Shown piece after piece: positions 1-64,000 of a stretch of DNA of 64,000 nucleotides. Each line of letters opens with the position of its first letter. Position 1 is the first letter of the stretch. A model generated the notes under the pieces. It searched no databases and was not told where the DNA came from. It was given only the letters and a program-made list of their open reading frames with translations. The position numbers were made by a program, and so were the translations under genes. Source of the DNA: Deltaproteobacteria bacterium (GTDB lineage Bacteria > Desulfobacterota > DSM-4660 > Desulfatiglandales > HGW-15); NCBI GenBank assembly GCA_020060215.1, contig JAGVAP010000120.1, positions 19,659 to 83,658 on the forward strand, read 5' to 3'.

Positions 1-354
1 ATTTTCAGCGTTCTTATCGGGCTTTTCATCCTCCCTCGCACATGGAAACTGATGAGCCGGGCCGTGCACATCCTTCTTGAGGGAACGCCCGCCCACCTCG
101 ACCTGAAAGCGCTTCAGGGGGCGATGTGCTCCGTGCCCGGCGTCCGGATGGTGCATCATCTTCACGTCTGGACCATCACATCGGGCATGCACGCGCTCAG
201 CGGGCATGTTGTCCTCACGAATGGAATCCCGTCCCACGAGGCTCAGAGAATCCTTGAGGAAGTTCACGCCCGGCTGAGGAAAGAGTTCGACCTTGGGCAC
301 ACGACTATCCAGGTCGAATACACGCCTCTGTCGGAAAAAGAACCGGGGCCGTGA
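1..354 (+). CDS. CDF-family cation efflux protein, C-terminal part (5' end outside window)
   Basis: The frame is open from base 1, so only the last 117 residues are present and the start lies upstream of the window. The visible part is the end of the last membrane helix followed by the cytoplasmic ferredoxin-like domain of cation diffusion facilitators: GTPAHLDLKAL, then the conserved VHHLHVW block, then a closing TTIQVEY strand. CDF proteins export Zn, Co, Cd or similar ions by proton exchange. The metal-selecting HxxxD/DxxxD helices are not in view, so the substrate cannot be read. It resembles the CzcD subgroup. A different CDF gene (dmeF) lies 2.2 kb downstream, so two metal exporters sit close together. 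Confidence 0.85.
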   Translation: MFSVLIGLFILPRTWKLMSRAVHILLEGTPAHLDLKALQGAMCSVPGVRMVHHLHVWTITSGMHALSGHVVLTNGIPSHEAQRILEEVHARLRKEFDLGHTTIQVEYTPLSEKEPGP

Positions 355-1227
355 AGCGCATTTTGACCCCTGGGTTTTTCAAACAGGAAAATGCACTCTC
401 TTTGCAGAATGAATATCCAGTCCGTCGGAAAATGAACCCGACCGCGATAGCTGTGATGGGTTGGCGGAGTTCAATGTTTCAAGACCCTGTGGAGGCGGTC
501 ATCCTCCGCACCGTAGTGAGGCTCCACCAGCAGAGCTGGTGGCCTCAGGTGACCCCCTGAAAGGGGGTTTATGCGCAGTGAAAAATATAAATTCGAAATC
601 CGAGGCACGAAACCCGAAACAATATCAAATGATCAAAATCCAAATGCTCAAAACGTGGAAACCAGAGACTCTGTTCTCGCGCAGTGACCAAAGGAGCGAA
701 ACCATAAAAGCTGTGGACCTCTGAACGGGGGAACCCCGGAGCAAGTCCGAGGCAGGCTCTGAGCTTTTTCACCCCTTCTTACTGTTTTGAACATTGGAGC
801 TTCGGGTTTTGGATTTGTTTCGAATTTCGGATTTCGATATTCGGATTTTGAACCCTCACCCCGGATCGGTCGAACCTTTCCGGGTCCTCCACTGGAAGTT
901 GAGGGTTTAGCGAGCACTAAGACTCTTGCTCTCTGAAAGCGATGTGTCGGTGGTGGGGTACTTCTTTGTCCCCGAGCCCACGAGATTCGATTCGTAAATT
1001 TCTTCTCCACTGGCATCCAGTCCCTGAGGACCACATTCTTTAAGTCGCTTCGTTGAGCACGTAAGGCTAGTCTGATCTTTGTCCACCTTCTTCCCGAAAT
1101 GAGGAGGCCATGGGGTAGAAAGCTCTTGTTGGCCACGGCACCTTTGAGAAAAAAGAAGTCTGGCTGTAGACAAATGACGCGACCGGCCTTATTTATCAAA
1201 GAATATTGGAAGATGGTGGTGAGGACG
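355..1227. other. 873-nt intergenic region with hairpins and a long inverted repeat
   Basis: I see no convincing gene here; the open frames have no family resemblance and no good ribosome binding site. The left part (about 490-568) holds a chain of hairpins: CCACCAG/CTGGTGG at 524-542, extended by TGAGG/CCTCA, and ACCCCC/GGGGGT at 552-568 followed by TTT, which could act as a terminator for the CDF gene. The centre (581-849) is an imperfect inverted repeat described separately. Bases 850-1227 show nothing recognisable. Confidence 0.5.
581..849. repeat. Imperfect long inverted repeat with CGAAATCCG-type arms
   Basis: The left arm (about 581-658) and the reverse complement of the right arm (about 781-849) share the same run of short motifs in the same order: ATTCGAAATCCGA, CGAAAC, AAATCC, AATGCTCAAAAC or AATGTTCAAAAC. 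Together they could form a large cruciform or a terminal-inverted-repeat structure around a roughly 120-nt core. The arms are built of degenerate GAAATCCGAA-like words. No transposase is linked, so this may be a MITE-like or other non-autonomous intergenic repeat. Copy number cannot be judged from one window. Confidence 0.5.
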
Positions 1228-2082
1228 ATGGGCGGATGGTCGGCTTCGATTTTTTGCCGGGGTTTCTTGGCGGGGTGGATTTTGTTTCTTGTAGCCCCGT
1301 CAACCGGGCTTGCCGATGAACTGAAAAAGATCGAGGACAATTCCTTCCTGATCGAAGAGGCCTACAACCAGGAGCCGGGGGTTATCCAGCATATCCAGTC
1401 ATTCCAGTACATGAGGGATAAACAATGGGCGTACATCTTTGTCCAGGAATGGCCGGTCCCCGGCCGAACCCATCAGTTCTCCTATAACATCCCCGTATTT
1501 CGTTTGGATCTCGAAGACGAAGGGAGAAGCACGGGCATCGGCGACGTGCAGTTGAACTACCGTTACCAGCTTGTTGACAAAGAGGATTATATGGCGATGG
1601 CGCCCCGGCTCTCCTTAATCCTCCCTACCGGCGACTACCATGAGGGCTTCGGCAGAGGCGCGGTCGGGTACCAGACCAATATCCCTCTCAGCCTGACACT
1701 TTCGGAGAAATGGGTGAACCACTGGAATGCAGGGATGACCTTCACCCCGAATGCCGAGGGAAGTGAAAGAGGGAAGAGAGATACCCTCGATTTCAATGCC
1801 GGGACCGGTTTCATTTATCTTCTCGCAGATAATATCAACCTCATGCTGGAGACGGCATGGAATGCCGCCCAGTCTGTGGATGGGGGGAGGGAACATTCCC
1901 TGTTCATCAACCCGGGCTTTCGTTTCGCAATCAACTTCGACTCTGGACTCCAGATTGTCCCCGGAATAGGCTTTCCCATCGGCATCGGACCTTCGAGCGG
2001 GGAGTACGGTATATTTTTCTACCTCTCTTTTGAACACCCCTTCCGCTTTCTTTATCAAAAAAAACGTTTGGCCAAGCCGTAG
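1228..2082 (+). CDS. Outer-membrane beta-barrel protein, MetA/phenol-pathway transporter type
   Basis: A 284-residue exported protein. The chosen ATG at 1228 is preceded by GGTGAGG and opens directly into a signal peptide (hydrophobic FLAGWILFLVAP, cleavage near GLADE). Longer upstream starts would bury this signal. The mature part is made of alternating amphipathic strands with aromatic girdle residues, including QFSYNIPVFRL, IGDVQLNYRYQL, RLSLILPTGDY and a final FFYLSFEHPFRF strand. This pattern is typical of the putative outer-membrane transporter family grouped with the MetA pathway of phenol degradation. Substrate is unknown. It stands alone between the repeat region and dmeRF. Confidence 0.7.
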   Translation: MGGWSASIFCRGFLAGWILFLVAPSTGLADELKKIEDNSFLIEEAYNQEPGVIQHIQSFQYMRDKQWAYIFVQEWPVPGRTHQFSYNIPVFRLDLEDEGRSTGIGDVQLNYRYQLVDKEDYMAMAPRLSLILPTGDYHEGFGRGAVGYQTNIPLSLTLSEKWVNHWNAGMTFTPNAEGSERGKRDTLDFNAGTGFIYLLADNINLMLETAWNAAQSVDGGREHSLFINPGFRFAINFDSGLQIVPGIGFPIGIGPSSGEYGIFFYLSFEHPFRFLYQKKRLAKP

Positions 2083-2225
2083 CGTATCCCCGACTTCTTC
2101 ATCCGGTTTCTGAGCGTGCTCGGTTTCATTGCGGGCAGCCGCCCCGCACCATTTCTTCCCTCGATCCTTCCGCCGGACAATAAATGACCAGGAAAGCGGC
2201 CGTCGCCTCAGACAGGATTTTTTTC

Positions 2226-2256
2226 TTGCGCAAAATACTATAGGGGGGTATACTAT
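2226..2256 (+). promoter_or_regulatory. dmeR promoter with RcnR/CsoR-type G-tract operator in the spacer
   Basis: TTGCGC (2226-2231) and TATACT (2249-2254) are separated by exactly 17 bp, a good sigma-70 promoter. The spacer carries six consecutive G (2243-2248) flanked by ATACTATA (2235-2242) and TATACTAT (2249-2256). This matches the known RcnR operator layout of a G-tract flanked by AT-rich inverted arms. The repressor made by the next gene would therefore sit directly on its own promoter, giving metal-relieved autoregulation of dmeR-dmeF. Confidence 0.7.
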
Positions 2257-2281
2257 TAAAAATGCTCATGGGAGGCGGCTC

Positions 2282-2560
2282 ATGTTTCACACCGTACGCG
2301 ATCGGAAGAAGCTGCTCAATCGCATCCGCCGCATCCGCGGGCAGCTCGAAGGAATCGAAAAGGCGCTGGAGGATGACAAGGACCCTTTCCTTGTGCTTCA
2401 GACCGCAGCCTCCTGTCGCGGCGCGCTGAACTCGCTCATGGCCGAGATCATCGAGGGGCATATCCGGTTCCACGTGCTGGATCCAACACGCGCGGCGTCC
2501 TCCGAGCAGGTCGAAGCGAGCCAGACGCTCATCGACATCGTTCGAACATTTCTGAAGTGA
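2282..2560 (+). CDS. dmeR: RcnR/CsoR-family nickel/cobalt-responsive repressor
   Basis: A 92-residue all-helical metal-sensing repressor of the CsoR/RcnR/FrmR family. The ATG at 2282 follows GGGAGG at good spacing and begins with His3. RcnR binds Ni/Co through the N-terminus, His3, Cys35, His60 and His64. Here His3, His60 and His64 are present, residue 35 is Pro, and the only cysteine is Cys45 (TAASCRG), so the coordination set may differ from E. coli RcnR. The gene stops 12 nt before a DmeF-like exporter, the arrangement of the rhizobial dmeRF nickel/cobalt resistance operon, and the operator upstream fits that regulator type. The DmeR name rests on this context. Confidence 0.8.
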   Translation: MFHTVRDRKKLLNRIRRIRGQLEGIEKALEDDKDPFLVLQTAASCRGALNSLMAEIIEGHIRFHVLDPTRAASSEQVEASQTLIDIVRTFLK

Positions 2561-2572
2561 ATCGAGGAGTCA

Positions 2573-3553
2573 ATGACACACCATACGGATACCGCGGCCT
2601 TCGGCCACGATCATGTCTTCGGGCAGGATGAACGCCGGTCCGGCGAAACGCGCACGCTTGTCGTCATTGCCGTCACGGCCGTGACCATGATCCTGGAGAT
2701 CGGCTCGGGGCTCGTATTCGGCTCCATGGCGCTCCTGGCAGACGGCATGCACATGGGCAGCCACGCATCGGCGCTGGCGATCTCCGCATTCGCGTACTAC
2801 TACACGCGCCGCCATGCCGACGATTCGCGGTTCAATTTCGGCACCGGCAAGGTCAACTCCCTGGCCGCCTTTGCCAGCGCGGTCATGCTCGTCCTCTTCG
2901 CGATCGTCATGGTGTGGGAGAGCGTCGAGCGCTTCATCTCGCCGGTCCCCATCGGGTTCAACCAGGCGATCTTCGTGGCGGTTCTAGGCCTGGTCGTCAA
3001 CGGCATCTGCCTGCTCGTCCTGGGCGGAGACGAACACTCCCATGGCGAGCACGACCATCCTCACGGCCTCGAACATCATCACGGCGAACATCACCATCAT
3101 GAAAGCAGGCACAGTGACCACAATCTTTGGTCTGCTTATCTCCACGTGGCGGCGGATGCCGTGACCTCGGTCCTCGCCGTCATCGCCCTTTTGGGGGGGA
3201 AGTACCTTGGACTGAACTGGCTGGATCCTTTCATGGGGATCGTGGGCGCCGCGCTCGTGGTCAACTGGTCGAGGGGACTGTTGCGGTCTTCCGCGGCGGT
3301 TTTGCTCGACATGCAGCCCTCGGAAAAGGTGAGGGAGGGTGTCAGGAACGCTCTTGAGTCGAACGGCGATCGTGTCTGCGACCTCCACGTCTGGTCCGTC
3401 GGACCGGGTATCTACGCAACCTCGATTGCCCTGGTCTCTTCCCATCCGATGGATACGGAGGAGTACCACAAGCGGTTGCCTAAGCGATTGGGAATCGTGC
3501 ACGCAACGGTGGAGAAGCGCCATTGCCCGGCCGAAGCAGAGTGCGCTGCGTAA
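2573..3553 (+). CDS. dmeF: CDF-family Co/Ni efflux transporter, DmeF-like
   Basis: A 326-residue inner-membrane cation diffusion facilitator, started by an ATG behind GAGGAG. Six helices are visible, with metal-site motifs ADGMHMGSH in the second and HVAADA in the fifth. Between the fourth and fifth helix lies a His-rich loop (about residues 144-183, many HxH/HH pairs), the hallmark of DmeF and related nickel/cobalt/zinc exporters. The C-terminal cytoplasmic domain contains CDLHVWSVGPG. It is co-transcribed with dmeR. It would export surplus Ni or Co, which fits a nearby nickel-enzyme ATPase (cooC). Zn cannot be excluded. Confidence 0.85.
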   Translation: MTHHTDTAAFGHDHVFGQDERRSGETRTLVVIAVTAVTMILEIGSGLVFGSMALLADGMHMGSHASALAISAFAYYYTRRHADDSRFNFGTGKVNSLAAFASAVMLVLFAIVMVWESVERFISPVPIGFNQAIFVAVLGLVVNGICLLVLGGDEHSHGEHDHPHGLEHHHGEHHHHESRHSDHNLWSAYLHVAADAVTSVLAVIALLGGKYLGLNWLDPFMGIVGAALVVNWSRGLLRSSAAVLLDMQPSEKVREGVRNALESNGDRVCDLHVWSVGPGIYATSIALVSSHPMDTEEYHKRLPKRLGIVHATVEKRHCPAEAECAA

Positions 3554-3565
3554 CGGATACGGCTG

Positions 3566-3718
3566 TCATCTGCGATTGTGCGGGCGAGACGACCTATTCA
3601 GGAGAGAGCCCTTTTCTTTTCCTCGAACTTCCTGCTTGTCGATTTCCCCGCGGGCATAGCGCTCCTTGAGGATATCAAGGGCTCGGATTGAGCAGGATAA
3701 CTTCCTGGGGTCTTTCAC
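3566..3718 (-). pseudogene. SHOCT-domain remnant
   Basis: On the minus strand directly after cooC a 50-codon frame opens with GTG overlapping the cooC stop. It contains RALDILKERYARGEIDKQE, the signature of the SHOCT domain (short C-terminal domain, often at the end of membrane or signalling proteins). After that the frame loses similarity, but removing one base near GAAGTT restores EFEEKKR, the usual SHOCT continuation. It is therefore most likely the frameshifted tail of a lost gene. The body of such a gene is absent. A short translated peptide is possible. Confidence 0.45.
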
Positions 3719-4473
3719 GCGCTCTTTACCATCCGGTCGAAGATGTCAAACGCCTGCCGGACGACGGGCGTTCCCAGCGGCAGCTCGATGGTCGACTTGC
3801 CTTGAAGGTCGTAATCGTACAGGGTTTGATCCTCATAAACAGTTCCAATACATTCAAGACCGGAATCACGAATCACTGTAATGAATGAATCGGGCGGCTC
3901 GCCCTTGGCCTGGTTGATGACCAGGTAGGATTTGCCGACGCCGATGTCGAGCCCGCGAGCGAGCGCATCGATGCGCACCGCGGCCTGAAGGCCCCTTCGG
4001 GAAGCATCTGCGACGATCAGCATGATATCCACGTTTCGGGTCGTGAGCCGGCTGATGTGTTCCATTCCTGCTTCATTGTCCATGACAAGGTAAGGATAGT
4101 TGCCCGCGAGCTGAGCGAGGAAGCGGGCGAGAAGCGAGTTGGCCGCGCAGTAGCATCCTGCCCCTTCCGGCTGTCCCATCACGATCAGATCGAAGCCCTC
4201 GTGCTCGATGATCGCATCCTCCATTCGCATGGAGAGGAAAACGTCCTTGGTTATTCCACTCGGAACTTTCCCCTTTTTCATGTCCTCTCGCGCATCGCCC
4301 AGGGTTGAGGTCATTTCAACGCCGAGAACCTCGTTCAAGTTGGAATTGGAGTCTGCATCCACAGCCAGGATAGGGGTCTTTTCATGGATGAGGAGGTATT
4401 TGATCAACAACGCGGCTATTGTGGTTTTGCCGGTACCGCCTTTCCCGGCAAGGGCAATGGAATACGGCTTCAT
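3715..4473 (-). CDS. cooC: CooC-type nickel-insertion ATPase (carbon monoxide dehydrogenase maturation)
   Basis: A 252-residue MinD/SIMIBI-class ATPase. The ATG at 4473 follows AAAGGAGG; the frame extends further upstream but without another good start. It has a deviant Walker A (GKGGTGKT, residues 11-18) and a CYC pair at Cys107 and Cys109, the CxC motif through which the CooC dimer binds nickel. CooC couples ATP hydrolysis to nickel loading of the Ni-Fe-S cluster of carbon monoxide dehydrogenase (CooS) or acetyl-CoA synthase. No cooS is in the window, so the client enzyme must be encoded elsewhere. It is divergent from a Crp/Fnr regulator gene. Confidence 0.85.
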   Translation of the reverse strand: MKPYSIALAGKGGTGKTTIAALLIKYLLIHEKTPILAVDADSNSNLNEVLGVEMTSTLGDAREDMKKGKVPSGITKDVFLSMRMEDAIIEHEGFDLIVMGQPEGAGCYCAANSLLARFLAQLAGNYPYLVMDNEAGMEHISRLTTRNVDIMLIVADASRRGLQAAVRIDALARGLDIGVGKSYLVINQAKGEPPDSFITVIRDSGLECIGTVYEDQTLYDYDLQGKSTIELPLGTPVVRQAFDIFDRMVKSA

Positions 4474-4727
4474 CGGGTGTCCTCCTTTTTCAAAGTTGTT
4501 TACCATCGATTGATTGTTTGTCTGTGAAGGGTAGAATGGACGGATCAAAACCTGTATGATTTCAATCATACACTCCAAGGTTTTTTGAGGTTAACTTTGA
4601 CCCCAAAATATTGGACCTGTGCGCTCAGGTTTCGGGTATCATGTTTTAGATGCAGCCCACCCAGTTGCCGCAACTTCTGAACGGTGAACCCCTGAACCTT
4701 TAAACCTTTGTGAAAAGGAGATCGGCG

Positions 4728-5375
4728 ATGCTCGAGCAGCTGCCAATTTTTGCAAGCCTTCCCGAAGAGCACCTGCACCGGTTGGAGGTGATTTCAAGAC
4801 AGGTCTTTGCGGAGAAGGGATCGATCCTGTTTTCTCCGGGAGATGCCACGCAGGGCTTCTATGGTATCCTGGAAGGGGCTGTCCGAGTCTACCGGGTCTC
4901 CCCAAAGGGGAAGGAGATTTCTTTGGAGATCGTCGGCGCTGGAAGTATCGTGGCCGGGGCGAGCCTTTTCTCCGACATCTACCACTGTTACGCGGAAACC
5001 CTGAAGGAGAGCACGGTTTGCCTGGTGCGAAAGGAGCCCTTTTTGCGAATGATTCAAACGGACATCCGGTTTGCCGCCGAATGGATCCGCGTCCTTTCAC
5101 TGGAGGTCATGTACCTTCATCAGCGGTTGGGAGAGCTCACCTTGAAATCCCCCAAGGCACGAATCGCAAGCTACATCCTTTTGCTCTGCGAGATGCAAAA
5201 TGGCGATTCCGCCATGCTCCCCGTTCATCGGAAATCCATCGCAACTCTTCTCGGCATGACCCATGAGACCTTTTACCGAACGGCAAAGGAGCTCGAGGAG
5301 GAAGCCATGGTGCGCTTCGACGGGCAACGGATCGAGATCGTGAATCGGCCAGTCCTGGAAGAGACCATGGAATAA
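4728..5375 (+). CDS. Crp/Fnr-family transcription regulator
   Basis: A 215-residue regulator. The ATG at 4728 follows AAAAGGAG; a GTG 18 nt upstream is less likely. Residues 1-120 form the cyclic-nucleotide-type beta-roll ([27 protein letters not shown]). The C-terminal winged helix includes [21 protein letters not shown]. The E. coli FNR cysteine cluster is missing, so a 4Fe-4S oxygen sensor is unlikely. Ligands such as NO, CO-heme or redox remain open. It is divergent from cooC and 20 nt upstream of ynfA, so it may control either. No binding site was recognised with confidence in the 254-nt divergent region. Confidence 0.8.
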
Positions 5376-5395
5376 TCGGGGATCACCGGAGGAAA

Positions 5396-5725
5396 ATGGA
5401 GCAAGCGAAATCTGTCATGTACTTTGTTCTTGCCGGACTCTGCGAAATTGGCGGCGGCTATCTTATATGGCTCTGGCTGCGGGAACAAAAAAGCATCTGG
5501 TATGCGGTCTTGGGGGCATTCGTTCTCATCCTCTATGGTGTGGTTCCAACCTTTCAACCGGCCAATTTCGGACGCGTTTACGCAGCCTATGGCGGGGTGT
5601 TCATTGTGCTGTCCATCCTCTGGGGTTGGAAAATCGACGGCGTGGTTCCGGATAGATTCGACATCGTCGGAGGAATGGTATCACTGATCGGCGTAGCAAT
5701 CATCATGTATTGGCCCCGGAGCTGA
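5396..5725 (+). CDS. ynfA: YnfA/UPF0060 family small membrane protein
   Basis: A 109-residue protein with four hydrophobic helices. The family motifs are [17 protein letters not shown] in the first helix and [20 protein letters not shown] in the third. YnfA is a small multidrug resistance-like inner-membrane protein of roughly 108 residues, so this copy is full length. It follows the Crp/Fnr gene after 20 nt with its own GGAGG and is probably in the same operon. A decayed second copy lies on the other strand at 7385-7551. Confidence 0.85.
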
Positions 5726-5921
5726 GTCAAACCTTTCGAAGTCTTTCCCCATAGAACCTGCAAAAAGATCGCTCATATGATCCTGATCATATGCAAAGGG
5801 CATCCTTCCTTCCATACTGACGAACAACAATGACCCGCTGAAACGCTCACGAAGCAGGTTTAAGGCACTGCAATGTGCTTCGGATGAAGTCATCTGCTTT
5901 GGAAAGGAGGTAGAGAAAATT
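5726..5921. other. Intergenic region upstream of the small ORFs
   Basis: About 200 nt after ynfA without a recognisable gene or clear promoter. The ATGATCCTGATCAT word near 5777-5790 is a nearly perfect palindrome and could be a regulator site. Nothing else stands out. Confidence 0.3.
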
Positions 5922-6098
5922 ATGCGAAAGCAAACCTTTATAATGGTCTTGGGATTTGCCGAGTTTACTGTAATGGCCGACAACGGGAAACCTTTGAACA
6001 CCTGCATCTTACTTGGAAAGGAGGTGAAGAAAGATGTGCACATGTTGCTGCGAACAACCGGTAAAGCTCAAGGGAAAACCCGAGGAGTGCACTCTTGA
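5922..6098 (+). CDS. Possible small ORF (58 aa) with strong Shine-Dalgarno
   Basis: An ATG at 5922 sits behind GGAAAGGAGGTAGAG, almost the same leader as that of the cysteine-rich gene 112 nt further on (GGAAAGGAGGTGAAG). The frame runs 58 codons and overlaps the next small gene by 65 nt in another frame. The predicted peptide starts with a short hydrophobic stretch (FIMVLGFAEF) but matches nothing known to me. It may be a real leader peptide, or the leader duplication may be the only meaningful part. Confidence 0.25.
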   Translation: MRKQTFIMVLGFAEFTVMADNGKPLNTCILLGKEVKKDVHMLLRTTGKAQGKTRGVHS

Positions 6099-6153
6099 AC
6101 AGATCAAGGAGTGCCACGGGGAGACGAAGCCCTGCGAGAGCGAGAAGAAATGA
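6034..6153 (+). CDS. 39-residue cysteine-rich protein (MCTCCC...ECTLEQIKECHG)
   Basis: A tiny gene with a near-perfect ribosome binding site (AAAGGAGGTG) ending in TGA at 6151. It has seven cysteines: the N-terminus is MCTCCCEQ, followed by PEECTLEQIKECHGE and a final PCES. Short proteins with an ECxxEQIxECHG core recur in anaerobes; from memory they are of unknown function. The cysteine and histidine spacing suggests a metal- or metalloid-binding mini-protein. It faces the Rieske gene convergently and lies in the same metal-related neighbourhood as cooC and dmeRF. Confidence 0.6.
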   Translation: MCTCCCEQPVKLKGKPEECTLEQIKECHGETKPCESEKK

Positions 6154-6211
6154 GAAACGGGTGATTACAAGGGCGAAAGGCGTGCGCGGACCAGCTGCCG
6201 CGCCCCTTTCA

Positions 6212-6616
6212 TCAAACGACAATAATCAGTTGGTCGCCCTCCACGTGAGAGGCATACGGCTGAATCGGTCCTTTGGCAGGTCCGCTCAGTTTGGCCCCTT
6301 GATAGTCGAAAGAGGAGTGCATGACGCTGCAACACCGGATTGCAGGGTTGCCCTTGACTGGATCGAGTCTGCGACCCATGTGCGTGCAGCGATTGGGGAA
6401 ACAGTGATAATTGTCGTCGTAGCCCCTGACTATGAGAATCGATGTCTCAAGACCTTTCCCGCGAAGATAGACAGCTCCTCCCGCCCTCTGCAATTCCGGG
6501 ACATCTCCGACACTTACAACAACCCTGTTTCCCTGCGATTCCCAATGGCTTATGCCCAGGGGCTGCGTCTCGCAAATACCTGCCAGCGCTTTGAGAAAAT
6601 CCATCAAAAGTGACAT
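6212..6616 (-). CDS. Rieske-type [2Fe-2S] ferredoxin-like protein
   Basis: A 134-residue single-domain Rieske protein. Residues 30-134 form the Rieske fold with first ligand box CTHMGRRLDP (Cys77, His79), and a second box CCSVMHSSFD (Cys95/Cys96, His100). In most Rieske proteins the second box is C-x2-H; here the nearest spacing is C-x3-H, so either the cluster geometry is unusual or one residue has been inserted. The hydrophobic start (MDFLKALAGI) is too short for a clear signal, suggesting a soluble electron carrier. The start follows AGAGG. No oxygenase partner is adjacent. Confidence 0.75.
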   Translation of the reverse strand: MSLLMDFLKALAGICETQPLGISHWESQGNRVVVSVGDVPELQRAGGAVYLRGKGLETSILIVRGYDDNYHCFPNRCTHMGRRLDPVKGNPAIRCCSVMHSSFDYQGAKLSGPAKGPIQPYASHVEGDQLIIVV

Positions 6617-6657
6617 GGAAGAACCTCTTCTGGAAAACTCTCGGAATACCTATCGAG

Positions 6658-7062
6658 TCAAGCCAGCCATTCTATCCTGACCTCGTTTTCAAGCTTCTTA
6701 AACTCCGGGTCGCCCGTCACGACCTTTGTGTCCAGTCGATTGGCGAGGGCCGCAGCAAAGCAGTCGGCGTATGCGATTGGATGGCTCGCCTTGAGTCGTC
6801 CCGCAAACACGGCGAGGTCCTTGTCTGCGTCCACGACCGATATGGGAAGCTGCTCGATGATGGTCAACGTCTCGTCGGCCTTGTCTGGCCCCCGTTCGCG
6901 AAGGGCGCTGTAATAGATCTCACCCAGGTTTACCGCACAGAGGTGGAGGGTAGTCTTCCTTGCCCGGGCAGCCTTCAGGAGTTCTTCTACCTTTTCGGCC
7001 TCCGGCTCCTGTTCGAAGTGGGCAATGAGGGCATAGCTGTCCAGGACGTATCCCTTATCCAC
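6658..7062 (-). CDS. PIN-domain ribonuclease toxin, VapC-like
   Basis: A 134-residue PIN-domain protein. Acidic residues characteristic of the fold are present: Asp8 in GYVLDSYALI, Glu48 in VNLGEIYYSAL, Asp100 in IAYADCFAAALA and Asp117 in VVTGDPEF. VapC toxins cleave tRNA or rRNA using a Mg ion held by these acids. It overlaps the upstream AbrB-type gene by 8 nt, the standard antitoxin-toxin arrangement, so translation is probably coupled. The RNA target is not predictable. Confidence 0.85.
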   Translation of the reverse strand: MDKGYVLDSYALIAHFEQEPEAEKVEELLKAARARKTTLHLCAVNLGEIYYSALRERGPDKADETLTIIEQLPISVVDADKDLAVFAGRLKASHPIAYADCFAAALANRLDTKVVTGDPEFKKLENEVRIEWLA

Positions 7063-7294
7063 GCCCTGCCTCCTCTTTTCGATCCTTGAGAAGGGCCTTC
7101 AGGATGGATGTCTTCCCCTTGAGCATCCCTTTGGACGCTTTGATAGGGTCATCAGGAAGGGGTCTGAGAAGGATGACGCCCTCGTCTCGTCCCTCGGACA
7201 CGCTCACCCTCGTCCCTTTGGTGATCCCGTATTTCTTTCTCAACTTTGCGGGTATGATCACTTGACCCTTTACAGTAGCCTTTACAATAGGCAT
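7055..7294 (-). CDS. AbrB/SpoVT-type antitoxin, VapB-like
   Basis: A 79-residue protein with an N-terminal swapped-hairpin AbrB DNA-binding domain (KATVKGQVIIPAKLRKKYGI, then GTRVSVSEGRD) and a flexible C-terminal part (about residues 50-79) that would thread into the PIN toxin. It is the first gene of the pair, overlapping the toxin by 8 nt. Such antitoxins bind their own promoter together with the toxin, and the promoter just upstream has AT-rich inverted motifs. Confidence 0.85.
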   Translation of the reverse strand: MPIVKATVKGQVIIPAKLRKKYGITKGTRVSVSEGRDEGVILLRPLPDDPIKASKGMLKGKTSILKALLKDRKEEAGRG

Positions 7295-7325
7295 AGTAGC
7301 CTCTCTTTCGAAATGTTATACCATT

Positions 7326-7354
7326 ATGCTAGAATGATATCCCTGATTTGTCAA
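7326..7354 (-). promoter_or_regulatory. Toxin-antitoxin promoter
   Basis: Read on the minus strand, a perfect -35 TTGACA (7354-7349) is followed after 17 nt by TAGCAT (7331-7326), about 30 nt upstream of the antitoxin start. The -10 overlaps a CATT...AATG inverted motif (CATTCTAGCATAATG), a plausible antitoxin operator. Confidence 0.55.
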
Positions 7355-7384
7355 TTGTCATCCTTTTGTCTGGTATCGGGGTAC

Positions 7385-7551
7385 TCAGAGTCTGCTCATT
7401 CCGGCGAGCCCGAGTAAACCTACACCCCCTCCGATGAGACCATGTCGTTGGGCACGAGTTATCCACCTGCCAGCCCCCCAGGAGATGGAGAGGACGATGA
7501 AGAGGCCCCCTAAGCGGCGTAGACGCGGCAGAAATGCGCCGACTGCAAGGT
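7385..7551 (-). pseudogene. Decayed ynfA fragment
   Basis: On the minus strand the peptide TLQSAHFCRVYAA, then after a one-base deletion GGLFIVLSISWG and GLIGGGVGLLGLAGM, aligns with the C-terminal half of the intact YnfA at 5396-5725 ([41 protein letters not shown]). A codon expected to read TAC is TA, creating a stop and shifting the frame. The first half is missing; the fragment begins next to the end of the hydroxylase gene, suggesting loss by deletion or recombination. Confidence 0.75.
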
Positions 7552-7592
7552 GTGAGCCTGAAAGATGCATTTATCGAATTGTGGGCATCGGC

Positions 7593-8408
7593 TCAATGGC
7601 GGTTGATGGGCACCCGGCCGGGGTCTCCTACGAAGGGCAGGATGAGAAGCCATGGCAGGGTCAGCCTCTTGGAGTTCCGGAGATGGGCAAGCCCGATGGT
7701 CATCCCGAGGTGCCCCTGTTCCGGCTGGGCCTTGTAGGTGCCGAACAGCCGGTCCCAGCAGGGCAGATTGAAGCCGTAGTTGCTGTTCGTCTCCCGGATG
7801 ATGACGGAGTGATGAACCCGGTGCATGTCGGGAGTCACGACGAGCATTCGGAGAATCCGATCCAGGCCTTCCGGCATGCGGAGGTTGCTGTGATTGAACA
7901 AAGTGGTGGAGTTGAGCGCAACCTCGAAGATGAGGACGGCCAGGGCGGAAGGCCCAAGTGCGGCCACGGCCGCGATCTTGATGGCTAGAGAAAAGAGGAT
8001 CTCGATGGGGTGGAAACGCATCCCGGTAGTCACATCGATGTCGAGGTCCGAGTGGTGCATCATGTGAAAACGCCACAGGAGCGGCACCGCATGATGGAGC
8101 ACGTGCTGAAGATAGATCACGAAGTCCAGAATGACGACCCCGACGACCACCTCAATCCAGTAGGGAAGTTCCAAGTTGTTGAGCAACCCCCATTGGCGCT
8201 CCTGAGCGATGAGGGCCATACCGACCGGAACGACCGGGAAGACCAGGCGGACCGAGAGGGGATTGAGGGCGATGATCACGAGATTGGCAAACCAGCGGCC
8301 CTTCCTGGATACGGTCAGGGTTCGTCTCGGGCTCAGGATCTCCATGACCGCTACGAGGGCAAAAGTGCCCAGGAAAAATGCAAGGCGTATCTTGGCTTCA
8401 CCGATCAC
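7593..8408 (-). CDS. Fatty acid hydroxylase/sterol desaturase superfamily membrane protein
   Basis: A 271-residue integral membrane protein with four or five helices and the three His boxes of the di-iron hydroxylase superfamily: HVLHH, HMMHH and HRVHH, plus the FHPIE motif between them. These enzymes use O2 to hydroxylate or desaturate lipids such as fatty acids, sterols or carotenoids. The start codon is probably GTG at 8408. It is 97 nt from the methyltransferase gene on the same strand. An O2-using lipid enzyme in an otherwise anaerobic gene set suggests at least microaerobic exposure; the substrate is unknown. Confidence 0.8.
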   Translation of the reverse strand: MIGEAKIRLAFFLGTFALVAVMEILSPRRTLTVSRKGRWFANLVIIALNPLSVRLVFPVVPVGMALIAQERQWGLLNNLELPYWIEVVVGVVILDFVIYLQHVLHHAVPLLWRFHMMHHSDLDIDVTTGMRFHPIEILFSLAIKIAAVAALGPSALAVLIFEVALNSTTLFNHSNLRMPEGLDRILRMLVVTPDMHRVHHSVIIRETNSNYGFNLPCWDRLFGTYKAQPEQGHLGMTIGLAHLRNSKRLTLPWLLILPFVGDPGRVPINRH

Positions 8409-8505
8409 TGATCACCGCTCTTCATCCTGTTATCGGCTTCAGAGAAGATCTATCGCGTAGCTTTACCCAATACTATCGGGTATTTCCCTCTCTGAGTTCC
8501 GACGA

Positions 8506-9144
8506 TCAGGGTTTTCCTCCGCGAATAACTACAAATGAGCCCTCTCCATAGCCCGGCTTGGGTGGATCGGCCACCTTCATTTCCGCAGGGGCTTTGAAGA
8601 CCGTCTGTCGAATTGAGAAATCTTCAAAACCGGCTTGCTTCAATTGACGCAGGAGTTCATCCGCGGACAGGAATGTGGCGTTCCTGTAGAAGGGATTGTC
8701 CTTCTTATTTGCTTCGTAGATCTTGCCAAGTGGACTCTCGCGGTCTATGAAGCCGATCAGAATCTGTCCATCTTCTCTGAGGACCCGGCAGGCTTCCTTG
8801 AGTGCAGCGGGCACGTCATAGAGGAAACAGATCGTGGTAATCATGAGAAGAACATCCAGGCTCCCCTGCTTGAAAGGGATATCTTCGCCTACCCCCAGAA
8901 CTACCTCTATACCACGCTTGGATGCGGCCTTGCCCATATTGTAGGATGGGTCCACACCGAAACGCACGCCCAGGGAGGCGGCAAAGCGGCCCGTTCCCAC
9001 CCCGATCTCCACTCCTTTTTCGAATCTCGGAAGCAGCGCCCGAACCGCCTCGAGTTCCGATTGAAAGACAGGCAAATTCCTGTCGAACCAGGAGTCATAC
9101 CTGTCGACATGACGGGCAAAGGGATCAGTCCTGGACACTCTCAA
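8506..9144 (-). CDS. SAM-dependent methyltransferase (class I, type 11)
   Basis: A 212-residue Rossmann-fold methyltransferase. Motif I is VEIGVGTGRFA (about residues 45-55), an acidic motif II lies near VDPSYNMGK, and DVLLMITTICFL corresponds to motif IV. There is no cysteine triad of the ArsM arsenite methylase type. The substrate is unknown. It lies 105 nt downstream of the TVP38-like gene and may be the distal part of the selenoprotein operon or a separate unit. Confidence 0.75.
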   Translation of the reverse strand: MRVSRTDPFARHVDRYDSWFDRNLPVFQSELEAVRALLPRFEKGVEIGVGTGRFAASLGVRFGVDPSYNMGKAASKRGIEVVLGVGEDIPFKQGSLDVLLMITTICFLYDVPAALKEACRVLREDGQILIGFIDRESPLGKIYEANKKDNPFYRNATFLSADELLRQLKQAGFEDFSIRQTVFKAPAEMKVADPPKPGYGEGSFVVIRGGKP

Positions 9145-9249
9145 TCTCCGCCTGGCAAGCGAATAACGCCAACAACCGGCAGGCAGTACCCGCCTCTTCC
9201 AACCCTAAAAGGAGATGACTTCATCCGCTTAATTTCAAGCACATGAAGG

Positions 9250-9951
9250 TCATCCATCCAGGGCTCCCCCTTTTGGCGTCTTCAACTTCCCGACAATCTT
9301 GGGAATGAAAAAAGAAAAGACAAAGAGCGCTATCGAGAAGAAGACCTGAGGGCTCAGTAACTCGCCCCACTCGCCCATTAGCCAGACCTGTTTCAGCGTA
9401 CCCACGAAAAAGGTGAAGATGAAGGTCCCAACGAGAATCCCCAGTCCTGTTCCGGCGAAGTAATCCCGGAACCGCACCTTGGTCAGCCCCATGCCGAAGT
9501 TTAACGGCGTGAAAGGAAAGTACAGGAGACGCAGGTAGAGGACCGTGGCAAAGCCGTTTCGTTCAATGGCATCATCGTATTTCCTCAGTTTGTCTCCGAT
9601 CAGAGAAGCGGCGAAGTCCCTGCCAAGAGTGCGTCCGATAAGAAATGCCGCACTCCCTCCGAGCATGGCGCCAAGCCAGACATAGACAAAGCCCCAATAG
9701 GCCCCGAAGAGGATCGCCCCAATGGCGCCCAAGACCGTGCCGGGAACGAACATGCAGACGCATGCCGCATAGATCAACACAAAGGCAAATGGAGCCCAAG
9801 AACCCGCGGATTCCAAAAAGCGTCCCAGTCGATCAGCGCTCAGGAATCCCATGACCGGAGTAAATCGAACCACCAGAAAGGCGGCGATGATGAACCCCAA
9901 TAAAAGGGCGGCTTTTATTGCCCCTCTTCGGGGGACGTTTCCTTCACGCAT
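9250..9951 (-). CDS. TVP38/TMEM64-family (DedA-like) membrane protein
   Basis: A 233-residue protein with five to six hydrophobic helices and the family core FVPGTVLGAIGAILFG, then GSAAFLIGRTLGRDF and RLLYFPFTPLNFGMG. Bacterial TVP38 proteins are inner-membrane proteins of uncertain transport function; homologues are often found beside mercuric-reductase or selenium/metalloid genes. It begins 37 nt after the end of the last small selenoprotein gene and is most likely in the same operon. Confidence 0.8.
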   Translation of the reverse strand: MREGNVPRRGAIKAALLLGFIIAAFLVVRFTPVMGFLSADRLGRFLESAGSWAPFAFVLIYAACVCMFVPGTVLGAIGAILFGAYWGFVYVWLGAMLGGSAAFLIGRTLGRDFAASLIGDKLRKYDDAIERNGFATVLYLRLLYFPFTPLNFGMGLTKVRFRDYFAGTGLGILVGTFIFTFFVGTLKQVWLMGEWGELLSPQVFFSIALFVFSFFIPKIVGKLKTPKGGALDG

Positions 9952-9988
9952 TGGGTTTTCTCAAATCCTGAATCCAGGGGCCGTCCTC

Positions 9989-10267
9989 TTACGGGCGTGC
10001 TGTTCTTCGGATCTTTGCCTGAATGGCCGATTCAAGCGCATCCAAGGAAATATCGGCCTTTTCCACCAGCACCTCTTCCCCCACCATGATAGCCGGCGCA
10101 ACAGGAAGGCCCAGCTTTGCATAGGCCTCCGATGCGTATTCTTCCCTCGGCTTGGAGACGACGTCTACATCGATCCCGTATTTCTCACCCAGACCGGGCA
10201 ACATCTCCTTGAAGTGCATTCAGGTTTTTCCGTTCGGTTCATTGAGAAAAAATTTGACCTTCAACAT
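9989..10267 (-). CDS. Thioredoxin-fold small selenoprotein A (UGA-encoded Sec16)
   Basis: The ATG at 10267 follows GGGAG, and the frame contains one in-frame UGA at 10222-10220 before an ordinary stop, giving 92 residues with selenocysteine at position 16. The N-terminus NEPNGKTUMHF forms the first strand and active-site turn of a thioredoxin-like fold. LGLPVAPAIMVGEEVLVE supplies the cis-Pro loop and following strands. Its neighbour at 10291-10614 has UGA at exactly the same codon in an otherwise conserved protein, so a chance stop is unlikely. Twenty-four bases after UGA a GGTCT loop closed by CCC/GGG occurs, as in bacterial SECIS elements. Role: a cytoplasmic selenol redox protein, inferred. 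Confidence 0.85.
10188..10198 (-). promoter_or_regulatory. bSECIS-like hairpin of selenoprotein A
   Basis: On the minus strand CCC-GGTCT-GGG, extendable by wobble pairs, with its loop beginning 24 nt after the UGA. The GGTCT loop is the same as the apical loop of the E. coli fdhF SECIS. In bacteria the SECIS lies in the coding sequence just after UGA and recruits SelB. Confidence 0.55.
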
Positions 10268-10290
10268 CTCTTCGCTCCCTTCTCTACTTT

Positions 10291-10614
10291 TTATGCGTTC
10301 TTTCTCAAGAGACGGCCCAGGAACCCGCGTTTCTGCTCCTCCACTGGGGGGAGCCCCAGGCCCTTTCGGATAGCGGCCTCGAGCTTTTCCTCGTTCACGT
10401 CGGAACCCTCGACCAGGATCTCTTCTCCCACCATCACCGCCGGGGCGACGGGCAGATCCAACTCGAAGTATTCATCCGTCTGATACTGGTCTTTCGGCTT
10501 CGAGATGGTCTCGATCTCTATCTCGTATTTTACGCCCAACCTGGGCATCATCACCTTGAAATGTTTTCAGGGTTTCCCGTTGGGTTCGTTGAGGAAGAAT
10601 CTTACCTTGAGCAT
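10291..10614 (-). CDS. Thioredoxin-fold small selenoprotein B (UGA-encoded Sec16)
   Basis: Starting at ATG 10614 behind AAGGAG, the frame passes one UGA (10569-10567) and ends after 107 residues. Selenocysteine 16 sits in NEPNGKPUKHF. About half of the residues match selenoprotein A over the whole length, including SKP, the LPVAPAVMVGEE cis-Pro loop and the LE-AI C-terminal helix; B has an additional basic tail ending RLLRKNA. The gene follows the rhodanese-DsbD fusion by 19 nt. Both paralogues keep a single Sec and no resolving Cys in the active-site turn, so they may form mixed selenenyl-sulfides with a partner such as the DsbD-like protein. Confidence 0.85.
10534..10546 (-). promoter_or_regulatory. 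bSECIS-like hairpin of selenoprotein B
   Basis: A perfect four-base-pair hairpin GCCC-AGGTT-GGGC on the minus strand. Its loop starts 24 nt after the UGA, the same distance as in selenoprotein A, and carries GG at the loop start as bacterial SECIS elements do. Confidence 0.6.
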
Positions 10615-10633
10615 AAGTTCGTTTTCTCCTTTT

Positions 10634-12385
10634 TCATCTTGAAGTTTTCTTGATCTCGGCCATGCGGCCGAGGAACTGATCGGGGGGAAGATAATCCACC
10701 AGCCGCAAATCCCGCCTCTCATTCCCGTTTCGGTCTATGAAGACAACCGTCGGAACCCCCTTGATTCCGTAATCCCGAAGCAATCGTTCGTGTACCGGGT
10801 CGCCTCCCCTGGTTACATCCACCTTGAGCATGATGAAGTCACCTCCCGCCTGGTTTACGATGGATGCGTCATGAAAGGTGACCTCTTCGAGCTCCCGGCA
10901 CGGCGTGCACCATGTGGCGTAGAAATCGATAATCACCGGCACCCCTTTTCTTTGGGCCTCCTGCAGCAGCCCTTCCGAGTAGGGCTTCCAGGCGACGCCG
11001 GGGCCTTTCACAGCCCAGGAGGCGACCAGGAAGGTGGCGAGAACCAGGCAGGCCACCCCGACTCCTGATTTGAGCCAGGGGAAGGCCCGGAAATTGGCCT
11101 GGTTCTTATCGATCCATCCAAGATGGAGCCCGGCAGCCAAGGCGACAGCGGCAAGGAGGATAGTCGCCAAGGACCCCGGGAGAATCGGTCTTGTGAAGTG
11201 CACCGCCATGCCGACCAATACCCATCCCATGAGCTTTCTCACCCAAATCATCCACCCGCCCGAGCGGGGGAGCTTCTCGATCTGACCTGAAAACATGGCA
11301 AGGAGAAAAAGCGGCACACCAAGGCCCAGGCTCAGGGTGAAGAATATGATAAATCCGAGCCACGGGCTTCCCATGCCGGCAACCCAGGTGAGGAGCCCCA
11401 GCACAAAGGGACCGATGCAGGGCGCCGCGACCACGCCGAGGGTCAGCCCCATGAAGAGGCTTCCGAAGTAGCCGGTGTAGGACTTTGAGGCGGCGCGGGT
11501 GAGCCCCATCGGGAGGCGCAGTTCCCAGAGTCCAAAGAGGCTCGATGCAAAGAGAATCAGAATCATCGCCACAACGATCAGGACGATCGGGTTCTGGAGC
11601 ATCGCACCCATCAGCCCGCCTGTGAGGGCGGCGAATACCCCCAGCACGGAATTGGTCACAGAAAGACCGAGCATATAGGACAAACCATGCGCTACCAGGT
11701 TGCCCCTGCCCTGGCCTCCCTTTGCGGCCTGTCCGCCGAAGTAGGAGACCGTAACGGGGATCAGGGGATAGACGCAGGGCGTGAGGTTCAGGGCCATGCC
11801 GCCTGCAAAAATGCCTAGAAGCGTCCAGATCATGGCCCAGCCATACAGGGGCCGTGCCGTTTCAGGCTCAGGCGCGGATGAGGCAAGTCCCGCCGGGGCG
11901 CTTTCGACAGGCATACCCTGCGCCTGCCATTCAGGGTATCCTTTGGGGTCGCGATAGACGTTCTTGTAACCGAGCTTTACGGCCACCCGGGCCGCCGAGT
12001 CGCTTCGGACTCATGTCAGGCCCGCTCAGTAGAATATGATCGTACGGTTTTTATCCGGTCCTAAGAGTGCTTCGAGCGCCGAACCCTTGCGCCACCTGGA
12101 CCACCAGGTGGGCTCCATGGGGAAATAGACAGCGCTCTTGATGTGGCCTGTGCGGTACTCCCATTCCTGTCGCGTATCCACCAGGAGGAGACCCGCAGGG
12201 TCCTTCCGATATAGATCACTTAGATCCTCCGTGCTCATGATCCGGTATCCTCCGGCTTTTGCTTCAGCCAGAACATCAGCCCATGTAGCGTCCTTGGGGG
12301 TGACCGCCCGGCTGGTAAGCCACAGGGCGCCTGCCGTTATGAGAACGGCCGCAGCTGCAAAGATAATGGATCTTTTTCCATCCAT
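10634..12385 (-). CDS. Rhodanese-DsbD-thioredoxin fusion selenoprotein with two Sec residues
   Basis: Read from ATG 12385, whose A is the last base of the upstream stop (TGATG overlap), one frame gives 583 residues if two UGA codons (12028-12026 and 12013-12011) are read as Sec120 and Sec125. Domain order: signal anchor (residues 5-25), rhodanese domain (about 45-155), DsbD-type eight-helix membrane domain (TPCVYPL and APCIGPF cysteine motifs), and a C-terminal thioredoxin domain with CTPC. The rhodanese active site is normally YC-x-G-x-x-C-x-x-S; here it reads FYUAGLTUVRS, so both UGAs replace the catalytic and second cysteine. Frame and homology continue undisturbed on both sides. Likely role: cytoplasmic electrons passed outward to a periplasmic sulfur or selenium transferase. 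Confidence 0.85.
11980..12012 (-). promoter_or_regulatory. Two bSECIS-like hairpins after the paired UGA codons
   Basis: On the minus strand GAGTC-CGAAGC-GACTC (12012-11997) has its loop 18 nt after the first UGA. CGGCC-CGGGT-GGCCG (11994-11980) has its loop 21 nt after the second. Both stems are perfect five-base-pair helices. The first stem uses the last two bases of the second UGA, so the two recoding sites may influence each other. Confidence 0.5.
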
Positions 12386-13083
12386 CACTTTTCCTTTCCT
12401 TGTCCGATTCCCGGCAATGGCCGCAGGGACTGTCGATGAAAGGTCAAGGCCTTCTTCGGACATGTCTCCACACAATAGGAACATTTGAGACAGTCACAGT
12501 GATTAACCACACCCGCCTCTCTATAGGAGCCGGGATAGATCTGCATACGGCACACCTTCTCGCAATTCCCGCAACTCGAGCAGGACTGGTCCACTCTCAG
12601 CAGGCTCTTGCCGCGACCAAGCCAGTTCGCCATTGTTCCCATGGGGCAGAACATGCACCAGATGCGTTGATTGTAGATCGTTCCCAGCGTCAGCCCCACA
12701 ATGGTAGTAACGGTCAGAATCATCACAAAGGGGGCCCCCATCCGATAGAAATCTCCCCACACGGGCTCCAGGTTCACGGCAAGCATAATCATCAAGACCG
12801 CCAACCAGAACAACCGAAACGAAACGCTTCGAAAGAAGCGGGGCACCTTTGCATTGCGGCTCAGGCGGCTGAGGTACTTGTCCCAAAAGCTGCCCCTCGG
12901 GCACATCCAGTCACACCAATTTCTTCCCTTGGCAAAACCGATCCCCATGGCCATCAGCATGCAGAAAAGGAGAAAGTAGCCCAATGGATGGTAGAACCAT
13001 CCCCCGATCAGCAGGGCTACGAAAAAAAGGCCGTTGATTATCTGTAAGGGACCGTTGCCGAGCGCTGCAGTTCGAGCACTCAT
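12385..13083 (-). CDS. NapH/MauN-type membrane ferredoxin (4Fe-4S)
   Basis: A 232-residue polytopic ferredoxin with at least four helices. Two membrane-boundary cysteine motifs (CDWMCPRGS and CMFCPMG) are followed by two C-terminal [4Fe-4S] clusters (CSSCGNCEKVC and CDCLKCSYCVETCP). NapH-like proteins pass quinol or cytoplasmic electrons to periplasmic partners. The start follows AAGGAGGTAAGC located in the end of the preceding gene, and the stop overlaps the start of the rhodanese-DsbD gene (TGATG), so the two are translationally coupled. It is the plausible electron source for the DsbD-like selenoprotein. Confidence 0.85.
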   Translation of the reverse strand: MSARTAALGNGPLQIINGLFFVALLIGGWFYHPLGYFLLFCMLMAMGIGFAKGRNWCDWMCPRGSFWDKYLSRLSRNAKVPRFFRSVSFRLFWLAVLMIMLAVNLEPVWGDFYRMGAPFVMILTVTTIVGLTLGTIYNQRIWCMFCPMGTMANWLGRGKSLLRVDQSCSSCGNCEKVCRMQIYPGSYREAGVVNHCDCLKCSYCVETCPKKALTFHRQSLRPLPGIGQGKEK

Positions 13084-13087
13084 AAGC

Positions 13088-13546
13088 TTACCTCCTTCCT
13101 AATCTCCCCTCTCTTCTGAGCTTCGAAAGGAGAAAGTTAGCACCCCTCATGGAGAGCCCCAATTTTCGGGCAAGCTCTCCAGGGTCAAGGGAGCCGTGGG
13201 TCTTGATGACGGAAGTGACCTCCTCTTCCAGTTCCTCCAGCCAGTCCTCAAAGAGCACGAGAATCTCCGGGTCCGTGATAGCCATCAGCTGTTTGGACTG
13301 GGCAACCTTGTCCACGAGGCTTTGGCACATCTCTGTCGGGTCGACACCTTCGCCCATGCACTCGGCCAGTCAGAGATGAACGAGGCTCGATACCTTGTCC
13401 CCTCGCGATTCCCCGGTGAGCTCCATGAGAAATCTGGTGCGGGCCTCTTCGTCCAGGAGCGGGAAGAGCGCTTTCAATCCTTTGGCCATCTCAGCCGAAG
13501 CCTGTTTCGGGTCCATCCGTGTAATCAATTTCAGTATCTCTTCCAT
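13088..13546 (-). CDS. Novel helical/winged-helix selenoprotein (UGA-encoded Sec59)
   Basis: From ATG 13546, behind AAGGAG, one frame gives 152 residues with a UGA at 13372-13370 as Sec59. Residues 1-57 are helical (ILKLITRMDPKQASAEM...). The centre reads HLULAECMGEGVDPTEMC, with Sec59, Cys63 and Cys74 in a U-x3-C-x10-C arrangement. The end (about residues 115-150) looks like a winged helix (SLDPGELARKLGLSMRG). I know no described selenoprotein of this build. It is 11 nt downstream of an ArsR gene and 4 nt upstream of the NapH-like gene. The Sec/Cys triad suggests binding or redox sensing of a soft metal or metalloid. Alternative: two separate short genes with a real stop, which the continuity argues against. 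Confidence 0.75.
13338..13355 (-). promoter_or_regulatory. bSECIS-like hairpin of the helical selenoprotein
   Basis: On the minus strand GGGCGA-AGGTG-TCG(A)CCC, six base pairs with one bulged A. The loop AGGTG starts 20 nt after the UGA, within the usual bacterial SECIS distance and with the expected G residues in the loop. Confidence 0.55.
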
Positions 13547-13557
13547 GGGGGGCTCCT

Positions 13558-14004
13558 TCAAAAGGTTTGCCGCGAGGACAAGAGATCGCTTGCCAAGGCG
13601 TTCAACATGCGAACCACATCCATGATTCTCGGTTCGGAGAGCTCGTAGTATATAAATGGCCCGATCCGCTCGATCTTGACCAGCAGAGACCGTTTTAACT
13701 CCTTAAGATGGTGAGAAACGAGAGGTTGAGAAAGCCCGAGTTCCTCAACAATGCTGGTAACCGACTTCTTCTCACGGCTGACGCATGCGAGGATCCGCAA
13801 CCGGTTTTCGTCGGAAAGGCTCTTGGAGAGAAAGGCCACGGAATGAAACTGGGGATCTTCAACCACTTGCGATGCTTTTTCCGGGGATACTTGTACGTTT
13901 CTCAATGATTTTTTCACGGCTGCCTTCCCCAAAGGGTTCTTTCCTGCCGTTGCCCGGCAAGCGGAGGAGCAGAAACGCGGGTTTGCCGAGCCGGACAAAC
14001 ACAT
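13558..14004 (-). CDS. ArsR-family metalloregulator heading the selenoprotein operon
   Basis: A 148-residue ArsR/SmtB winged-helix repressor. Residues about 50-145 form the wHTH: SLSDENRLRILACV, recognition helix GLSQPLVSHHLKELK, wing IERIGPFIYYEL. The canonical alpha-3 ELCVCDL motif is replaced by ACVSREKKSV, keeping one Cys. Uniquely, an N-terminal arm carries MCLSGSANPRFCSSACR, a possible three-cysteine metal site. Start: ATG 14004 is almost leaderless relative to the promoter; a GTG at 13917 behind GGGGAAGG would drop the cysteine arm. The stop lies 11 nt before the Sec59 gene, so it is the first gene of the operon. Confidence 0.8.
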   Translation of the reverse strand: MCLSGSANPRFCSSACRATAGKNPLGKAAVKKSLRNVQVSPEKASQVVEDPQFHSVAFLSKSLSDENRLRILACVSREKKSVTSIVEELGLSQPLVSHHLKELKRSLLVKIERIGPFIYYELSEPRIMDVVRMLNALASDLLSSRQTF

Positions 14005-14040
14005 AAATATTTATTTATATATCTATTTGGAAAATGTCAA
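14004..14040 (-). promoter_or_regulatory. Promoter and AT palindrome of the arsR-selenoprotein operon
   Basis: On the minus strand TTGACA (14040-14035) is followed by an AT-rich run with TATAAA and TAAATA as -10 candidates (15 and 17 nt spacing). A perfect palindrome TAAATATTTA (14004-14013) lies immediately before the ATG. It is the kind of AT-rich dyad bound by ArsR/SmtB repressors and would block the promoter start region. Confidence 0.55.
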
Positions 14041-14154
14041 CAGGGATCGTTCAAGAAATGTCGGCAGAAAGTTTGGTGGAGGTCGGGGGGAGCGAGTCAC
14101 TGAAAAGGGAATGGCTCCCTGGGATGATCCGGTGCGAGACCCTCGAGGCGTGTG

Positions 14155-14643
14155 TTAATGAGAGTGTGAACTGGGAGATTCCGGCTCGGGCCTGGAAAAG
14201 GTTCTTGTCCAGAGCTTCTTCGTGCGGGAATCTCCCGTCTCCAAGCTGAGGTGAAACATCGTCTCCCCTTCAAAGAGTTCTGCGTTCAGGAAGACGGGAA
14301 AAGCGCCGTGAGCCTGACTTAAAGCTTCTTCCCCGTCGAGCACTTTCCACTTACCCCCAGAGCGAAGCGCTTCGAGCAGGAGACTTCGAAATCTCCCCTC
14401 CTGGATGAACTTTCCTCTGACTCTTGCGTTATCCACCACAATGGTGTCGTAGAGTCCCAGATTTCCAGAAAGAGCGGCACTCCCTTCTCGAGCCAAATCC
14501 CGCACGACCGCTTCGACCTTTGGATCACCGGACTTGGAATCTTTGGCAAGCATTGGACCCATCATGAAAGGCATCATGATAGGACAGCCGGAGAGAACAA
14601 GGAGAAGGAGCAGACTAAAGAAGGTTTGCAGAATCCTCTTCAT
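14155..14643 (-). CDS. Hypothetical lipoprotein
   Basis: A 162-residue exported protein. Starting at ATG 14643 behind GGGGGAG it has a type II signal peptide ending in the lipobox LVLSGC, so it should be lipid-anchored at Cys20. The mature part begins with a Met-rich stretch (PIMMPFMMGPM), then a soluble domain containing NLGLYDTIVVDNARVRGKF and ELFEGETMFHLSLET. I do not recognise the family. The Met run could bind soft metals such as Cu or Hg, but this is speculative. The 5' end overlaps the tail of a decayed kinase gene. Confidence 0.6.
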   Translation of the reverse strand: MKRILQTFFSLLLLLVLSGCPIMMPFMMGPMLAKDSKSGDPKVEAVVRDLAREGSAALSGNLGLYDTIVVDNARVRGKFIQEGRFRSLLLEALRSGGKWKVLDGEEALSQAHGAFPVFLNAELFEGETMFHLSLETGDSRTKKLWTRTFSRPEPESPSSHSH

Positions 14644-15189
14644 ACTCTCCCCCTGCGGAGACGCCATTTTGAAAAGGCGGCTTGTTCTTCAAAGGAAGTG
14701 TCACTCTGAAGGTAACGCCCTTGTCGTTATTCGGATAAAAAGAGATTTTCCCGCCATGAGCAATCACGATCTTCTTGGCAATCTCTCGGACCTGAGCCTT
14801 GCCCGCTGTTCCCGCACCTTCGATTCGGCAAGATATCCGAGGATGAAGGTGATCAGGAAAAAAAGGCCTCCCTCCACAAGCTGGTGATAGCTGCGGGCAA
14901 ACCCTTCCCATTGGTCGATCCCGTGGGGAAGGTAGAGTAGGAAAATGATTATGGAGGTAAGGGTGGCGCCCCAGAACCCGAACCAGAAGGTCGCCAGGAT
15001 GAGAGGGATATAGAAGAACATCCGGTAGACCTCGTGGTGAATCGCCATCCTGTGGGCGGTTGAATAGTGAAGACCCAGCACGAGGAATATAAGGAGGGAG
15101 ATGAGAAAGATCTTGAGCTTCCCTCCGCGGGTCACCCCCCCAGCAGAGGCCCGTAATTCCCGAACGACGGCTGAAAAGGGATAGAACAC
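14615..15189 (-). pseudogene. Sensor histidine kinase with internal deletion
   Basis: The N-terminal part (15189 to about 14800) encodes four hydrophobic helices of a membrane sensor domain (FLISLLIFLVLGLHYS, then FGFWGATLTSIIIFLLYLP). The C-terminal part (about 14800-14615) in another frame encodes only the very end of a kinase ATPase domain: VREIAKKIVIAHGGKISF followed by GVTFRVTLPL. The histidine-containing dimerisation domain and the N, G1 and F boxes are gone. The two pieces meet out of frame near 14800, so this is a deletion-fused remnant. A short truncated membrane protein of 141 residues might still be made. Confidence 0.7.
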
Positions 15190-15425
15190 CAGTCGCTTTC
15201 TCCTCTCGTTCGTTGTCTCCGGGGATTTCCGGAGAGGGTTGGAGGTTAGAACCGTTCTTCGAAAACCTCCATGATGCCCCGACAGCGGAAACCCGCGTCC
15301 CGCACACCACTGAAGTTAAGGATAACAAGCGAAAAGTACAAGTATACTGGGAAATTATGAATACTCTGTGAAATCGTTCAATCAACCCGCAGGGTCGATC
15401 GACTGGGGTTGCGGGATGCTCCTTC

Positions 15426-16463
15426 TTATTCGGGATTTCGGAGCGCCCATGTGAAAAGGGATTTGAGAAATCCCAGGAAGGTCAGGCTCCAGGCCAGGAG
15501 GGCTGCGTAGATGAAGTATCGGGGAACCGCAAACAGGAAGTCCAACCCTGTTGCCTGGGCCAACCGGTAAGTGCAGGCGGTATACATGCCCAGGGGAAAA
15601 ACCATGCCCCAATACTGGGGGTCATAGGTAAACCTGACACGTCGGATGAGATAACGCCATGCGCCTAGGAGCAGGAGGAACGGAATCCACCAGGTACCGA
15701 ACGCCCAGAAAAGGAGGGAGAATCCCGTCGTCACCGGAACCAACCGCTCCAGGAATTCGACCCCGGGGCTGTGAAGGATGATGACGGCGCCGGCGAGCGA
15801 GGAAATCGCGACGGCGCCCATGTTGATCCAGTAGGGAGGGGTCAATACGTCGGGATTGAGTGGGAAGAACATGAACCTGTAGAAGAGCAGGGTGATGATC
15901 AGGATATACAGCACGCCGCCGGTCAGAAACATGCAGTAGGCGAAGAACAGGAACAGATCCCTGAGTGGAAGCTGAGGGGCCAACAAAGCGGCAAGAACGG
16001 CGACGGACTGCGTGGCCACCACTGCGACAAGCCATAGACCGCTGATCCCCTCCTGGATGGGAGGCTTCTCCGCCTTGACCGTCAGGATGGTGAAGATACC
16101 ATAGATCAGGATACCCCAGAGAATCCCTCCAGTGACCAGCAGGATCAGGGCGAGGCGCAATGCCTGTTCCATGAGAAACAACTGGGTCCCCAGGACGCAC
16201 GTGCCGGCAACCGTCGTGAAGAAGCCGACACCCTGAAGATGGTCGGACAGGTCACGGACGAACCTTCCGGGATACAAAATGATTCGGAAGATCGTGAGGC
16301 ACCACAACGCGATGTAAAAAAGCACATTCAACCAGAGGAGGGGCTTTGCAAAGATTCTCAGCTCCAGCAGATACGAGCCGATGGAAACGATCCCCGTGGC
16401 CATGACCATGGAGAAATAGGAGGGCGGGAGGTTTTTTATGGCGTTTGTCAACCGCGTCGGCAT
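15426..16463 (-). CDS. TDT-family transporter (TehA/SLAC1 type)
   Basis: A 345-residue protein with about ten hydrophobic helices. Family signatures include the start [17 protein letters not shown] and the central helix pairs [17 protein letters not shown] and [20 protein letters not shown] members include tellurite-resistance TehA, malate carriers and plant SLAC1 anion channels; the substrate here could be an anion such as nitrate, sulfite or a dicarboxylate. Chosen start ATG 16463; an ATG 36 nt upstream is in frame. It lies downstream of narI on the same strand, separated by a repeat cluster, which makes an anion-export role linked to nitrate or nitrite worth considering. Confidence 0.75.
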
Positions 16464-16504
16464 GTAGTGCCACCTGCCTTCTGAGTTTCGGATCGTCACA
16501 AGTC

Positions 16505-17018
16505 TACCAGAGTCGGTACCCAGTCCTGGACGTGTCGCATGGATTCCCGCCCAGGGACTGCGGGAATGACGGACTCATAAAGTTCTGGATCCCCGCTCCC
16601 CGCCTGCTGCCTGCGGGGACAGGCTGCGCGGGAATAAAACGAAAAACACTCCGTCGTTCCCGCACGAAACCGCCCCCTCGTTTTCCAGAACAACACTCCT
16701 GTCGTTCCCGCAATCTTTAGGCGGGAACCCAGTCCTGGACGTGTCGCGTGGATTCCCGCCAAGGGACTGCGGGAATGAGGGACTCATAAAGTTCTGGATC
16801 CCCGCTCCCCGCCTACTGCCTGCGGGGACAGGTTCTGCACGGGAACGACACATCAAAAGTATTCGTCGTTCCCGCAATTTTTAGGCGGGAACCCAGGGTC
16901 AACGGCTCATCGCATGGATTCCCGCCAAAAGACTGCGGGAACGACGGGTGATTTTGTGCGGTGTCCTTTATCAGTCATTCCCGCAGTCCCTAAGCGGGAA
17001 TCCAGGTTCTCGGTGCCC
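16505..17018. repeat. Cluster of ATTCCCGC-type inverted repeats (copy cluster 1)
   Basis: About 510 nt made almost wholly of repeated modules. Module a: GGATTCCCGCCnAGGGACTG followed by CGGGAATGACGG, a hairpin with an 8-bp ATTCCCGC/GCGGGAAT stem (near 16541, 16750, 16915). Module b: GTCGTTCCCGCAnnnTTTAG followed by GCGGGAACCCAG (near 16700, 16866). Module c: a CCCCGC/GCGGGG hairpin with CTCATAAAGTTCTGGATCC in front. The modules alternate, face each other and fill the space between narI and the TDT gene. They contain no gene. Confidence 0.85.
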
Positions 17019-17684
17019 TCAGCAGTAACTCCTGAATACGATGAACCTGCGGATCAGGTAGGTCAGCGGAACGCTCCAGATATGGACCAGCCTCGTAAAA
17101 GGGGAAAACCCCAGGATGGCAAGACCGCTGATCACATGCAGCTTGTAGCTGAAAGGAACCGGAACCATGAGCGCAGGTTCGGGCCTGAGAATCACGACGC
17201 TTCGGATCCAGGGGGCGATGCTGTCAAGCACGTTGTAATGGCCGAGTATTACATTGTAGAGACCGGTGCCGATGGCGATGAAGAGCAGAATGAGCGTCAC
17301 GAACTGGTTCACGGTCGTGGCCGCCCGGACCCGATGGTGGGTGAACCGCCTCTTCAAGAGAAGAAATATCCCTGCGAATGCAGCGAGACCGATCAGCAAT
17401 CCTCCGCCCAGGGCTATTCGGATGTGGAGCTCGCTGCCTACCCTTGCGAGATCGTAGAGGCTCTGAGGGATGAGCATTCCCCCTGCGTGTCCGACAAGGG
17501 TCAGGAGGATCCCCCAATGGAAAAGGGTGATCCCCACCTTGAGACCCTTCCTGTCCAGGATTTCGCTCGAGCGCGCGGCCCAGCCGTAGCGGTCCGTGGC
17601 GTAGCGGTATGAATGGCCCAGGACAAAGACGGTGATCACGATATAGGGATAGACGGCGAAGGCCAGGGTATGGATTGCGTCCAT
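17019..17684 (-). CDS. narI: Respiratory nitrate reductase gamma subunit (cytochrome b)
   Basis: A 221-residue membrane cytochrome b. The ATG at 17684 follows GAGGGGA. Five helices and the heme-ligating histidines are visible (FHWGILLTLVGHAGGM, YKLHVISGLAILGFSPFTRLVHIWS). NarI takes electrons from quinol at the periplasmic side and passes them through two b hemes to NarH. It follows narJ by 123 nt. Its 3' end is directly against a repeat cluster. Confidence 0.9.
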   Translation of the reverse strand: MDAIHTLAFAVYPYIVITVFVLGHSYRYATDRYGWAARSSEILDRKGLKVGITLFHWGILLTLVGHAGGMLIPQSLYDLARVGSELHIRIALGGGLLIGLAAFAGIFLLLKRRFTHHRVRAATTVNQFVTLILLFIAIGTGLYNVILGHYNVLDSIAPWIRSVVILRPEPALMVPVPFSYKLHVISGLAILGFSPFTRLVHIWSVPLTYLIRRFIVFRSYC

Positions 17685-17807
17685 GTCATTCCCCTCAACT
17701 CGGGAATCGTTCGTGAGACGTGTACATATTAAGGTAATTGGAACCCTTGATCCGCGATCGTTTTCAGTGAAACACGGGCCGATTGAATGCAACGTGAGGG
17801 CCAACCC

Positions 17808-18311
17808 TCATTTCGGGCAAAAGAATTCCGCGACCAGGCCGAGCAACCCGGCGTAGCTGCTCCCCTGCTTCTTTAATCTGCCCGCCAGTCCATGGATCTC
17901 TTCACGGTAGTCGTTCATGATCGCTCCAGCCGCCCCGTCGGGGCAGACCGCCAGGAATTCGAGGACAAGGGGCAGGTAGTCAGGCAGCTCCCCGGTGCTC
18001 ATCTCAAAGCCGGCAGCCTGGTACAGGCCGGAAAGAGCCGCCAGCGCCTTGCCCCGCTCGCGATCATCCCCCTGCTTGTGATGGCTCAGGTTGAGACACA
18101 TGGAGGGGTCCAGATCAAGAATTCGGGTGTACTCCTCCTGCACATCCAGAAGCGGTGTCCGCCTGAGGTAATCCAGGAACCCCGAGCACACCTTCCTTGC
18201 GCCCTCCTGCTCCAGCTCGGAGACCGCCGCTTCCACCTCGCTCAAACCCTCAATGAGGTCCTCGTCGGGATACTGGAGAAGAAGCGAAATCATTTTTGGA
18301 AATGGATCCAT
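17808..18311 (-). CDS. narJ: Nitrate reductase molybdenum-cofactor assembly chaperone
   Basis: A 167-residue all-helical TorD/NarJ-family chaperone. From ATG 18311 it starts MDPFPKMISLLLQYPDEDL, a typical NarJ N-terminus, and includes LDVQEEYTRILDLD and the conserved GELPDYLPLVLEFL. NarJ holds apo-NarG while the Mo-bisMGD cofactor and Fe-S cluster are inserted. The open frame continues upstream into repeat DNA, which is not part of the protein. The Shine-Dalgarno (AGAGAAG) is weak, possibly because the repeat/GIY-YIG block replaced the original upstream context. Confidence 0.85.
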   Translation of the reverse strand: MDPFPKMISLLLQYPDEDLIEGLSEVEAAVSELEQEGARKVCSGFLDYLRRTPLLDVQEEYTRILDLDPSMCLNLSHHKQGDDRERGKALAALSGLYQAAGFEMSTGELPDYLPLVLEFLAVCPDGAAGAIMNDYREEIHGLAGRLKKQGSSYAGLLGLVAEFFCPK

Positions 18312-18339
18312 TTTGGCCGGGGAGACTTCTCTGAAAGTA

Positions 18340-18555
18340 AAAGATTGGATTCCCGCCAAGAAACTGCGGGAATGACACGAAAAACACTTCGTCGTTCCCG
18401 CAGTCTTTAGGCGGGAACCCAGTCCTGGACGTGTCGCGTGGATTCCCGCCCAAGGAATTGCGGGAATGACGCACCAGACAACCAAATGCAACGTCGTTTC
18501 CGCGAAGCCTGTCCCCGCAGGATGTAGGCGGGGAGCGGGAACCCGGAACATGGGC
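18340..18555. repeat. ATTCCCGC-type inverted repeats (copy cluster 2)
   Basis: The same modules as cluster 1: GGATTCCCGCC hairpins near 18349 and 18440, a GTTCCCGCAGTCTTTAGGCG module near 18392, and a CCCCGC/GCGGGG unit near 18512-18538. They lie between the narJ start and the end of the GIY-YIG gene. Confidence 0.8.
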
Positions 18556-18562
18556 GACGTAA

Positions 18563-18856
18563 TCAAGCCACGATTCTCTCATACAGGTCATCCCAATGTG
18601 GGTTATCTCTTTCGATAAGCCGGATTTTCCACGCTCGCTCCCATTTCTTTATCTGCTTCTCTCTGGTGATAGCCGCCTCCGCACTATCGTGTACTTCATA
18701 GTAGACGAGGATCTTTACCCCATATTTCCTTGTGAAGCCCTCGACAAGATCTTGTTTGTGCTCCCATGTGCGCTTGATGAGATCCGAAGTGACTCCGACA
18801 TAAAGGGTGCCGTTGCGTTTGCTGGCAAGGATGTACACGTAGAACTGCCTGCTCAT
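18563..18856 (-). CDS. GIY-YIG nuclease-superfamily small protein (YhbQ/UPF0213-like)
   Basis: A 97-residue single-domain GIY-YIG protein. The first motif is FYVYILASKRNGTLYVGVTS (the two motif halves are YVY and YVG), the catalytic Arg lies in DLIKRTWEHK, and the metal-binding Glu is in REKQIKKWERAWK. Free-standing proteins of this type are common and mostly uncharacterised; some bind or nick DNA. It is flanked on both sides by the ATTCCCGC repeat clusters and interrupts the narGHJI operon, which suggests it travels with or acts on those repeats. Its Shine-Dalgarno is weak. Confidence 0.85.
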   Translation of the reverse strand: MSRQFYVYILASKRNGTLYVGVTSDLIKRTWEHKQDLVEGFTRKYGVKILVYYEVHDSAEAAITREKQIKKWERAWKIRLIERDNPHWDDLYERIVA

Positions 18857-18919
18857 TAGACTTCACCAACGGAATGATCAAGGATCATCCCTCCGAGGGG
18901 CTCATGGCGCCCCCTTTGA

Positions 18920-19260
18920 AATTCTGGATTCCCGCCCCCCGCCTACTGCCTGCGGGGACAGGCTGCGCGCGAATGACACGAAAAACACTCCTTCGTTCCC
19001 GCAATTTTCAGGCGGGAACGCAGTCCAAGCCGTGTCGCATGGATTCCCGCCAAGGGACTGCGGGAATGACGGACTCATAAAGTTCTGGATCCCTGCTCCC
19101 CGCCCCATGCCTCCGCGGGGGCATGCACTGGGCGGGAATGACACGAAAAACACTCCGTCGTTCCCGCACGAAACCGCCCCCTCGTTTCCCAAAACAACAC
19201 TCCTGTCGTTCCCGCAATCTTCAGGCGGGAACCCAGGTTTCTTGAGCCAGGCCATTGAAG
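18920..19260. repeat. ATTCCCGC-type inverted repeats (copy cluster 3)
   Basis: Modules near 18926, 18993, 19040, 19130 and 19207 with the same hairpin words as clusters 1 and 2, including the CTCATAAAGTTCTGGATCC unit shared with cluster 1 at 19075. The long stretch 19030-19235 is close to 16535-16735 in cluster 1 almost base for base, so these are recent copies of a composite roughly 200-nt unit. Confidence 0.85.
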
Positions 19261-19313
19261 CTCCCCGGCAGCAAACTGCGGGGTTAGCGCTCACTGTTTC
19301 GGTTCATCCAGCC

Positions 19314-20726
19314 TCAACCTTCATACCCCCTCGTCCCTTTCGTGACATGGGCGTCTTCCGTGTATTCTCTCCTGACGGCGGGGATCACATACCGGTCTCC
19401 GTGTTTGGCTATGGCCAGGAGCCGGTACATCTCTTCAGCCGTTCGCAAGTCCAGGCCGGCCTTCTCCAGCCCGGCCGTGTCCGGTTTTCCCTCCACGCGG
19501 ACCGACCGCATGTGGGCGCGCAAGGCCGTAAGCCGTTCCAGGGCCAGCCGCACCGGCGCCTCATCGCCGGCGGTCAGGAGGTTTGCAAGGTACCTGAGCG
19601 GTATCCTCATTTTCCCCGGGTCGGCCGCTCCGCTCGACTCAGCGTCGCGGAGCATGGGGCTGAGGGGGGGCACATACCAGACCATGGGGAGCGTGCGAAA
19701 TTCGGGATGGGGAGGAAAGGCCAGCCGCCATGTCTTGATGAGCTTGTAGACGGGCGATCTTTTCGCAGCATCGAGATAAGAAGCCGCCACCCCGCCGGCA
19801 AGGGCATGCGCAGAGACCTCCGGGTCATGTGGATCCAGGATCGTCTCCAGGTGACCCGTGTACACGTCCTTTTGGTCCCTGGAGGCCGCCTCCCTGATCC
19901 GGTCCGCGTCGTAGAGGACGATGCCGATGTACCGGATGCGTCCCACACAGGTCTCCGCACAGAGGGTGGGGAGTCCCGCCTCGACCCTCGGGTAGCAGAA
20001 GATGCACTTCTCGCTCCTCCCGCTCTTCCAGTTGTAATAAACCTTCTTGTAAGGGCATCCCGACACGCAGAAGCGCCACCCCCGGCACCTTTCCTGGTCC
20101 ACCAGAACGATCCCGTCCTCCTCCCGTTTGTAAAGTGCCCCCGAGGGGCACGACGCCACGCATGCCGGGTTCAGGCAGTGCTCGCAGATGCGGGGGAGAT
20201 AGAACATGAAAACATCCCGGAATCGGAGGTACCTCTGGTAATCCAGGTCACGGAAGTTGACATCCCCCTTTCCGGTCGCGTTGACACCGCCCAGGTCGTC
20301 TTCCCAATTCGGTCCCCATTGGATCCGCATGTTTTCATCCGTGATCAGGGACTTGGGCCGGATGGAGGGCTGGTGTTTCCTCGTCGGACTGGAGGTGAGC
20401 TTCTGATAGTCGTAGGTCCATGGCTCGTAGTAGTCGTCCAGGCGGGGCATGTCGGGATTGTGGAAAATGGTGAGGAGCTTCCTGGTCCTGCCGCCGGCCT
20501 TAAGGGAGATTCTCCCGTCCCCGGATTCCCAGCCGCCGCGATACCCGTCCTGATCCTCCCACCCCTTCGGATAGCCGATGCCGGGCTTTGTCTCGACGTT
20601 GTTGTACCAGATGTACTCAGACCCTGCTTTGCCGGTCCAGACGTTCTTGCAGGGGATGCTGCAGGTGTGGCACCCGATGCATTTGTCCAGGTTCATGACC
20701 ATGGCCATTTGGGCCTTAATCCTCAT
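19314..20726 (-). CDS. narH: Respiratory nitrate reductase beta subunit (Fe-S)
   Basis: A 470-residue soluble iron-sulfur subunit. Four cysteine groups typical of NarH are present: CIGCHTCSIPCKNVW, CEHCLNPACVASCPSG, CRGWRFCVSGCP (the Trp in place of a Cys gives the [3Fe-4S] cluster) and CIFCYPRVEAGLPTLCAETC. NarH wires NarI hemes to the NarG active site at the cytoplasmic face. Its start overlaps the narG stop by 11 nt. Downstream, where narJ normally follows at once, there are 1,002 nt of repeats and a GIY-YIG gene. Confidence 0.95.
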   Translation of the reverse strand: MRIKAQMAMVMNLDKCIGCHTCSIPCKNVWTGKAGSEYIWYNNVETKPGIGYPKGWEDQDGYRGGWESGDGRISLKAGGRTRKLLTIFHNPDMPRLDDYYEPWTYDYQKLTSSPTRKHQPSIRPKSLITDENMRIQWGPNWEDDLGGVNATGKGDVNFRDLDYQRYLRFRDVFMFYLPRICEHCLNPACVASCPSGALYKREEDGIVLVDQERCRGWRFCVSGCPYKKVYYNWKSGRSEKCIFCYPRVEAGLPTLCAETCVGRIRYIGIVLYDADRIREAASRDQKDVYTGHLETILDPHDPEVSAHALAGGVAASYLDAAKRSPVYKLIKTWRLAFPPHPEFRTLPMVWYVPPLSPMLRDAESSGAADPGKMRIPLRYLANLLTAGDEAPVRLALERLTALRAHMRSVRVEGKPDTAGLEKAGLDLRTAEEMYRLLAIAKHGDRYVIPAVRREYTEDAHVTKGTRGYEG

Positions 20727-23700
20727 ACCAGTTCACCTCTCCCGCCTTTCTTACGATGACGACCTCATCGCGCTGCGCTCCGGTCGGCCCGTAATAATTG
20801 AACCCATAGCTGAGTTGCGCATAGCCGCCGATCATCTGGGTGGGCTTCACCAGGATACGGGTAAGGCTGTTGTGGGTCCCTCCGCGCTTGCCGGAGACCT
20901 CGGATCCCGGGGTATTGATCAGCCTCTCCTGCGCATGATACATGAACGCCTTTCCCCGCGGGATGCGGTGACTGACGACCGATTTCGCTACGACCGCGCC
21001 GTTGACGTTGAAACACTCCAGCCAATCGTTGTCCCTGATCCCGATGGAGGCTGCGTCCTCGTCGTTGATCCAGATGGCCTCGCCTCCCCGGAACAGGGTC
21101 AGCATGATCAGGGTGTCGGAATAGGTGCTGTGGATGGACCACTTGGAATGGGGGGTCAGGTAATTCAAAACCAGCTCGGGTGCCTCCGGTCTCTCAAGGC
21201 GTGTGGATCCGAGCAGCACCATGTCCAGCGGGGGTCGGAAGATGGGGAGCCCCTCCCCGAAGTCGCGCACCCATTCGTGGTCGAGGTAAAGCTGCGCCCG
21301 TCCCGTCAGGGTCCGGAAGGGGACCCTCTCTTCGATATTCACGGTGAACGGGGAATACGAACGGCCCTCCTCCTCAACTCCGCTCCAGATGGGGGAGGTA
21401 ATGACCCGTCGGGGCTGCGCATCCAGATCGGCAAACGTGAAGCGCTCCGCTGCGCGGTCCCTTGCCAGGTGAGTCAGGTCCAGACCGGTCTTTCCGGAGA
21501 GTGCGGCCCACGCCTTCACCGCCGATCGGCCGTTGGTCTCCGGCGAGAGGGCGAGGATCGCCTCGGCCACCTGCCTTCCGGTAGTCAAGTCGGGCATGGA
21601 CCGGCCGATTCCATCGGATGCGGTCCCAAGTCTTCCCTTCAGCCACTCGTATTCCTCGGCCGCCTCCCAGGTGATCCCCTTTGCGCCGACACCGAAGCGC
21701 TCCACCAGTGGGCCGAGGGCGGTCATCATCCTGTAGGTTTCAGGGTAGTCCCGGTCCAGCACCTTCAGCGCCGGCATCGTCTTGCCGGGGATCGGCTCCG
21801 CGTCTCCCCTCTTCCAGTCCTTCACGGAGGACTGGGCGATCTCCGAGGGCGTGTCATGCATGAGCGGCGTGGAGACCAGGTCTTTCCGGCCGCCGAGATG
21901 GGTCTCCGCCATCTCCGAGAATTTTCGGGCGATCGTCTTGAACTGATCCCAGTTGGTCCTGCTCTCCCAGACAGGGTCAATTGCCGGGTTGAACGGGTGG
22001 ATGAAGGTGTGGAGGTCGGTAGTGCTCAGATCATGCATCTCGTACCATCCGGCCGCAGGCAGGACCACGTCCGAATATAGAGCGCTCGTGGACATCCGGA
22101 GCTCCATGGTGACAAGGAGGTCGAGCTTTCCTTCTGGAGATTTCTCTCTCCACAAGATCTCTTCGGGCCTCGCTGCGCTCTCTTCGGCGAATACGGCGTG
22201 TTCGGCGCCCAGGAGGTGCTTGAGAAAATACTCATGCCCTTTGCCGCTCGCACCGAGGAGATTGGCACGCCAGAGCAGAAGCACACGCGGAAAATTGTCC
22301 GGGTGATCCGGGTCCTCCACGGCAAATCGGACTTCCCCGTCCTTGATCTTTCCGACCACGCGCTTGATGATCTCTTCTTCGGAACGTGCGCCTTCATCAA
22401 CGGCTTCTCGGCAGAGGTCAAGCGGGTTCCGGTTGAATTGCGGGTAGAAGGGGAGCCATCCGAGCCTGGCGGCGACCGCGTTATAGTCGGCGAGGTGGCT
22501 CTTGGGCCGGCCGTTTGCCAGTGGTGACGCGATCATTTTGGCATCCAGGTTTTCGTACCGCCATTGGTTCGTCGCGAAATAGTAAAAGGAGGTGCCGTTC
22601 TGAAACCTGGGGGGCCTGAGCCAATCCAGCGCGAAGGCAACCGTGGACCATCCGGTAAGGGGCCTTACCTTCTCCTGCCCGACATAGTGGGCCCAGCCGC
22701 CTCCACTCACCCCCTGGCACCCGCAGAGGGTGGTGAGATTGAGGATGGTCCGGTAGATCATATCGCAGTGGTACCAGTGGTTGGTCCCCGCGCCCAGGAA
22801 GATCATGGATTTCCCACGGGTCTTCTCGGCATTTTGAGCAAACTCCCGTGCCACGCGGACGGCGTCTTCCCGGGGGACGGATGTGATCTTCTCCTGCCAC
22901 GCGGGCGTATAGGGAACAGGGTCATCATAACCTCCGGCAGTATCTCCACCGCGGCCCCTGTCGATGCCGAGGTTGGCGGCCATGAGATCGAAGACCGTGG
23001 CCACAATGATCTCGCTTCCATTCGTTCTGATTCGCTTCACCGGCACCGACCCGGTCTTCGTCCTCGAACCGCCCTCCTCAAAAATTGGGAAGAGGACCGA
23101 GACCCACGGCTCGTTTTCCCCCTCGAAGCTCAATAAAGGGTTCACCGCCTCCTGATTTTCGGAATTCTTCCGATGGAGATTCCAGCACCCTTCCTCCCCC
23201 CATCGAAATCCGATGCTGCCGTTCGGGACCACGAAACCCCCGCCTGCAGCGTCGAAATAGACAGTCTTCCACTCGTCCCCTTCTCCTTTGGCGCCCAAGT
23301 CGGATGCGCGGAGAAATCGGCCCGCAACATAGGCTTCGCCCTTTTTCTCAAGAACCACGGCAAAGGGAAGATCTGTGTAGCTCTTTGCGTACTCGGCAAA
23401 ATACTCGGACCGGCGGTCCAGGTAGAACTGCTTCAGGATGACGAAGGTCATGGCCATGGCCAAGGCCGAATCGGTCCCGGCCTTTGCCGGGAGCCAGGTG
23501 TCCGCGAACTTCACGTACTCCGCATAGTCGGGCGCCACCGCCGCGACCTTCGCGCCGCGGTAGCGGGCCTCCGTGTAGAAGTGGGCGTCGGGGCTCCTGG
23601 TCATGGGGAGATTGGTCCCCCAGACGATCATGTAGGAGGCATTGTACCAGTCCGCGCTCTCGGGAACGTCCGTCTGCTCTCCCCAGACCTGTGGCGATGC

Positions 23701-24381
23701 CGGGGGAAGATCGCAGTACCAGTCGTAAAAGCTGATCATGGAGGCCCCGATCAGGGAAAGGAATCTGGCGCCCGAGGCGTAGCAGACCATGGACATGGCG
23801 GGGATGGGGGTGAAACCGAAGATCCTGTCCGGACCGTATCGCTTGATGGAGTAAATCAGGGAGGCGGCGATCAGGGTCGAGGACTCTTCCCAGGACACCC
23901 GGACCAGCCCTCCTTTTCCCCGCGACCGCTGATAGGCCCCCCTTCTTTCAGGGTCGGAGACGATGCTCTCCCAGGCGGCCACCGGATCGGGCCGGGCTGC
24001 AATCGCATCCCTCCACATCTCCAGGAGCGAGGATCTCACGTAGGGGTACTTCACGCGGACAGGGCTGTAGGTGTACCATGTGTAGGAAGCCCCGCGGGGG
24101 CAGCCGCGCGGCTCGTGATCCGGCAGATCAGGGCCGTTGCCCGGGTAATCCCCCCTCTGGGCGTCCCAGACGATGATCCCGTCCTTGACATAGACGTTCC
24201 AGGAGCAGGAGCCGGTGCAGTTGACCCCATGGGTGGAGCGCACCCGCTTGTCGTACTGCCACCTCCTCCGGTAGTAATCCTCCCAAGTCCTGCCTCCGCA
24301 ACGGACCTCCGCCGCCGGTCCCACCGCCTTTCTCCGGAAGAAACGAAGAGAGGATAGGAGATCATTGTGACGTGCTCGCAT
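20716..24381 (-). CDS. narG: Respiratory nitrate reductase alpha subunit (Mo-bisMGD)
   Basis: A 1,221-residue catalytic subunit, the normal NarG length. ATG 24381 behind GAGGCGGG gives the expected N-terminus; an in-frame ATG 78 nt upstream is less likely. RSTHGVNCTGSCSW carries the His51/Cys55/Cys59 ligands of the FS0 [4Fe-4S] cluster. Bis-MGD contacts are seen in YMIVWGTNLPMTRSPDAHF and GGWAHYVGQEKVRP. There is no Tat signal, consistent with a cytoplasm-facing enzyme. It reduces nitrate to nitrite for anaerobic respiration. A molybdate-type binding protein gene lies divergently upstream. No narK or response-regulator gene is adjacent. Confidence 0.95.
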   Translation of the reverse strand: MRARHNDLLSSLRFFRRKAVGPAAEVRCGGRTWEDYYRRRWQYDKRVRSTHGVNCTGSCSWNVYVKDGIIVWDAQRGDYPGNGPDLPDHEPRGCPRGASYTWYTYSPVRVKYPYVRSSLLEMWRDAIAARPDPVAAWESIVSDPERRGAYQRSRGKGGLVRVSWEESSTLIAASLIYSIKRYGPDRIFGFTPIPAMSMVCYASGARFLSLIGASMISFYDWYCDLPPASPQVWGEQTDVPESADWYNASYMIVWGTNLPMTRSPDAHFYTEARYRGAKVAAVAPDYAEYVKFADTWLPAKAGTDSALAMAMTFVILKQFYLDRRSEYFAEYAKSYTDLPFAVVLEKKGEAYVAGRFLRASDLGAKGEGDEWKTVYFDAAGGGFVVPNGSIGFRWGEEGCWNLHRKNSENQEAVNPLLSFEGENEPWVSVLFPIFEEGGSRTKTGSVPVKRIRTNGSEIIVATVFDLMAANLGIDRGRGGDTAGGYDDPVPYTPAWQEKITSVPREDAVRVAREFAQNAEKTRGKSMIFLGAGTNHWYHCDMIYRTILNLTTLCGCQGVSGGGWAHYVGQEKVRPLTGWSTVAFALDWLRPPRFQNGTSFYYFATNQWRYENLDAKMIASPLANGRPKSHLADYNAVAARLGWLPFYPQFNRNPLDLCREAVDEGARSEEEIIKRVVGKIKDGEVRFAVEDPDHPDNFPRVLLLWRANLLGASGKGHEYFLKHLLGAEHAVFAEESAARPEEILWREKSPEGKLDLLVTMELRMSTSALYSDVVLPAAGWYEMHDLSTTDLHTFIHPFNPAIDPVWESRTNWDQFKTIARKFSEMAETHLGGRKDLVSTPLMHDTPSEIAQSSVKDWKRGDAEPIPGKTMPALKVLDRDYPETYRMMTALGPLVERFGVGAKGITWEAAEEYEWLKGRLGTASDGIGRSMPDLTTGRQVAEAILALSPETNGRSAVKAWAALSGKTGLDLTHLARDRAAERFTFADLDAQPRRVITSPIWSGVEEEGRSYSPFTVNIEERVPFRTLTGRAQLYLDHEWVRDFGEGLPIFRPPLDMVLLGSTRLERPEAPELVLNYLTPHSKWSIHSTYSDTLIMLTLFRGGEAIWINDEDAASIGIRDNDWLECFNVNGAVVAKSVVSHRIPRGKAFMYHAQERLINTPGSEVSGKRGGTHNSLTRILVKPTQMIGGYAQLSYGFNYYGPTGAQRDEVVIVRKAGEVNWYED

Positions 24382-24724
24382 GGACAACCCGCCTCTGTAG
24401 TAAATTCGTCGTAAGACGCTAATGGACAGGAAGAAAAGGATACTACATTGCCTTTCCATTGCGCAAGGTTCTGCAAACTGCCGCTGAGACCTCCCCCCAT
24501 TTCCACGGTTCTCGGATCGATTTACGAAGGATCGCCTGGGGACATGGAGGAGATGGCTTCAACGCATAGCGTTCCTGTTCCAATCCCGATTTGCAGGCCG
24601 GCCGCACCCTATAATTTCTTTGACGAAACTCATGTCCTTTTGCCTTTCAAATTCGAAGAAGAACCCATTCGAAAGCGGGCGTAGAGTGAGCATCTTCTTT
24701 TTATTTCTTTGGAGGAGGCTCGTG
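24382..24724. promoter_or_regulatory. Divergent narG / molybdate-binding-protein control region
   Basis: A 343-nt region between two divergent genes. It must hold the promoters of the nar operon and of the binding-protein gene. I could not find a convincing FNR/DNR box (TTGAT-N4-ATCAA), NarL heptamer pair or sigma-54 promoter. GGAGGAGG at 24711-24718 is the ribosome binding site of the downstream gene. Confidence 0.35.
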
Positions 24725-25681
24725 ATGGTTGCGACGAATTACGCGTTGTTGTTGTTCCTGCCATTTGCAACGATGATCGCCCTCGGCGGTTCGGTCGTGG
24801 AGGCCCGCGCCCCTTACCCGCCCTGGAATGGGGAGAGAAACCCATCCCGGGACAAAGGGACGGTATTCGATGTGCGGGAGATCGACAACATGCCCGATTT
24901 TCACGGCAACCCGCTCGACGCGAAGCTCGTGATCTTCGCAGGGGGAAATTACTTCTTCGCCCTCGACGACCTCGTGGCCGCGTTCGAGAAGGTGAACCCG
25001 GAGATAAGGGGAAGGGTGTTCTATGAAACCATTCCGCCCGGGATCGTCGCAAGGCAGCTGGAGACGAACAACACGATCACCGTAGGGAATCTGACGCTCA
25101 CCGTTCAGCCCGATGTCGTCCAGGCAGGAAGAGAGCAGATCGGGGAATTGGCATCCAAAGGGCTGCTCCAGGGAACTCCCGTAGATTTCATCAGGAATCG
25201 ACTCATCATCATGACGAAGAGGGGAAACCCTTCAAAGATCCGGTCGCTCGCCGACCTGGCGAAACCCGGGGTGCGCCTCGCCAACCCGAATCCGGTAACC
25301 GAAGGGATTGCAAAGAAGATCAAACAGGCCCTGAGGAACGCAGGGGGAGAAGACCTGGCTACGGAGGTCTATGAAAACAAGGTAAACAGGGGGGAGGCCT
25401 TCATCACAGAGATCCACCATCGTCAGACCCCCTTGTGGATCCTGCAGGGAAAGGCGGACGCGGGGGTCGTGTGGCTGAGCGAGGTGAGGTTCCAGGAGCG
25501 GATCGGTCACCCGATCGAGGGCGTCGAGATAGAAGACGCTCATAACGAGGAGGGAACCGAGACCGCCGCCATCGCGAAGAATGCGGCGAACCCTCGGATT
25601 GCGGAGAAGTGGCTCACCTTCATAAGGACGGATGCGGCAAGATCGATCCTCGCAAAATACGGCATGGAGGCTCCGGATTGA
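24725..25681 (+). CDS. Periplasmic oxyanion-binding protein, ModA/sulfate-binding type
   Basis: A 318-residue exported solute-binding protein. ATG 24725 after GGAGGAGG opens a signal peptide (LLLFLPFATMIALGG, cleavage near VEARA). The mature protein has the type II periplasmic fold: KLVIFAGGNYFFALDDLVAAF, then VQPDVVQAG, then VRLANPNPVTEGI and a C-terminal WLTFIRTDAARSIL helix. Similarity is to extracellular-binding proteins for molybdate, tungstate or sulfate. Standing divergently beside narG, molybdate for the NarG cofactor is the natural guess. No permease or ATPase gene is present here, so it either uses a remote ABC transporter or acts as a sensor. Confidence 0.7.
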   Translation: MVATNYALLLFLPFATMIALGGSVVEARAPYPPWNGERNPSRDKGTVFDVREIDNMPDFHGNPLDAKLVIFAGGNYFFALDDLVAAFEKVNPEIRGRVFYETIPPGIVARQLETNNTITVGNLTLTVQPDVVQAGREQIGELASKGLLQGTPVDFIRNRLIIMTKRGNPSKIRSLADLAKPGVRLANPNPVTEGIAKKIKQALRNAGGEDLATEVYENKVNRGEAFITEIHHRQTPLWILQGKADAGVVWLSEVRFQERIGHPIEGVEIEDAHNEEGTETAAIAKNAANPRIAEKWLTFIRTDAARSILAKYGMEAPD

Positions 25682-25709
25682 GAATCCTTCAAAGGGGAAA
25701 GACAGCACA

Positions 25710-26061
25710 ATGAAGATGAAGGCGGTGATTCATCTGGACCTGGAGGACCCATCCAGGCTGGGGACCGCCCTGGGGGAACATCAGGAACCTCCTCGATGAG
25801 ATCTCTTCGGAGGGGTCGGACATAAGGGTTGTGGCCCACAGCAGCGCGGTGAAGCTCTTCCGAAAGGACGGCGACGCCGGTCTTGCTTTGGAAATGGACG
25901 AGCTTACGAGAGAGGGAGTGAGATTCCCTATCTGCAACAATTCCCTTGCCAAATTGAAGATCGACCGGGCCGGGCTCCTGGAACTTGCCGAGGTGGTGCC
26001 GGCCGGGATCGTTGAGCTGATCCGACTTCAGCAGGAAGGCTTTGCCTATGTCAAAACCTAA
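25710..26061 (+). pseudogene. DsrE-like small protein gene with +1 frameshift
   Basis: The ATG at 25710 starts MKMKAVIHLDLEDPSRLGTA, a DsrE/YchN-type first strand, but the frame then ends at a TGA. One base over, the sequence continues GNIRNLLDEISSEGSDIRVV, AHSSAVKLF and a normal end VELIRLQQEGFAYVKT. The join lies in a run of five G at 25772-25776; with four G the whole 116-codon protein would be intact. DsrE-family proteins handle sulfur transfer or bind small ligands. This may be a real inactivating mutation, a sequencing error in a homopolymer, or phase-variable slippage. Confidence 0.7.
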
Positions 26062-26375
26062 CTCTCACGTGGAAGTAGCCTTTGCTCGTATCTATGCCAA
26101 GGAGTTCGCTCAAAGGACATGTTCTGGTTATGGCGGTCGCGGCTATGAGGGCGCCGCTTAGCATCGCCGCAAGCCCCGAATGATGGATAGGCGTGCACCA
26201 GCAGGAAGCGTCTGCCGCCATGCGAATCTATCGGTTATGCCGCATCTTGCTTGATCTATTGAATCATGGAACGATGTCAATGCATGAATGTTTTTCGACC
26301 TGCGCTGAAATGCGTTGTTCTTGGCTTGCGGGCAGTCAGCAATCCAAAGCCGCATACGGGTAACAGAATCCACGC
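26062..26375. other. Intergenic region without recognised features
   Basis: 314 nt between the DsrE-like gene and the convergent end of lpd. No gene with family resemblance, no hairpin followed by a T-run and no repeat was recognised. Confidence 0.4.
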
Positions 26376-27809
26376 CTACCCGTGCAGGGCCCGGTCAGCG
26401 GCTTTAAGGGCCGCCTCGGCCATTATTTCTGAAAGTGTCGGATGTGCGTGGATCGTGCCGGCCATTTCATTAACGGTCAGGCCATGTTGCACGGCCAAAG
26501 CTCCTTCGGCGATTAAATCCGTAGCATGAGCGCCGATCAGGTGAACTCCCAAGATTTTTCCACTGCCTGCCTCGGAGATAATCTTGGCATGACCGGCCAA
26601 TTCATTGATGACCTGGGCTTTGCCCATGGACCGGTAAAGCACTGTGTCGGATCGGGCCGCGATACCCATTTCAGCCGCCCGTGATTCAGAGATCCCGACC
26701 GTGGCTACCTCCGGGATGGTGAAAATGGCGTTCGGAATCACACGGTAGTCCATCGTTTTTTCTCCGCCCATAGCATTTTCAGCCGCGACTTGGGCTTCAG
26801 CCGAAGCGGCATGGGCGAGCATTATCTTTTCCGGACCCAAAATGTCGCCGATGGCATAAACGCCGGGAGCGCTCGTCCGCATATGGTCATCGACCTGAAT
26901 CCATCCTTTTTCGGTGACAGCTACGCCGATACCGGCAAGCCCGACACCGGAAGTCGCTGGGCTCCGACCGATAGACACCAGAACCCTGTCCACCGACACG
27001 ACAAAAGGCTCTTTTTTCTTTTCCCTCAAATCTACCGAAAAGGGGGATGGCCCGATGGTTACTGCCGTGCCGCTTGTGGTCTTGGTAACCTCCATCACGG
27101 TCCGATTGACATGAATATCGATCTTGCGCTTTTTCATCTCTCTCTGGAGCACTTTGGAACATTCGGCGTCTACTGATGGAAGCGGTAGTAGCCTGTCGAG
27201 AGTCTCCACCACCGTCACCCGTGATCCAAAAGCTGATAGGATGCAGGCGAACTCACAGCCAATCACGCCGCCTCCCACAATGAGGATCGATTCCGGGACT
27301 TCCGCCAGCTCCAGAATATCGTTGCTTGATAGAATCCGCTCACCGTCGAACGGAAAGGACGGTATGTTTGCCGGTGTCGATCCCATCGCAAGGATCAAGC
27401 GGTCAAAGGAAAGGGTGTTATTTTCACCTGATATCGTAGTTATGGTGGCAACCCCGGGCCCCTCTATCACACCCTTGCCCTTCAGCAACCGGATTTTGTG
27501 GTGGCTTAACAGCATTTCGATTCCCTTAATCTGCGCATTAATCACAGCAGCCTTCCGAGCCATTAGCCGAGCCATGTCCAGACGTGTCACCTCATTCACG
27601 GAAATCCCGAATTTTGCCGCCTGATTTATTTTGTCTAAAAGATCGGCCGAGGTCTTCATAATTTTGGATGGAATGCAGCCCCGGTTGAGGCAGGTTCCTC
27701 CAACATTATCTTTCTCAACCAGCGTCACCTCGCCACCCAACTGAGCCGCCCGTACCGCAGCCACATAGCCACCGGGGCCTGCTCCGAGTACCAAAATTTT
27801 TTTAGTCAC
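26376..27809 (-). CDS. lpdA: Dihydrolipoyl dehydrogenase (L-protein)
   Basis: A 477-residue flavoprotein disulfide reductase of normal length. It has an FAD Rossmann motif GAGPGGYVAAVRAAQLG, the redox pair in GGTCLNRGCIPSK, an NAD motif VGGGVIGCEFA, and the C-terminal active base pair in GTIHAHPTLSE. It reoxidises the dihydrolipoyl group of GcvH with NAD+. It is encoded on the same strand as the gcv operon but is separated from it by a tetR gene on the opposite strand, so it has its own promoter. It could also serve a 2-oxoacid dehydrogenase, but no such genes are in view. Confidence 0.92.
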   Translation of the reverse strand: MTKKILVLGAGPGGYVAAVRAAQLGGEVTLVEKDNVGGTCLNRGCIPSKIMKTSADLLDKINQAAKFGISVNEVTRLDMARLMARKAAVINAQIKGIEMLLSHHKIRLLKGKGVIEGPGVATITTISGENNTLSFDRLILAMGSTPANIPSFPFDGERILSSNDILELAEVPESILIVGGGVIGCEFACILSAFGSRVTVVETLDRLLPLPSVDAECSKVLQREMKKRKIDIHVNRTVMEVTKTTSGTAVTIGPSPFSVDLREKKKEPFVVSVDRVLVSIGRSPATSGVGLAGIGVAVTEKGWIQVDDHMRTSAPGVYAIGDILGPEKIMLAHAASAEAQVAAENAMGGEKTMDYRVIPNAIFTIPEVATVGISESRAAEMGIAARSDTVLYRSMGKAQVINELAGHAKIISEAGSGKILGVHLIGAHATDLIAEGALAVQHGLTVNEMAGTIHAHPTLSEIMAEAALKAADRALHG

Positions 27810-28071
27810 GAGGCCTTCTCCTTCTGTTATCGATTTGTTGATTATTTTCCATAAACGAGTTACTTAGGGACATCTTTCAGTAAAAAGATCATTAATCTTA
27901 AAAACGGGTGACGAAGGAGATTCCGCTTTTCGCCCAGGAATTGAACAGCTTGCACTCGTTATATCCTCGATCCATGGTAACCATCGAACCAGGAGCGGCC
28001 TTTACTTTAGACAATTGAACTTCGTTCTAAGAAACATCCAATCCGGACATCAAATCAGGAGAAATACCAAA

Positions 28072-28752
28072 TTGATAAATCTTAAGAAGTTCTCTCTCCG
28101 AGAAAGAAAAAAAGCCCAAACCCGTTTATCCATATTGGATTCTGTCATCAAACGTCTATATGACAAACCTCTCGTCAACATTACCATTGAAGAGATTTGC
28201 GATGATGTACAGATCTCCAGGGGCACCTTTTTTCAATATTTTCCTCAAAAAACGGATGTATTCGTCTTGTATGGCCTGCTTTGGAACCTCGAAGCCCTCT
28301 GGCTTGCAACAAAGACACCCAATATTTCTCCGGGGATTAATGCCCTTGAGTATGTCTTTAAAAAGCATAGTCAAAAGGTAGATGAGCATCCAAGGCTTTG
28401 GATGGAAATTATTGCGATTAGAGCGCTTGAACCTCATACATTCGCTCAAATGGGCAGTAGAGAAAGAGATAAAATAAGTCCTGCTGAACGCGCTATTCGG
28501 TTTCCGGACTATAAAGGGATAGAATCTATTCCAGAAGGAAATTTTAAAAGGCTCTTCCAGGGTAATCTAAAAGCTGCCATCGAAAAAGGAGAGCTGCCTG
28601 AAAGCACGGACGTAAAATCTGCTTATTTGTCTTTAGCTTGCATTTTTTATGGCGTTCCCCTGATGTCTTTTGATAAGCCCAAGATGAACTGTGCAAGCGC
28701 TTATCAAAAACAGCTTCGCATTCTATGGAAAGGACTGGGAGCTAGCGTATAA
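28072..28752 (+). CDS. TetR-family transcription regulator
   Basis: A regulator of about 226 residues. No ATG is available; TTG at 28072 behind AGGAGAA is the best start (another TTG at 28015 adds 19 residues). The N-terminal HTH is clear: ILDSVIKRLYDKPLVNITIE, then CDDVQISRGTFFQYFPQKTD. The C-terminal ligand domain is unspecific. The gene is noticeably richer in A+T than the neighbouring genes and sits inside the gcv/lpd group on the opposite strand, which suggests a later acquisition. It may regulate lpd, from which it diverges, or itself. Target ligand unknown. Confidence 0.75.
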   Translation: MINLKKFSLRERKKAQTRLSILDSVIKRLYDKPLVNITIEEICDDVQISRGTFFQYFPQKTDVFVLYGLLWNLEALWLATKTPNISPGINALEYVFKKHSQKVDEHPRLWMEIIAIRALEPHTFAQMGSRERDKISPAERAIRFPDYKGIESIPEGNFKRLFQGNLKAAIEKGELPESTDVKSAYLSLACIFYGVPLMSFDKPKMNCASAYQKQLRILWKGLGASV

Positions 28753-28826
28753 GACCAATTGCTCCAGGCTCCTTTTCTATCTGCTGGGACGTGATCCGGT
28801 CGGGACGGATCTGAAATCTTCTGGCA

Positions 28827-30284
28827 TCAACAGCCCGACAGGCAAGGATTGCGTGCTGCCCCGGTCTCGTCCAGACGCCGGACCTTGGTGACGGTTGGTG
28901 CGGCAAAAAGTTTTTCCGGGTTTTCTGCGGCCTCCTCGGCGATCCGGATCATCGCGTCGATGAACCGGTCGATGTCCTCCTTGGATTCACTCTCCGTGGG
29001 CTCGATCATGATGGCGCCGTGCACGACGAGAGGGAAGTAAATCGTTGGCGGATGAAATCCCATGTCCATCAACCGCTTGGCTACGTCCAGCGTGGAGATC
29101 TTGTAAGGCGTGAGTAGCTTGTCCGAAAACACGCACTCGTGCATGCAGGGTCGATCATAGGCCAAATGATAGACGCCCTTTAAGCGTTCTTTGACGTAAT
29201 TGGCGCTCAGAACCGCGTACTGGCTGACCTTTTTAAGCAACGCACCCAGCGACAGGATGTAACTGTATGCCCTGACTTGAACACCGAAATTCCCATAGAA
29301 GGCGTGGAGCTTGCCGATGGATTGAGGAACATCTTCCATGAGGACGTACTTCTCACCGTCCTTCACCACCCGCGGAACCGGCAGAAACGGTGCAAGCTTT
29401 TCAACAACGCAAATCGGGCCGCTACCGGGACCGCCACCGCCGTGGGGGGTTGAGAAGGTCTTATGAAGATTCAAGTGCATGACGTCCACACCAGTCGCCT
29501 TCAGGTTTACGATTCCCATAATGGCGTTCATGTTGGCGCCGTCGCCGTAAACGAGCCCACCTTTCGCATGAACGATTTCGGCCACCTGGCGGATGTTCTC
29601 TTCGAAAATACCCAGGGTGTTGGGGTTAGTGATCATGATGCCGGCAGTGTCCTCGTCCATCAGTTCGACCACCGCTTCCGGGGAGAGCACACCCTGATCA
29701 TTGCTTTTGAGCGGAACGGCTTTAAAACCACACAAGGCCGCGCTGGCAGGGTTGGTTCCGTGAGCCGTGTCGGGGATCAGCACCTTGCTGCGCGGCTTGC
29801 CGAGGCTTTTATGGTAGGCCGAAAAGATCAGCATGCCTGCCAGCTCCCCTTGGGAGCCAGCGGAAGGCTGAAGGCTGACGGCGTCCATCCCGGTAACCTC
29901 GGACAGATAGCGTTCGAGATCGTATATCAGCTTGAGAGACCCCTGGCTCAGTTCAACCGGCAGCAGCGGATGAGCGCCCGCCATCCCTGCAAGTGCGGCC
30001 TGACGGTCATTGGTCTTGGGGTTGTACTTCATGGTGCAAGACCCCAGCGGGTACATACCGCTTTCAACTCCGAAATTCCATTGCGAGAGACGCGTGAAGT
30101 GCCGCGTTACCTCGAGCTCGGATAGATCCGGGAAATCGGGCCCCGCACCTTTTAGGGACGCATCGAGCGAGGCCGCCTCTACATCCCGTCTGGGAAGAGA
30201 GAAGCCGCACCGCCCTCTGGCCCCTTTTTCCCACAGCAGGGGCTCGTTGAAGATCAAGCCCGTAGTACCAACGAATGGATTCAT
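28827..30284 (-). CDS. gcvPB: Glycine dehydrogenase (decarboxylating) subunit 2
   Basis: A 485-residue PLP enzyme half. ATG 30284 behind AAGGAGGTG overlaps the gcvPA stop by four bases (ATGA). The PLP lysine lies in VMHLNLHKTFSTPHGGGGPG; other signatures are YPLGSCTMKYNPK and PDTAHGTNPASAA. Together with subunit 1 it forms the P-protein, which decarboxylates glycine and loads the aminomethyl group on lipoyl-GcvH. Split P-proteins are common in anaerobes and archaea. Confidence 0.93.
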   Translation of the reverse strand: MNPFVGTTGLIFNEPLLWEKGARGRCGFSLPRRDVEAASLDASLKGAGPDFPDLSELEVTRHFTRLSQWNFGVESGMYPLGSCTMKYNPKTNDRQAALAGMAGAHPLLPVELSQGSLKLIYDLERYLSEVTGMDAVSLQPSAGSQGELAGMLIFSAYHKSLGKPRSKVLIPDTAHGTNPASAALCGFKAVPLKSNDQGVLSPEAVVELMDEDTAGIMITNPNTLGIFEENIRQVAEIVHAKGGLVYGDGANMNAIMGIVNLKATGVDVMHLNLHKTFSTPHGGGGPGSGPICVVEKLAPFLPVPRVVKDGEKYVLMEDVPQSIGKLHAFYGNFGVQVRAYSYILSLGALLKKVSQYAVLSANYVKERLKGVYHLAYDRPCMHECVFSDKLLTPYKISTLDVAKRLMDMGFHPPTIYFPLVVHGAIMIEPTESESKEDIDRFIDAMIRIAEEAAENPEKLFAAPTVTKVRRLDETGAARNPCLSGC

Positions 30285-31618
30285 GCGCACACCTCCTTGA
30301 CCAGATGATCGAGATCCTCTCTGCTGCTCGTTTCCGTAACGCAGAAAAGATAATGATCGGAAAGCTCCGGATAATATGCAGCCAGAGGCAGGCCTGCCAC
30401 GATTTTCTTCTCTATCAGGCTCCGGTAGGTAGCATCAAAGCCCTTAGGGAACTGGACAACGAACTCGTTGAAAGTGGGGGCTGCGAAGGGTAGAGCGAAT
30501 CCGGCATTCGCAAAGGCGTTTTTCAGATACTCGGCCTTGTCGCGGTTGAGCGTCGCCAGCTCCCCAACACCCGTGCCGCCCACCGAGGCCATGTACATAA
30601 CGCTCATCGTGGCGCAAAGGCCCTGGTTGGAGCAGATGTTCGAGGTCGCTTTCTCGCGGCGGATATGTTGCTCCCGGGTAGCAAGCGTCAGCACAAACCC
30701 GCGTTTTCCGTCCAAATCCTTCGTCAGGCCGACAAGCCGTCCTGGCATGTTGCGAACATATTGCATCTTGGAGGCGAACATCCCGAGGCCCGGCCCCCCG
30801 AAAGACTGTGGGATGCCGAGACTCTGCCCCTCGCCGCAAGCGATATCGGCCCCAAGGCTCCCTGGGTTTTTCAGCAGGCCATAGGCGAGCGGCTCGCTGA
30901 AGGCTGTGACGAACAACGTCTTGGGGTCGTCATGGATGGCGACGTCAGCTTTTTTCAAATCCTCGATGCAGCCGAAAAAATTGGGGGACTGAACGGCCAC
31001 GGCGGCGAGTTCAGCCAAACCAGCGATGGCGGAAAGATCAGTCCGGCCGTCTTTGAGGTAAGGGATCTCGACGATTTCGAAGCCAGTGGGCCTGAAATAG
31101 GTTTCTACCACCCGGCGGTAAAGAGGGTGGATTGCCTTAGAGACGGCGACCCTCCTGCGGCGACTTATGCGAGTAGACATAAGAAGGGCTTCGGCAAGTG
31201 CTGATGCGCCGTCGTACATAGACGCATTGGCGACTTCCAACCCTAACAAGCGGCACACCAGGGTCTGGTATTCAAATATGGCCTGAAGGGTGCCCTGACT
31301 GATCTCGGGCTGATACGGAGTATATGCGGTGTATACCTCGCTTCTTCCGGCAAGATAGGGAACGACGGCTGGAATAAAATGGCTGTAACTGCCGGCCCCA
31401 ATGTAAATTTTATATTCGGGTGATACGGCGTTTTCTCGGGCAAGCCCTTCCATATGTCGGTTCAATTCCCATTCCGTCAATGGCTCGGGCAACTTCATTT
31501 CATCCTTTCTACGGCAGTCTTCCGGTATGGCGGCGAATAAATCCTCGATGCTCTTTGCGCCAACGGTCGCGAGCATCGCCGTGATGTCCTCAGCGGTTTG
31601 CGGCAGGTATCGCATCAT
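30281..31618 (-). CDS. gcvPA: Glycine dehydrogenase (decarboxylating) subunit 1
   Basis: A 445-residue protein with the conserved PHTAEDI-like start (here MMRYLPQTAEDITAML), YTPYQPEISQGTLQAIFEYQ and GGPGLGMFA motifs of the alpha half of the split P-protein. The first ATG (31618) overlaps the gcvH stop (ATGA), and the stop overlaps the gcvPB start, so translation is coupled along H-PA-PB. Confidence 0.93.
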   Translation of the reverse strand: MMRYLPQTAEDITAMLATVGAKSIEDLFAAIPEDCRRKDEMKLPEPLTEWELNRHMEGLARENAVSPEYKIYIGAGSYSHFIPAVVPYLAGRSEVYTAYTPYQPEISQGTLQAIFEYQTLVCRLLGLEVANASMYDGASALAEALLMSTRISRRRRVAVSKAIHPLYRRVVETYFRPTGFEIVEIPYLKDGRTDLSAIAGLAELAAVAVQSPNFFGCIEDLKKADVAIHDDPKTLFVTAFSEPLAYGLLKNPGSLGADIACGEGQSLGIPQSFGGPGLGMFASKMQYVRNMPGRLVGLTKDLDGKRGFVLTLATREQHIRREKATSNICSNQGLCATMSVMYMASVGGTGVGELATLNRDKAEYLKNAFANAGFALPFAAPTFNEFVVQFPKGFDATYRSLIEKKIVAGLPLAAYYPELSDHYLFCVTETSSREDLDHLVKEVCA

Positions 31619-32019
31619 CGTTTTCCTTTCACCATTTCTAAATAAGCGGCATGGTCCATCAGCCCTTTTTGATCGGATGGGGTCTCCGGCTTCAACTTGA
31701 TCAGCCAGCCCTCTCCATATGGATCGGTATTGATCAATGCAGGAGTGTCTTGAAGGGCCTCGTTAATGGCGATGATTTCACCAGCGACCGGTATATAAAC
31801 TTCGGAAACGGCCTTAACGGATTCCAGCGTTCCAAATGGCTGTCCTTGGATGAAGGAATCTCCGACAGTAGGCAATTCCGCAAACACAATGTCACCCAAC
31901 TGATCTTGAGCGTAGTCGGAAATGCCGATGACAAATTCACTTCCCATTTGACGCACCCATTCATGATTACGACTGTATAAAACGTCGTTGGGTAAAACGA
32001 GCTTGTCGAGTTCTTTCAT
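31615..32019 (-). CDS. gcvH: Glycine cleavage system H protein
   Basis: A 134-residue lipoyl carrier. The lipoylated lysine is Lys69 in GTLESVKAVSE, and other family blocks are NHEWVR, GISDYAQDQLGDIVFAELP and PYGEGWLIKL. It shuttles the aminomethyl group between P-, T- and L-proteins. It is 93 nt downstream of gcvT and overlaps gcvPA. Confidence 0.95.
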   Translation of the reverse strand: MKELDKLVLPNDVLYSRNHEWVRQMGSEFVIGISDYAQDQLGDIVFAELPTVGDSFIQGQPFGTLESVKAVSEVYIPVAGEIIAINEALQDTPALINTDPYGEGWLIKLKPETPSDQKGLMDHAAYLEMVKGKR

Positions 32020-32112
32020 GGTCTGACCTCCTGGTCGGTTAGCGACGGCAGTTGTCCCCGTTAATGAGTGAACTGGAAACTAATTAGTTTTGCTTGATTC
32101 AAAATCCTACCT

Positions 32113-33378
32113 CTACACCATCTCGTGGATAGGGCGCCGAGCCGTGCGATCCGGCCGAATGTCCCGGACGATTTCGACTTCAATTTTTCGGCGGGAATCC
32201 ACAAGTAGGATTCGCTCTCCGGGCGTCAATGCATTTATAGTCTTGACGAAACCGCAGGAGATTCCCTTGGCGCTGAATCCCTCGGGTTTGTCCGGACTGG
32301 CAAGGCTGAAGATGCGTTCCCCCACCCGGCCGATCGCCATGTCCGTGACACAGGTGAGCACGGTGCCGATCTCGTTTCCTGACAGATCCGCCACTTTGGC
32401 TGGGAGGGATACTTTTCGCAGATCGAACCCTGCAAAGGGAAGCGTATATTCCGGGCTTTGAACGTTTAACAGGGCTTTTGCCCCGAGGAAGTCCTTAGAA
32501 AAGCCTTTGCCCTTCCCGGTCAAAGGTAGCGCAAACTCCCAGGGGGTGTTGATAAACTGCCAGGTTCCAATGTCCTGATGGGACAGGGGCAGCACAGCAC
32601 CGGTGCGAAGGGAATCGCGTGCCGCCAAGCCGCACGCGATGAGGCCGAACTGCTTTCCGGCATCAAGCGCCGTTTTCCAGAGAGAGACGACCTTACCCGG
32701 ATGGATAAAAATCTCGAAACCGAATTCACCGGTGTAGCCTGTACGGGATAAAAGGACCGGCGTGCCATCGGTGAGCCTAACCACAGCGGCGCTCGGATCC
32801 GTCGGGTCAAAATGACCCTTGAACGAAAAGTAAGGCATCCGACTCAGAACCGATTCCGAATTGAAAATAATCTTCTTGATGATTCTGGCCGCCGCCCGTC
32901 CCTGGATGTCAACCTTCCCCACCTGATCCGTGAGATCCGAGATGGTGACTCTTCGGCCATCCTTCTGCCGGTTGAGGTGCTCTGCAATAGGCCTGCCCAT
33001 ACCGGCGTTCACCACCAGCATATAGTTGTCAGGAGCTATCTGGCTTACAATGCTGTCATCGATCACCCAGCCCTTTTCGTTGAGGAACGCGCCATATACG
33101 CATCTGCCAGGGGAGAGAGGCTCTTTTTTCGATCCCGTGCAGACGAACAGATCCTGGGTAAAGCAATATTGCAACAACTCCAGGGCATTTGGCCCTGAGA
33201 CAAGCAGGACGGCCATGTGGCTCGTGTCGAAAAGGCCGGCTGCGTTGATCACGGCCAGGTGCTCATTCTTGGCGGAGGCGTACCACAACGGCATGTCATA
33301 TCCACCGAAGGTTGCAATGTTGGCGCCGTTAGCGACATGCCAACCATAGAGGGGGGTTTTATTTAGCACCTTTTCCAT
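32113..33378 (-). CDS. gcvT: Aminomethyltransferase (glycine cleavage T protein)
   Basis: A 421-residue folate-dependent enzyme, somewhat longer than the usual 360-370. The conserved parts are GGYDMPLWYASAKNEHLAV, GLFDTSHMAVLLVSGP, RTGYTGEFGFEIF and the C-terminal barrel CGFVKTINALTPGERI. It transfers the methylene group from GcvH to tetrahydrofolate, releasing ammonia. Start ATG 33378 behind GGAGAGA. It is the first gene of the gcv operon; the 130 nt upstream are strongly AT-rich and presumably hold the promoter. Confidence 0.92.
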   Translation of the reverse strand: MEKVLNKTPLYGWHVANGANIATFGGYDMPLWYASAKNEHLAVINAAGLFDTSHMAVLLVSGPNALELLQYCFTQDLFVCTGSKKEPLSPGRCVYGAFLNEKGWVIDDSIVSQIAPDNYMLVVNAGMGRPIAEHLNRQKDGRRVTISDLTDQVGKVDIQGRAAARIIKKIIFNSESVLSRMPYFSFKGHFDPTDPSAAVVRLTDGTPVLLSRTGYTGEFGFEIFIHPGKVVSLWKTALDAGKQFGLIACGLAARDSLRTGAVLPLSHQDIGTWQFINTPWEFALPLTGKGKGFSKDFLGAKALLNVQSPEYTLPFAGFDLRKVSLPAKVADLSGNEIGTVLTCVTDMAIGRVGERIFSLASPDKPEGFSAKGISCGFVKTINALTPGERILLVDSRRKIEVEIVRDIRPDRTARRPIHEMV

Positions 33379-33514
33379 ATGTATCTCTCCAAAATATTAA
33401 CTTAACGATCATAAAAATATAAGCAAATAACCATACTATAGTCTAATATTTTACTTGACATCATATTTGAACCACAATATGAAAATGGAAGATACCCGCG
33501 AAGAGAAGGCACTG

Positions 33515-34100
33515 TCAACTGTTTTGTGTGAAACTGTTCTGAGCCAAACATTTGAGGAAAGGCAGCTTCGTAGACACTTTTCCTATGGGTTTAGACCTCC
33601 AAGTCAGTCCATTTTCAGACAGATAAGAGGCAGCAACGTGTAGCAGGACGTCGTTCCTGCGACGATTTTCATAGGTTTGGTTTGGTTCAAACTTTTTGTT
33701 GACCCTTTCAATTATGAAGACCCGCTCCAAACCGCTAAGGCCATCCATAATTCCAGGAGTAATCATGCTCCCGGCAAGACATCTTCCTTTCATGTCCCTG
33801 ACCTCACGCCAGTTGGATGCGGGTACCTTATCTCCGGCCTGCAGGCCCAACACTGTCCGCCGTCCCTCCGTAGTCACTCCGATGGACACAAAAACAGGGA
33901 CCTTCTCGACCGAACCCTTAACTCCTCATGGAGAAATTGGTTCCATTCACAGAGATGTACTTGATCGGCTCTTTGGACAGATCGCCTTCGCGCCAGGCCT
34001 CAACGGCCTCAGTTGGTTGCTGACCTTGCTCACTTCGGCGGCGGAGACCTCTTCACCGACGCCTTTTAGGGTGAGATCCCGGGGGTAGGAGCCATTGGGG
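33515..34100 (-). mobile_element. Decayed IS256-family (mutator-type) transposase remnant
   Basis: Read on the minus strand in several frames, pieces of an IS256-type transposase appear in order: GVGEEVSAAEVSKVSNQL, then after a frameshift TEAVEAWREGDLSKEPIKYI and SVNGTNFSMR, then after another shift SIGVTTEGRRTVLGLQAGDK and GSMITPGIMDGLSGLERVF. After an internal deletion the C-terminus IIERVNKKFEP, GLTWRSKPIGKVS, LPFLKCLA, FTQNS follows. At least three frameshifts and a deletion make it inactive. Terminal inverted repeats were not identified. It separates the gcv operon from the membrane-protein/amidohydrolase genes. Confidence 0.8.
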
Positions 34101-34188
34101 TGATTGGACTTACCTTTCACTTCATTGCGAGACACTGGAGGCTACTTAACCATTTAACTCAAACGGTCAAAAAAAGGAGGAAACGTCG

Positions 34189-34914
34189 ATGGAACCTGAA
34201 TGGCTGAAGTATGCTACTGGCTTTGGTATGTGGTTTATCGGATGCTTAACTGCCGGCAACGCGTTACTCCTCTCGTTCATAGTTTATAAGAAGGCGTATC
34301 GCTATGGCCGCAAAATGGGTTTGAAAGAACATAACATTCGGGAATCGGTCAAGGCATCTTTGATTACCGCGCTCGGCCCTTCTATGGGGATTTTTGTGGG
34401 AATGACCGTTTTAGTCATCGCGATGGGGGGAGCGGTGGCCTTCATTCGTGAATCCGCCGGCGTGGGCTCGATCATGTTTGAGTTGATCTCATCCCGGTCC
34501 GGAGCAGAAGCTGCGGGCGTGCAACTGACCCGCGAGGGGATGACTGCCATGGGTCTATCGACGATCCTGTGGACTATGGCTACCGGATCGGTTGCTTGGG
34601 TGCTCGTCGGTGGGGTTTTCACCCGCTGGTTGCCCAAGTTGAGAGATTTAATGGGTCAGGGAAACCCAAAGCAGATGGCTGTGATCTCGGCAGCGATCAT
34701 GCTGGCAGCGTTTGGCCGGCTCTTTATATCCGATGGAATCGTTCCTTTGGTAAAAAAGGGGACGGTTGCGCCCTTCGCTGGAGCAGTTGTCTCTCTGGTT
34801 GTCGGCATCGGATGGTTGCTCTGGGCGGATAAGCTCAAGAAACCGGAGATGAAGGAATATTTTCTGCTGGTTGCAATGATAGTGGGGATGGCCGTTGCTC
34901 AGGTGATACGCTGA
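34189..34914 (+). CDS. DUF5058-like integral membrane protein
   Basis: A 241-residue protein with about six hydrophobic helices, started at ATG 34189 behind AAAGGAGGAAA. It resembles uncharacterised membrane proteins of the DUF5058 group (recognised from memory). Notable are the first helix WFIGCLTAGNALLLSFIVYK, the loop KAYRYGRKMGLKEHNIRES and TALGPSMGIFVGMTVLVIAM. It is followed after 45 nt by a second membrane protein of the same length and then by an M20 amidohydrolase. I infer a two-component importer for the hydrolase substrate; no energy-coupling protein is present. Confidence 0.6.
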   Translation: MEPEWLKYATGFGMWFIGCLTAGNALLLSFIVYKKAYRYGRKMGLKEHNIRESVKASLITALGPSMGIFVGMTVLVIAMGGAVAFIRESAGVGSIMFELISSRSGAEAAGVQLTREGMTAMGLSTILWTMATGSVAWVLVGGVFTRWLPKLRDLMGQGNPKQMAVISAAIMLAAFGRLFISDGIVPLVKKGTVAPFAGAVVSLVVGIGWLLWADKLKKPEMKEYFLLVAMIVGMAVAQVIR

Positions 34915-34959
34915 AAGCTTAGAGCCTATGAAACTGCACATGAATCATGGAGGTAGGGA

Positions 34960-35679
34960 ATGAATGAGAAAGCTGAGAAATATCATGGCATGAGCTCGCT
35001 GCCGGACGAACAAAAGGAAGCAATCATTAAAAATGAATACGGTTCCGAGATACATACCTGGGGCTTGACCTTGAGCTTGATCCATGCACTGATCATCTTC
35101 CTGCCCGCGCTGTTCCTATTCTTTGTGTATGATTTGTTCCCCGGCTGGGCAACCATAGGAAAGGCCTTTGCCTCCACAGCCGCAGTCGTTGGTCCCTACT
35201 GGTTTATAGAGCCGGTTTCATATTTCTTGGTCCTGGGGATTGGAGGAACCTACATTTCATTTTTGGGAGGAAATATCTCCAACATGCGGCTGCCCGTCTC
35301 AGCGGTAGCGCAGGAAGTGGCAGGTGTACGTGAGGGATCTCCGGAGGGTGAAATCATCGGAGCCATTGGGATCTCTGTCTCTCAGGTGATACTGACGGTT
35401 GCCGTGCTGGCAGGTGCCGTGCTGGTGACCTTAATCATCGATATCCTCCCCAAAAGCGTCACCGGCGCTTTCGATTTCCTTCTGCCGTGTTTGTGGGGGG
35501 CCATCTTTGGCCAGTTTGCCATTCGGGGGCTGCCATATGCTATCATTGCCCTGATAGTTGGCATACCGATGGTACTGTTTTCGGGTATTCCAGCTTGGAC
35601 CCAAATTCCCATCATGGTGTTTGGGCTTGCCATTCTGTCCCTCGTTCTGTTCAAGAAGGGGATCTGGATGCCGAACTAA
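34960..35679 (+). CDS. Integral membrane protein, partner of the DUF5058-like protein
   Basis: A 239-residue protein with about six hydrophobic helices. The cytoplasmic N-terminus is EKYHGMSSLPDEQKEAIIKN, with the conserved block VLGIGGTYISFLGGNISNMR and a loop VSAVAQEVAGVREGSPEGEI. I do not know the family name. It starts with ATG behind GGAGGTAGGG, and the matching sizes and close spacing with the preceding gene argue for a heterodimeric transporter or channel. Confidence 0.55.
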   Translation: MNEKAEKYHGMSSLPDEQKEAIIKNEYGSEIHTWGLTLSLIHALIIFLPALFLFFVYDLFPGWATIGKAFASTAAVVGPYWFIEPVSYFLVLGIGGTYISFLGGNISNMRLPVSAVAQEVAGVREGSPEGEIIGAIGISVSQVILTVAVLAGAVLVTLIIDILPKSVTGAFDFLLPCLWGAIFGQFAIRGLPYAIIALIVGIPMVLFSGIPAWTQIPIMVFGLAILSLVLFKKGIWMPN

Positions 35680-35928
35680 CAACTGACCCTTCTCGTCTCA
35701 CGAGGTTGGCATTCCCACGGGTGTCATCCGGATAGAAATTCGGTGTCGGATTCCAGAGAACATGTTAATGCCGAGCCCTGAGACAGCCCTGAGACAACCG
35801 CTGGTTTCAGTTAAGTTCCACTAGATGAGCTGCGAATTCATGGATTGTTTTCCTGGGCATGGGTCCCATTGTCTATCAAACGTCGCGGCTTTCGTTAAGC
35901 CGGAGGAGGTGGCGTAATTAACTCGATC

Positions 35929-37074
35929 TTGGCTGAGGTATCCAAAACGATGAATCAAATGATGGCTTGGCGCCATCATCTACATAAAAACCCTGAAACG
36001 GCGTTTGGAGAAATAAAAACTGCGGAATTTGTTGCGCTGCTGCTCGAATCGTGGGGATATGAGGTTTGTACCGGAGTCGGAAAAACTGGAGTAGTAGCAT
36101 CACTCAGGTCCGGACAAGGTCGTAAAGCCATCGGTTTGCGGGCGGATATGGATGCGCTGCCGGTCTCCGAACAAGTTGAAAGTGAATACAAAAGCCGAAT
36201 TGCCGGGAAGATGCATGCCTGCGGTCATGATGGCCACATCGCTATGCTGCTGGGGGCCGCCCAGTACCTATCCGAAAAGAGAGACTTTAATGGAACGGTG
36301 CGGCTGATTTTCCAACCTGCCGAGGAGATCATGGGCGGCGCCCCGGCCATGATCAAGGATAGGTTTTTCGAGCGCTTCCCGGTAGACGCCATTTTTGGCT
36401 TACACAACATGCCCGGAGTAGAACAGGGAAAGCTTTACTTCAGGTCCGGCCCGATGATGGCCGCTGTGGATAACTGGGAAGTTGAGCTGACCGGCAGAGG
36501 CAGCCATGGCTCCGTGCCGGAAAAGAGCCTCGACCCAATCGTTGCCGGATCATCACTGGTGATGGCGCTGCAGACGATTGTGTCCAGGAACGTGGCCCCC
36601 CTGCAGTCCGCTGTTGTCTCCGTGGGAGCCTTTCTCGCGGGTGAGGCCGCTAACGTGATCCCGCAAAGCGCGATTTTGCGTCTGAGTATCCGAAGCAGCA
36701 CGCAAACCACCCGCGACCTGGTATTGAACAGGGTCAAAGCAGTTATTGCCGCACAAGCTCAATCGTTTGGAGTGAGCTACGAGGTTCGGGAAGGTCCTCC
36801 TGGCGCCATACTCGTTAATGATGCTGTCCAGACAGCGTTTGCTGCCCAAGTGGCGAAAGATCTGCTTGGAGAAGATCAGGTATCGACAGAGGGGGCCACT
36901 TACATGGGCAGTGAAGATTTTGCGGTTTTCACCGAGCAAAAACCTGGCACTTACTGCATCATAGGAAACGGTGACACCCCGATGGTTCACAACCCAACGT
37001 ATGTGTTTGAAGACAAGAACCTCACTATTGGATGCGCCTATTGGATCGCGTTAACTGAGGCCTTCTTAAAATAA
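35929..37074 (+). CDS. M20-family metal-dependent amidohydrolase (hippurate/N-acyl amino acid hydrolase type)
   Basis: A di-metal peptidase-like hydrolase of 381 residues. Metal-site motifs are GLRADMDALPV, MHACGHDGH, QPAEE and the C-terminal THMGSEDF equivalent TYMGSEDFAVF; the lid domain lies at about residues 180-290. Such enzymes release free amino acids from N-acyl amino acids, for example hippurate or N-acetyl derivatives. Start is uncertain: TTG 35929 is 19 nt from a strong GGAGGAGGT (35902-35910). Homologue-like residues (INSILAEVSK) continue in frame to an ATT at 35917 and a GTA at 35914, so the original start codon may have mutated or be non-standard. Co-directional with the two membrane-protein genes. 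Confidence 0.8.
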   Translation: MAEVSKTMNQMMAWRHHLHKNPETAFGEIKTAEFVALLLESWGYEVCTGVGKTGVVASLRSGQGRKAIGLRADMDALPVSEQVESEYKSRIAGKMHACGHDGHIAMLLGAAQYLSEKRDFNGTVRLIFQPAEEIMGGAPAMIKDRFFERFPVDAIFGLHNMPGVEQGKLYFRSGPMMAAVDNWEVELTGRGSHGSVPEKSLDPIVAGSSLVMALQTIVSRNVAPLQSAVVSVGAFLAGEAANVIPQSAILRLSIRSSTQTTRDLVLNRVKAVIAAQAQSFGVSYEVREGPPGAILVNDAVQTAFAAQVAKDLLGEDQVSTEGATYMGSEDFAVFTEQKPGTYCIIGNGDTPMVHNPTYVFEDKNLTIGCAYWIALTEAFLK

Positions 37075-37427
37075 CCATCTGCGGCGCATTTTAGGTGAGC
37101 TGCAAGTAGCGTGCTTATGAGAGCCAGGGAGTTCTTTAGGGCAAGGGTTATGTAAATACCTTTCACAGAAGCTTCCGAATAGCGTCCGAGACCGAAAATC
37201 CATACTCCCATGAGAGGGCTGTGCGCTGTAAGGTCCTGGTGTGGGTGTACGAACGTATCCCTGCAGCAGCTAATTGTAGGCTGCATGCAAGGGAGACTTG
37301 CCGAAGGTCAGCTTAACCGATGATGTAAACGGTAACGGGCCTACACCGTCAAAATAGAATGACGACCTTGGGCGGGTCCGACTCATCGTGACATGCCATA
37401 GAAGCAAAAAGTCTGGCGCAAATCAGT
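37075..37427. other. Intergenic region without recognised features
   Basis: 353 nt after the amidohydrolase gene. No gene, repeat or clear terminator was recognised. The last 100 nt should contain the start signals of the next receiver gene, but no clear Shine-Dalgarno precedes its ATG. Confidence 0.35.
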
Positions 37428-37859
37428 ATGCCTGGTCAAAGCAAACCCGTGATTCTTGCGGCCGAAGACGATCAGGATGATCGATTGCTCTTTGAGGAGA
37501 CTATGGCGCCTTTCATGGGCTTTCTGGATCTCCGATTTGCAGAAGACGGAGAGAAATTGATGGAGTATTTGCATTCTGCGACCCGAGGGAAGAACCCTGA
37601 AATCCCCTTGCCCCAACTGATTATCCTGAATTTGAATATGCCCAGGAAAAACGGCTGCCAGGCCCTGATAGAAATAAATGACGACCCCAAGCTCAAGCAC
37701 ATCCCTGTTGTCGTTTTGACGACCTCTTCCATAGAGGAAGAGAAACGTTTCTGTATCGAAGCAGGCGCCAGAGCCTTTTTTACGAAACCAAACGCTTTTC
37801 CCGAGCTCCAATCGGCCGTCAGGAGTATCGTCGAAGAATGGTTTCCGCTTCCATCCTAA
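37428..37859 (+). CDS. Stand-alone receiver-domain protein with Asn at the phospho-acceptor position (pseudo-receiver)
   Basis: A 143-residue Rcp1-like single-domain response regulator. The acidic pocket (Glu13, Asp14, Asp15), the Thr98/Thr99 region in VVVLTTSS and Lys120 in FFTKPNAF are kept. The phospho-acceptor in the usual LDLNMP is Asn68 here (IILNLNMPRKNG). It therefore cannot be phosphorylated on Asp in the normal way and may act as a constitutive or ligand-tuned protein, or be a phosphate-independent partner of the adjacent kinases. A one-base change (GAC to AAC) would explain it. Confidence 0.8.
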   Translation: MPGQSKPVILAAEDDQDDRLLFEETMAPFMGFLDLRFAEDGEKLMEYLHSATRGKNPEIPLPQLIILNLNMPRKNGCQALIEINDDPKLKHIPVVVLTTSSIEEEKRFCIEAGARAFFTKPNAFPELQSAVRSIVEEWFPLPS

Positions 37860-38199
37860 AGACGCAAACTCATAGGAGTCGCCCTTGACCCTCCTGAAGG
37901 ATCTTATACGGGTTTTCCTGTATTCGGAGCCCCCTTGTTCGATTGAGACTTCCCGCCACCGGGCTGATTATGTTAAGCCTCTGCACAAACGAGCAATGCG
38001 ACGCCAGCCCCTCCTTCGGTCTCTGCATCTCGGAGAAACTCCTCTGTGATAGGGAGACCGTCCCTATACGGCCCCATCGTCTGATGCGTTTGGACGCTCT
38101 CCAATTTCTTCACACTCCTCCGCCTCCATCCATCAGACGTGGGGCACCCGCCTGTACTTCCGCCCCAACGGAATCAAGCTTGCCAATTCCGCCGCTCGC
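37860..38199. other. Region holding the eroded 5' part of the PAS kinase gene
   Basis: 340 nt without a complete gene. In the frame of the following kinase the sequence is open from 38053 and reads WGTRLYFRPNGIKLANSAAR just before the ATG at 38200, which resembles PAS-domain sequence. An in-frame TGA-TAG pair at about 38047 ends the frame upstream. No start codon with a ribosome binding site is visible, so the true N-terminus appears to be lost. Confidence 0.4.
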
Positions 38200-39156
38200 A
38201 TGGGCGACCTGTCGGAAAGGCCGACCTGTTATGGCATCACGCACAGAAGGGCCACTCCCTGCGACGGTACGGAGCATACCTGCCCCCTGCAGGAAGTCAA
38301 GAAGACCGGGAAGCCCGTTTCGGTCGAGCATATCCACTACGATAAAGAAGGGAACGCGAGGAACGTTGAAGTCAGCGCCTACCCGATCCTCGATGAAGAA
38401 GGAAACGTCGTCCGCATGATTGAATATATGCTGGACATTACCGAGCGCAGGAGGCTTGAAAAGGAACTGGAAGGCTATGCCGAGAGGGTGAAGCTCTTTG
38501 CATACTCCGTATCCCATGATCTCAAGAACCCGATCATGGCAATACACGGACTGACAAGACTCCTCTGCAAGAGGGAAGGCGAAACTCTGAACGACACTAC
38601 GCGGGCGTACTGCAACCGGATCCTGAAGACGTCCCAACAGGCTTTGACCCTGATAGAAGAGATCAACGCCTTCATCCGGGCGAAGAAAGCGGTTCTCAAT
38701 CTGGAACCGTTCCCGCCGAAAGAGGTCTTTGCGCAGGTGAAGACCGAATTCCGGGACTCTATGGCCGGCCGCGGCATAAGATGGTCGGAGCCGGCAAACG
38801 TACCTGAGATCAAAGCGGACAAGACGTCCATGATCAGAGTCTTCAGGAATCTCGTCGATAACGCGCTGAAGTACGGCGGCAAAGACATGCGGGAGATCAA
38901 AGTCGAATACAAGGAGGAGGAAGGCCTGCACCTCTTTTCCATATACAACGACGGCGCGGGCATTGACAGACAAAATTCAGAGAAGATCTTCGAGACGTTT
39001 CAGCGAAGCGACAAGTCCGGCGGAGTGGAAAGCACGGGCTTGGGGCTCTCCATTGTCAGGGAGATAGCGGAAAAGCACGGGGGAAGGGCCTGGGTTGAAA
39101 GCGAGGGTGGGAAGGGGGTGACTTTCTATGTATCGATCTCGAGTCGCCTGGGGTAA
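38200..39156 (+). CDS. PAS-domain sensor histidine kinase, probably 5'-truncated
   Basis: At least 318 residues. The visible order is a PAS half-domain with a cysteine/histidine motif (CYGITHRRATPC, HTCPL) and a closing YMLDITERR; a dimerisation helix with His106 in YSVSHDLKNPIM; and an ATPase domain with the N box FRNLVDNALKYGG, G1 box NDGAGID and G2 box TGLGLSI. ATG 38200 has no Shine-Dalgarno and lies in the middle of PAS-like sequence, so the gene may have lost its start. The Cys-rich PAS type is common in Desulfobacterota kinases. No receiver is fused; adjacent receivers may be partners. Confidence 0.65.
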   Translation: MGDLSERPTCYGITHRRATPCDGTEHTCPLQEVKKTGKPVSVEHIHYDKEGNARNVEVSAYPILDEEGNVVRMIEYMLDITERRRLEKELEGYAERVKLFAYSVSHDLKNPIMAIHGLTRLLCKREGETLNDTTRAYCNRILKTSQQALTLIEEINAFIRAKKAVLNLEPFPPKEVFAQVKTEFRDSMAGRGIRWSEPANVPEIKADKTSMIRVFRNLVDNALKYGGKDMREIKVEYKEEEGLHLFSIYNDGAGIDRQNSEKIFETFQRSDKSGGVESTGLGLSIVREIAEKHGGRAWVESEGGKGVTFYVSISSRLG

Positions 39157-39240
39157 GAGCCGGAGTGAGAATCGGGATCGGTTCTTTCAACCGTTCATTG
39201 CCATGGCCACATCGTCCCCACGCTCCGGCGCCTCACCCCC

Positions 39241-39426
39241 TCACAGCGGGAGCCACTTCCTGACGATCGCGCCTACGGCAGATACCAGTTCCTCGAAGCT
39301 TGCGGGCTTTGTGACAAACCCTTCCGCGCCCGCCTCCCTGCAGAGGCAAATGTCCTCCTCCATCGAGGAGGTGGTCCAGATCACTACCGGGATATGTTTC
39401 AATTCATCGTCCTGCTTGATTTCCAC
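39241..39426 (-). pseudogene. C-terminal fragment of a receiver-domain gene
   Basis: Sixty-one codons with the second half of an Rcp1-like receiver: LKHIPVVIWTTSSMEED and GAEGFVTKPASFEEL, including the conserved Thr/Ser and Lys. The first half with the acidic pocket and phospho-acceptor is missing. It starts with GTG 10 nt after the stop of the PAS kinase gene, so kinase and receiver were once an operon and a deletion removed the receiver N-terminus. It is very similar to the C-terminal half of the pseudo-receiver at 37428-37859. Confidence 0.75.
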
Positions 39427-39435
39427 AAACCGATT

Positions 39436-40671
39436 CTATTTCTCTCCTTGTCGTACGGGCAGGGTGACGACAAAGGTGGATCCTTTCCCCGGCGCGCTCC
39501 TGGCCCTGATGCTGCCCCCATGGCGCTCAGCCACCCTCGCGCAAATGGCGAGCCCCATCCCTATGCCGTCGTATTCGGCTCTTCCATGGAGACGCTGGAA
39601 GGGCTTGAAAATTCGATCCATGTATTTCTCGTCAAAGCCGATGCCGTTATCCTCTATGTATATTTCGTACTCCCGCCTGGGAGAGATTTCATTCCGTGCA
39701 TAGATTCTCACCCTGGGCTCTTCCCCGTTCTTGCGGAACTTCAAGGCATTCCCGATGAGATTCTGAAAGAGCTGTCGAATTTGTCCGGTATCGGCCTCGA
39801 TCACAGGCAGGTTCCCCACCTCGACGGTCGCCTCTGAATCCCGGATCTGGATTTCCAGGTCCGCTAAAACCTCCTGCACAATCTGCTGCAGCTGAACGGG
39901 TCCGAAGGGTTGGGCCTTGGAAATCAGCCTTGAGTATGCCAAGAGCGATTGGAGGATCTGTTTCATCCTCCCGGCCGTCTCCCGCATCCGGTTCAGGTAG
40001 TCGCGACCTTCCTCCACGATCGAATCGCCGCATCTGCATGTGAGAAGATCGGCAAACGTCTGGATCTTCCTCAATGGCTCCTGGAGATCGTGAGAGGCGA
40101 CAAAGGCGAAGCTCTCCAGCTCCCGGTTGCTGAACTCGAGCTTCCTGACATAGGAGGCGATCTTCGCCTCGGCCGCTTTGCGCTCCGTGATGTCCATCAC
40201 CACCGCGCATGCCACGATGATGTCGTCCAGCCGGAGGGGGCGGATGGAAAAATGGACAGGGACTTGCGTCCCTCCCGCTATGGCCAGGGAAACCTCACCC
40301 GTTCCGAGGTCCTTCTTGCCTCGTTCGAAGATCTCCCGAAGACGCTCCTTATCGCCCCCACAGACCCAATGGAAGATGGAGGTACCCGGGATCCTCTCGC
40401 TCGGGCCTTTGACGATCTCCGCAAACCGCCGGTTGCAAAAGTAGATGGTTCCTTCGGCCGTGAGGGACAGGGCCCCCTCGTTCATGGTCTCGATAAAGAC
40501 CCTGTATGGCTCGTCCGCGCTCTTGAGGGTATAGATCCTCTCCCCGTCCCTCCCCGAGATCAGGAGCGCATCCACCTCCCCTTCACGTATGGCGCGGAGG
40601 GTCTCCTCCGCCTCCTCGGCGCGGCTGCGCCAGGTCTCTATTTCGCGCAACAACCGGGGTTGATATTTCAT
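39436..40671 (-). CDS. PAS-domain sensor histidine kinase of the kaiBC operon
   Basis: A 411-residue soluble kinase. Residues 1-50 form an N-terminal coiled coil (EIETWRSRAEEAEETLRAI) with IREGEVDALLISG; residues 55-165 a PAS domain ending VVMDITERK; the dimerisation helix has His194 in VASHDLQEPLRK; the ATPase domain carries FQNLIGNALKFRK, EDNGIGFDEKY and GMGLAICARV. It belongs to the phytochrome-like (HWE-free) HisKA class often paired with Rcp1-like receivers. The gene lies 20 nt downstream of kaiB. A KaiC/KaiB signal may therefore feed this kinase, as SasA does in cyanobacteria, though no KaiB-like sensor domain is fused here. Confidence 0.85.
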   Translation of the reverse strand: MKYQPRLLREIETWRSRAEEAEETLRAIREGEVDALLISGRDGERIYTLKSADEPYRVFIETMNEGALSLTAEGTIYFCNRRFAEIVKGPSERIPGTSIFHWVCGGDKERLREIFERGKKDLGTGEVSLAIAGGTQVPVHFSIRPLRLDDIIVACAVVMDITERKAAEAKIASYVRKLEFSNRELESFAFVASHDLQEPLRKIQTFADLLTCRCGDSIVEEGRDYLNRMRETAGRMKQILQSLLAYSRLISKAQPFGPVQLQQIVQEVLADLEIQIRDSEATVEVGNLPVIEADTGQIRQLFQNLIGNALKFRKNGEEPRVRIYARNEISPRREYEIYIEDNGIGFDEKYMDRIFKPFQRLHGRAEYDGIGMGLAICARVAERHGGSIRARSAPGKGSTFVVTLPVRQGEK

Positions 40672-40691
40672 GAGCCACGAACCCTCAACGT

Positions 40692-41030
40692 CTATTTCTT
40701 CCTGAGATCCAATCCCAGGAGGATCTTTTCGGAATCCGAGAGATCCCCGATGAACTTTCTCAATGGCGATGGGAGCATCTTGATGAGCGTAGGGATCGCA
40801 ACGATCTGGTCCCCCTTGGCGAGGGAGGGCTGCTGGTACACGTCGATGATCTCCAGTTCGTAATTGTCCGGAAGATGCTCCTCGCAGATCTTCCTGATGT
40901 TTTCAATGGCCCGGATGCTTCGGCGGGTGGTTCCTGTAACATAGAGACGCAACAGATGCTTTTCCCGCTTCTTCTTTGCGATAGCCTTTTCGTACTTCTC
41001 GGTGGAGACTCCCGTCTTTCGTTTTGCCAT
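40692..41030 (-). CDS. kaiB: KaiB-domain protein 1
   Basis: A 112-residue protein whose residues 25-110 form the KaiB thioredoxin-like domain: LLRLYVTGTTRRSIRAIENI, YELEIIDVYQQPSLA, IVAIPTLIKMLPSPLRKFIG, and LSDSEKILLGLDL. The N-terminal 24 residues are basic. KaiB binds the KaiC ring and changes its state. The key cis-Pro region (AIPTLIK) and the leucine-rich end match family members. It is 41 nt downstream of the second kaiB gene. Confidence 0.9.
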   Translation of the reverse strand: MAKRKTGVSTEKYEKAIAKKKREKHLLRLYVTGTTRRSIRAIENIRKICEEHLPDNYELEIIDVYQQPSLAKGDQIVAIPTLIKMLPSPLRKFIGDLSDSEKILLGLDLRKK

Positions 41031-41070
41031 AAGTGTCCTTTTTGCGCTGAATACCTATTTCAGGTGGAAC

Positions 41071-41433
41071 TTAGCGCGGGAGGAGATCGAGGCCCACGAG
41101 CACTCGTTCCTCGTTTGAGAGATCGCCGATGATCTTTCTCACGGGCTCCGGGAGCTTTCTCACCAGCGTGGGGATGGCCAGGATCTGGTCGCCGGAGGCA
41201 AGTTTGGGGTTTTCTATAAGATCGATCACCTCGATGCGATACTTGCCCTTGAGGTTCTCCTCGCAAATCCTTTTGAGGTTGGAAAATGCCGTGATCGATT
41301 TGGGCGTCTGCCCCGCCACATAAAGCCTCAACTCCCAGAACTCCGATTCCCGTTTCCGCTCCCTTTCCTTTGCTGCCGACTCGGGCCTTGCGGATTTCCT
41401 TCTTGCGGATTGCAGCCGTGCTCTCTCCTTCAT
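41071..41433 (-). CDS. kaiB: KaiB-domain protein 2
   Basis: A 120-residue KaiB paralogue. Chosen start ATG 41433, 5 nt after GAGAGGGG; upstream in-frame starts at 41436 and 41463 are possible. Residues 1-32 are a very basic helix ([13 protein letters not shown]...). The KaiB domain follows: [68 protein letters not shown]. Two different KaiB proteins in one operon suggest division of labour on a single KaiC or hetero-oligomers. Confidence 0.88.
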
Positions 41434-41523
41434 CATATCCCCTCTCAATCGGGTGTTGTTCACCCTGTTGTTGCATTACCCGGCAGTGTTTGCGCGCGGC
41501 TGCTTTCTTGGCCCTCTTCTCAG

Positions 41524-43245
41524 TCATTCTTCTGTCCCTTCGGGCTTGTCCGCCTTGCGGAGCCGCGACATCCTGTCGCGAAACTCCAGAATCTTTTCTT
41601 CCCTGGTCTTCTCCTGCCGGTCGATCTTTCGGATTTCCTCCTCCTCCGCTTCCAACTGAGCCCGAATGGCCGCTATCTGCGACTCCGCAACCGCCCGTTT
41701 TCGTTCGAGCTCGCGCCTCTTCCGCTCGTGCTCCTGACGTCTTTCACTCTCTGCAGCCTTCTCGGCCGCCTCCTGAGCGGCCCGCGCTGCGCCGGCCAGG
41801 ACCCCCGCCGGTCCGATGTAGACGTCTTCGAGCCTGATCCCCTCCCCGGTAATCCGGAATTCCCGTATCTGGTTGGAGTTTGCGGCCCCCCGTGCCTTCA
41901 GCACCATAATTCCGCGGTTTCGCTCCCCCGAGCTTTCAATGTCCCGAACAACCATCCATACGTCCATCAGGGAGGAGATGCCCACTTCCGACTGCTCGAT
42001 CTCCCGGCCGCCCCTGGTGAGGCTGTTAAAAAGAGTGGTGATCTGCTTTGCCTTGAAAAAGTCGATCATCCGCGTGAGCATGGACCGCACCTCGGTCTCT
42101 CTCCCCGCCCGGATGAAGTTGGTGATGGGGTCGACGATCACGACGGAGGGTTTGAACTCCTCGACCGCCTTGTGCATCATCGTGAGATGCATCTCCAGCC
42201 CGAATGTGTCCGGCCGCCCCGCTGTGAACCTGAGGAGTCCCTTGTCAACATAAGGCTGCAGACGGATTCCGATCGACTCCATGTTTCGGACGATCTGCGC
42301 CTGGCTCTCCTCGTAGGCGAAATAGAGGCACCGCTCCCCGCGCTCGACGGTCGCCTTGGCGAAGGTGCAGGCAAGGCTGGTCTTCCCCGTACCCGCCGTG
42401 CCGGAGAGAAGAACCGAGCTCCCGCGGTAGAACCCCTTTCCCTCGAGCATGGCATCCAGGCGCGCAATGCCCGATGAGATGAATTCCCGCGAAACGTCGT
42501 AGCCCAAACCCACGGACGTGATCGGCAGCACGGAGAGGCCTTTATCCCCGATCAGGAAGGGGTATTCGTTCGTGCCATGAGACGAGCCGCGGTACTTGGC
42601 CACTCGCAGCCGCCTGGTCGAAATCTGCTCCTGGACCCGGTGATCGAGTAGGACCACGCAGTCGGCCACGTACTCTTCCAGACCGTGGCGGGTAATGCCG
42701 TCCCTGCCGCGCTCCGCCGTGACGATGGTCGTGAGCTCCCGCTCCTTCAGCCACCGGAAGAGTCTCCGGAGCTCCGCCCGAAGGATGGCCTCGTTCGGGA
42801 GACCGGAAAAGAGCACTTCGACGGTATCCAGAACAACCCGTTTCGCCTTCACCTGATCGATGGCATAGGCCAGCCGTACGAACAACCCGTCCAGGTCGAA
42901 CTCTCCGGTCTCCTGGATCTCGCTTCTCTCGATGTGAACATGGTCGATCGCCATCTTCTTGCCCTCGACCAAGTCCCGGATGTCGAACATGGATTGCGTG
43001 TTCTTCATCAGGTCCTTCGCCGTCTCTTCAAAGGCGACAAAGACGCCTGGTTCCCCATATTCGCGTGCGCCGCGCACGATAAATTCCATTCCCATCAGCG
43101 TCTTTCCCGCGCCGGCCGACCCTGCCACCAGTGTAGGCCTCCCCCTGGGGAGACCGCCGCCTGTGATCTCATCGAATCCCTGGATGCCGGTGGGAGATTT
43201 CTCAAGAACATCCTCATTATTAGGAGATAGTGCCCCCTTGCCCAT
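41524..43245 (-). CDS. kaiC: KaiC-family double-domain ATPase with C-terminal coiled coil
   Basis: A 573-residue protein with two RecA-like domains. The CI P-loop is GSAGAGKT (residues 42-49) and the CII P-loop GTAGTGKT (282-289), each followed by catalytic Glu pairs (FEE, YEE) and Walker B aspartates. At the cyanobacterial S431/T432 phosphosite the sequence is GISSLMDVW (Ser424, Ser425), so autophosphorylation is possible with Ser in place of Thr. After about residue 490 a highly charged coiled coil extends to the end, absent from cyanobacterial KaiC. It is the first gene of kaiC-kaiB-kaiB-kinase. Without KaiA, a stress or timing switch is more likely than a true circadian clock. Confidence 0.9.
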   Translation of the reverse strand: MGKGALSPNNEDVLEKSPTGIQGFDEITGGGLPRGRPTLVAGSAGAGKTLMGMEFIVRGAREYGEPGVFVAFEETAKDLMKNTQSMFDIRDLVEGKKMAIDHVHIERSEIQETGEFDLDGLFVRLAYAIDQVKAKRVVLDTVEVLFSGLPNEAILRAELRRLFRWLKERELTTIVTAERGRDGITRHGLEEYVADCVVLLDHRVQEQISTRRLRVAKYRGSSHGTNEYPFLIGDKGLSVLPITSVGLGYDVSREFISSGIARLDAMLEGKGFYRGSSVLLSGTAGTGKTSLACTFAKATVERGERCLYFAYEESQAQIVRNMESIGIRLQPYVDKGLLRFTAGRPDTFGLEMHLTMMHKAVEEFKPSVVIVDPITNFIRAGRETEVRSMLTRMIDFFKAKQITTLFNSLTRGGREIEQSEVGISSLMDVWMVVRDIESSGERNRGIMVLKARGAANSNQIREFRITGEGIRLEDVYIGPAGVLAGAARAAQEAAEKAAESERRQEHERKRRELERKRAVAESQIAAIRAQLEAEEEEIRKIDRQEKTREEKILEFRDRMSRLRKADKPEGTEE

Positions 43246-43681
43246 CGCTCACGTGTCCCTTCTGTGGAGTCATTTGCGGAAGTGCCGGAAAAATCCCAGT
43301 ATAGCTCATAAGAGCCCGGTTTCAATGAATTGGTTGGTAAGTTATTGAATTGTGGGTTTAATCTCTCCGGGGCTTCTACCCGTTCCCGATCGGGATCGTC
43401 CTGGCGGTCTCACATCGATCACCAGACATTTTGGGGAAAACGGTGGGCGGCAGCGTTCGCCTCCGGAGAGGGCCTGCATCGGCGGTGACCGGAGTGAACG
43501 CTCTCATTCACCTGTTAACGGGATCTGCAAATATGTGTTCCCGAACCCGAGAAGCCCCAAATGGCCGATGAGCAACAACGGTGTACTTTCTGCCCTGCGG
43601 CGTATGGGTTTTGAAAGGAGGAAATGACCGGACATGGGTTTCGGGCCACGGCTCGAACCATTCTTGACAAAATTTTACAGT
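43246..43681. other. Intergenic region upstream of kaiC
   Basis: 436 nt between the kaiC start and the end of the next receiver gene on the same strand. It should hold the kaiC promoter, but no clear -35/-10 pair was found. A strong AAAGGAGG at 43615-43622 precedes a 24-codon plus-strand frame that I do not consider a gene. Confidence 0.35.
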
Positions 43682-44170
43682 TCAGATCCAGTACTTGATC
43701 TTATCCCAGAACTCCTTATCATGATCCTTCCAGTCAGGACCGAACATCTTGTCGTAGAACTTCCCCCATCTCTCCAGCCAGTTGGACCATAAATGGCTCC
43801 CTTCTGCCTTTTTTTTGAGGACCTCGCTCAGAAAAAGGGGGAGCTCGGTCAGCTTTTCTTTCGGCAGATAGGAGGCTGCCCCGCCCTTGAACGATTTCAC
43901 AATGTTGTCCGGGCTTAACGCGTGCGCGGTCAGCATCACAGCGATCACGCTTCCCCTATTTGCCAGTTCGAGCAAGGCATACCCATCCACCCCCATGATG
44001 TCCAGGACGGCCAAGTCGAACCGCTCCTGTTCCAGGAGTCGCTTGGCGTCGGAAAAGCTGGCGGCGCCCCGGACTTCACACATGGTGAGAAGGGCTTCCA
44101 CCATATGCGCCACATCCGGCTCGTCATCGACCACCAGCACCCTTTTCCCTTCCAGAATATCTACTCCCAT
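43682..44170 (-). CDS. Response regulator (receiver domain with short aromatic tail)
   Basis: A 162-residue protein. The receiver (residues 8-125) has VLVVDDEPD, phospho-acceptor Asp57 in LAVLDIMGVDGY, Thr81 in VMLTAH and Lys104 in SYLPKEKL. The C-terminal tail (about 130-162) is unusually rich in Trp, Phe and Tyr (HLWSNWLERWGKFYDKMFG) and has no DNA-binding domain, so output is by protein contact. ATG 44170 follows AGGAG. It is 436 nt upstream of kaiC on the same strand and could belong to the same signalling group. Confidence 0.85.
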   Translation of the reverse strand: MGVDILEGKRVLVVDDEPDVAHMVEALLTMCEVRGAASFSDAKRLLEQERFDLAVLDIMGVDGYALLELANRGSVIAVMLTAHALSPDNIVKSFKGGAASYLPKEKLTELPLFLSEVLKKKAEGSHLWSNWLERWGKFYDKMFGPDWKDHDKEFWDKIKYWI

Positions 44171-44347
44171 AATCGCTCCTGCTGACGTTCAATAAGTGAA
44201 TATGTCTTCACGTATAGCCCGACAGAAAACTTCGGATTGATTCCAGGGCATTCTTGGCTGTCGCACGGGCCTCCTACAAGACAGACTGGTTGTGAACCGG
44301 GCACGAAGACGAAACGACTGCGGCCAGAGACAGTTTGAAAACGATTT

Positions 44348-45916
44348 CTATAGAGGTATATTACCGTGTCTCTTGGTCGTCTGGTCTTTCTTCTTAGTGG
44401 CAAGAAAGCCAAGCCCCTGAATCAGGGCTTTCCTGGTGTCCTTCGGCTCCAGCACATCATCTACTCCCCAGTTGGCAGACACTTCCCTCATTGGATTGGA
44501 GTACTTCTCGGTAAATTCTTCGACACGTTTTCTTCTTGCCTCTTCAGGATTGCTCGAATCTCTGATTTCATCGGCAAAATAGAGCTCCACGGATGCCTCT
44601 GCCCCTAAGATCCCGGCCTCGGCGATGGGCCAGTAAAAAACCATATCGGTCCCAAACCCGGGCATCACGCCCATGGCGAGGTTTCCTCCCCCGTAGCACT
44701 TTCTCAGGACCACCGCAATTCTCGGAACCGATGCCTCACAAAGGGCGTACAGTACCTTTGCACCGTGTCTTATTATTCCCTTATGCTCTTGAGCTGTTCC
44801 CGGCAAGTAGGCGGGGGTGTCGACCAGCATGATCAGCGGTATGTTGAAGCAGTCACAAAACCTCATAAAACGGCTCTGTTTATCCGAGCTATCGACCGTC
44901 AAGCACCCGGCTCGAACCATCGGCTGATTAGCGACAATGCCCACAACGTTCTTATCGAGACGGCCGAATCCTGTTATGACCTCCGAGGCGAATTCCTTTT
45001 TTATTTCAAAAAACCTTCCCTTGTCCAAGATGGAGTGGATCACCCTGTGCATGTCATATGACCTGTTCGGTATGGCAGGGACGATCTCTTCAAGCTCGCT
45101 ATTCAACCTGTCGGGAGTGTCGGCCATGTCGATCACAGGGGGTTTTTCATTAGCATTGGATGGAAGATAACCGACCAACTCCTTGATATTATCCAGACAT
45201 TCTTGATCACTCTTGAAGCGGCCATCTGCGACGCCGCTCACCCTGCAGTGAATCGCAGCGCCGCCCAGATCCTCATGGCTCACTTCCTCGCCGATTACCG
45301 TTTTCACCATTGCGGGCCCGGTTATGAACATGTGGCTCTTCTTGTCCACCATAAAGATGAAATCGTTTAGGGCGGGAGAATAGACCGCCAGCCCGGCGCA
45401 TGTCCCCATGATGGCCGAGATCTGTGGTATGAGACCTGAAGCGCGGGTATTCGGGTAGAAGATGGAGGCGCCGGACTTTTCCATCAAATCGCCGTGTACC
45501 GACCTTCCCTCTGCAAGGTTTGGGAGCCTTGCTCCCGGGGAGTCATGCAGTCCGATCAAGGGCACGCCCATCTCCAGCGCACGATCAACAGTCTTGTACA
45601 TCTTGTATCCATGGAACGCGCCGACCGAACCGCCTCGCACCGTCGCATCCTGCGAATATACGCAGACTCTCCGGCCCCCTATAAGGCCATGCCCGCAAAC
45701 GATGCCGTCACCTGGCGCATTCTCGGTGTGGTTCAGGAGCATGTTGAATTCAACAAAGCTGCCGTCATCCAGGAGATAATCTATCCTTTCCCGTGCGGTA
45801 AGCTTCCCTTTTGAATGGTGGGAAGCGATCTTTGATTCACCTCCTCCGCTCATTGACTTTTCTTTTATCTCACGGAGTTGATTGATCCTTGATTGGATTG
45901 TAATTTTCATAATCAT
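44348..45916 (-). CDS. Acyl-CoA carboxyltransferase (methylmalonyl-CoA decarboxylase alpha / propionyl-CoA carboxylase beta type)
   Basis: A 522-residue biotin-dependent carboxyltransferase with the two crotonase-like halves. Marks are HSKGKLTARERIDYLLDDGSF, GGSVGAFHGYKMYKTVDRAL, MVDKKSHMFITGPAMVK and the C-terminal CYGGGNLAMGVMPGFGTDMV. It moves CO2 between carboxy-biotin and an acyl-CoA such as propionyl-/methylmalonyl-CoA. In anaerobes the same subunit works in Na+-pumping decarboxylases or transcarboxylases. No biotin carrier or carboxylase gene is adjacent. It follows gntR by 118 nt on the same strand. With the mutase on the other side of gntR it completes the propionyl-CoA to succinyl-CoA route, except for the epimerase. 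Confidence 0.88.
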   Translation of the reverse strand: MIMKITIQSRINQLREIKEKSMSGGGESKIASHHSKGKLTARERIDYLLDDGSFVEFNMLLNHTENAPGDGIVCGHGLIGGRRVCVYSQDATVRGGSVGAFHGYKMYKTVDRALEMGVPLIGLHDSPGARLPNLAEGRSVHGDLMEKSGASIFYPNTRASGLIPQISAIMGTCAGLAVYSPALNDFIFMVDKKSHMFITGPAMVKTVIGEEVSHEDLGGAAIHCRVSGVADGRFKSDQECLDNIKELVGYLPSNANEKPPVIDMADTPDRLNSELEEIVPAIPNRSYDMHRVIHSILDKGRFFEIKKEFASEVITGFGRLDKNVVGIVANQPMVRAGCLTVDSSDKQSRFMRFCDCFNIPLIMLVDTPAYLPGTAQEHKGIIRHGAKVLYALCEASVPRIAVVLRKCYGGGNLAMGVMPGFGTDMVFYWPIAEAGILGAEASVELYFADEIRDSSNPEEARRKRVEEFTEKYSNPMREVSANWGVDDVLEPKDTRKALIQGLGFLATKKKDQTTKRHGNIPL

Positions 45917-46034
45917 CAGTCCTTTCGTGCCGACCTTGCTCTGGAATCCGGATATTGATCAGTCGGGGCGGGGAGATGCGCACTCCAGAGGAGGATCAAC
46001 CTGGGCAGGGTCATTTTATCTACAAAGGAGGAAG

Positions 46035-46748
46035 TCACTTCCCTTTGTCCAATTCCCTCAGCACCACCTTCAATGCCCTCATCACATGCTCCTTAACCAA
46101 CCCTTCGACGGAATCCTGGTTCCTCTCTGCAATCGCTCTTATCATGGTTTCGTGGTCACGCAGTGAATCTTCGCGGTTACTCTTTTGAAGCAGGATGATC
46201 TTCCTGTAGCGGTATAGATAGTCGCCAAGGTTCTGAATGATATAATAGAGCTGCTCGCTCCCGCTTGCCCTGTACAAAGAATCATGAAATTTGGTATTCA
46301 GCTCAATAGCCTCATCGACATCGTCCTTTTCGAGAGCGATCCGCGATCTGTCAATGATCTGTTCCAATTTCCTCAGCGTCCCCTGGGTGATTTGTCTTGC
46401 AGCCAGGGAGGCGGCGTAGCTTTCCAGCACACTTCGAACACCGAAGATTTCTTCGATATCCCTGCGCGTCAATCTCCTTATTTCATATCCGCCGTACGAG
46501 AGCTTGCGTGTAAATCTCTCTTGCTCCAATCGTTCCAATGCATGCCTTATCGGAGTCCGGCTGACGCCGAGAGTCTTGACCAGTTCTCCTTCCCCGAGTC
46601 TTTGTTCGTCGGAAATATCTCCCCTCATGATTTTTCTTTTGAGGTAGGCATATATCAATTCACCGAGTGACTGAGTCGAGACCTGCTTTACGAATTGAAA
46701 ATCCCTGACAATGTCCAGACCCTGATTTTCTATTTGATCCTGCTTCAT
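46035..46748 (-). CDS. GntR-family (FadR/FCD type) transcription regulator
   Basis: A 237-residue repressor. The winged helix occupies residues 25-95: LGELIYAYLKRKIMRGDIS, then GELVKTLGVSRTPIRHALERL. The C-terminal FCD domain has the metal/ligand histidine pattern (ELNTKFHDSLY, then RDHETMIRAI and VKEHVMRAL). FCD regulators sense organic acids or acyl-CoA. It lies between the carboxyltransferase gene and the divergent mutase operon, with two identical palindromes in its upstream region, so it very likely controls the whole island and itself. Confidence 0.88.
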   Translation of the reverse strand: MKQDQIENQGLDIVRDFQFVKQVSTQSLGELIYAYLKRKIMRGDISDEQRLGEGELVKTLGVSRTPIRHALERLEQERFTRKLSYGGYEIRRLTRRDIEEIFGVRSVLESYAASLAARQITQGTLRKLEQIIDRSRIALEKDDVDEAIELNTKFHDSLYRASGSEQLYYIIQNLGDYLYRYRKIILLQKSNREDSLRDHETMIRAIAERNQDSVEGLVKEHVMRALKVVLRELDKGK

Positions 46749-46872
46749 TGTCCCCTGTCTGAAAGTGCTTCACATTTTTGCCGGCTTGAGCTTCCCTGCA
46801 AATGCCCTTGATAGGCTATTAGCACGGGAAAATAAAGCTTGACAAGCTCGTGAAGCGCTAATATATGTCACA

Positions 46873-46884
46873 ACTGTATACAGT
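46873..46884. promoter_or_regulatory. GntR operator 1 (ACTGTATACAGT)
   Basis: A perfect 12-bp palindrome in the gntR-mutase divergent region. The same 12 bases recur at 46961-46972. The TGTATACA core is the classical FadR/FCD-subfamily operator type. Confidence 0.75.
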
Positions 46885-46960
46885 AGTTGGATGAAAATAA
46901 TTTGTCAAGGCAATTTTTAATATGTAATAATGTTGTCAATTGCATTTATTTTAACCTTAC

Positions 46961-46972
46961 ACTGTATACAGT
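46961..46972. promoter_or_regulatory. GntR operator 2 (ACTGTATACAGT)
   Basis: Second identical copy of the palindrome, 97 nt before the mutase-subunit start codon. The two sites are about eight helical turns apart, which would allow looping between bound dimers and repression of both divergent promoters. Confidence 0.75.
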
Positions 46973-47069
46973 TCTGAGCATTAAACAAACAACAACACTC
47001 AGTTTTCCATCGAACCGCAAGGGGGAAACTCCCCGATTTTTTGCTCAAAGGAGATCGCTGGGGGGCAGG

Positions 47070-47477
47070 ATGTCAACAATGTCACAGAGACGGATAAGAG
47101 TTCTACTGGCCAAGCCGGGCTTGGATGGCCACGACCGCGGGGCCAAAGTGATCGCCCACGCCCTTAGAGATGCCGGAATGGAAGTGCTGTATACCGGCCT
47201 TCACCAGACCATTCCGAGCATTGTCAAGCAGGCGCTGCAGGAAGGTGTTGATGTTATCGGGCTGTCCATCATGTCGGGCGCCCACGTTCCCATTTGCAGA
47301 AAGCTGATGGATCTGGTCGCAAAGGAAGGGCTCGACGATATCTTAGTGATGGTAGGCGGGGTAATTCCCAACAAGGACACCGCTACTCTTAGGGAACTCG
47401 GCGTCAAGGGAGTCTTCCCGGGAGGCACGCGATTTGAGGAGATCACGACCTTCATCGAAGAAAACGTGAGGCACTGA
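47070..47477 (+). CDS. Acyl-CoA mutase small subunit (cobalamin-binding domain)
   Basis: A 135-residue B12-binding protein of the methylmalonyl-CoA mutase type. The cobalamin motif is [12 protein letters not shown] with His21 as lower axial ligand (D-x-H-x-x-G), followed by LSIMSGAH and [11 protein letters not shown] and GVFPGGT. In many bacteria this is the C-terminal domain of mutB; here, as in archaea, it is a separate subunit. ATG 47070 is chosen; ATG 47079 is also possible. It is the first gene of the plus-strand catabolic operon, upstream of the large subunit. Confidence 0.9.
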
Positions 47478-47492
47478 GCTCTGATCATTAAT

Positions 47493-47518
47493 CATCGAGC
47501 ACCGACCGATGCTCGATG
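47493..47518 (+). promoter_or_regulatory. Strong hairpin between the mutase subunit genes
   Basis: A perfect 9-bp stem CATCGAGCA/TGCTCGATG with an 8-nt loop, between the small-subunit stop and the large-subunit start. No T-run follows, so it is probably an mRNA stability or translation-tuning element and not a terminator. It ends 20 nt before the chosen ATG (47539) and leaves the ribosome binding site AAAGAGG free. Confidence 0.5.
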
Positions 47519-47538
47519 ACAAACGAAAGAGGTTTGTC

Positions 47539-49167
47539 ATGGGGGTAGCGACTTATATCAAGGATGAAAAGGATGCGATAAAGAAGGTCGTCTTGCAGTC
47601 CGGCATAACGATCAAGCCGGTCTATACACCGGAGGATCTTGAAAGGATAGGGTTTGATTATAAGAGCGACCTGGCAAACCCGGGAGAGTTTCCATTCACC
47701 AGGGGGATCCATCCATCGGGATACCGGACTCGAAACTGGACAACCCGTCAGTACAGTGGATTCGGAACACCCGAGGAGACCAATCAGCGTTTTAAGCTTT
47801 TGATCGGGAACGGCCAGACCGGCCTGAACGTTGCATTCGACCTCCCCACCCAGATGGGCTACGACTCGGACGATCCCATGTCAGAGGGTGAAGTCGGGCG
47901 GGTGGGAATGGCTGTCGATTCTCTGAAGGACTTTGAAATTGCATTCGAGGACATTGATCTTAACAGGATCGGATCCAGCCTTACCATCAATGCTATTGCC
48001 TCTGTGATGCTGGCTATGTACCAGGCGATGGCTGAGAAGTTCGGGTACCAGAAGGAAATGATCCTGGCGACGCCACAGAACGACATCCTTAAGGAGATGA
48101 TAGGAAGAGGAGCCTGGATCTATCCGGTGGAGCCTGGGGTCAGACTGGTTGGCGATACCATTGAATATGCGATGAAGGAATTGCCTAAGTGCAGTCCTGT
48201 TTCGATCAGCGGCTATCACATCAGGGAATCCGGTTGCACGCCGGCCCAAGAGATCGCCTACGCGTTTATGATCGCTTTCGCCTATATCGATGACGTGGTC
48301 GCAAGAGGGTACAAAGCCGACGAGTTCGTGGGGCAGTTTTCTTTCAATCTGAACATTTATGGAAACCTTTGGGAAAACGTGGCCAAGTTTCGCGCGGCGA
48401 GAAAACTTTGGGCGAAGCTGCTCAGGGAAAGGTACGCGGTGCAGGAGAAGAAGAATCTTTTCCTGCGAGGCATGTTCGGGGGCGGGGGGTCCGGAATGAC
48501 CAAGCAGCAGCCCGAAAACAACATTATGCGAGGAGCTTACTATGCCCTCACCGCAGCTCTCTCAGGAGCCCAGACCAGCGGGTTGTGCTCCTTTGACGAG
48601 GCCTACACGATTCCAACCGAACGGGCGGCTCTTCTGTCGCTTAGAACGTATCAAATACTAATGGATGAGATAGGCCTCAGGGATACGGTGGATCCCCTGG
48701 GAGGCTCATACTTCATAGAAACTCTGACTAAAGAGATGGAAGAGAAGATCCTTGAAGAGATGGAGCGCATCGAAAAGATCGGCGGCATGGTGGCCGCCGT
48801 TTCTTCGGGATACGCACAAAGGGAGGTTGCCCGGCAAGCCTATGAATTCGAGAGGGCGATTCAGAAGGGCGAGATCACAAAAGTCGGTGTCAACAAATAC
48901 AACGAAGGTGTGGACATGGAGGTTGAGCTCCATGAGTACAATGAGGAATGGGCTCGGCTTCAGATCGAGCGGGTCAGAGAATTGAGGAAAAGCAGAGACA
49001 ACAAAACCGTCGATCTATGTTTGAAAGAATTGAGGACTGCGGCGAGAGAAAAGAAAAATGTGATGCCTTTTCTCGTGGGATGTTGCAGGGCCTACGCAAC
49101 TGTAGGGGAAATGGCGGGAATTTTCAGGGAAGTGTTCGGAGATCATCGGGAACCAAACATTTTTTGA
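47539..49167 (+). CDS. Acyl-CoA mutase large subunit (methylmalonyl-CoA mutase type)
   Basis: A 542-residue TIM-barrel subunit. ATG 47539 behind AAAGAGG; a longer start at 47509 lies inside the hairpin. Conserved parts are TRQYSGFGTPEETN, VAFDLPTQMGYDSDDP, ATPQNDILKE and SISGYHIRESG. The substrate-specifying residues of methylmalonyl-CoA mutase are present (Tyr in RQYSGF and Arg in MIGRGAWIYP, matching Tyr89 and Arg207 of the Propionibacterium enzyme, which are Phe and Gln in isobutyryl-CoA mutase). It therefore probably interconverts methylmalonyl- and succinyl-CoA with the small B12 subunit. A relative acting on a longer branched dicarboxylic acyl-CoA cannot be excluded. Confidence 0.88.
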   Translation: MGVATYIKDEKDAIKKVVLQSGITIKPVYTPEDLERIGFDYKSDLANPGEFPFTRGIHPSGYRTRNWTTRQYSGFGTPEETNQRFKLLIGNGQTGLNVAFDLPTQMGYDSDDPMSEGEVGRVGMAVDSLKDFEIAFEDIDLNRIGSSLTINAIASVMLAMYQAMAEKFGYQKEMILATPQNDILKEMIGRGAWIYPVEPGVRLVGDTIEYAMKELPKCSPVSISGYHIRESGCTPAQEIAYAFMIAFAYIDDVVARGYKADEFVGQFSFNLNIYGNLWENVAKFRAARKLWAKLLRERYAVQEKKNLFLRGMFGGGGSGMTKQQPENNIMRGAYYALTAALSGAQTSGLCSFDEAYTIPTERAALLSLRTYQILMDEIGLRDTVDPLGGSYFIETLTKEMEEKILEEMERIEKIGGMVAAVSSGYAQREVARQAYEFERAIQKGEITKVGVNKYNEGVDMEVELHEYNEEWARLQIERVRELRKSRDNKTVDLCLKELRTAAREKKNVMPFLVGCCRAYATVGEMAGIFREVFGDHREPNIF

Positions 49168-49209
49168 GCGATGCAAGGTCATTCAATCCGTGAAAGGCGT
49201 TCTGGTTAT

Positions 49210-50745
49210 ATGAATATCGGAGATTGGATAAGGAAGTGGAGTTTTATCACTCCAGGGAAAATTGCCATTGTCGATGACGGCAGGGAGTTCAGTTACAGGG
49301 AACTCAACGAGAGAACAAACAGGGTTGCCGACTATCTTCTGAAAAGGGGCATAAACAAAGGAGATAGAATCGCCGCACTCTCTTACAATTGTCATGAATT
49401 CATTGAGATATACTTTGCGGCGGCAAAAATAGGCGCCATATTCGTTCCACTGAACTGGAGAATGGCCCCGGATGAACTCACGTATGTCCTGAATGACTGT
49501 ACTCCCGTCCTCCTTTTCTTCTCCGGGGAGTTCTCGGATACCTGTCTGCAGCTGAAGGATAGGGTTGAACATGTAAAGCATTATGTGACGCTCGGACGGG
49601 AACCCTTCTCAGGGGCGGAGAAGTTTGAGGACATAGGGAGCTTTCCATCCACGGAACCGGCGGGAATCCAGGAGACCGAATTTGAGGACCCGCACATCAT
49701 CCTGTATACCTCCGGAACCACCGGTTTTCCAAAAGGCGCCATTCTGTCCATCAGGAAAACATTCTTTAATGCGCTCAACGCCAATATCTTCTTCGACCTC
49801 ACGCCGGAAGATGTGTTTCTGGTCTCGAGGCCGCTGTTCCATTCCGGAGGCTTGTTAATCGATTCCACGCCCGCCTTCTATAGGGGGGCCACGGTGATCT
49901 ACAAAAAGAGATTCGGCCGGCAGGAGTTTTTGGACACGGTCGAGAAGTACCACGTCACTGTTGCCGAGCCGGCCGCGACTTTCCTCAACTTCCTGCTCAA
50001 GGAATGCGATCTGGATAGATTCAATCTGAAATCCCTGAAATCCTTCTTTACCGGGGGCGAGAGGGTCCCTGAAACCCTGTTGAAGGAATATCACCAAAGA
50101 GGCTACCCGCTGAGCCAGCTCTTCGGAATGACGGAGACGTCCACTCTCACGTGGCTGCCGACGAAAGACGCCATCAAAAAGGCCGGCTCTGTGGGCAAAC
50201 CTGTTTTCCACGGAGAGGTGGAGATCGTAGACAAGGAAGGGCGACCTGTGGCCCCGGGGGAAATAGGCGAGATGAGGGTGAGGGGCCCGTTCCTGATGTC
50301 CGGTTACTGGAACAAGCCCGACCAGACCAGAGAGACAATCAGGAAGGGATGGTTCTACACCGGGGACCTGGCGAAAGTCGATGAAGAGGGGTTCATGTAC
50401 ATGGTCGACAGGGCCAAAGACATGTACATAAGCGGCGGAGAAAACATCCATCCAACCGAAATAGAGAAGCTGCTTCTGACCAATCCGAAGATATTCGACG
50501 CAGCCGTGTACGGCGTCCCTGACGAGAAATGGGGACAGGTGGGCAGGGCCTCGATCGTGCTGAAAGACGGGGATGAGATGACCTTCGACGAAATGGCGGG
50601 GTTCCTTCGGGGCAAGATAGGAGCTTTCAAGATCCCGCAATCCGTCGAATTTGTCGCCGAGCTTCCCAGAACAGCCTCGGGGAAGATAAAGAGGTATTTA
50701 CTGGCTGGAAGAGCGGTTCGACACGAAGCCCTTCGCCGGACGTAA
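49210..50745 (+). CDS. AMP-forming acyl-CoA synthetase
   Basis: A 511-residue adenylate-forming ligase of the fatty-acyl/aryl-CoA synthetase class. ATG 49210 is chosen since it gives the usual N-terminus; 49171 is an alternative. Motifs: P-loop ILYTSGTTGFPKGA, FGMTETS, WFYTGDLAKVDEEGF and the catalytic Lys in PRTASGKIKRY. It activates a carboxylic acid to its CoA thioester. Positioned directly after the mutase and before two SDRs, it likely activates the TRAP-imported acid. The acid itself cannot be named from sequence. Confidence 0.88.
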   Translation: MNIGDWIRKWSFITPGKIAIVDDGREFSYRELNERTNRVADYLLKRGINKGDRIAALSYNCHEFIEIYFAAAKIGAIFVPLNWRMAPDELTYVLNDCTPVLLFFSGEFSDTCLQLKDRVEHVKHYVTLGREPFSGAEKFEDIGSFPSTEPAGIQETEFEDPHIILYTSGTTGFPKGAILSIRKTFFNALNANIFFDLTPEDVFLVSRPLFHSGGLLIDSTPAFYRGATVIYKKRFGRQEFLDTVEKYHVTVAEPAATFLNFLLKECDLDRFNLKSLKSFFTGGERVPETLLKEYHQRGYPLSQLFGMTETSTLTWLPTKDAIKKAGSVGKPVFHGEVEIVDKEGRPVAPGEIGEMRVRGPFLMSGYWNKPDQTRETIRKGWFYTGDLAKVDEEGFMYMVDRAKDMYISGGENIHPTEIEKLLLTNPKIFDAAVYGVPDEKWGQVGRASIVLKDGDEMTFDEMAGFLRGKIGAFKIPQSVEFVAELPRTASGKIKRYLLAGRAVRHEALRRT

Positions 50746-50792
50746 TATCGTTCCGACACAGCCTAAATAAAGAAAAAAGGAGCAGGGCCATC

Positions 50793-51560
50793 ATGAAGTT
50801 AAACGGAAAGGTTGCACTCATCACAGGAGCGGGCTCCGGCTTTGGAAGGGCAACGGCGCTTCTTTTCGCCAAGGAGGGCGCCAAGATTGTGATCGTGGAC
50901 AGAAACCTGGAAGGCGCCAAGGAGACTGCGGAGATTATAAGGCGGCAGGACGGCGAAGCGATCGCCGTGAAAGCGGATGTTTCAAAGGCCCAGGAATGCG
51001 CGGCGATGGTGGAGAGCGCCGTGGCCGAGTTCGGCAAGCTGGATATTCTCCACAACAATGCGGGAATAGCGCAGGTCATGACCCCTCTCGTGGACATCGA
51101 TGAAGAGGTGTGGGACAGGGTCATGAACGTGAATTTGAAATCGGTCTTTTTGGGTTCAAAAGCGGCGATCCCTGTCCTGAAAAAGCAGGGAGGGGGCGCG
51201 ATCATCAACACGTCCTCGGTGGGGGCGGTGAGGGCCAGGCCCGGCGCGGGCGCATACGCGGTCGCAAAAGCCGGGGTGACTCATCTCACGCGGTTGATGG
51301 CGGTTGAGTTGGCCCCTCTCAAGATCAGGGTCAACTCTATAAGTCCGGTAATATCGGAAACCCCCCTGGGGTTGGATCTCCTGCCCGATCAGTTGAAATC
51401 GGATATGGCGGCAACCCGCAAGACCTTTCTGTCCACAATACCCATCGGAAGAATGGCTGTGCCTGAAGACATCGCCAATGCCGCTCTATTTCTCGCCATG
51501 GATGAATCCTCCATGATAACCGGCGTAGATTTGCTCGTAGACGGCGGAAGGGCGATATAG
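50793..51560 (+). CDS. Short-chain dehydrogenase/reductase 1
   Basis: A 255-residue classical SDR: cofactor motif TGAGSGFGRA, NNAG, catalytic Ser in INTSSVGAV and the YAVAK tetrad. The acidic residue after the second strand (VIVDRN) favours NAD(H). ATG follows AAAGGAG. It probably oxidises a hydroxyacyl-CoA or an alcohol in the degraded substrate. About half identical to the next gene, so the two arose by duplication. Confidence 0.88.
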   Translation: MKLNGKVALITGAGSGFGRATALLFAKEGAKIVIVDRNLEGAKETAEIIRRQDGEAIAVKADVSKAQECAAMVESAVAEFGKLDILHNNAGIAQVMTPLVDIDEEVWDRVMNVNLKSVFLGSKAAIPVLKKQGGGAIINTSSVGAVRARPGAGAYAVAKAGVTHLTRLMAVELAPLKIRVNSISPVISETPLGLDLLPDQLKSDMAATRKTFLSTIPIGRMAVPEDIANAALFLAMDESSMITGVDLLVDGGRAI

Positions 51561-51606
51561 CTTCGCAGGGCGAGCCGCTCTGGAAGCAAAGAAAGGAGGG
51601 AAATCC

Positions 51607-52356
51607 ATGAGACTCTCGAAAAAGGTAGCGCTGATTACCGGAGCAGGATCCGGCATGGGGCGGGCGAGCGCCCTTCTCTTCTCGCAGGAAGGGGCGAAGA
51701 TCGCCGTAGCGGATATAGATGAAAAAGGCGCCGAGGAGAGCGTTGCAATGATCCGGGAGAAGGGCGGCGATGCGGTCTCCGTCAAGGCGGATGTATCGAA
51801 CGCAAGCGATGTGGCGGGCATGATCGACATGGCCATCGGAACCTTCGGCAGACTCGATATTCTCTTCAACAACGCAGGGTATCCTATGGTTCCGACCCCC
51901 CTGGAAAACGTAGACGAAGCGCTATGGGACAAGATCATGGCTGTAAACGTAAAGGGGATATTTCTCGCCTGCAGGCATGCCCTTCCAATCATGAGGAGAC
52001 AAGGATCCGGGGTCATCATCAATACGGCTTCGATCAGCGGTGTACGCCCCCGTCCAGGCCAGGCCCCATATGCCGCGTCCAAGGCCGCCGTCATCCTTCT
52101 AACCAAGGCGCTTGCCGTTGAGTTAGCGCCATTCAACATACGAGTAAACTGCATAAATCCCACGGCGACGGAGACGCCAATGCTTCCCAAGCTCGGCGCC
52201 ACGGAATCGACCAGGAAGAATATTGTCTCTACGATTCCGATGGGCAGGATGGCGCTACCCGAAGATATCGCATATGCAGCTTTGTACCTGGCGTCGGACG
52301 AGTCTTCCATGGTTACCGGAAGCGCCATTGATGTTGATGGAGGTCGTGGAGTGTGA
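51607..52356 (+). CDS. Short-chain dehydrogenase/reductase 2
   Basis: A 249-residue classical SDR with TGAGSGMGRA, NNAG, INTASISGV and YAASK. VADID after the second strand again suggests NAD(H). It starts behind AAAGGAGGG 46 nt after the first SDR gene. The pair may act on two stereoisomers or successive steps of the same pathway. Confidence 0.88.
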   Translation: MRLSKKVALITGAGSGMGRASALLFSQEGAKIAVADIDEKGAEESVAMIREKGGDAVSVKADVSNASDVAGMIDMAIGTFGRLDILFNNAGYPMVPTPLENVDEALWDKIMAVNVKGIFLACRHALPIMRRQGSGVIINTASISGVRPRPGQAPYAASKAAVILLTKALAVELAPFNIRVNCINPTATETPMLPKLGATESTRKNIVSTIPMGRMALPEDIAYAALYLASDESSMVTGSAIDVDGGRGV

Positions 52357-52470
52357 GTGGTAACGGCTCTGATCTTATTTAAGTGAAACGTCTTGGAAAA
52401 GCGTAATAAGCACCTGTGAACATCCAGGGCTCAATGGATTCTTGGTCTCTACAAATAGGGGAGGAGAATT

Positions 52471-53574
52471 ATGAAAATCAAGAGGAGAAGCTTAGGTGTA
52501 AACGGGGCTGTCGCGACATTGGCGCTGCTGTTGTTGCTCGGCTCATTCACACCGGTCGAGTCTGCGGAACCGAAGCCGATTGAGATGAAACTCGCCTTTC
52601 AGTATCCCAACGTTTCCACGATCGGCAGGGGTCTCGAATATTTTGCCAACAAGGTAAGCCAACAGACAGGCGGCCGGGTGAAAATCACTACCTTTCCGTC
52701 GGCCACGTTGCTTGCGCCGGACAAGGTTTATGAGGGAGTAGTGACAGGAATTGCGGAAATGGGCAATACCACACCCGCGTACACCGCCAAGCGTTTTCCG
52801 GCAAATGACGCCACTCTTCTGCCTCTGCCGATTAAGAGTGCCTGGACGCTCTCAATGGCTTCCCAGGATTGGTATGACAAATTCAAACCAAAGGAGTTCA
52901 AGGATACGCATCTTCTCTTCTATGTCAGCTGCGGTCCCTATGTATTGGCCTCGCGCGACAAGCCGATCCTGAAACCAGAGGACCTGAAGGGCATGAAGGT
53001 AAGAACTGCGGGACTCCAGGCAGGCGCCTTCGTCAAGGCGCTGGGAGGGACCCCGGTATCGATGCCAATGTCGGAAGTCTTCGAGGCGGCATCCAAAGGC
53101 ATGATAGATGTTTTGCTGGTGCCCCTTGAGACGCTCAAGGCCTACAAACATGGAGATGTAACAAAGTACGTAACCATTCTTCCTGTAAGCTTTGCCAATC
53201 CAACGGTAACGGTAATGAATCTGAAGAAATGGAATTCCCTGCCCAAGGACATTCAGGAGGTATTCAACAAGGTCTGCAAGAACATGGCGGACATTACGGG
53301 GAAGGCATGGTGGTATGGTGACATTATTGGGGAAGAGTATTTCCTGAGCCTGGGCGGTGACAGGAAGATCATCGAGATCCCACATGCAGAAGCCTCGGAA
53401 TGGTCGAAGCTGGTTCGACCGCTGACTGAAGAGTATATAAGGGAGAAGAAGAACCTCCCGGCCGCAGAGTATGTGAAGTACATTGAAGAACGGACCAAGT
53501 ACTGGAACGATCGCCAGCCGGACAAGAAGGTGGTGGCGGAGTTTGTGGAGAAGGAGATAATGAAAGGCAATTGA
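52471..53574 (+). CDS. dctP: TRAP transporter substrate-binding protein, DctP family (system 1)
   Basis: A 367-residue exported protein. A signal peptide (VATLALLLLLGSF, cleavage near VESAE) is followed by the DctP fold, with FANKVSQQTGGRVKITTFPS near the N-terminus and the conserved region EDLKGMKVRTAGLQAGAFVK, where the arginine in VRT usually binds the substrate carboxylate. Start ATG 52471 follows GGGGAGGAG. It captures an organic acid in the periplasm for the DctQM carrier encoded next. Confidence 0.9.
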   Translation: MKIKRRSLGVNGAVATLALLLLLGSFTPVESAEPKPIEMKLAFQYPNVSTIGRGLEYFANKVSQQTGGRVKITTFPSATLLAPDKVYEGVVTGIAEMGNTTPAYTAKRFPANDATLLPLPIKSAWTLSMASQDWYDKFKPKEFKDTHLLFYVSCGPYVLASRDKPILKPEDLKGMKVRTAGLQAGAFVKALGGTPVSMPMSEVFEAASKGMIDVLLVPLETLKAYKHGDVTKYVTILPVSFANPTVTVMNLKKWNSLPKDIQEVFNKVCKNMADITGKAWWYGDIIGEEYFLSLGGDRKIIEIPHAEASEWSKLVRPLTEEYIREKKNLPAAEYVKYIEERTKYWNDRQPDKKVVAEFVEKEIMKGN

Positions 53575-53638
53575 AGGAATTGCCCTGAGTTGATTAAGCC
53601 CAAGTATCAAACCCGGCGGACTTGTAGGGGAGTACTGC

Positions 53639-54145
53639 ATGACAGCCGAGAATGGCTTTGTAAGAGTTGTGAAGCGATGGTCATTGTGGTTCAACTTTGT
53701 CGCATATGCCGGATGCGCGCTCATGCTCTCTCTCTCGGTAGTTGACATAGTTGGAAGCAAAATCTTTTCTTGGCCTCTCCCGGGGGGTGCGGATGTGATC
53801 GGATTGATTGCGGTTCTGGTGGCTGCGTTACCGATCGCGGCGACCGAACTATCCGGTGGGCATGTCCGCCTGGATTTAGTGCTCGCGTTCCTGCCGAAAA
53901 AGATCAGGGTCGCTTTTCGGAGAATAGGCACTCTGCTCAGTCTTGTCCTTTTTTTGCTGATCGCCATCGCGTCGATGAAGTACGGTTTGAGCCTTCAGAA
54001 CACCGGAGAGGCATCGATGACGGTGGCGATCCCCTTTTTCCCTTTCGTATATGCCATAGTACTTGCGTGTATTCCGACACTGCTGGTGCTCATCATCGAG
54101 CTGTTTGCATCAGAGAATGCGGAAAAGGAAGGCGACCAGATATGA
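53639..54145 (+). CDS. dctQ: TRAP transporter small membrane subunit, DctQ family (system 1)
   Basis: A 168-residue protein with four helices, including VDIVGSKIFSWPLPGGADVI and the ELSGGHVRLDLVLAFLP motif of DctQ (usually xGHIRVD). It overlaps dctM by four bases (ATGA). It forms the small half of the sodium-driven permease. Confidence 0.88.
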   Translation: MTAENGFVRVVKRWSLWFNFVAYAGCALMLSLSVVDIVGSKIFSWPLPGGADVIGLIAVLVAALPIAATELSGGHVRLDLVLAFLPKKIRVAFRRIGTLLSLVLFLLIAIASMKYGLSLQNTGEASMTVAIPFFPFVYAIVLACIPTLLVLIIELFASENAEKEGDQI

Positions 54146-55446
54146 GCATGATCGAAACCGGCATTGCGGGAATGATTCTCCTGCTCTTCTTTTTCATTGT
54201 CGGGATGCCGGTCTCCTTCGCATTTGCCCTGGCCGGGGTTCTGGGCTTCTGCTATGTGGGCGGCATTGAAGGGGGGCTCAGCGTCCTGGCCATCGAGACC
54301 TTCAGCAATTTTTCGAGCTATGGCCTAACGGTTATTCCCATGTTTGTATTCATGGGCTCCATCGCCTTCACCGGAGGAATAAGCGGTAAGCTCTTTGATT
54401 TTGGTTTCGCCCTTTTCGGGCGGATACGGGGAGGGCTCGCGTTGTCCAGTATCGTCGCCTGCTCTCTCTTTGCCGCTGTTTGCGGCTCAACTGCGGCAAC
54501 GGCCGCGGCTATGGGAAAGGTGGCCATCCCTGAAATGAGGAGATACAAGTATGATGATGCCTTGGCCACCGGAACACTTGCCGCAGCGGGCAGCCTTGGA
54601 ATACTCATTCCCCCCAGTTCGACGCTCATCATATATGCGATGTTGACGGAGCAGTCGGTCGGTAAGCTATTTATAGCCGGTGTCTTGCCCGGACTCCTAC
54701 TGGCCCTCTTGTTTGCCCTGGCCGTCATCATATGGTGCTTCTACAACCCCAAGATAGCTCCGGCCGGCCCTGCAACCACCCTCAGACAGAAGCTCAAGGC
54801 ATTCTCAGGGGTATTTGAGATGCTCATCCTGTTTTTCCTTGTCATGGGCGGTCTTTTCACCGGATGGTTCACGCCCACCCAAGCGGGAGCGGCCGGAGCG
54901 GCCAGCACCCTTCTTATAGTTCTCGTTCGGAGGAATCTTACGTGGCGAAAGCTCCTCGATGCCTTTGAGGATACTATAAGGACCAGTTGCATGATAATGG
55001 TCCTTATCGCAGGCGCTTTGATCTTCAGCCGGTTCCTTGCCGTGACCGGAATTCCGACCACCATATCGAAGTATGTAGGGGAACTTCCTCTCTCACCATT
55101 CACAATAATGGCGCTTATTGTGCTCTTTCACTTCATCGGGGGCACATTTATGGACAGCTTCGGTCTCATACTGCTTACCGTCCCCGTCCTTTATCCTACT
55201 ATTGTTAAATTAGGTTTCGACCCTGTATGGTACGGCATCATCATCATATTGATTGTTGAGATGGGAGTGATCTCTCCGCCGGAGGGTTTGAATATGTGGG
55301 TTGTAAAGTCGATTGTCCCGGATGTTCCCTTAAGAACCATATTCAAAGGTGTAGTCCCTTTCTGTCTGGCATTGCTCCTCTGTGCGGCTCTGTTAATGGC
55401 ATTTCCTGAGATCGCCACCTTTCTGCCAAGCTTTATGAGCTATTAG
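54142..55446 (+). CDS. dctM: TRAP transporter large membrane subunit, DctM family (system 1)
   Basis: A 434-residue protein with about twelve helices. ATG 54142 overlaps the dctQ stop. Family motifs are FFFIVGMPVSFAFALAGVLG, VIPMFVFMGSIAF, VCGSTAATAAAMGKVAIPEM, AAAGSLGILIPPSSTLIIYA and the C-terminal GVISPPEGLNMWVV. It is the transport channel for the DctP-delivered substrate, driven by a Na+ or H+ gradient. Confidence 0.92.
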   Translation: MSMIETGIAGMILLLFFFIVGMPVSFAFALAGVLGFCYVGGIEGGLSVLAIETFSNFSSYGLTVIPMFVFMGSIAFTGGISGKLFDFGFALFGRIRGGLALSSIVACSLFAAVCGSTAATAAAMGKVAIPEMRRYKYDDALATGTLAAAGSLGILIPPSSTLIIYAMLTEQSVGKLFIAGVLPGLLLALLFALAVIIWCFYNPKIAPAGPATTLRQKLKAFSGVFEMLILFFLVMGGLFTGWFTPTQAGAAGAASTLLIVLVRRNLTWRKLLDAFEDTIRTSCMIMVLIAGALIFSRFLAVTGIPTTISKYVGELPLSPFTIMALIVLFHFIGGTFMDSFGLILLTVPVLYPTIVKLGFDPVWYGIIIILIVEMGVISPPEGLNMWVVKSIVPDVPLRTIFKGVVPFCLALLLCAALLMAFPEIATFLPSFMSY

Positions 55447-55620
55447 GAGAGAGCATGAACAACTTGCAGTGCCATATCCGAGCCCGCGTAATATGTGAGA
55501 GTGAATGGGGTTCCCCGCTGGGAAGTGGTTCAGGACCGACATTCCACTTATGAAGAAGTGAGATGTTCATAAAGAGCGGGGTCTCCGCCGACTTTAGGTA
55601 GAGGCATATGGAGGTCTCAG

Positions 55621-57525
55621 ATGATATCGGAAGAACGTTCCGTCTACCGTGGCAGAATGCTCCGGGTCGATTTGACAAATAGACGGATTACATCAGAGGT
55701 GATCGACGAGTCCACACTAAGAAAGAGCGTGGGCGGAGCAAGCCTCGGTATCAAGCTCATGTATGACGAGGTTTCGCCCGGAATCAAATGGAGCGATCCT
55801 CAGAATCGTCTCTTCATCGGCACGGGTCCCCTTGGAGGGACCAGAATCGAAGGATCGGGGTCCGTCGCACTCGTCACCAAAGGGGCTCTGACAAACGGCA
55901 TAGCAAGTTCGCAGGCAAACGGATTTCTGGGGATGAGGCTCAGAAAGGCGGGCTTTGATGCGATCGTAGTGGAAGGCGCCTCAGACAGAGAGGTCTACCT
56001 GCATGTTCACGACGGCACTGCCGAACTGAGAGATGCCTGCCATCTGGCCGGCAAGGATACCTATTCGACGGAAGCTGAAATCAGGGAAGAACTTCAGCGA
56101 AAAAAAGGCGATTCTAGCGTCCTCAGCATCGGTCCTGCAGGGGAGAATCTCGTCAAGTTTGCACTTACCTTCAGCGATACGGGGCATGTCGCTTCGCACA
56201 ACGGAATAGGGGCCGTGATGGGCTCAAAGAAATTGAAAGCCATCGTAGTGGATAGAGGGAAGGAGCGTATTCCCGTCAAAGACGAGGATGCGCTAAAGGA
56301 TGTGGCCTCGAAGCTGAAGGCAAGAGTGAAAGAGATTCCGATTTACAATCTCTTTTCTCAAGTGGGGACGGTAGGGGGCATTTATGACAGTCGGAAGATG
56401 GGAATACTTCCGGTCAAAAACTACACTACCTCCATTTACGCGATCGATCAGCAGAGACTCGATCAATACCAGGCACTGCCGATAAGAGAAAGGTTTGAAG
56501 CGCAGCGAGCTTCGTGCTGGGGTTGTTCTTCAAAGCACTGTCATGAAATGGTAATGCCGGACGGCAAGTATGCCGGTCGGGTTTTTGAAGAACCGGAGTA
56601 TGAATGCATGGCGTCCTGGAGCTCGCTGGTGGGAATAACCGATGTGTCGAAATCGGTTCTCCTGTCGAACGAGGTTGATCGCCTGGGCATGGATACCAAT
56701 GAAGCCGGGTGGGTTATCGCCTGGGTCATGGAGTGCTATGAAAAGGGACTCCTGACTAGAAACGATCTCGATGGAATCGAAATGAGGTGGGGAGACGATG
56801 ATGCGATCATGGCAATGCTTCATAAGATCGCACGGCGGGAAGGGATAGGAAACCTGCTCGCCAATGGGGTCATGAGGGCAAGTCGAGAAATCGGTGGAGA
56901 GACGGTTAAACTAGCAGTCCATACCCTGAAAGGAAACACCCCTCGAAGCCATGACCATAGGATGATCTGGTACGAGCTCTTCGATACCTGCATCTCAAAC
57001 CTGGGCACTCTAGAGGCGGGATCGACACCTCCCTTGAAGGTGCTCGGACTTTCCCCGACATACGACCCCTTCGACCCTCAAGCAGTATCGACGGTGGTCG
57101 CTCAAGTGAAAGGGGGAATGGTTTTTGAGGATTCAATGGTCACCTGCCGCTTCAGGACGGGAACTCAAACCGATCTCTTGGCCCTGGCCGTAGATGCAGT
57201 GACCGGCTGGGACATGGATCTCAAAGAGGCAATGCAAGCGGGCAGCAGGGCGATTAATCTAGCGAGGGCCTTCAATCTTCGCCACGGCGTCACCCCTGAT
57301 CTCGACAGGCCGTCGACCAGATACGGATCAACGCCGCTCGATGGGGGAGCGGCGGGTGTAGGGATCATGCACCATTTCGACGAGATGCTGCGCAACTATT
57401 ACAAACTCATGGGTTGGGGTGAGCAGGGCATACCGCTTCCGGAGACCCTGAAAAACCTATCCCTGGAAAGCGTCATTCCCGATCTCTGGGACGGAAAGAA
57501 TCCCAAGGAGTTCCCGGCCCGATAA
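55621..57525 (+). CDS. aor: Aldehyde:ferredoxin oxidoreductase (tungsten type)
   Basis: A 634-residue tungstopterin enzyme. The N-terminal domain starts RGRMLRVDLTNRRITSEV and contains FIGTGPLGGTRIEGSGSVAL. The [4Fe-4S] ligands are in ASCWGCSSKHCH with a distant fourth Cys in VTCRF. Pterin contacts include GHVASHNGIGAVMGSKKL. AOR oxidises aldehydes to acids, or reduces acids, with ferredoxin. It sits between two TRAP systems, so it may act on an aldehyde derived from the transported acid or run in reverse on it. ATG 55621 has GGAGG 11 nt upstream. Specificity is unknown. Confidence 0.9.
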   Translation: MISEERSVYRGRMLRVDLTNRRITSEVIDESTLRKSVGGASLGIKLMYDEVSPGIKWSDPQNRLFIGTGPLGGTRIEGSGSVALVTKGALTNGIASSQANGFLGMRLRKAGFDAIVVEGASDREVYLHVHDGTAELRDACHLAGKDTYSTEAEIREELQRKKGDSSVLSIGPAGENLVKFALTFSDTGHVASHNGIGAVMGSKKLKAIVVDRGKERIPVKDEDALKDVASKLKARVKEIPIYNLFSQVGTVGGIYDSRKMGILPVKNYTTSIYAIDQQRLDQYQALPIRERFEAQRASCWGCSSKHCHEMVMPDGKYAGRVFEEPEYECMASWSSLVGITDVSKSVLLSNEVDRLGMDTNEAGWVIAWVMECYEKGLLTRNDLDGIEMRWGDDDAIMAMLHKIARREGIGNLLANGVMRASREIGGETVKLAVHTLKGNTPRSHDHRMIWYELFDTCISNLGTLEAGSTPPLKVLGLSPTYDPFDPQAVSTVVAQVKGGMVFEDSMVTCRFRTGTQTDLLALAVDAVTGWDMDLKEAMQAGSRAINLARAFNLRHGVTPDLDRPSTRYGSTPLDGGAAGVGIMHHFDEMLRNYYKLMGWGEQGIPLPETLKNLSLESVIPDLWDGKNPKEFPAR

Positions 57526-57661
57526 TTCATCAGCACCTTTTTCGGCCTAAGGAACTGTTCTCAAAGGATGCAGCGCAAGTCAAGGTTGCATGGGTTTTTC
57601 CAGAATGTGTACGAAGCGGCAGTGACCGCTTGCCTAATTACATAATAAAGGGGGATACCGC

Positions 57662-58696
57662 ATGAGAACGATGAGAAGGGCAGAGACATCAGCGCGTTTC
57701 AGTTGGATCATTTTACCGGTTCTCTGTTGTTTCCTGCTGCTGTCCGCAGGGAAAGCCGGGGCCGCCGACAAAATCCTGGTCAAGATGGTCGGCACGCTCC
57801 CCATTCAGCATCACCTGACAAAGGCGATGGAGATGTACCGGGACATTGTGGAGAAAAAGGCTGGCGACCGGGTAAAGTTCCAGCTCTACCCCGCGCAGCA
57901 GCTCTATAACGACAAGGACATTGTCAGCGCGCTTCCAAAAGGCGCGGTCGAGTGCGCTATTCTCAACCCGGACCTCTGGTCAGGGCTCATCCCGTCGCAG
58001 GGCATCCTGTACTTTTCCACCTACTTCCCCACTCGAGAGAAATTCTTCAAACTCTGGGATACGGAAGCATGGCAGATTGTGGCAAAGGATTTCGAAGATA
58101 AGGGCGTCAAGATTCTGAGCCAAATCGAATATGGCTCCATGAGCGTGATCTCGAAGAAACCCATCAGCAAGATGGAAGACCTGAAAGATCTCAGGACGAG
58201 GGCCAACGGGGAGTACATAGCCATATTTCTGAGGGCGATGGGCGCAGCGCCGGTAGTGACGAGCTCCTCGGAAGTCTACCTCATGCTTCAGAGGGGAACG
58301 ATCGATGCCTCCTGGTCCGGCCCCAGCACATTCGTGGACAGGAAGTGGTACGAGGTGGCAAAGTATTATCTGGATACCGATACCCACGTTTCTTCCACTT
58401 TTCTCTTGGGCTTCAATAACCAGTTCTGGAAAAAGCTTCCTCCCGACCTTCAGAAGATGTTCTCTGATGCGGCAATCGAGGTACAGGATTGGACCAGGAA
58501 GTTCTCGCTTGACGCGGACGTCAATTATCGCAAGATCCTGAAGGAGAAGGGCCTGACCTTTACCAGTCTCGACGAAAACGAATGGAAGCGATGGAGGGCG
58601 AAGGCCGCGCCCGAGCTCGAGGCCGCCTACAAGAAGAGCGTGGGCGAGGCAAAAGCGCAAAAGATTATCGACATTGCAAAGAAGTCCTGTTTCTAA
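57662..58696 (+). CDS. dctP: TRAP transporter substrate-binding protein, DctP family (system 2)
   Basis: A 344-residue exported protein with a signal peptide (FSWIILPVLCCFLLLSAG, cleavage near KAGAA). The DctP fold is shown by YRDIVEKKAGDRVKFQLYPA and KMEDLKDLRTRANGEYIAIF (substrate-binding Arg region). It differs clearly from the system 1 binding protein, so a second, related acid is probably imported. It is followed by a fused DctQM gene. Confidence 0.9.
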   Translation: MRTMRRAETSARFSWIILPVLCCFLLLSAGKAGAADKILVKMVGTLPIQHHLTKAMEMYRDIVEKKAGDRVKFQLYPAQQLYNDKDIVSALPKGAVECAILNPDLWSGLIPSQGILYFSTYFPTREKFFKLWDTEAWQIVAKDFEDKGVKILSQIEYGSMSVISKKPISKMEDLKDLRTRANGEYIAIFLRAMGAAPVVTSSSEVYLMLQRGTIDASWSGPSTFVDRKWYEVAKYYLDTDTHVSSTFLLGFNNQFWKKLPPDLQKMFSDAAIEVQDWTRKFSLDADVNYRKILKEKGLTFTSLDENEWKRWRAKAAPELEAAYKKSVGEAKAQKIIDIAKKSCF

Positions 58697-58744
58697 GCCC
58701 CAGATTCCTTGACAAGGGTCCAGCGCGGCCGAACGGGAGGTGAA

Positions 58745-60673
58745 ATGGCGCATATCGAGGAGAGGGCCTTGGGTGAGAAGAGTGCCGGAAGAAACCGGGG
58801 GGACGTCATAGACGGCCTGATCATCTGGAGTGCCAGGGCGGGCGGCATCCTCGTGCCGCTTGCCGCCCTCTGCATCACGTATGAAGTAATTATGCGCTAC
58901 GTTTTCCATTCGCCCACCATATGGGTGATGGAGGTCACCATCTACATGGTGATGGCCGGGACGTTTCTCGCCCTTGCGTATGCAATGAAACAAAAGTCCC
59001 ATGTGAACGTTGATTTCATCACCAACAGGCTCTCCGGCCGGAGCGGACTCTCGCTCGGCCTCTTGGGAATGGTCTTGGGCATCATCTACACCGTCGTGCT
59101 CGCGTTCGAAGGATGGCAGTATGCGGTGGATGCGTTCAGGAACCGGGAACTCGCAGGAATGCTCCTAAAGGTGCCCAAGTTCATTCCCGAGATGTTCATA
59201 CCCTTCGGGGTCGGCCTGCTCCTTGTAGAGCTCATGCGGGAGACCAAGGGAATCGTTCTGCGATTCAACTCTCCCGAACACGTCGCAAACTCGGATTCCG
59301 GGCGGTCATTCTTCTCGTACACCTGGGTCACGGCGCTCTTTATCCTCCTGCTTTTTCTGAGTTTCGTATTCCTGGACCCTTGGACGAATCTTGGCCTTGC
59401 ACTGCTCTTCTTCTCTCTTCTCTTCTCGGGCACGCCAGTCTCATTTGCCCTGGGTCTGTTCGGATTATTCTCGTTTGTTTTCCTCTTCGGCGGCGTGCCC
59501 ATGATGATTCGCCTTCCGATCGTGGCCTATTCAACCATGGACAGTCCCGTGATGGTTGCCCTGCCGCTATACATCCTGACGAGCAATGTGCTCAGGTTGG
59601 GTGAAGTCGGCGGGAATATCTACCAGTTCGCAAATGTCCTCGCGCGCCATCTTCCAGGGGGGCTCGGAGTCGCCTCCATCATCTTCTGCGGGCTCTTTGC
59701 GGCCATGACGGGCTCGAGCGTCGCGGTCGCCGCAACGGTGAGCCTGATCGCCCTGCCTGAGATGCTCGCCAGGGGTTACGATAAAAAGCTCTGTATCGGG
59801 CTTCTCGCGGCGGGGGGGACCCTGGGCATACTCTTCCCGCCAAGCCTCCCGCTCATGCTCTACGCGTCCATGACCAACGAGTCGATCGGCGATCTATTCA
59901 TGGCCACTCTGATTCCGGGCTTGATACTCTCCACCCTCTTCTGCGTGTACATGATGATCCAGGGGGCCAGGAACAAAAGCATCCAACGGGAGCCGAGGGC
60001 CTCCCTCAGGGAGATCGCGGCGGCGACCAGGAAAGCGTCGGGAGGACTCGTCACCATCCTGATCATCATCGGCGGCATTTATTCAGGGCTTTTTACCCCT
60101 ACGGAGTCGGGAGGGGTCGCCGCCGTTTACACGATTGTCCTCTGCATGTTCTTCTATCGCACCCTGTCCCCAAAGAGGCTGATGCGGGCCCTTCTCGACA
60201 CGATTCGCTTCACCGCGATGATCATGCTTATCATCATAGGAGCCAATATCGCGGGTCAGGTTGTCTGTCTCAGCCAGGTGCCGCAGAACATTCTCAATTT
60301 CGTAGCATCGGTTGGATTGCCCACATGGGCGGTTATCCTGGCGATAAACATATTTCTGATAATCATGGGCGCTCCGATGGAGGCGATCACTATTCTCGTA
60401 ATAGCCCTGCCGATCCTTTACCCTCTTGTCACGGGTCTCGGGTTCAGCGGGCTATGGTTCGCGGTCATCATGGTGATCAACATGGAACTGGCGCTCATAT
60501 CTCCGCCCGAGGGGCTGAACCTGTTCATTCTCCAGGATCTCAGCAAGGCCACGGCAGCCGAGGTGTCACGCGGAGTGATACCCTTTCTCATCATCATTGC
60601 ACTGTTTCTCATCCTCATTGCGTCGGTGCCAAGCCTGACGCTGTGGCTGCCGACGTTGCTGAAGCCGGCTTGA
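58745..60673 (+). CDS. dctQM: TRAP transporter fused DctQM membrane protein (system 2)
   Basis: A 642-residue fusion. ATG 58745 follows GGGAGGTG. Residues 1-175 are the DctQ part (YVFHSPTIWVMEVTIYMVMA, KQKSHVNVDFI) and residues about 200-642 the DctM part (FSGTPVSFALGLFGL, MTGSSVAVAATVSLIALPEM, AAGGTLGILFPPSLPLMLYA, ALISPPEGLNLFIL). Same role as DctQ plus DctM of system 1. The gene arrangement differs, so the two systems were acquired separately and did not arise by local duplication. Confidence 0.92.
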   Translation: MAHIEERALGEKSAGRNRGDVIDGLIIWSARAGGILVPLAALCITYEVIMRYVFHSPTIWVMEVTIYMVMAGTFLALAYAMKQKSHVNVDFITNRLSGRSGLSLGLLGMVLGIIYTVVLAFEGWQYAVDAFRNRELAGMLLKVPKFIPEMFIPFGVGLLLVELMRETKGIVLRFNSPEHVANSDSGRSFFSYTWVTALFILLLFLSFVFLDPWTNLGLALLFFSLLFSGTPVSFALGLFGLFSFVFLFGGVPMMIRLPIVAYSTMDSPVMVALPLYILTSNVLRLGEVGGNIYQFANVLARHLPGGLGVASIIFCGLFAAMTGSSVAVAATVSLIALPEMLARGYDKKLCIGLLAAGGTLGILFPPSLPLMLYASMTNESIGDLFMATLIPGLILSTLFCVYMMIQGARNKSIQREPRASLREIAAATRKASGGLVTILIIIGGIYSGLFTPTESGGVAAVYTIVLCMFFYRTLSPKRLMRALLDTIRFTAMIMLIIIGANIAGQVVCLSQVPQNILNFVASVGLPTWAVILAINIFLIIMGAPMEAITILVIALPILYPLVTGLGFSGLWFAVIMVINMELALISPPEGLNLFILQDLSKATAAEVSRGVIPFLIIIALFLILIASVPSLTLWLPTLLKPA

Positions 60674-60703
60674 GCTCAGGATGGATAAAGAAGAGCGAGA
60701 TTC

Positions 60704-62065
60704 ATGAAGATCACTGCAACACTGGCAAGGTTCATTGTGGAGTCGACCATCGGAGATTATCCGGAAACCGTTGTCGATACCGCCAAGAAGGCTCTTCTGG
60801 ATTGGGCCGGTTGCGCGCTGGGCGCTGCCGGCGATCCTTCCATTAAGCTCATGATCGATTTGACCGGCGAGACGGGGGCAAATGGGCGAGCGTCTATCAT
60901 TGGATCGGGCCAGAAAACGAGTGTATTCCAGGCTTCGCTCGTAAACGGAACCATGTCGCATGTCCTTGATTATGACGATGCGCAAAGCGTTGTCAGAACT
61001 CATCCAGGCGCGCCCCTGGTGCCCGCCGTCCTTGCTGTGGCGGAGCGCGACCATCTCTCCGGCGTCGGACTGATCACATCGCTGGTCATGGGGTATGAGG
61101 TGACCATCCGAATAGGCGAGGCTCTTGGAAAAGAATATTACGAGAGAGGCTGGCATGCAACATCGATCTTGGGCCGTTTCGGAGCAGCGGCGGGCGCCGG
61201 CAAGCTTCTGGGCCTGGATCCGTCCCGGATTGAATGCGCCCTTGGACTCGCCGCCACTCAAGCAGGCGGTTTGAGGGACGCTTTCGGCACAATGGCCAAA
61301 TCCTTCCACGCCGGCAAGGCGGCTATGGACGGGTTGCTCTCCGCGGTGCTAGCTCAGAGGGGCTTTATAGGTCCTGCTGATATCCTGGATTCAAAGGCGG
61401 GGTTTGCAGCTGCGTTCTCCTCCGAATACGACGCCGAAGCATTAACCGAAGGTCTTGGCAAAAAATATCGTATTCTTTCCACCTCTTTCAAGCCCTACGC
61501 CGCCTGTCTCCTCGTTCACCCTGTGATTGATGCCGTCGTTTCGATGAGAAAGGAGGAGGCGATCGACCCCTCGGTGATCTCTGAGATCAGGATCACTGTT
61601 GCTCCACTCAATAAAAAGGTGGCAGGAAACCCTGATCCTGAAGACGCCCTGCAGGCAAAATTCAGCCTTCAGTTTGCGGCATCCCTGGCTTCCATTTACG
61701 GAAGGGCGCATGAGACGGATTTTACGCCAAACAGTGTTCGCGATTCTTCGATCCGGGAGTTGATGAAGAGGGTTCGGGTGGCGGTTGATGCCACCTTCGG
61801 TGAGATGGAAACGCACGTCAGGATCATGCTCGCCGATGGTAGTTCCCGGGAAAGACACATAACGGATCCCAAGGGAGGACCCGGCAATCCGATGGATCTT
61901 CATGAAATAGAGTCCAAATTCATGAACTTGGCACGACCGGTAATAGGACGCAAACAGGCGGATGCCGTGATTGAGACCGTGCACGGCATCGAAGACCTCG
62001 ATGACGTTGCGGAGCTCGTACGATTATGCTGCAGGAAACCCCAAGAGAAATGCGGCAAGCAGTGA
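60704..62065 (+). CDS. MmgE/PrpD-family dehydratase-like protein
   Basis: A 453-residue protein of the 2-methylcitrate dehydratase/cis-aconitate decarboxylase superfamily. It shows the helical domain start TLARFIVESTIGDYPETVVD, LVNGTMSHVLDYDD, GWHATSILGRFGAAAGAGKL and SFKPYAACLLVHPVIDA. Known members dehydrate 2-methylcitrate, decarboxylate cis-aconitate or act on iminodisuccinate. Here the context of dicarboxylate-type TRAP uptake and a mutase suggests a (methyl-)citrate or itaconate-like substrate. The 3' end overlaps the MFS gene. Confidence 0.85.
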   Translation: MKITATLARFIVESTIGDYPETVVDTAKKALLDWAGCALGAAGDPSIKLMIDLTGETGANGRASIIGSGQKTSVFQASLVNGTMSHVLDYDDAQSVVRTHPGAPLVPAVLAVAERDHLSGVGLITSLVMGYEVTIRIGEALGKEYYERGWHATSILGRFGAAAGAGKLLGLDPSRIECALGLAATQAGGLRDAFGTMAKSFHAGKAAMDGLLSAVLAQRGFIGPADILDSKAGFAAAFSSEYDAEALTEGLGKKYRILSTSFKPYAACLLVHPVIDAVVSMRKEEAIDPSVISEIRITVAPLNKKVAGNPDPEDALQAKFSLQFAASLASIYGRAHETDFTPNSVRDSSIRELMKRVRVAVDATFGEMETHVRIMLADGSSRERHITDPKGGPGNPMDLHEIESKFMNLARPVIGRKQADAVIETVHGIEDLDDVAELVRLCCRKPQEKCGKQ

Positions 62066-63276
62066 ACGGTCGCGTACTCCCTTATCAGTGGGTGATCGTC
62101 GGGACGCTCTGGATCTCCCACACCGTCTATTTCTTCAACTATATGATGGTGGGCGCCTTAGCCCCTCTCATACGAGGAGAGCTGGGGCTCACATCCGCCG
62201 ATATTGGACTACTCTGCAGCGCGGTTACGATCGGCTCAGGCGCGAGTCAAATTCCTTCGGGTATTATAAGCGACTCCTTCGGGGCAAAGTGGGTCATGTT
62301 CTCGGGGCTTATTCTCATAGGGGGCGCCACGATGGCCGTCTCTCTGGCTACCTCTTTTTGGCCAATTTTTCTGCTCCTCGTCCTGGTCGGGGCAGGAATT
62401 GGCGCCAATCAGACGCCGGGCAGCAAGGCTATCATCATGTGGTTCTCGGTAAAGGGAAGGGCCACCGCCATGGGCGTCAAGCAGACGGGCGTAACCATGG
62501 GGGGTGTGCTGTCATCTTTCGTTCTGCCCTGGGTTGCCCTGCATTTCGGCGGATGGCGGCACGGCTTTATCACGGCCGGATTAGCCGCGTTTGCAGCGGC
62601 GCTGATCGTCGTTACCCTCTACCGGGAACCGCCGGCGCAACCCCGGGAATCTCCTCGTCAGAGTGCCCATTCAAACAGTGATGCCGTCTCTCTCCTGTTC
62701 GACAGAGACTTCCTGCTTTTCTCCGCATCCGGTGTGCTGTTGATGCTCACCCAGTTCGCATTTACCGGTCACTTCGTGCTTTATGCCACGAGCGCGCTCC
62801 GCCTGCCGGTCGACACGGCCGGGGCTTTGCTCGGGGTGGCATTCGTGGCGGGGGTTGTTGGAAGGCTTTTTTGGAGCGCTTCAAGTGACTACCTCTTTAA
62901 GGCGCAACGAAAAATTGTGTTCCTGCTCGTGGGAATAATAGGCGCCTTCGTACTGATCGGCTTTGTTCCCCTCTCATCCGATGCAATGGCGCCCGTCTAC
63001 ATCATAACCGCGCTGTTCGGGCTGAGCGGGCTTGGCTGGAACGCCGTCTACCTGACCAGAGTGGGCGAGTTCGGGGGGAAGGCCTTGGCCGGCAGAGCAA
63101 CCGGCGTGAACTTCGTCATTGTCAACATTGGGGCAATGGTCGGGCCGCCGATATTCGGCTACATCGTAGATGCGACCCACGGTTATGGGAAGGCATGGGT
63201 TTTCATGAGTCTTTGCATGGCAATGGTTGCCGTTCTGACATGGATGCAGAAAAAGGACCGGCTCGTCACAGAGTAG
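62026..63276 (+). CDS. MFS transporter
   Basis: A 416-residue carrier with twelve helices. The MFS motif A region between helices 2 and 3 is SGIISDSFGAKWVMFSGLIL; helix 4 has GAGIGANQTPGSKAII, then KGRATAMGVKQTGVTMGGVL. Start is either ATG 62026 (40-nt overlap with the PrpD-like gene) or ATG 62050 (behind AAGAGAA, 16-nt overlap). It resembles carboxylate:H+ or nitrate/cyanate-type carriers only loosely, so substrate is open. It may export a pathway product or provide a third uptake route. Confidence 0.85.
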   Translation: MLQETPREMRQAVNGRVLPYQWVIVGTLWISHTVYFFNYMMVGALAPLIRGELGLTSADIGLLCSAVTIGSGASQIPSGIISDSFGAKWVMFSGLILIGGATMAVSLATSFWPIFLLLVLVGAGIGANQTPGSKAIIMWFSVKGRATAMGVKQTGVTMGGVLSSFVLPWVALHFGGWRHGFITAGLAAFAAALIVVTLYREPPAQPRESPRQSAHSNSDAVSLLFDRDFLLFSASGVLLMLTQFAFTGHFVLYATSALRLPVDTAGALLGVAFVAGVVGRLFWSASSDYLFKAQRKIVFLLVGIIGAFVLIGFVPLSSDAMAPVYIITALFGLSGLGWNAVYLTRVGEFGGKALAGRATGVNFVIVNIGAMVGPPIFGYIVDATHGYGKAWVFMSLCMAMVAVLTWMQKKDRLVTE

Positions 63277-63549
63277 CTGAATTGAAAGGAAGTGGTTCAA
63301 GTGACTGAGGCTTCTCGGGTGCACGGGCATCTTTGACTTCGCGCTGCTCGTCAATCCCCCCTGGACAAGGCGTGGGCGACCCGAAGGAGGAAAACTCGTG
63401 CAAGCACCCCCAGGATCCCTTAATTCAGAGTTTGGTGGTGGATTTAGCCTGGGTTTTCCCGATTGCTTTTCCTCAGCAGGTAAGGTAGTCTTTTGGGCGG
63501 GCTGCTCCTTCCCCCGTACTTACCTGCGGCGAAGTCAACAGGTCGGCAT

Positions 63550-64000
63550 ATGGAAAATGTACCCGGCTCTTCCAGACCCATGATCCTTATTGCAGAGGAT
63601 GACGACGACTTCCTCTTCATCATTACGCATGCCTTTGAACAAGCCGGGCTTGACGGGATCGTGAGACCGGTAAGAAGCTCCGTGGAGCTCATGAAATACC
63701 TGGAATCCGGCGGGCGACCGCACCTGATTATCCTCGACCTCAATGCCTCCGCGACCGACTGGCGCGCGGTCCTCCAGGATCTCAAAGGGGACAAACGTTA
63801 CCGGGACATACCCGTAGCGGTCCTCTCGGCCTTTATCGAACAGAAGGACATCGATCTCTGTAAGAGATACCGGCGTTGCTCGTATGTCCAAAAGCCCGAG
63901 AGCTTCGAGCATTGGAAGCTCCGCCTGGAGGAGACCATCCGGACGAACCCCGTTACGGGCGCAAGTAGTCAAGATTTAAAGGATTTAACTATCCTTCCCC
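63550..64000 (+). CDS. Response regulator receiver protein (3' end outside window)
   Basis: From ATG 63550 the frame stays open to the window edge, giving 150 residues so far. The receiver domain has the acidic pocket ILIAEDDDDF, phospho-acceptor Asp63 in LIILDLNASATDW and Lys115 in SYVQKPES. It resembles the Rcp1-like single-domain group seen at 37-39 kb. Its upstream neighbour is the MFS gene 273 nt away, with no sign of co-transcription. The C-terminus is not visible, so an output domain cannot be excluded. Confidence 0.85.
   Translation, partial: MENVPGSSRPMILIAEDDDDFLFIITHAFEQAGLDGIVRPVRSSVELMKYLESGGRPHLIILDLNASATDWRAVLQDLKGDKRYRDIPVAVLSAFIEQKDIDLCKRYRRCSYVQKPESFEHWKLRLEETIRTNPVTGASSQDLKDLTILP

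Follow-up and report, generated by a model that had tools for sequence, protein, structure and literature searches.

Known Tso operons and the locus in the window

Operons of the Tso type are covered by four NCBIfam families (TsoR, TsoA, TsoB and TsoC; release 20.0), and a 2026 review (PMC13188914), which lists three selenoproteins, attributes the "three selenoprotein operon" to work by Haft and Tolstoy (2025). The review also names the selenocysteine-assisted organometallic operon (SAO). In the accessible parts of this literature, no reaction assigned to Tso was found. All four families were matched above their curated cut-offs within the window, the 64,000-nucleotide stretch of DNA analysed here. 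The original prediction regarded the operon as undescribed; given these family names and the review, that description is not supported.

The operon is tightly packed on the minus strand (9250-14004). Reading TGA as selenocysteine (Sec) opens four frames, with five in-frame UGA codons across four genes. The gene order and spacing agree with those first proposed: tsoR, tsoA, a napH-like gene, tsoB, tsoC1, tsoC2 and a gene for a TVP38/DedA-type membrane protein. A gap of 4 nt separates tsoA from the napH-like gene, the latter overlaps tsoB by 1 nt, and the next gaps are 19, 23 and 37 nt.

The first gene, tsoR (13558..14004), encodes an ArsR/SmtB-type regulator (NF045707, 156.3 bits, cut-off 115). 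The family profile matches residues 52-148 of the open reading frame, so the real start probably lies downstream of 14004. Next is tsoA (13088..13546), which encodes a LULAXC selenoprotein (NF045695, 231.5 bits, cut-off 170) with a single UGA at 13370..13372. The napH-like gene (12385..13083) is predicted to encode a membrane ferredoxin, and tsoB (10634..12385; NF045694, 1017.4 bits, cut-off 805; Pfam Rhodanese, DsbD_TM and Thioredoxin_7) contains two UGA codons (12026-12028 and 12011-12013) that form a UxxxxU motif. The two TsoC paralogues (NF045708, cut-off 45) are tsoC1 (10291..10614; 151.1 bits), for a NEPxGxxU monoselenol thioredoxin-fold protein, and tsoC2 (9989..10267; 133.1 bits). As had been predicted, they carry UGA at the same codon (10567..10569 and 10220-10222, respectively). 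The TVP38 gene (9250..9951; PF09335, 81.7 bits) is followed on the same strand by two recurrent neighbours, a class I methyltransferase (8506..9144; PF08241) and a FA_hydroxylase-family membrane protein (7593..8408; PF04116).

Evidence for selenocysteine

Relatives were the best 80 of 548 loci, and the UGA counts include the window itself. Both TsoB columns are UGA in 77 of the 77 proper rows that cover both sites; among the 92 TsoB rows, 11 are fragments or paralogues that do not reach the sites, and four low-scoring rhodanese paralogues have CU or CC. The TsoA column is UGA in 50 of 51 rows covering the site (52 rows in all), with one Arg, and the TsoC column in 86 of 87, with one Cys. The pattern is far beyond chance. 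Among 70 motif-bearing TsoC homologues (from the best 120 of 4159 matches), the Sec column contains Cys in 25, Trp in 42 and Arg or Leu in three; the Trp is taken as UGA called by table 4. The homologue search suggested in the original prediction thus returned near-invariant UGA at the same columns, with Cys forms for TsoC. The gene for SelB was found above cut-off in all 16 Tso genomes of relatives that were tested, and no match to selA, selB or selD was identified within the 64-kb window.

Candidate SECIS-like hairpins on the minus strand were located by covariation for tsoA (13338..13355, loop AGGUG), 3' of the second tsoB UGA (11980..11994) and for tsoC1 (10534..10546, loop AGGUU); that of tsoC2 (10187..10199, loop GGUCU) was read from row 2 of the TsoC alignment. 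Loops are of the AGGU type for TsoA and TsoC and of the CGGGU type for TsoB. Changes on both sides of the helix occur in 10 cells for tsoA, with one covarying pair (2.5 cells in shuffled alignments); in 20 cells for tsoB, with two pairs (3.3 shuffled); and in 11 cells for tsoC1, with one pair (1.5 shuffled). The tsoA pair at columns 20-33 is GC in 32 rows, AU in 10 and GU in one. The number of covarying pairs was not above shuffles for the TsoC, TsoA and TsoB hairpins (411, 484 and 196 of 500). Simple folding gave weak z-scores. Sliding the TsoC hairpin by +1 left 10 both-side cells versus 11, but with pairing at 57.8% instead of 97.3% and a covariation score of 0.019 instead of 0.155. Among the 12 best pairs listed, none gave the first TsoB UGA a separate helix. 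The near-invariance of UGA and the covarying hairpins support the earlier claim of UGA recoding in four genes within a single regulated operon, and the five in-frame UGAs of the four proteins likely encode Sec.

Predicted features of the encoded proteins

TsoB is predicted to consist of a signal anchor, a rhodanese domain (U120, U125), a DsbD membrane domain (C204, C323) and a thioredoxin domain (C493, C496), which bears out the proposal that the rhodanese loop of a DsbD/thioredoxin fusion carries Sec. There are three conserved pairs of redox residues: Sec120/Sec125 and Cys204/Cys323 are kept in 76 of 76 sequences, and Cys493/Cys496 in all 73 filled rows. For TsoC, the motif reading places Sec at the second rather than the first position of a thioredoxin-type CxxC (GxxU). 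The TsoC1 model (pLDDT 89.8, pTM 0.77) is thioredoxin-like by structural comparison, with thioredoxins at the top of the Foldseek list against the PDB (probability 1.00, best E 1.0e-3, TM about 0.5). A profile search of PDB sequences with TsoC returned no significant thioredoxin match.

In TsoA, residues U64, C68 and C79 are invariant in an alignment of 43 sequences. The protein is predicted to be helical with an HTH-like C-terminus (model pLDDT 77, pTM 0.40). No conserved cysteine was identified in TsoR; its most cysteine-rich column holds Cys in 44 of the 98 distinct sequences. This absence appears to be a new observation, and metalloid sensing by TsoR thiols is unsupported.

The product of the inserted gene has Fer4_5 motifs, hydrophobic helices and two 4Fe-4S motifs. 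It scores 58.8 bits against TIGR02163 (cut-off 213.05) and is therefore not NapH itself. The gene does not belong to the usual operon: none of 80 other TsoB loci (best 80 of 548) has a NapH match in its operon, and 51 of them show tsoA beside tsoB. A NapH-like ferredoxin between tsoA and tsoB thus appears, from gene order, to be a new feature of Tso loci. Close kin of the protein were identified in five of 257 genomes, in every case in tsoR-A-(C)-SQR-napH operons without TsoB; TsoC is present in four of the five, and a piece of the TsoX cluster lies beyond napH in four.

Neighbouring genes

TVP38 occurs within 3.5 kb in 22 of the 42 TsoB loci with enough flank, and 21 of these 22 hits are downstream. 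A FA_hydroxylase neighbour is present in 10 of the 42, always downstream and on the same strand, and a methyltransferase in eight, on the same strand in six. These three neighbours are left unexplained by a sulfur relay.

A TsoA-anchored survey covered 50 loci of one class only. Within this class, genes for TsoB, SQR-like, DsrE or TauE proteins lie up to 4 kb downstream on the same strand in 37 of the 50 loci, versus five with the same genes upstream on either strand. SQR, DsrE or TauE genes are carried by 23 of the 36 loci without TsoB, and 13 of the 50 loci have none of these sulfur genes. The association of downstream sulfur-transfer genes with TsoA operons appears to be new. Three conserved redox cysteines are expected in SQR, and in the SQR-like protein of relatives Cys126, Cys160 and Cys342 are each present in 21 of 23 sequences. 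However, two tested proteins score 85 and 101 bits against NF049943 (type III SQR selenoprotein subtype; cut-off 525), so SQR-like activity is a guess. No SQR match was found in the window and no DsrE gene was seen near its operon. TsoB and SQR seem to exclude each other (0 of 14 versus 15 of 37, p 0.0045), but this is not independent evidence, because it reflects about four changes on the TsoA tree, whose well-supported branches provide one independent pair. An SQR gene does lie downstream in one TsoB locus.

Possible function

The sulfur-redox theme of the original prediction is supported. We propose, with a probability of roughly 0.5 and from sequence-based evidence, that the Tso proteins relay sulfane sulfur and electrons across the inner membrane, with the UGAs likely read as Sec. 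Cytoplasmic electrons would reduce Cys204/Cys323 in the DsbD-type domain of TsoB and then move to the thioredoxin pair Cys493/Cys496, and from there to Sec120/Sec125 in the rhodanese loop. The two Sec residues may take sulfane sulfur (from polysulfide, thiosulfate or a persulfide) and release it reduced, and TsoC, as a cytoplasmic monoselenol, could carry or reduce persulfide inside. In the window, the NapH-like Fe-S protein may add quinone-pool electrons at the cytoplasmic face of TsoB; in the related operons it presumably exchanges electrons with the SQR-like flavoprotein. TsoR would act as the repressor of the operon, and the signal would be sensed by a component other than a thiol of TsoR.

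A more elaborate version is possible but doubtful. Tso would be a modular Sec-based sulfane-sulfur relay, with a TsoA/TsoC core and interchangeable membrane redox modules (TsoB; SQR; SQR plus NapH), and the window would hold a hybrid not reported before, with TsoB fed directly by a NapH-type polyferredoxin. Lacking a thiol sensor of its own, TsoR would depend on its constant neighbour TsoA, whose invariant U64, C68 and C79 would read the sulfur signal and whose end is HTH-like; TsoR and TsoA would together be a split selenol-based regulator.

Handling of metals or metalloids such as arsenic or mercury is an unlikely function. In this case the ArsR-type protein would be the sensor, TsoA would bind a metalloid through its three invariant chalcogen residues, and an arsenite-methyltransferase-like enzyme would be a partner. 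TsoR does belong to the ArsR/SmtB family, Acr3 is encoded directly upstream of tsoB in locus L003 and downstream, convergently, in L023, L064 has an ArsM-like methyltransferase domain close to Tso, and the methyltransferase of the window weakly matches an ArsM selenoprotein profile (29 bits). However, the lack of a conserved TsoR cysteine argues against metalloid sensing, and Acr3 is seldom encoded close to Tso (1 of 42), whereas the class surveyed commonly has sulfur-transfer genes there.

General periplasmic thiol-disulfide exchange or oxidative-stress repair of the DsbD type, with the rhodanese and TsoC acting simply as selenol reductases, seems quite unlikely. It would fit the DsbD_TM and thioredoxin domains of TsoB and the thioredoxin reductase encoded within 3.5 kb in six of 42 loci, but leaves the rhodanese loop and the recurrent SQR, DsrE and TauE partners unexplained.

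It is highly doubtful that Tso serves selenium itself, by taking up or delivering the selenide or selenite used to make Sec, while the SQR-like and DsrE proteins carry perselenide. The SQR-like protein matches TIGR03169 (a domain N-terminal to SelD) at 47-54 bits, below the cut-off of 310; selD is downstream in three and selA upstream in five of the 50 TsoA loci. Most TsoA loci, however, lack selA or selD nearby, the six selA loci (L113, L115, L146, L154, L155 and L158) all fall within a single group of eight rows on the TsoA tree, and a supply system needing five Sec would be self-dependent. The chance that the frames are broken genes, or that UGA is reassigned genome-wide (an outcome raised in the original prediction), is negligible given the same-column UGA in up to 77 sequences, the covarying hairpins and the use of UGA as a stop by the napH-like gene, tsoB and TVP38.

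The SQR-like, DsrE, rhodanese, TauE and NapH-like partners make Tso a testable sulfane-sulfur hypothesis, and the SECIS-like hairpins and Cys homologues provide a ready experimental handle. If the relay is real, mostly anaerobic Desulfobacterota run a sulfur relay in which Sec replaces cysteine at several steps and membrane electron modules are exchangeable.

Comparison with known systems

Like the SAO, the operon of the window combines many selenoproteins, but no NCBIfam match of its proteins is named as a SAO component. With NapH/MauN ferredoxins the inserted protein shares its motifs and helices; it differs in its sub-threshold score, and no nap gene was seen in its operon. TsoB resembles DsbD thiol:disulfide interchange proteins in its membrane-domain Cys pair and C-terminal thioredoxin CxxC. 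DsbD proteins carry an N-terminal alpha domain, where TsoB instead has a rhodanese with two Sec.

The tsoR-A-C-SQR-napH operons (L111, L113-L115 and L146; class of G006, Desulfoprunum) share TsoR, TsoA, mostly TsoC, and a NapH-like protein that is 64-69% identical. They encode an SQR-like flavoprotein and lack TsoB, whereas the window encodes TsoB and lacks SQR. Compared with Tso overall, the window has all four families in the order R-A-B-C, as in relatives, and two tsoC genes, also present in some relatives. It differs in that its operon contains neither TsoX nor TsoY, which stand elsewhere in the Tso set, and in the NapH-like gene between tsoA and tsoB.

Operon organization and identity

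The minus strand of the window at 9250–14004 encodes tsoR (an ArsR/SmtB-type regulator), tsoA, a napH-like gene, tsoB, tsoC1, tsoC2 and a TVP38-type gene, separated by 4 to 37 nt or overlapping by 1 nt. When TGA is read as selenocysteine (Sec), four frames open that together contain five internal UGA codons, which bears out the operon architecture of the original prediction. The products match curated NCBIfam profiles for TsoR (156.3, cut-off 115), TsoA (231.5, cut-off 170), TsoB (1017.4, cut-off 805) and, twice, TsoC (151.1 and 133.1, cut-off 45). These matches rule out the proposal that the system is undescribed, because Tso is already named both in NCBIfam and in passages of a 2026 review that list TsoA, B, C, X and Y and credit the "three selenoprotein operon" to Haft and Tolstoy 2025 (PMC13188914). 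Searches of the full 64-kb window with Rfam at gathering thresholds and with ARAGORN returned no match, nor did tblastn for selA, selB and selD. Among the viral contigs searched there were two pattern matches and no relative.

Genes surrounding the operon were also noted. Upstream of tsoR are a SLAC1/TDT-family anion channel gene (15426–16499; 83.8 bits to TIGR00816, cut-off 237), of the same Pfam family as TsoY, and respiratory nitrate reductase genes (17019–24459), including narI (17019–17804) and narG (20716–24459). At 7593–9144 are methyltransferase and FA_hydroxylase genes that recur downstream of Tso in relatives. The FA_hydroxylase is OlsE-like (107 bits, below the cut-off of 475), and a sterol-desaturase-type enzyme is puzzling in organisms that are likely anaerobes.

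Protein anatomy

TsoB comprises a hydrophobic N-terminal segment, a rhodanese domain, a DsbD membrane domain and a thioredoxin domain. U120, U125, C204 and C323 are invariant in 76/76 sequences, and C493 and C496 are present in all 73 sequences filled at these positions. Together these residues make up three predicted redox pairs in series. The TsoC model has a thioredoxin fold (pLDDT 89.8, pTM 0.77) and its best PDB matches are thioredoxins (E 1.0e-3, probability 1.00); by motif reading, its single Sec occupies the second CxxC position (GxxU). TsoA has invariant U64, C68 and C79 across 43 sequences. Its C-terminal part is helix-turn-helix-like in a low-confidence model (pTM 0.40), whose structural matches are HTH proteins aligned over the C-terminus, none with E <0.001.

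Probable selenocysteine codons and SECIS-like hairpins

Among the best 80 of 548 TsoB loci, mostly Desulfobacterota going by their titles and picked by similarity to a Sec-bearing query, both TsoB Sec columns are UGA in 77/77 proper TsoB rows covering both sites. The Sec column is UGA in 50/51 rows for TsoA and 86/87 for TsoC in the same loci (window included throughout). Culturable organisms are represented among the loci, for instance Desulfoprunum benzoelyticum and Desulfacinum infernum. Outside the 77 rows are 11 fragments or paralogues that do not cover the Sec sites, and four low-scoring rhodanese paralogues in these loci have CU or CC at the Sec columns. The TsoC motif occurs in 70 of the best 120 of 4159 homologues, where the Sec column holds Trp (42), Cys (25), or Arg or Leu (3); Trp is taken to reflect UGA read with table 4. 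Within the Tso loci UGA is near-invariant at the Sec columns. selB scored over cut-off in 16/16 Tso genomes. In one TsoA copy (L021:2446–2898) the Sec column reads Arg. The MAG concerned (two loci, L013 and L021, share an isolate title) also encodes a UGA-bearing TsoA, and the Arg copy is perhaps a decayed or repurposed duplicate.

Simple folding z-scores were unconvincing for SECIS elements (mean z −0.3 to −0.6), and the signal came instead from pair counts of the named hairpins. Alignment cells changed on both sides of the helix numbered 11 for the TsoC hairpin (shuffled 1.5, sd 1.1), 10 for the TsoA hairpin (2.5, sd 1.2) and 20 for the hairpin after the second TsoB UGA (3.3, sd 1.6), each with 0/500 shuffles, a comparison in which kinship among sequences can exceed shuffles without any structure and for which the hairpins were picked after inspection of the same alignments. 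The covariation derives from one pair each in TsoC and TsoA and from two in TsoB, and the number of covarying pairs did not exceed shuffles in any of the three. Sliding the helix gave maxima of one both-side cell in TsoA and three in TsoB. The TsoC hairpin slid by +1 retained 10 such cells, with far lower pairing (57.8 vs 97.3%) and covariation score (0.019 vs 0.155). The TsoC and TsoA loops are mostly AGGU, as in the E. coli fdhF SECIS. For the first TsoB UGA, no helix of its own appeared among the 12 best pairs listed.

Sulfur-gene neighborhood

We surveyed TsoA in the class of Desulfoprunum, where 75/257 genomes have matches, 64 of them over cut-off. We examined 61 loci, 50 of which have at least 4 kb of downstream flank; L112 covers the same stretch as L146 and was dropped. 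The first 4 kb downstream of these 50 carry, in the orientation of tsoA, genes for TsoC (36), SQR-like flavoproteins (16), TsoB (14), TsoX (12), three DsrE-type subgroups (9, 7 and 6), TsoY (6), TauE (5) and NapH (5). TsoY matches the SLAC1 anion channel, and in the SQR-like protein Cys occupies three positions, each of them in 21/23 sequences. At least one of TsoB, SQR, DsrE or TauE lies downstream in 37/50 loci, compared with 5/50 upstream on either strand, the two sets of 50 being picked by flank length and not wholly identical. With TsoB carriers removed, sulfur genes remain downstream in 23/36. Six TsoA places (L006, L012, L015, L016, L021 and L078) were left out of these counts, and of the first TsoB–SQR count below, because the TsoB set already included their loci. 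All six have TsoB but neither SQR nor NapH matches, so adding them would bring TsoB to about 20/56 and raise the sulfur-gene count.

In a first count TsoB and SQR never shared a locus (0/14 vs 15/37), and SQR lies within 4 kb downstream in 1/54 TsoB-anchored loci (window included). This exclusion is weak and was rejected as independent evidence, because the TsoA tree shows about four changes and one independent pair on supported branches.

One of the DsrE subgroups in Tso loci consists of selenoprotein candidates (L164:6221–6541 and 15 similar genes). All 16 end at TGA; the frame continues past it in all six shown, five of which have UGxC. A divergent TsoA-like paralogue group (L166:7569–7991, L198:5712–6134 and L205–L219) scores 76–95 bits (the TsoA cut-off is 170); each member has a single in-frame UGA, which lies in a UxxxC motif. 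In 17 loci anchored on this group, a TsoR-like gene occurs in 14 and a DUF5714/MbdU-like gene in 15 (one scanned). The group is possibly an unnamed selenoprotein family. Beside the Tso operon of another relative (L064) are genes for a C_GCAxxG_C_C protein (13242–13862) and an ArsM-like methyltransferase domain (13847–14455; 334 bits, below the cut-off of 575), the latter aligning to positions 1–202 of a selenoprotein profile that is 459 positions long.

Proposed function

Our inference is that Tso is a route by which both sulfane sulfur and electrons cross the inner membrane. A cytoplasmic reductant would first reduce the C204/C323 pair of TsoB, from which electrons would pass to the thioredoxin pair and on to the Sec pair in the rhodanese loop, where sulfane sulfur would be taken up. 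TsoC may act as a cytoplasmic monoselenol partner, and the NapH-like protein may join the quinone pool to the TsoB chain.

Roles in selenium supply or in general thiol repair fit the neighborhood, in our judgement, less well than sulfane sulfur transfer. The same is true of metalloid handling, which is further weakened by the regulator: the best Cys column of TsoR is Cys in 44/98 distinct sequences (duplicates removed, as several contigs are common to the TsoB and TsoA sets), or 46/113 before cleaning, when duplicates and some other ArsR proteins were included. TsoR thus has no conserved cysteine, and the metalloid control originally predicted is rejected as far as sensing through TsoR cysteines is concerned.

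The NapH-like gene and comparison with known Tso operons

The Tso core is already known. Novelty seems to lie in the hybrid with NapH, the alternative arrangement with SQR and NapH, the sulfur-gene neighborhood and the thiol-free TsoR. None of these was found in the literature searched on Tso, on selenoproteins with SQR, rhodanese or DsrE, and on SQR, polysulfide and NapH; part may already stand in Haft and Tolstoy 2025, which lay outside that search.

The window's NapH-like protein, which scores under the NapH cut-off, has 539 relatives by search. None of the 80 other TsoB loci (best 80 of 548) has a NapH match within the tso operon, and tsoA adjoins tsoB in 51 of them; two weak 25% matches (L040 and L050) lie near the operon but outside it. 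Other genes occupy the tsoA-tsoB gap in some relatives, namely TauE (L028, 9157–9945), a DnaJ-like gene (L047 and L070) and a DnaJ-like gene with a methyltransferase (L040), and insertions seem to be tolerated there.

In the class of Desulfoprunum, 27/257 genomes match the NapH-like protein at E 1e-40, with close kin (64–70%) in only five. Searches for close kin at E 1e-70 gave 0/389 genomes in the class of L028 and 0/55 in that of L011, empty answers that are uninformative without a genome known to match. In all five close-kin genomes napH follows the SQR-like flavoprotein gene, in the order tsoR-A-(C)-SQR-napH. TsoC was recognized in four of these operons, and in the fifth (L114) an extra stop interrupts the TsoA frame; a piece of the TsoX cluster lies beyond napH in 4/5. 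None of the five operons includes TsoB, whereas the window operon does. The TsoA tree places the window in a clade of 12 rows (support 99), every typed member of which has TsoB. The window's operon therefore resembles one of the TsoB type that has gained, or kept, a napH of the SQR-linked kind.
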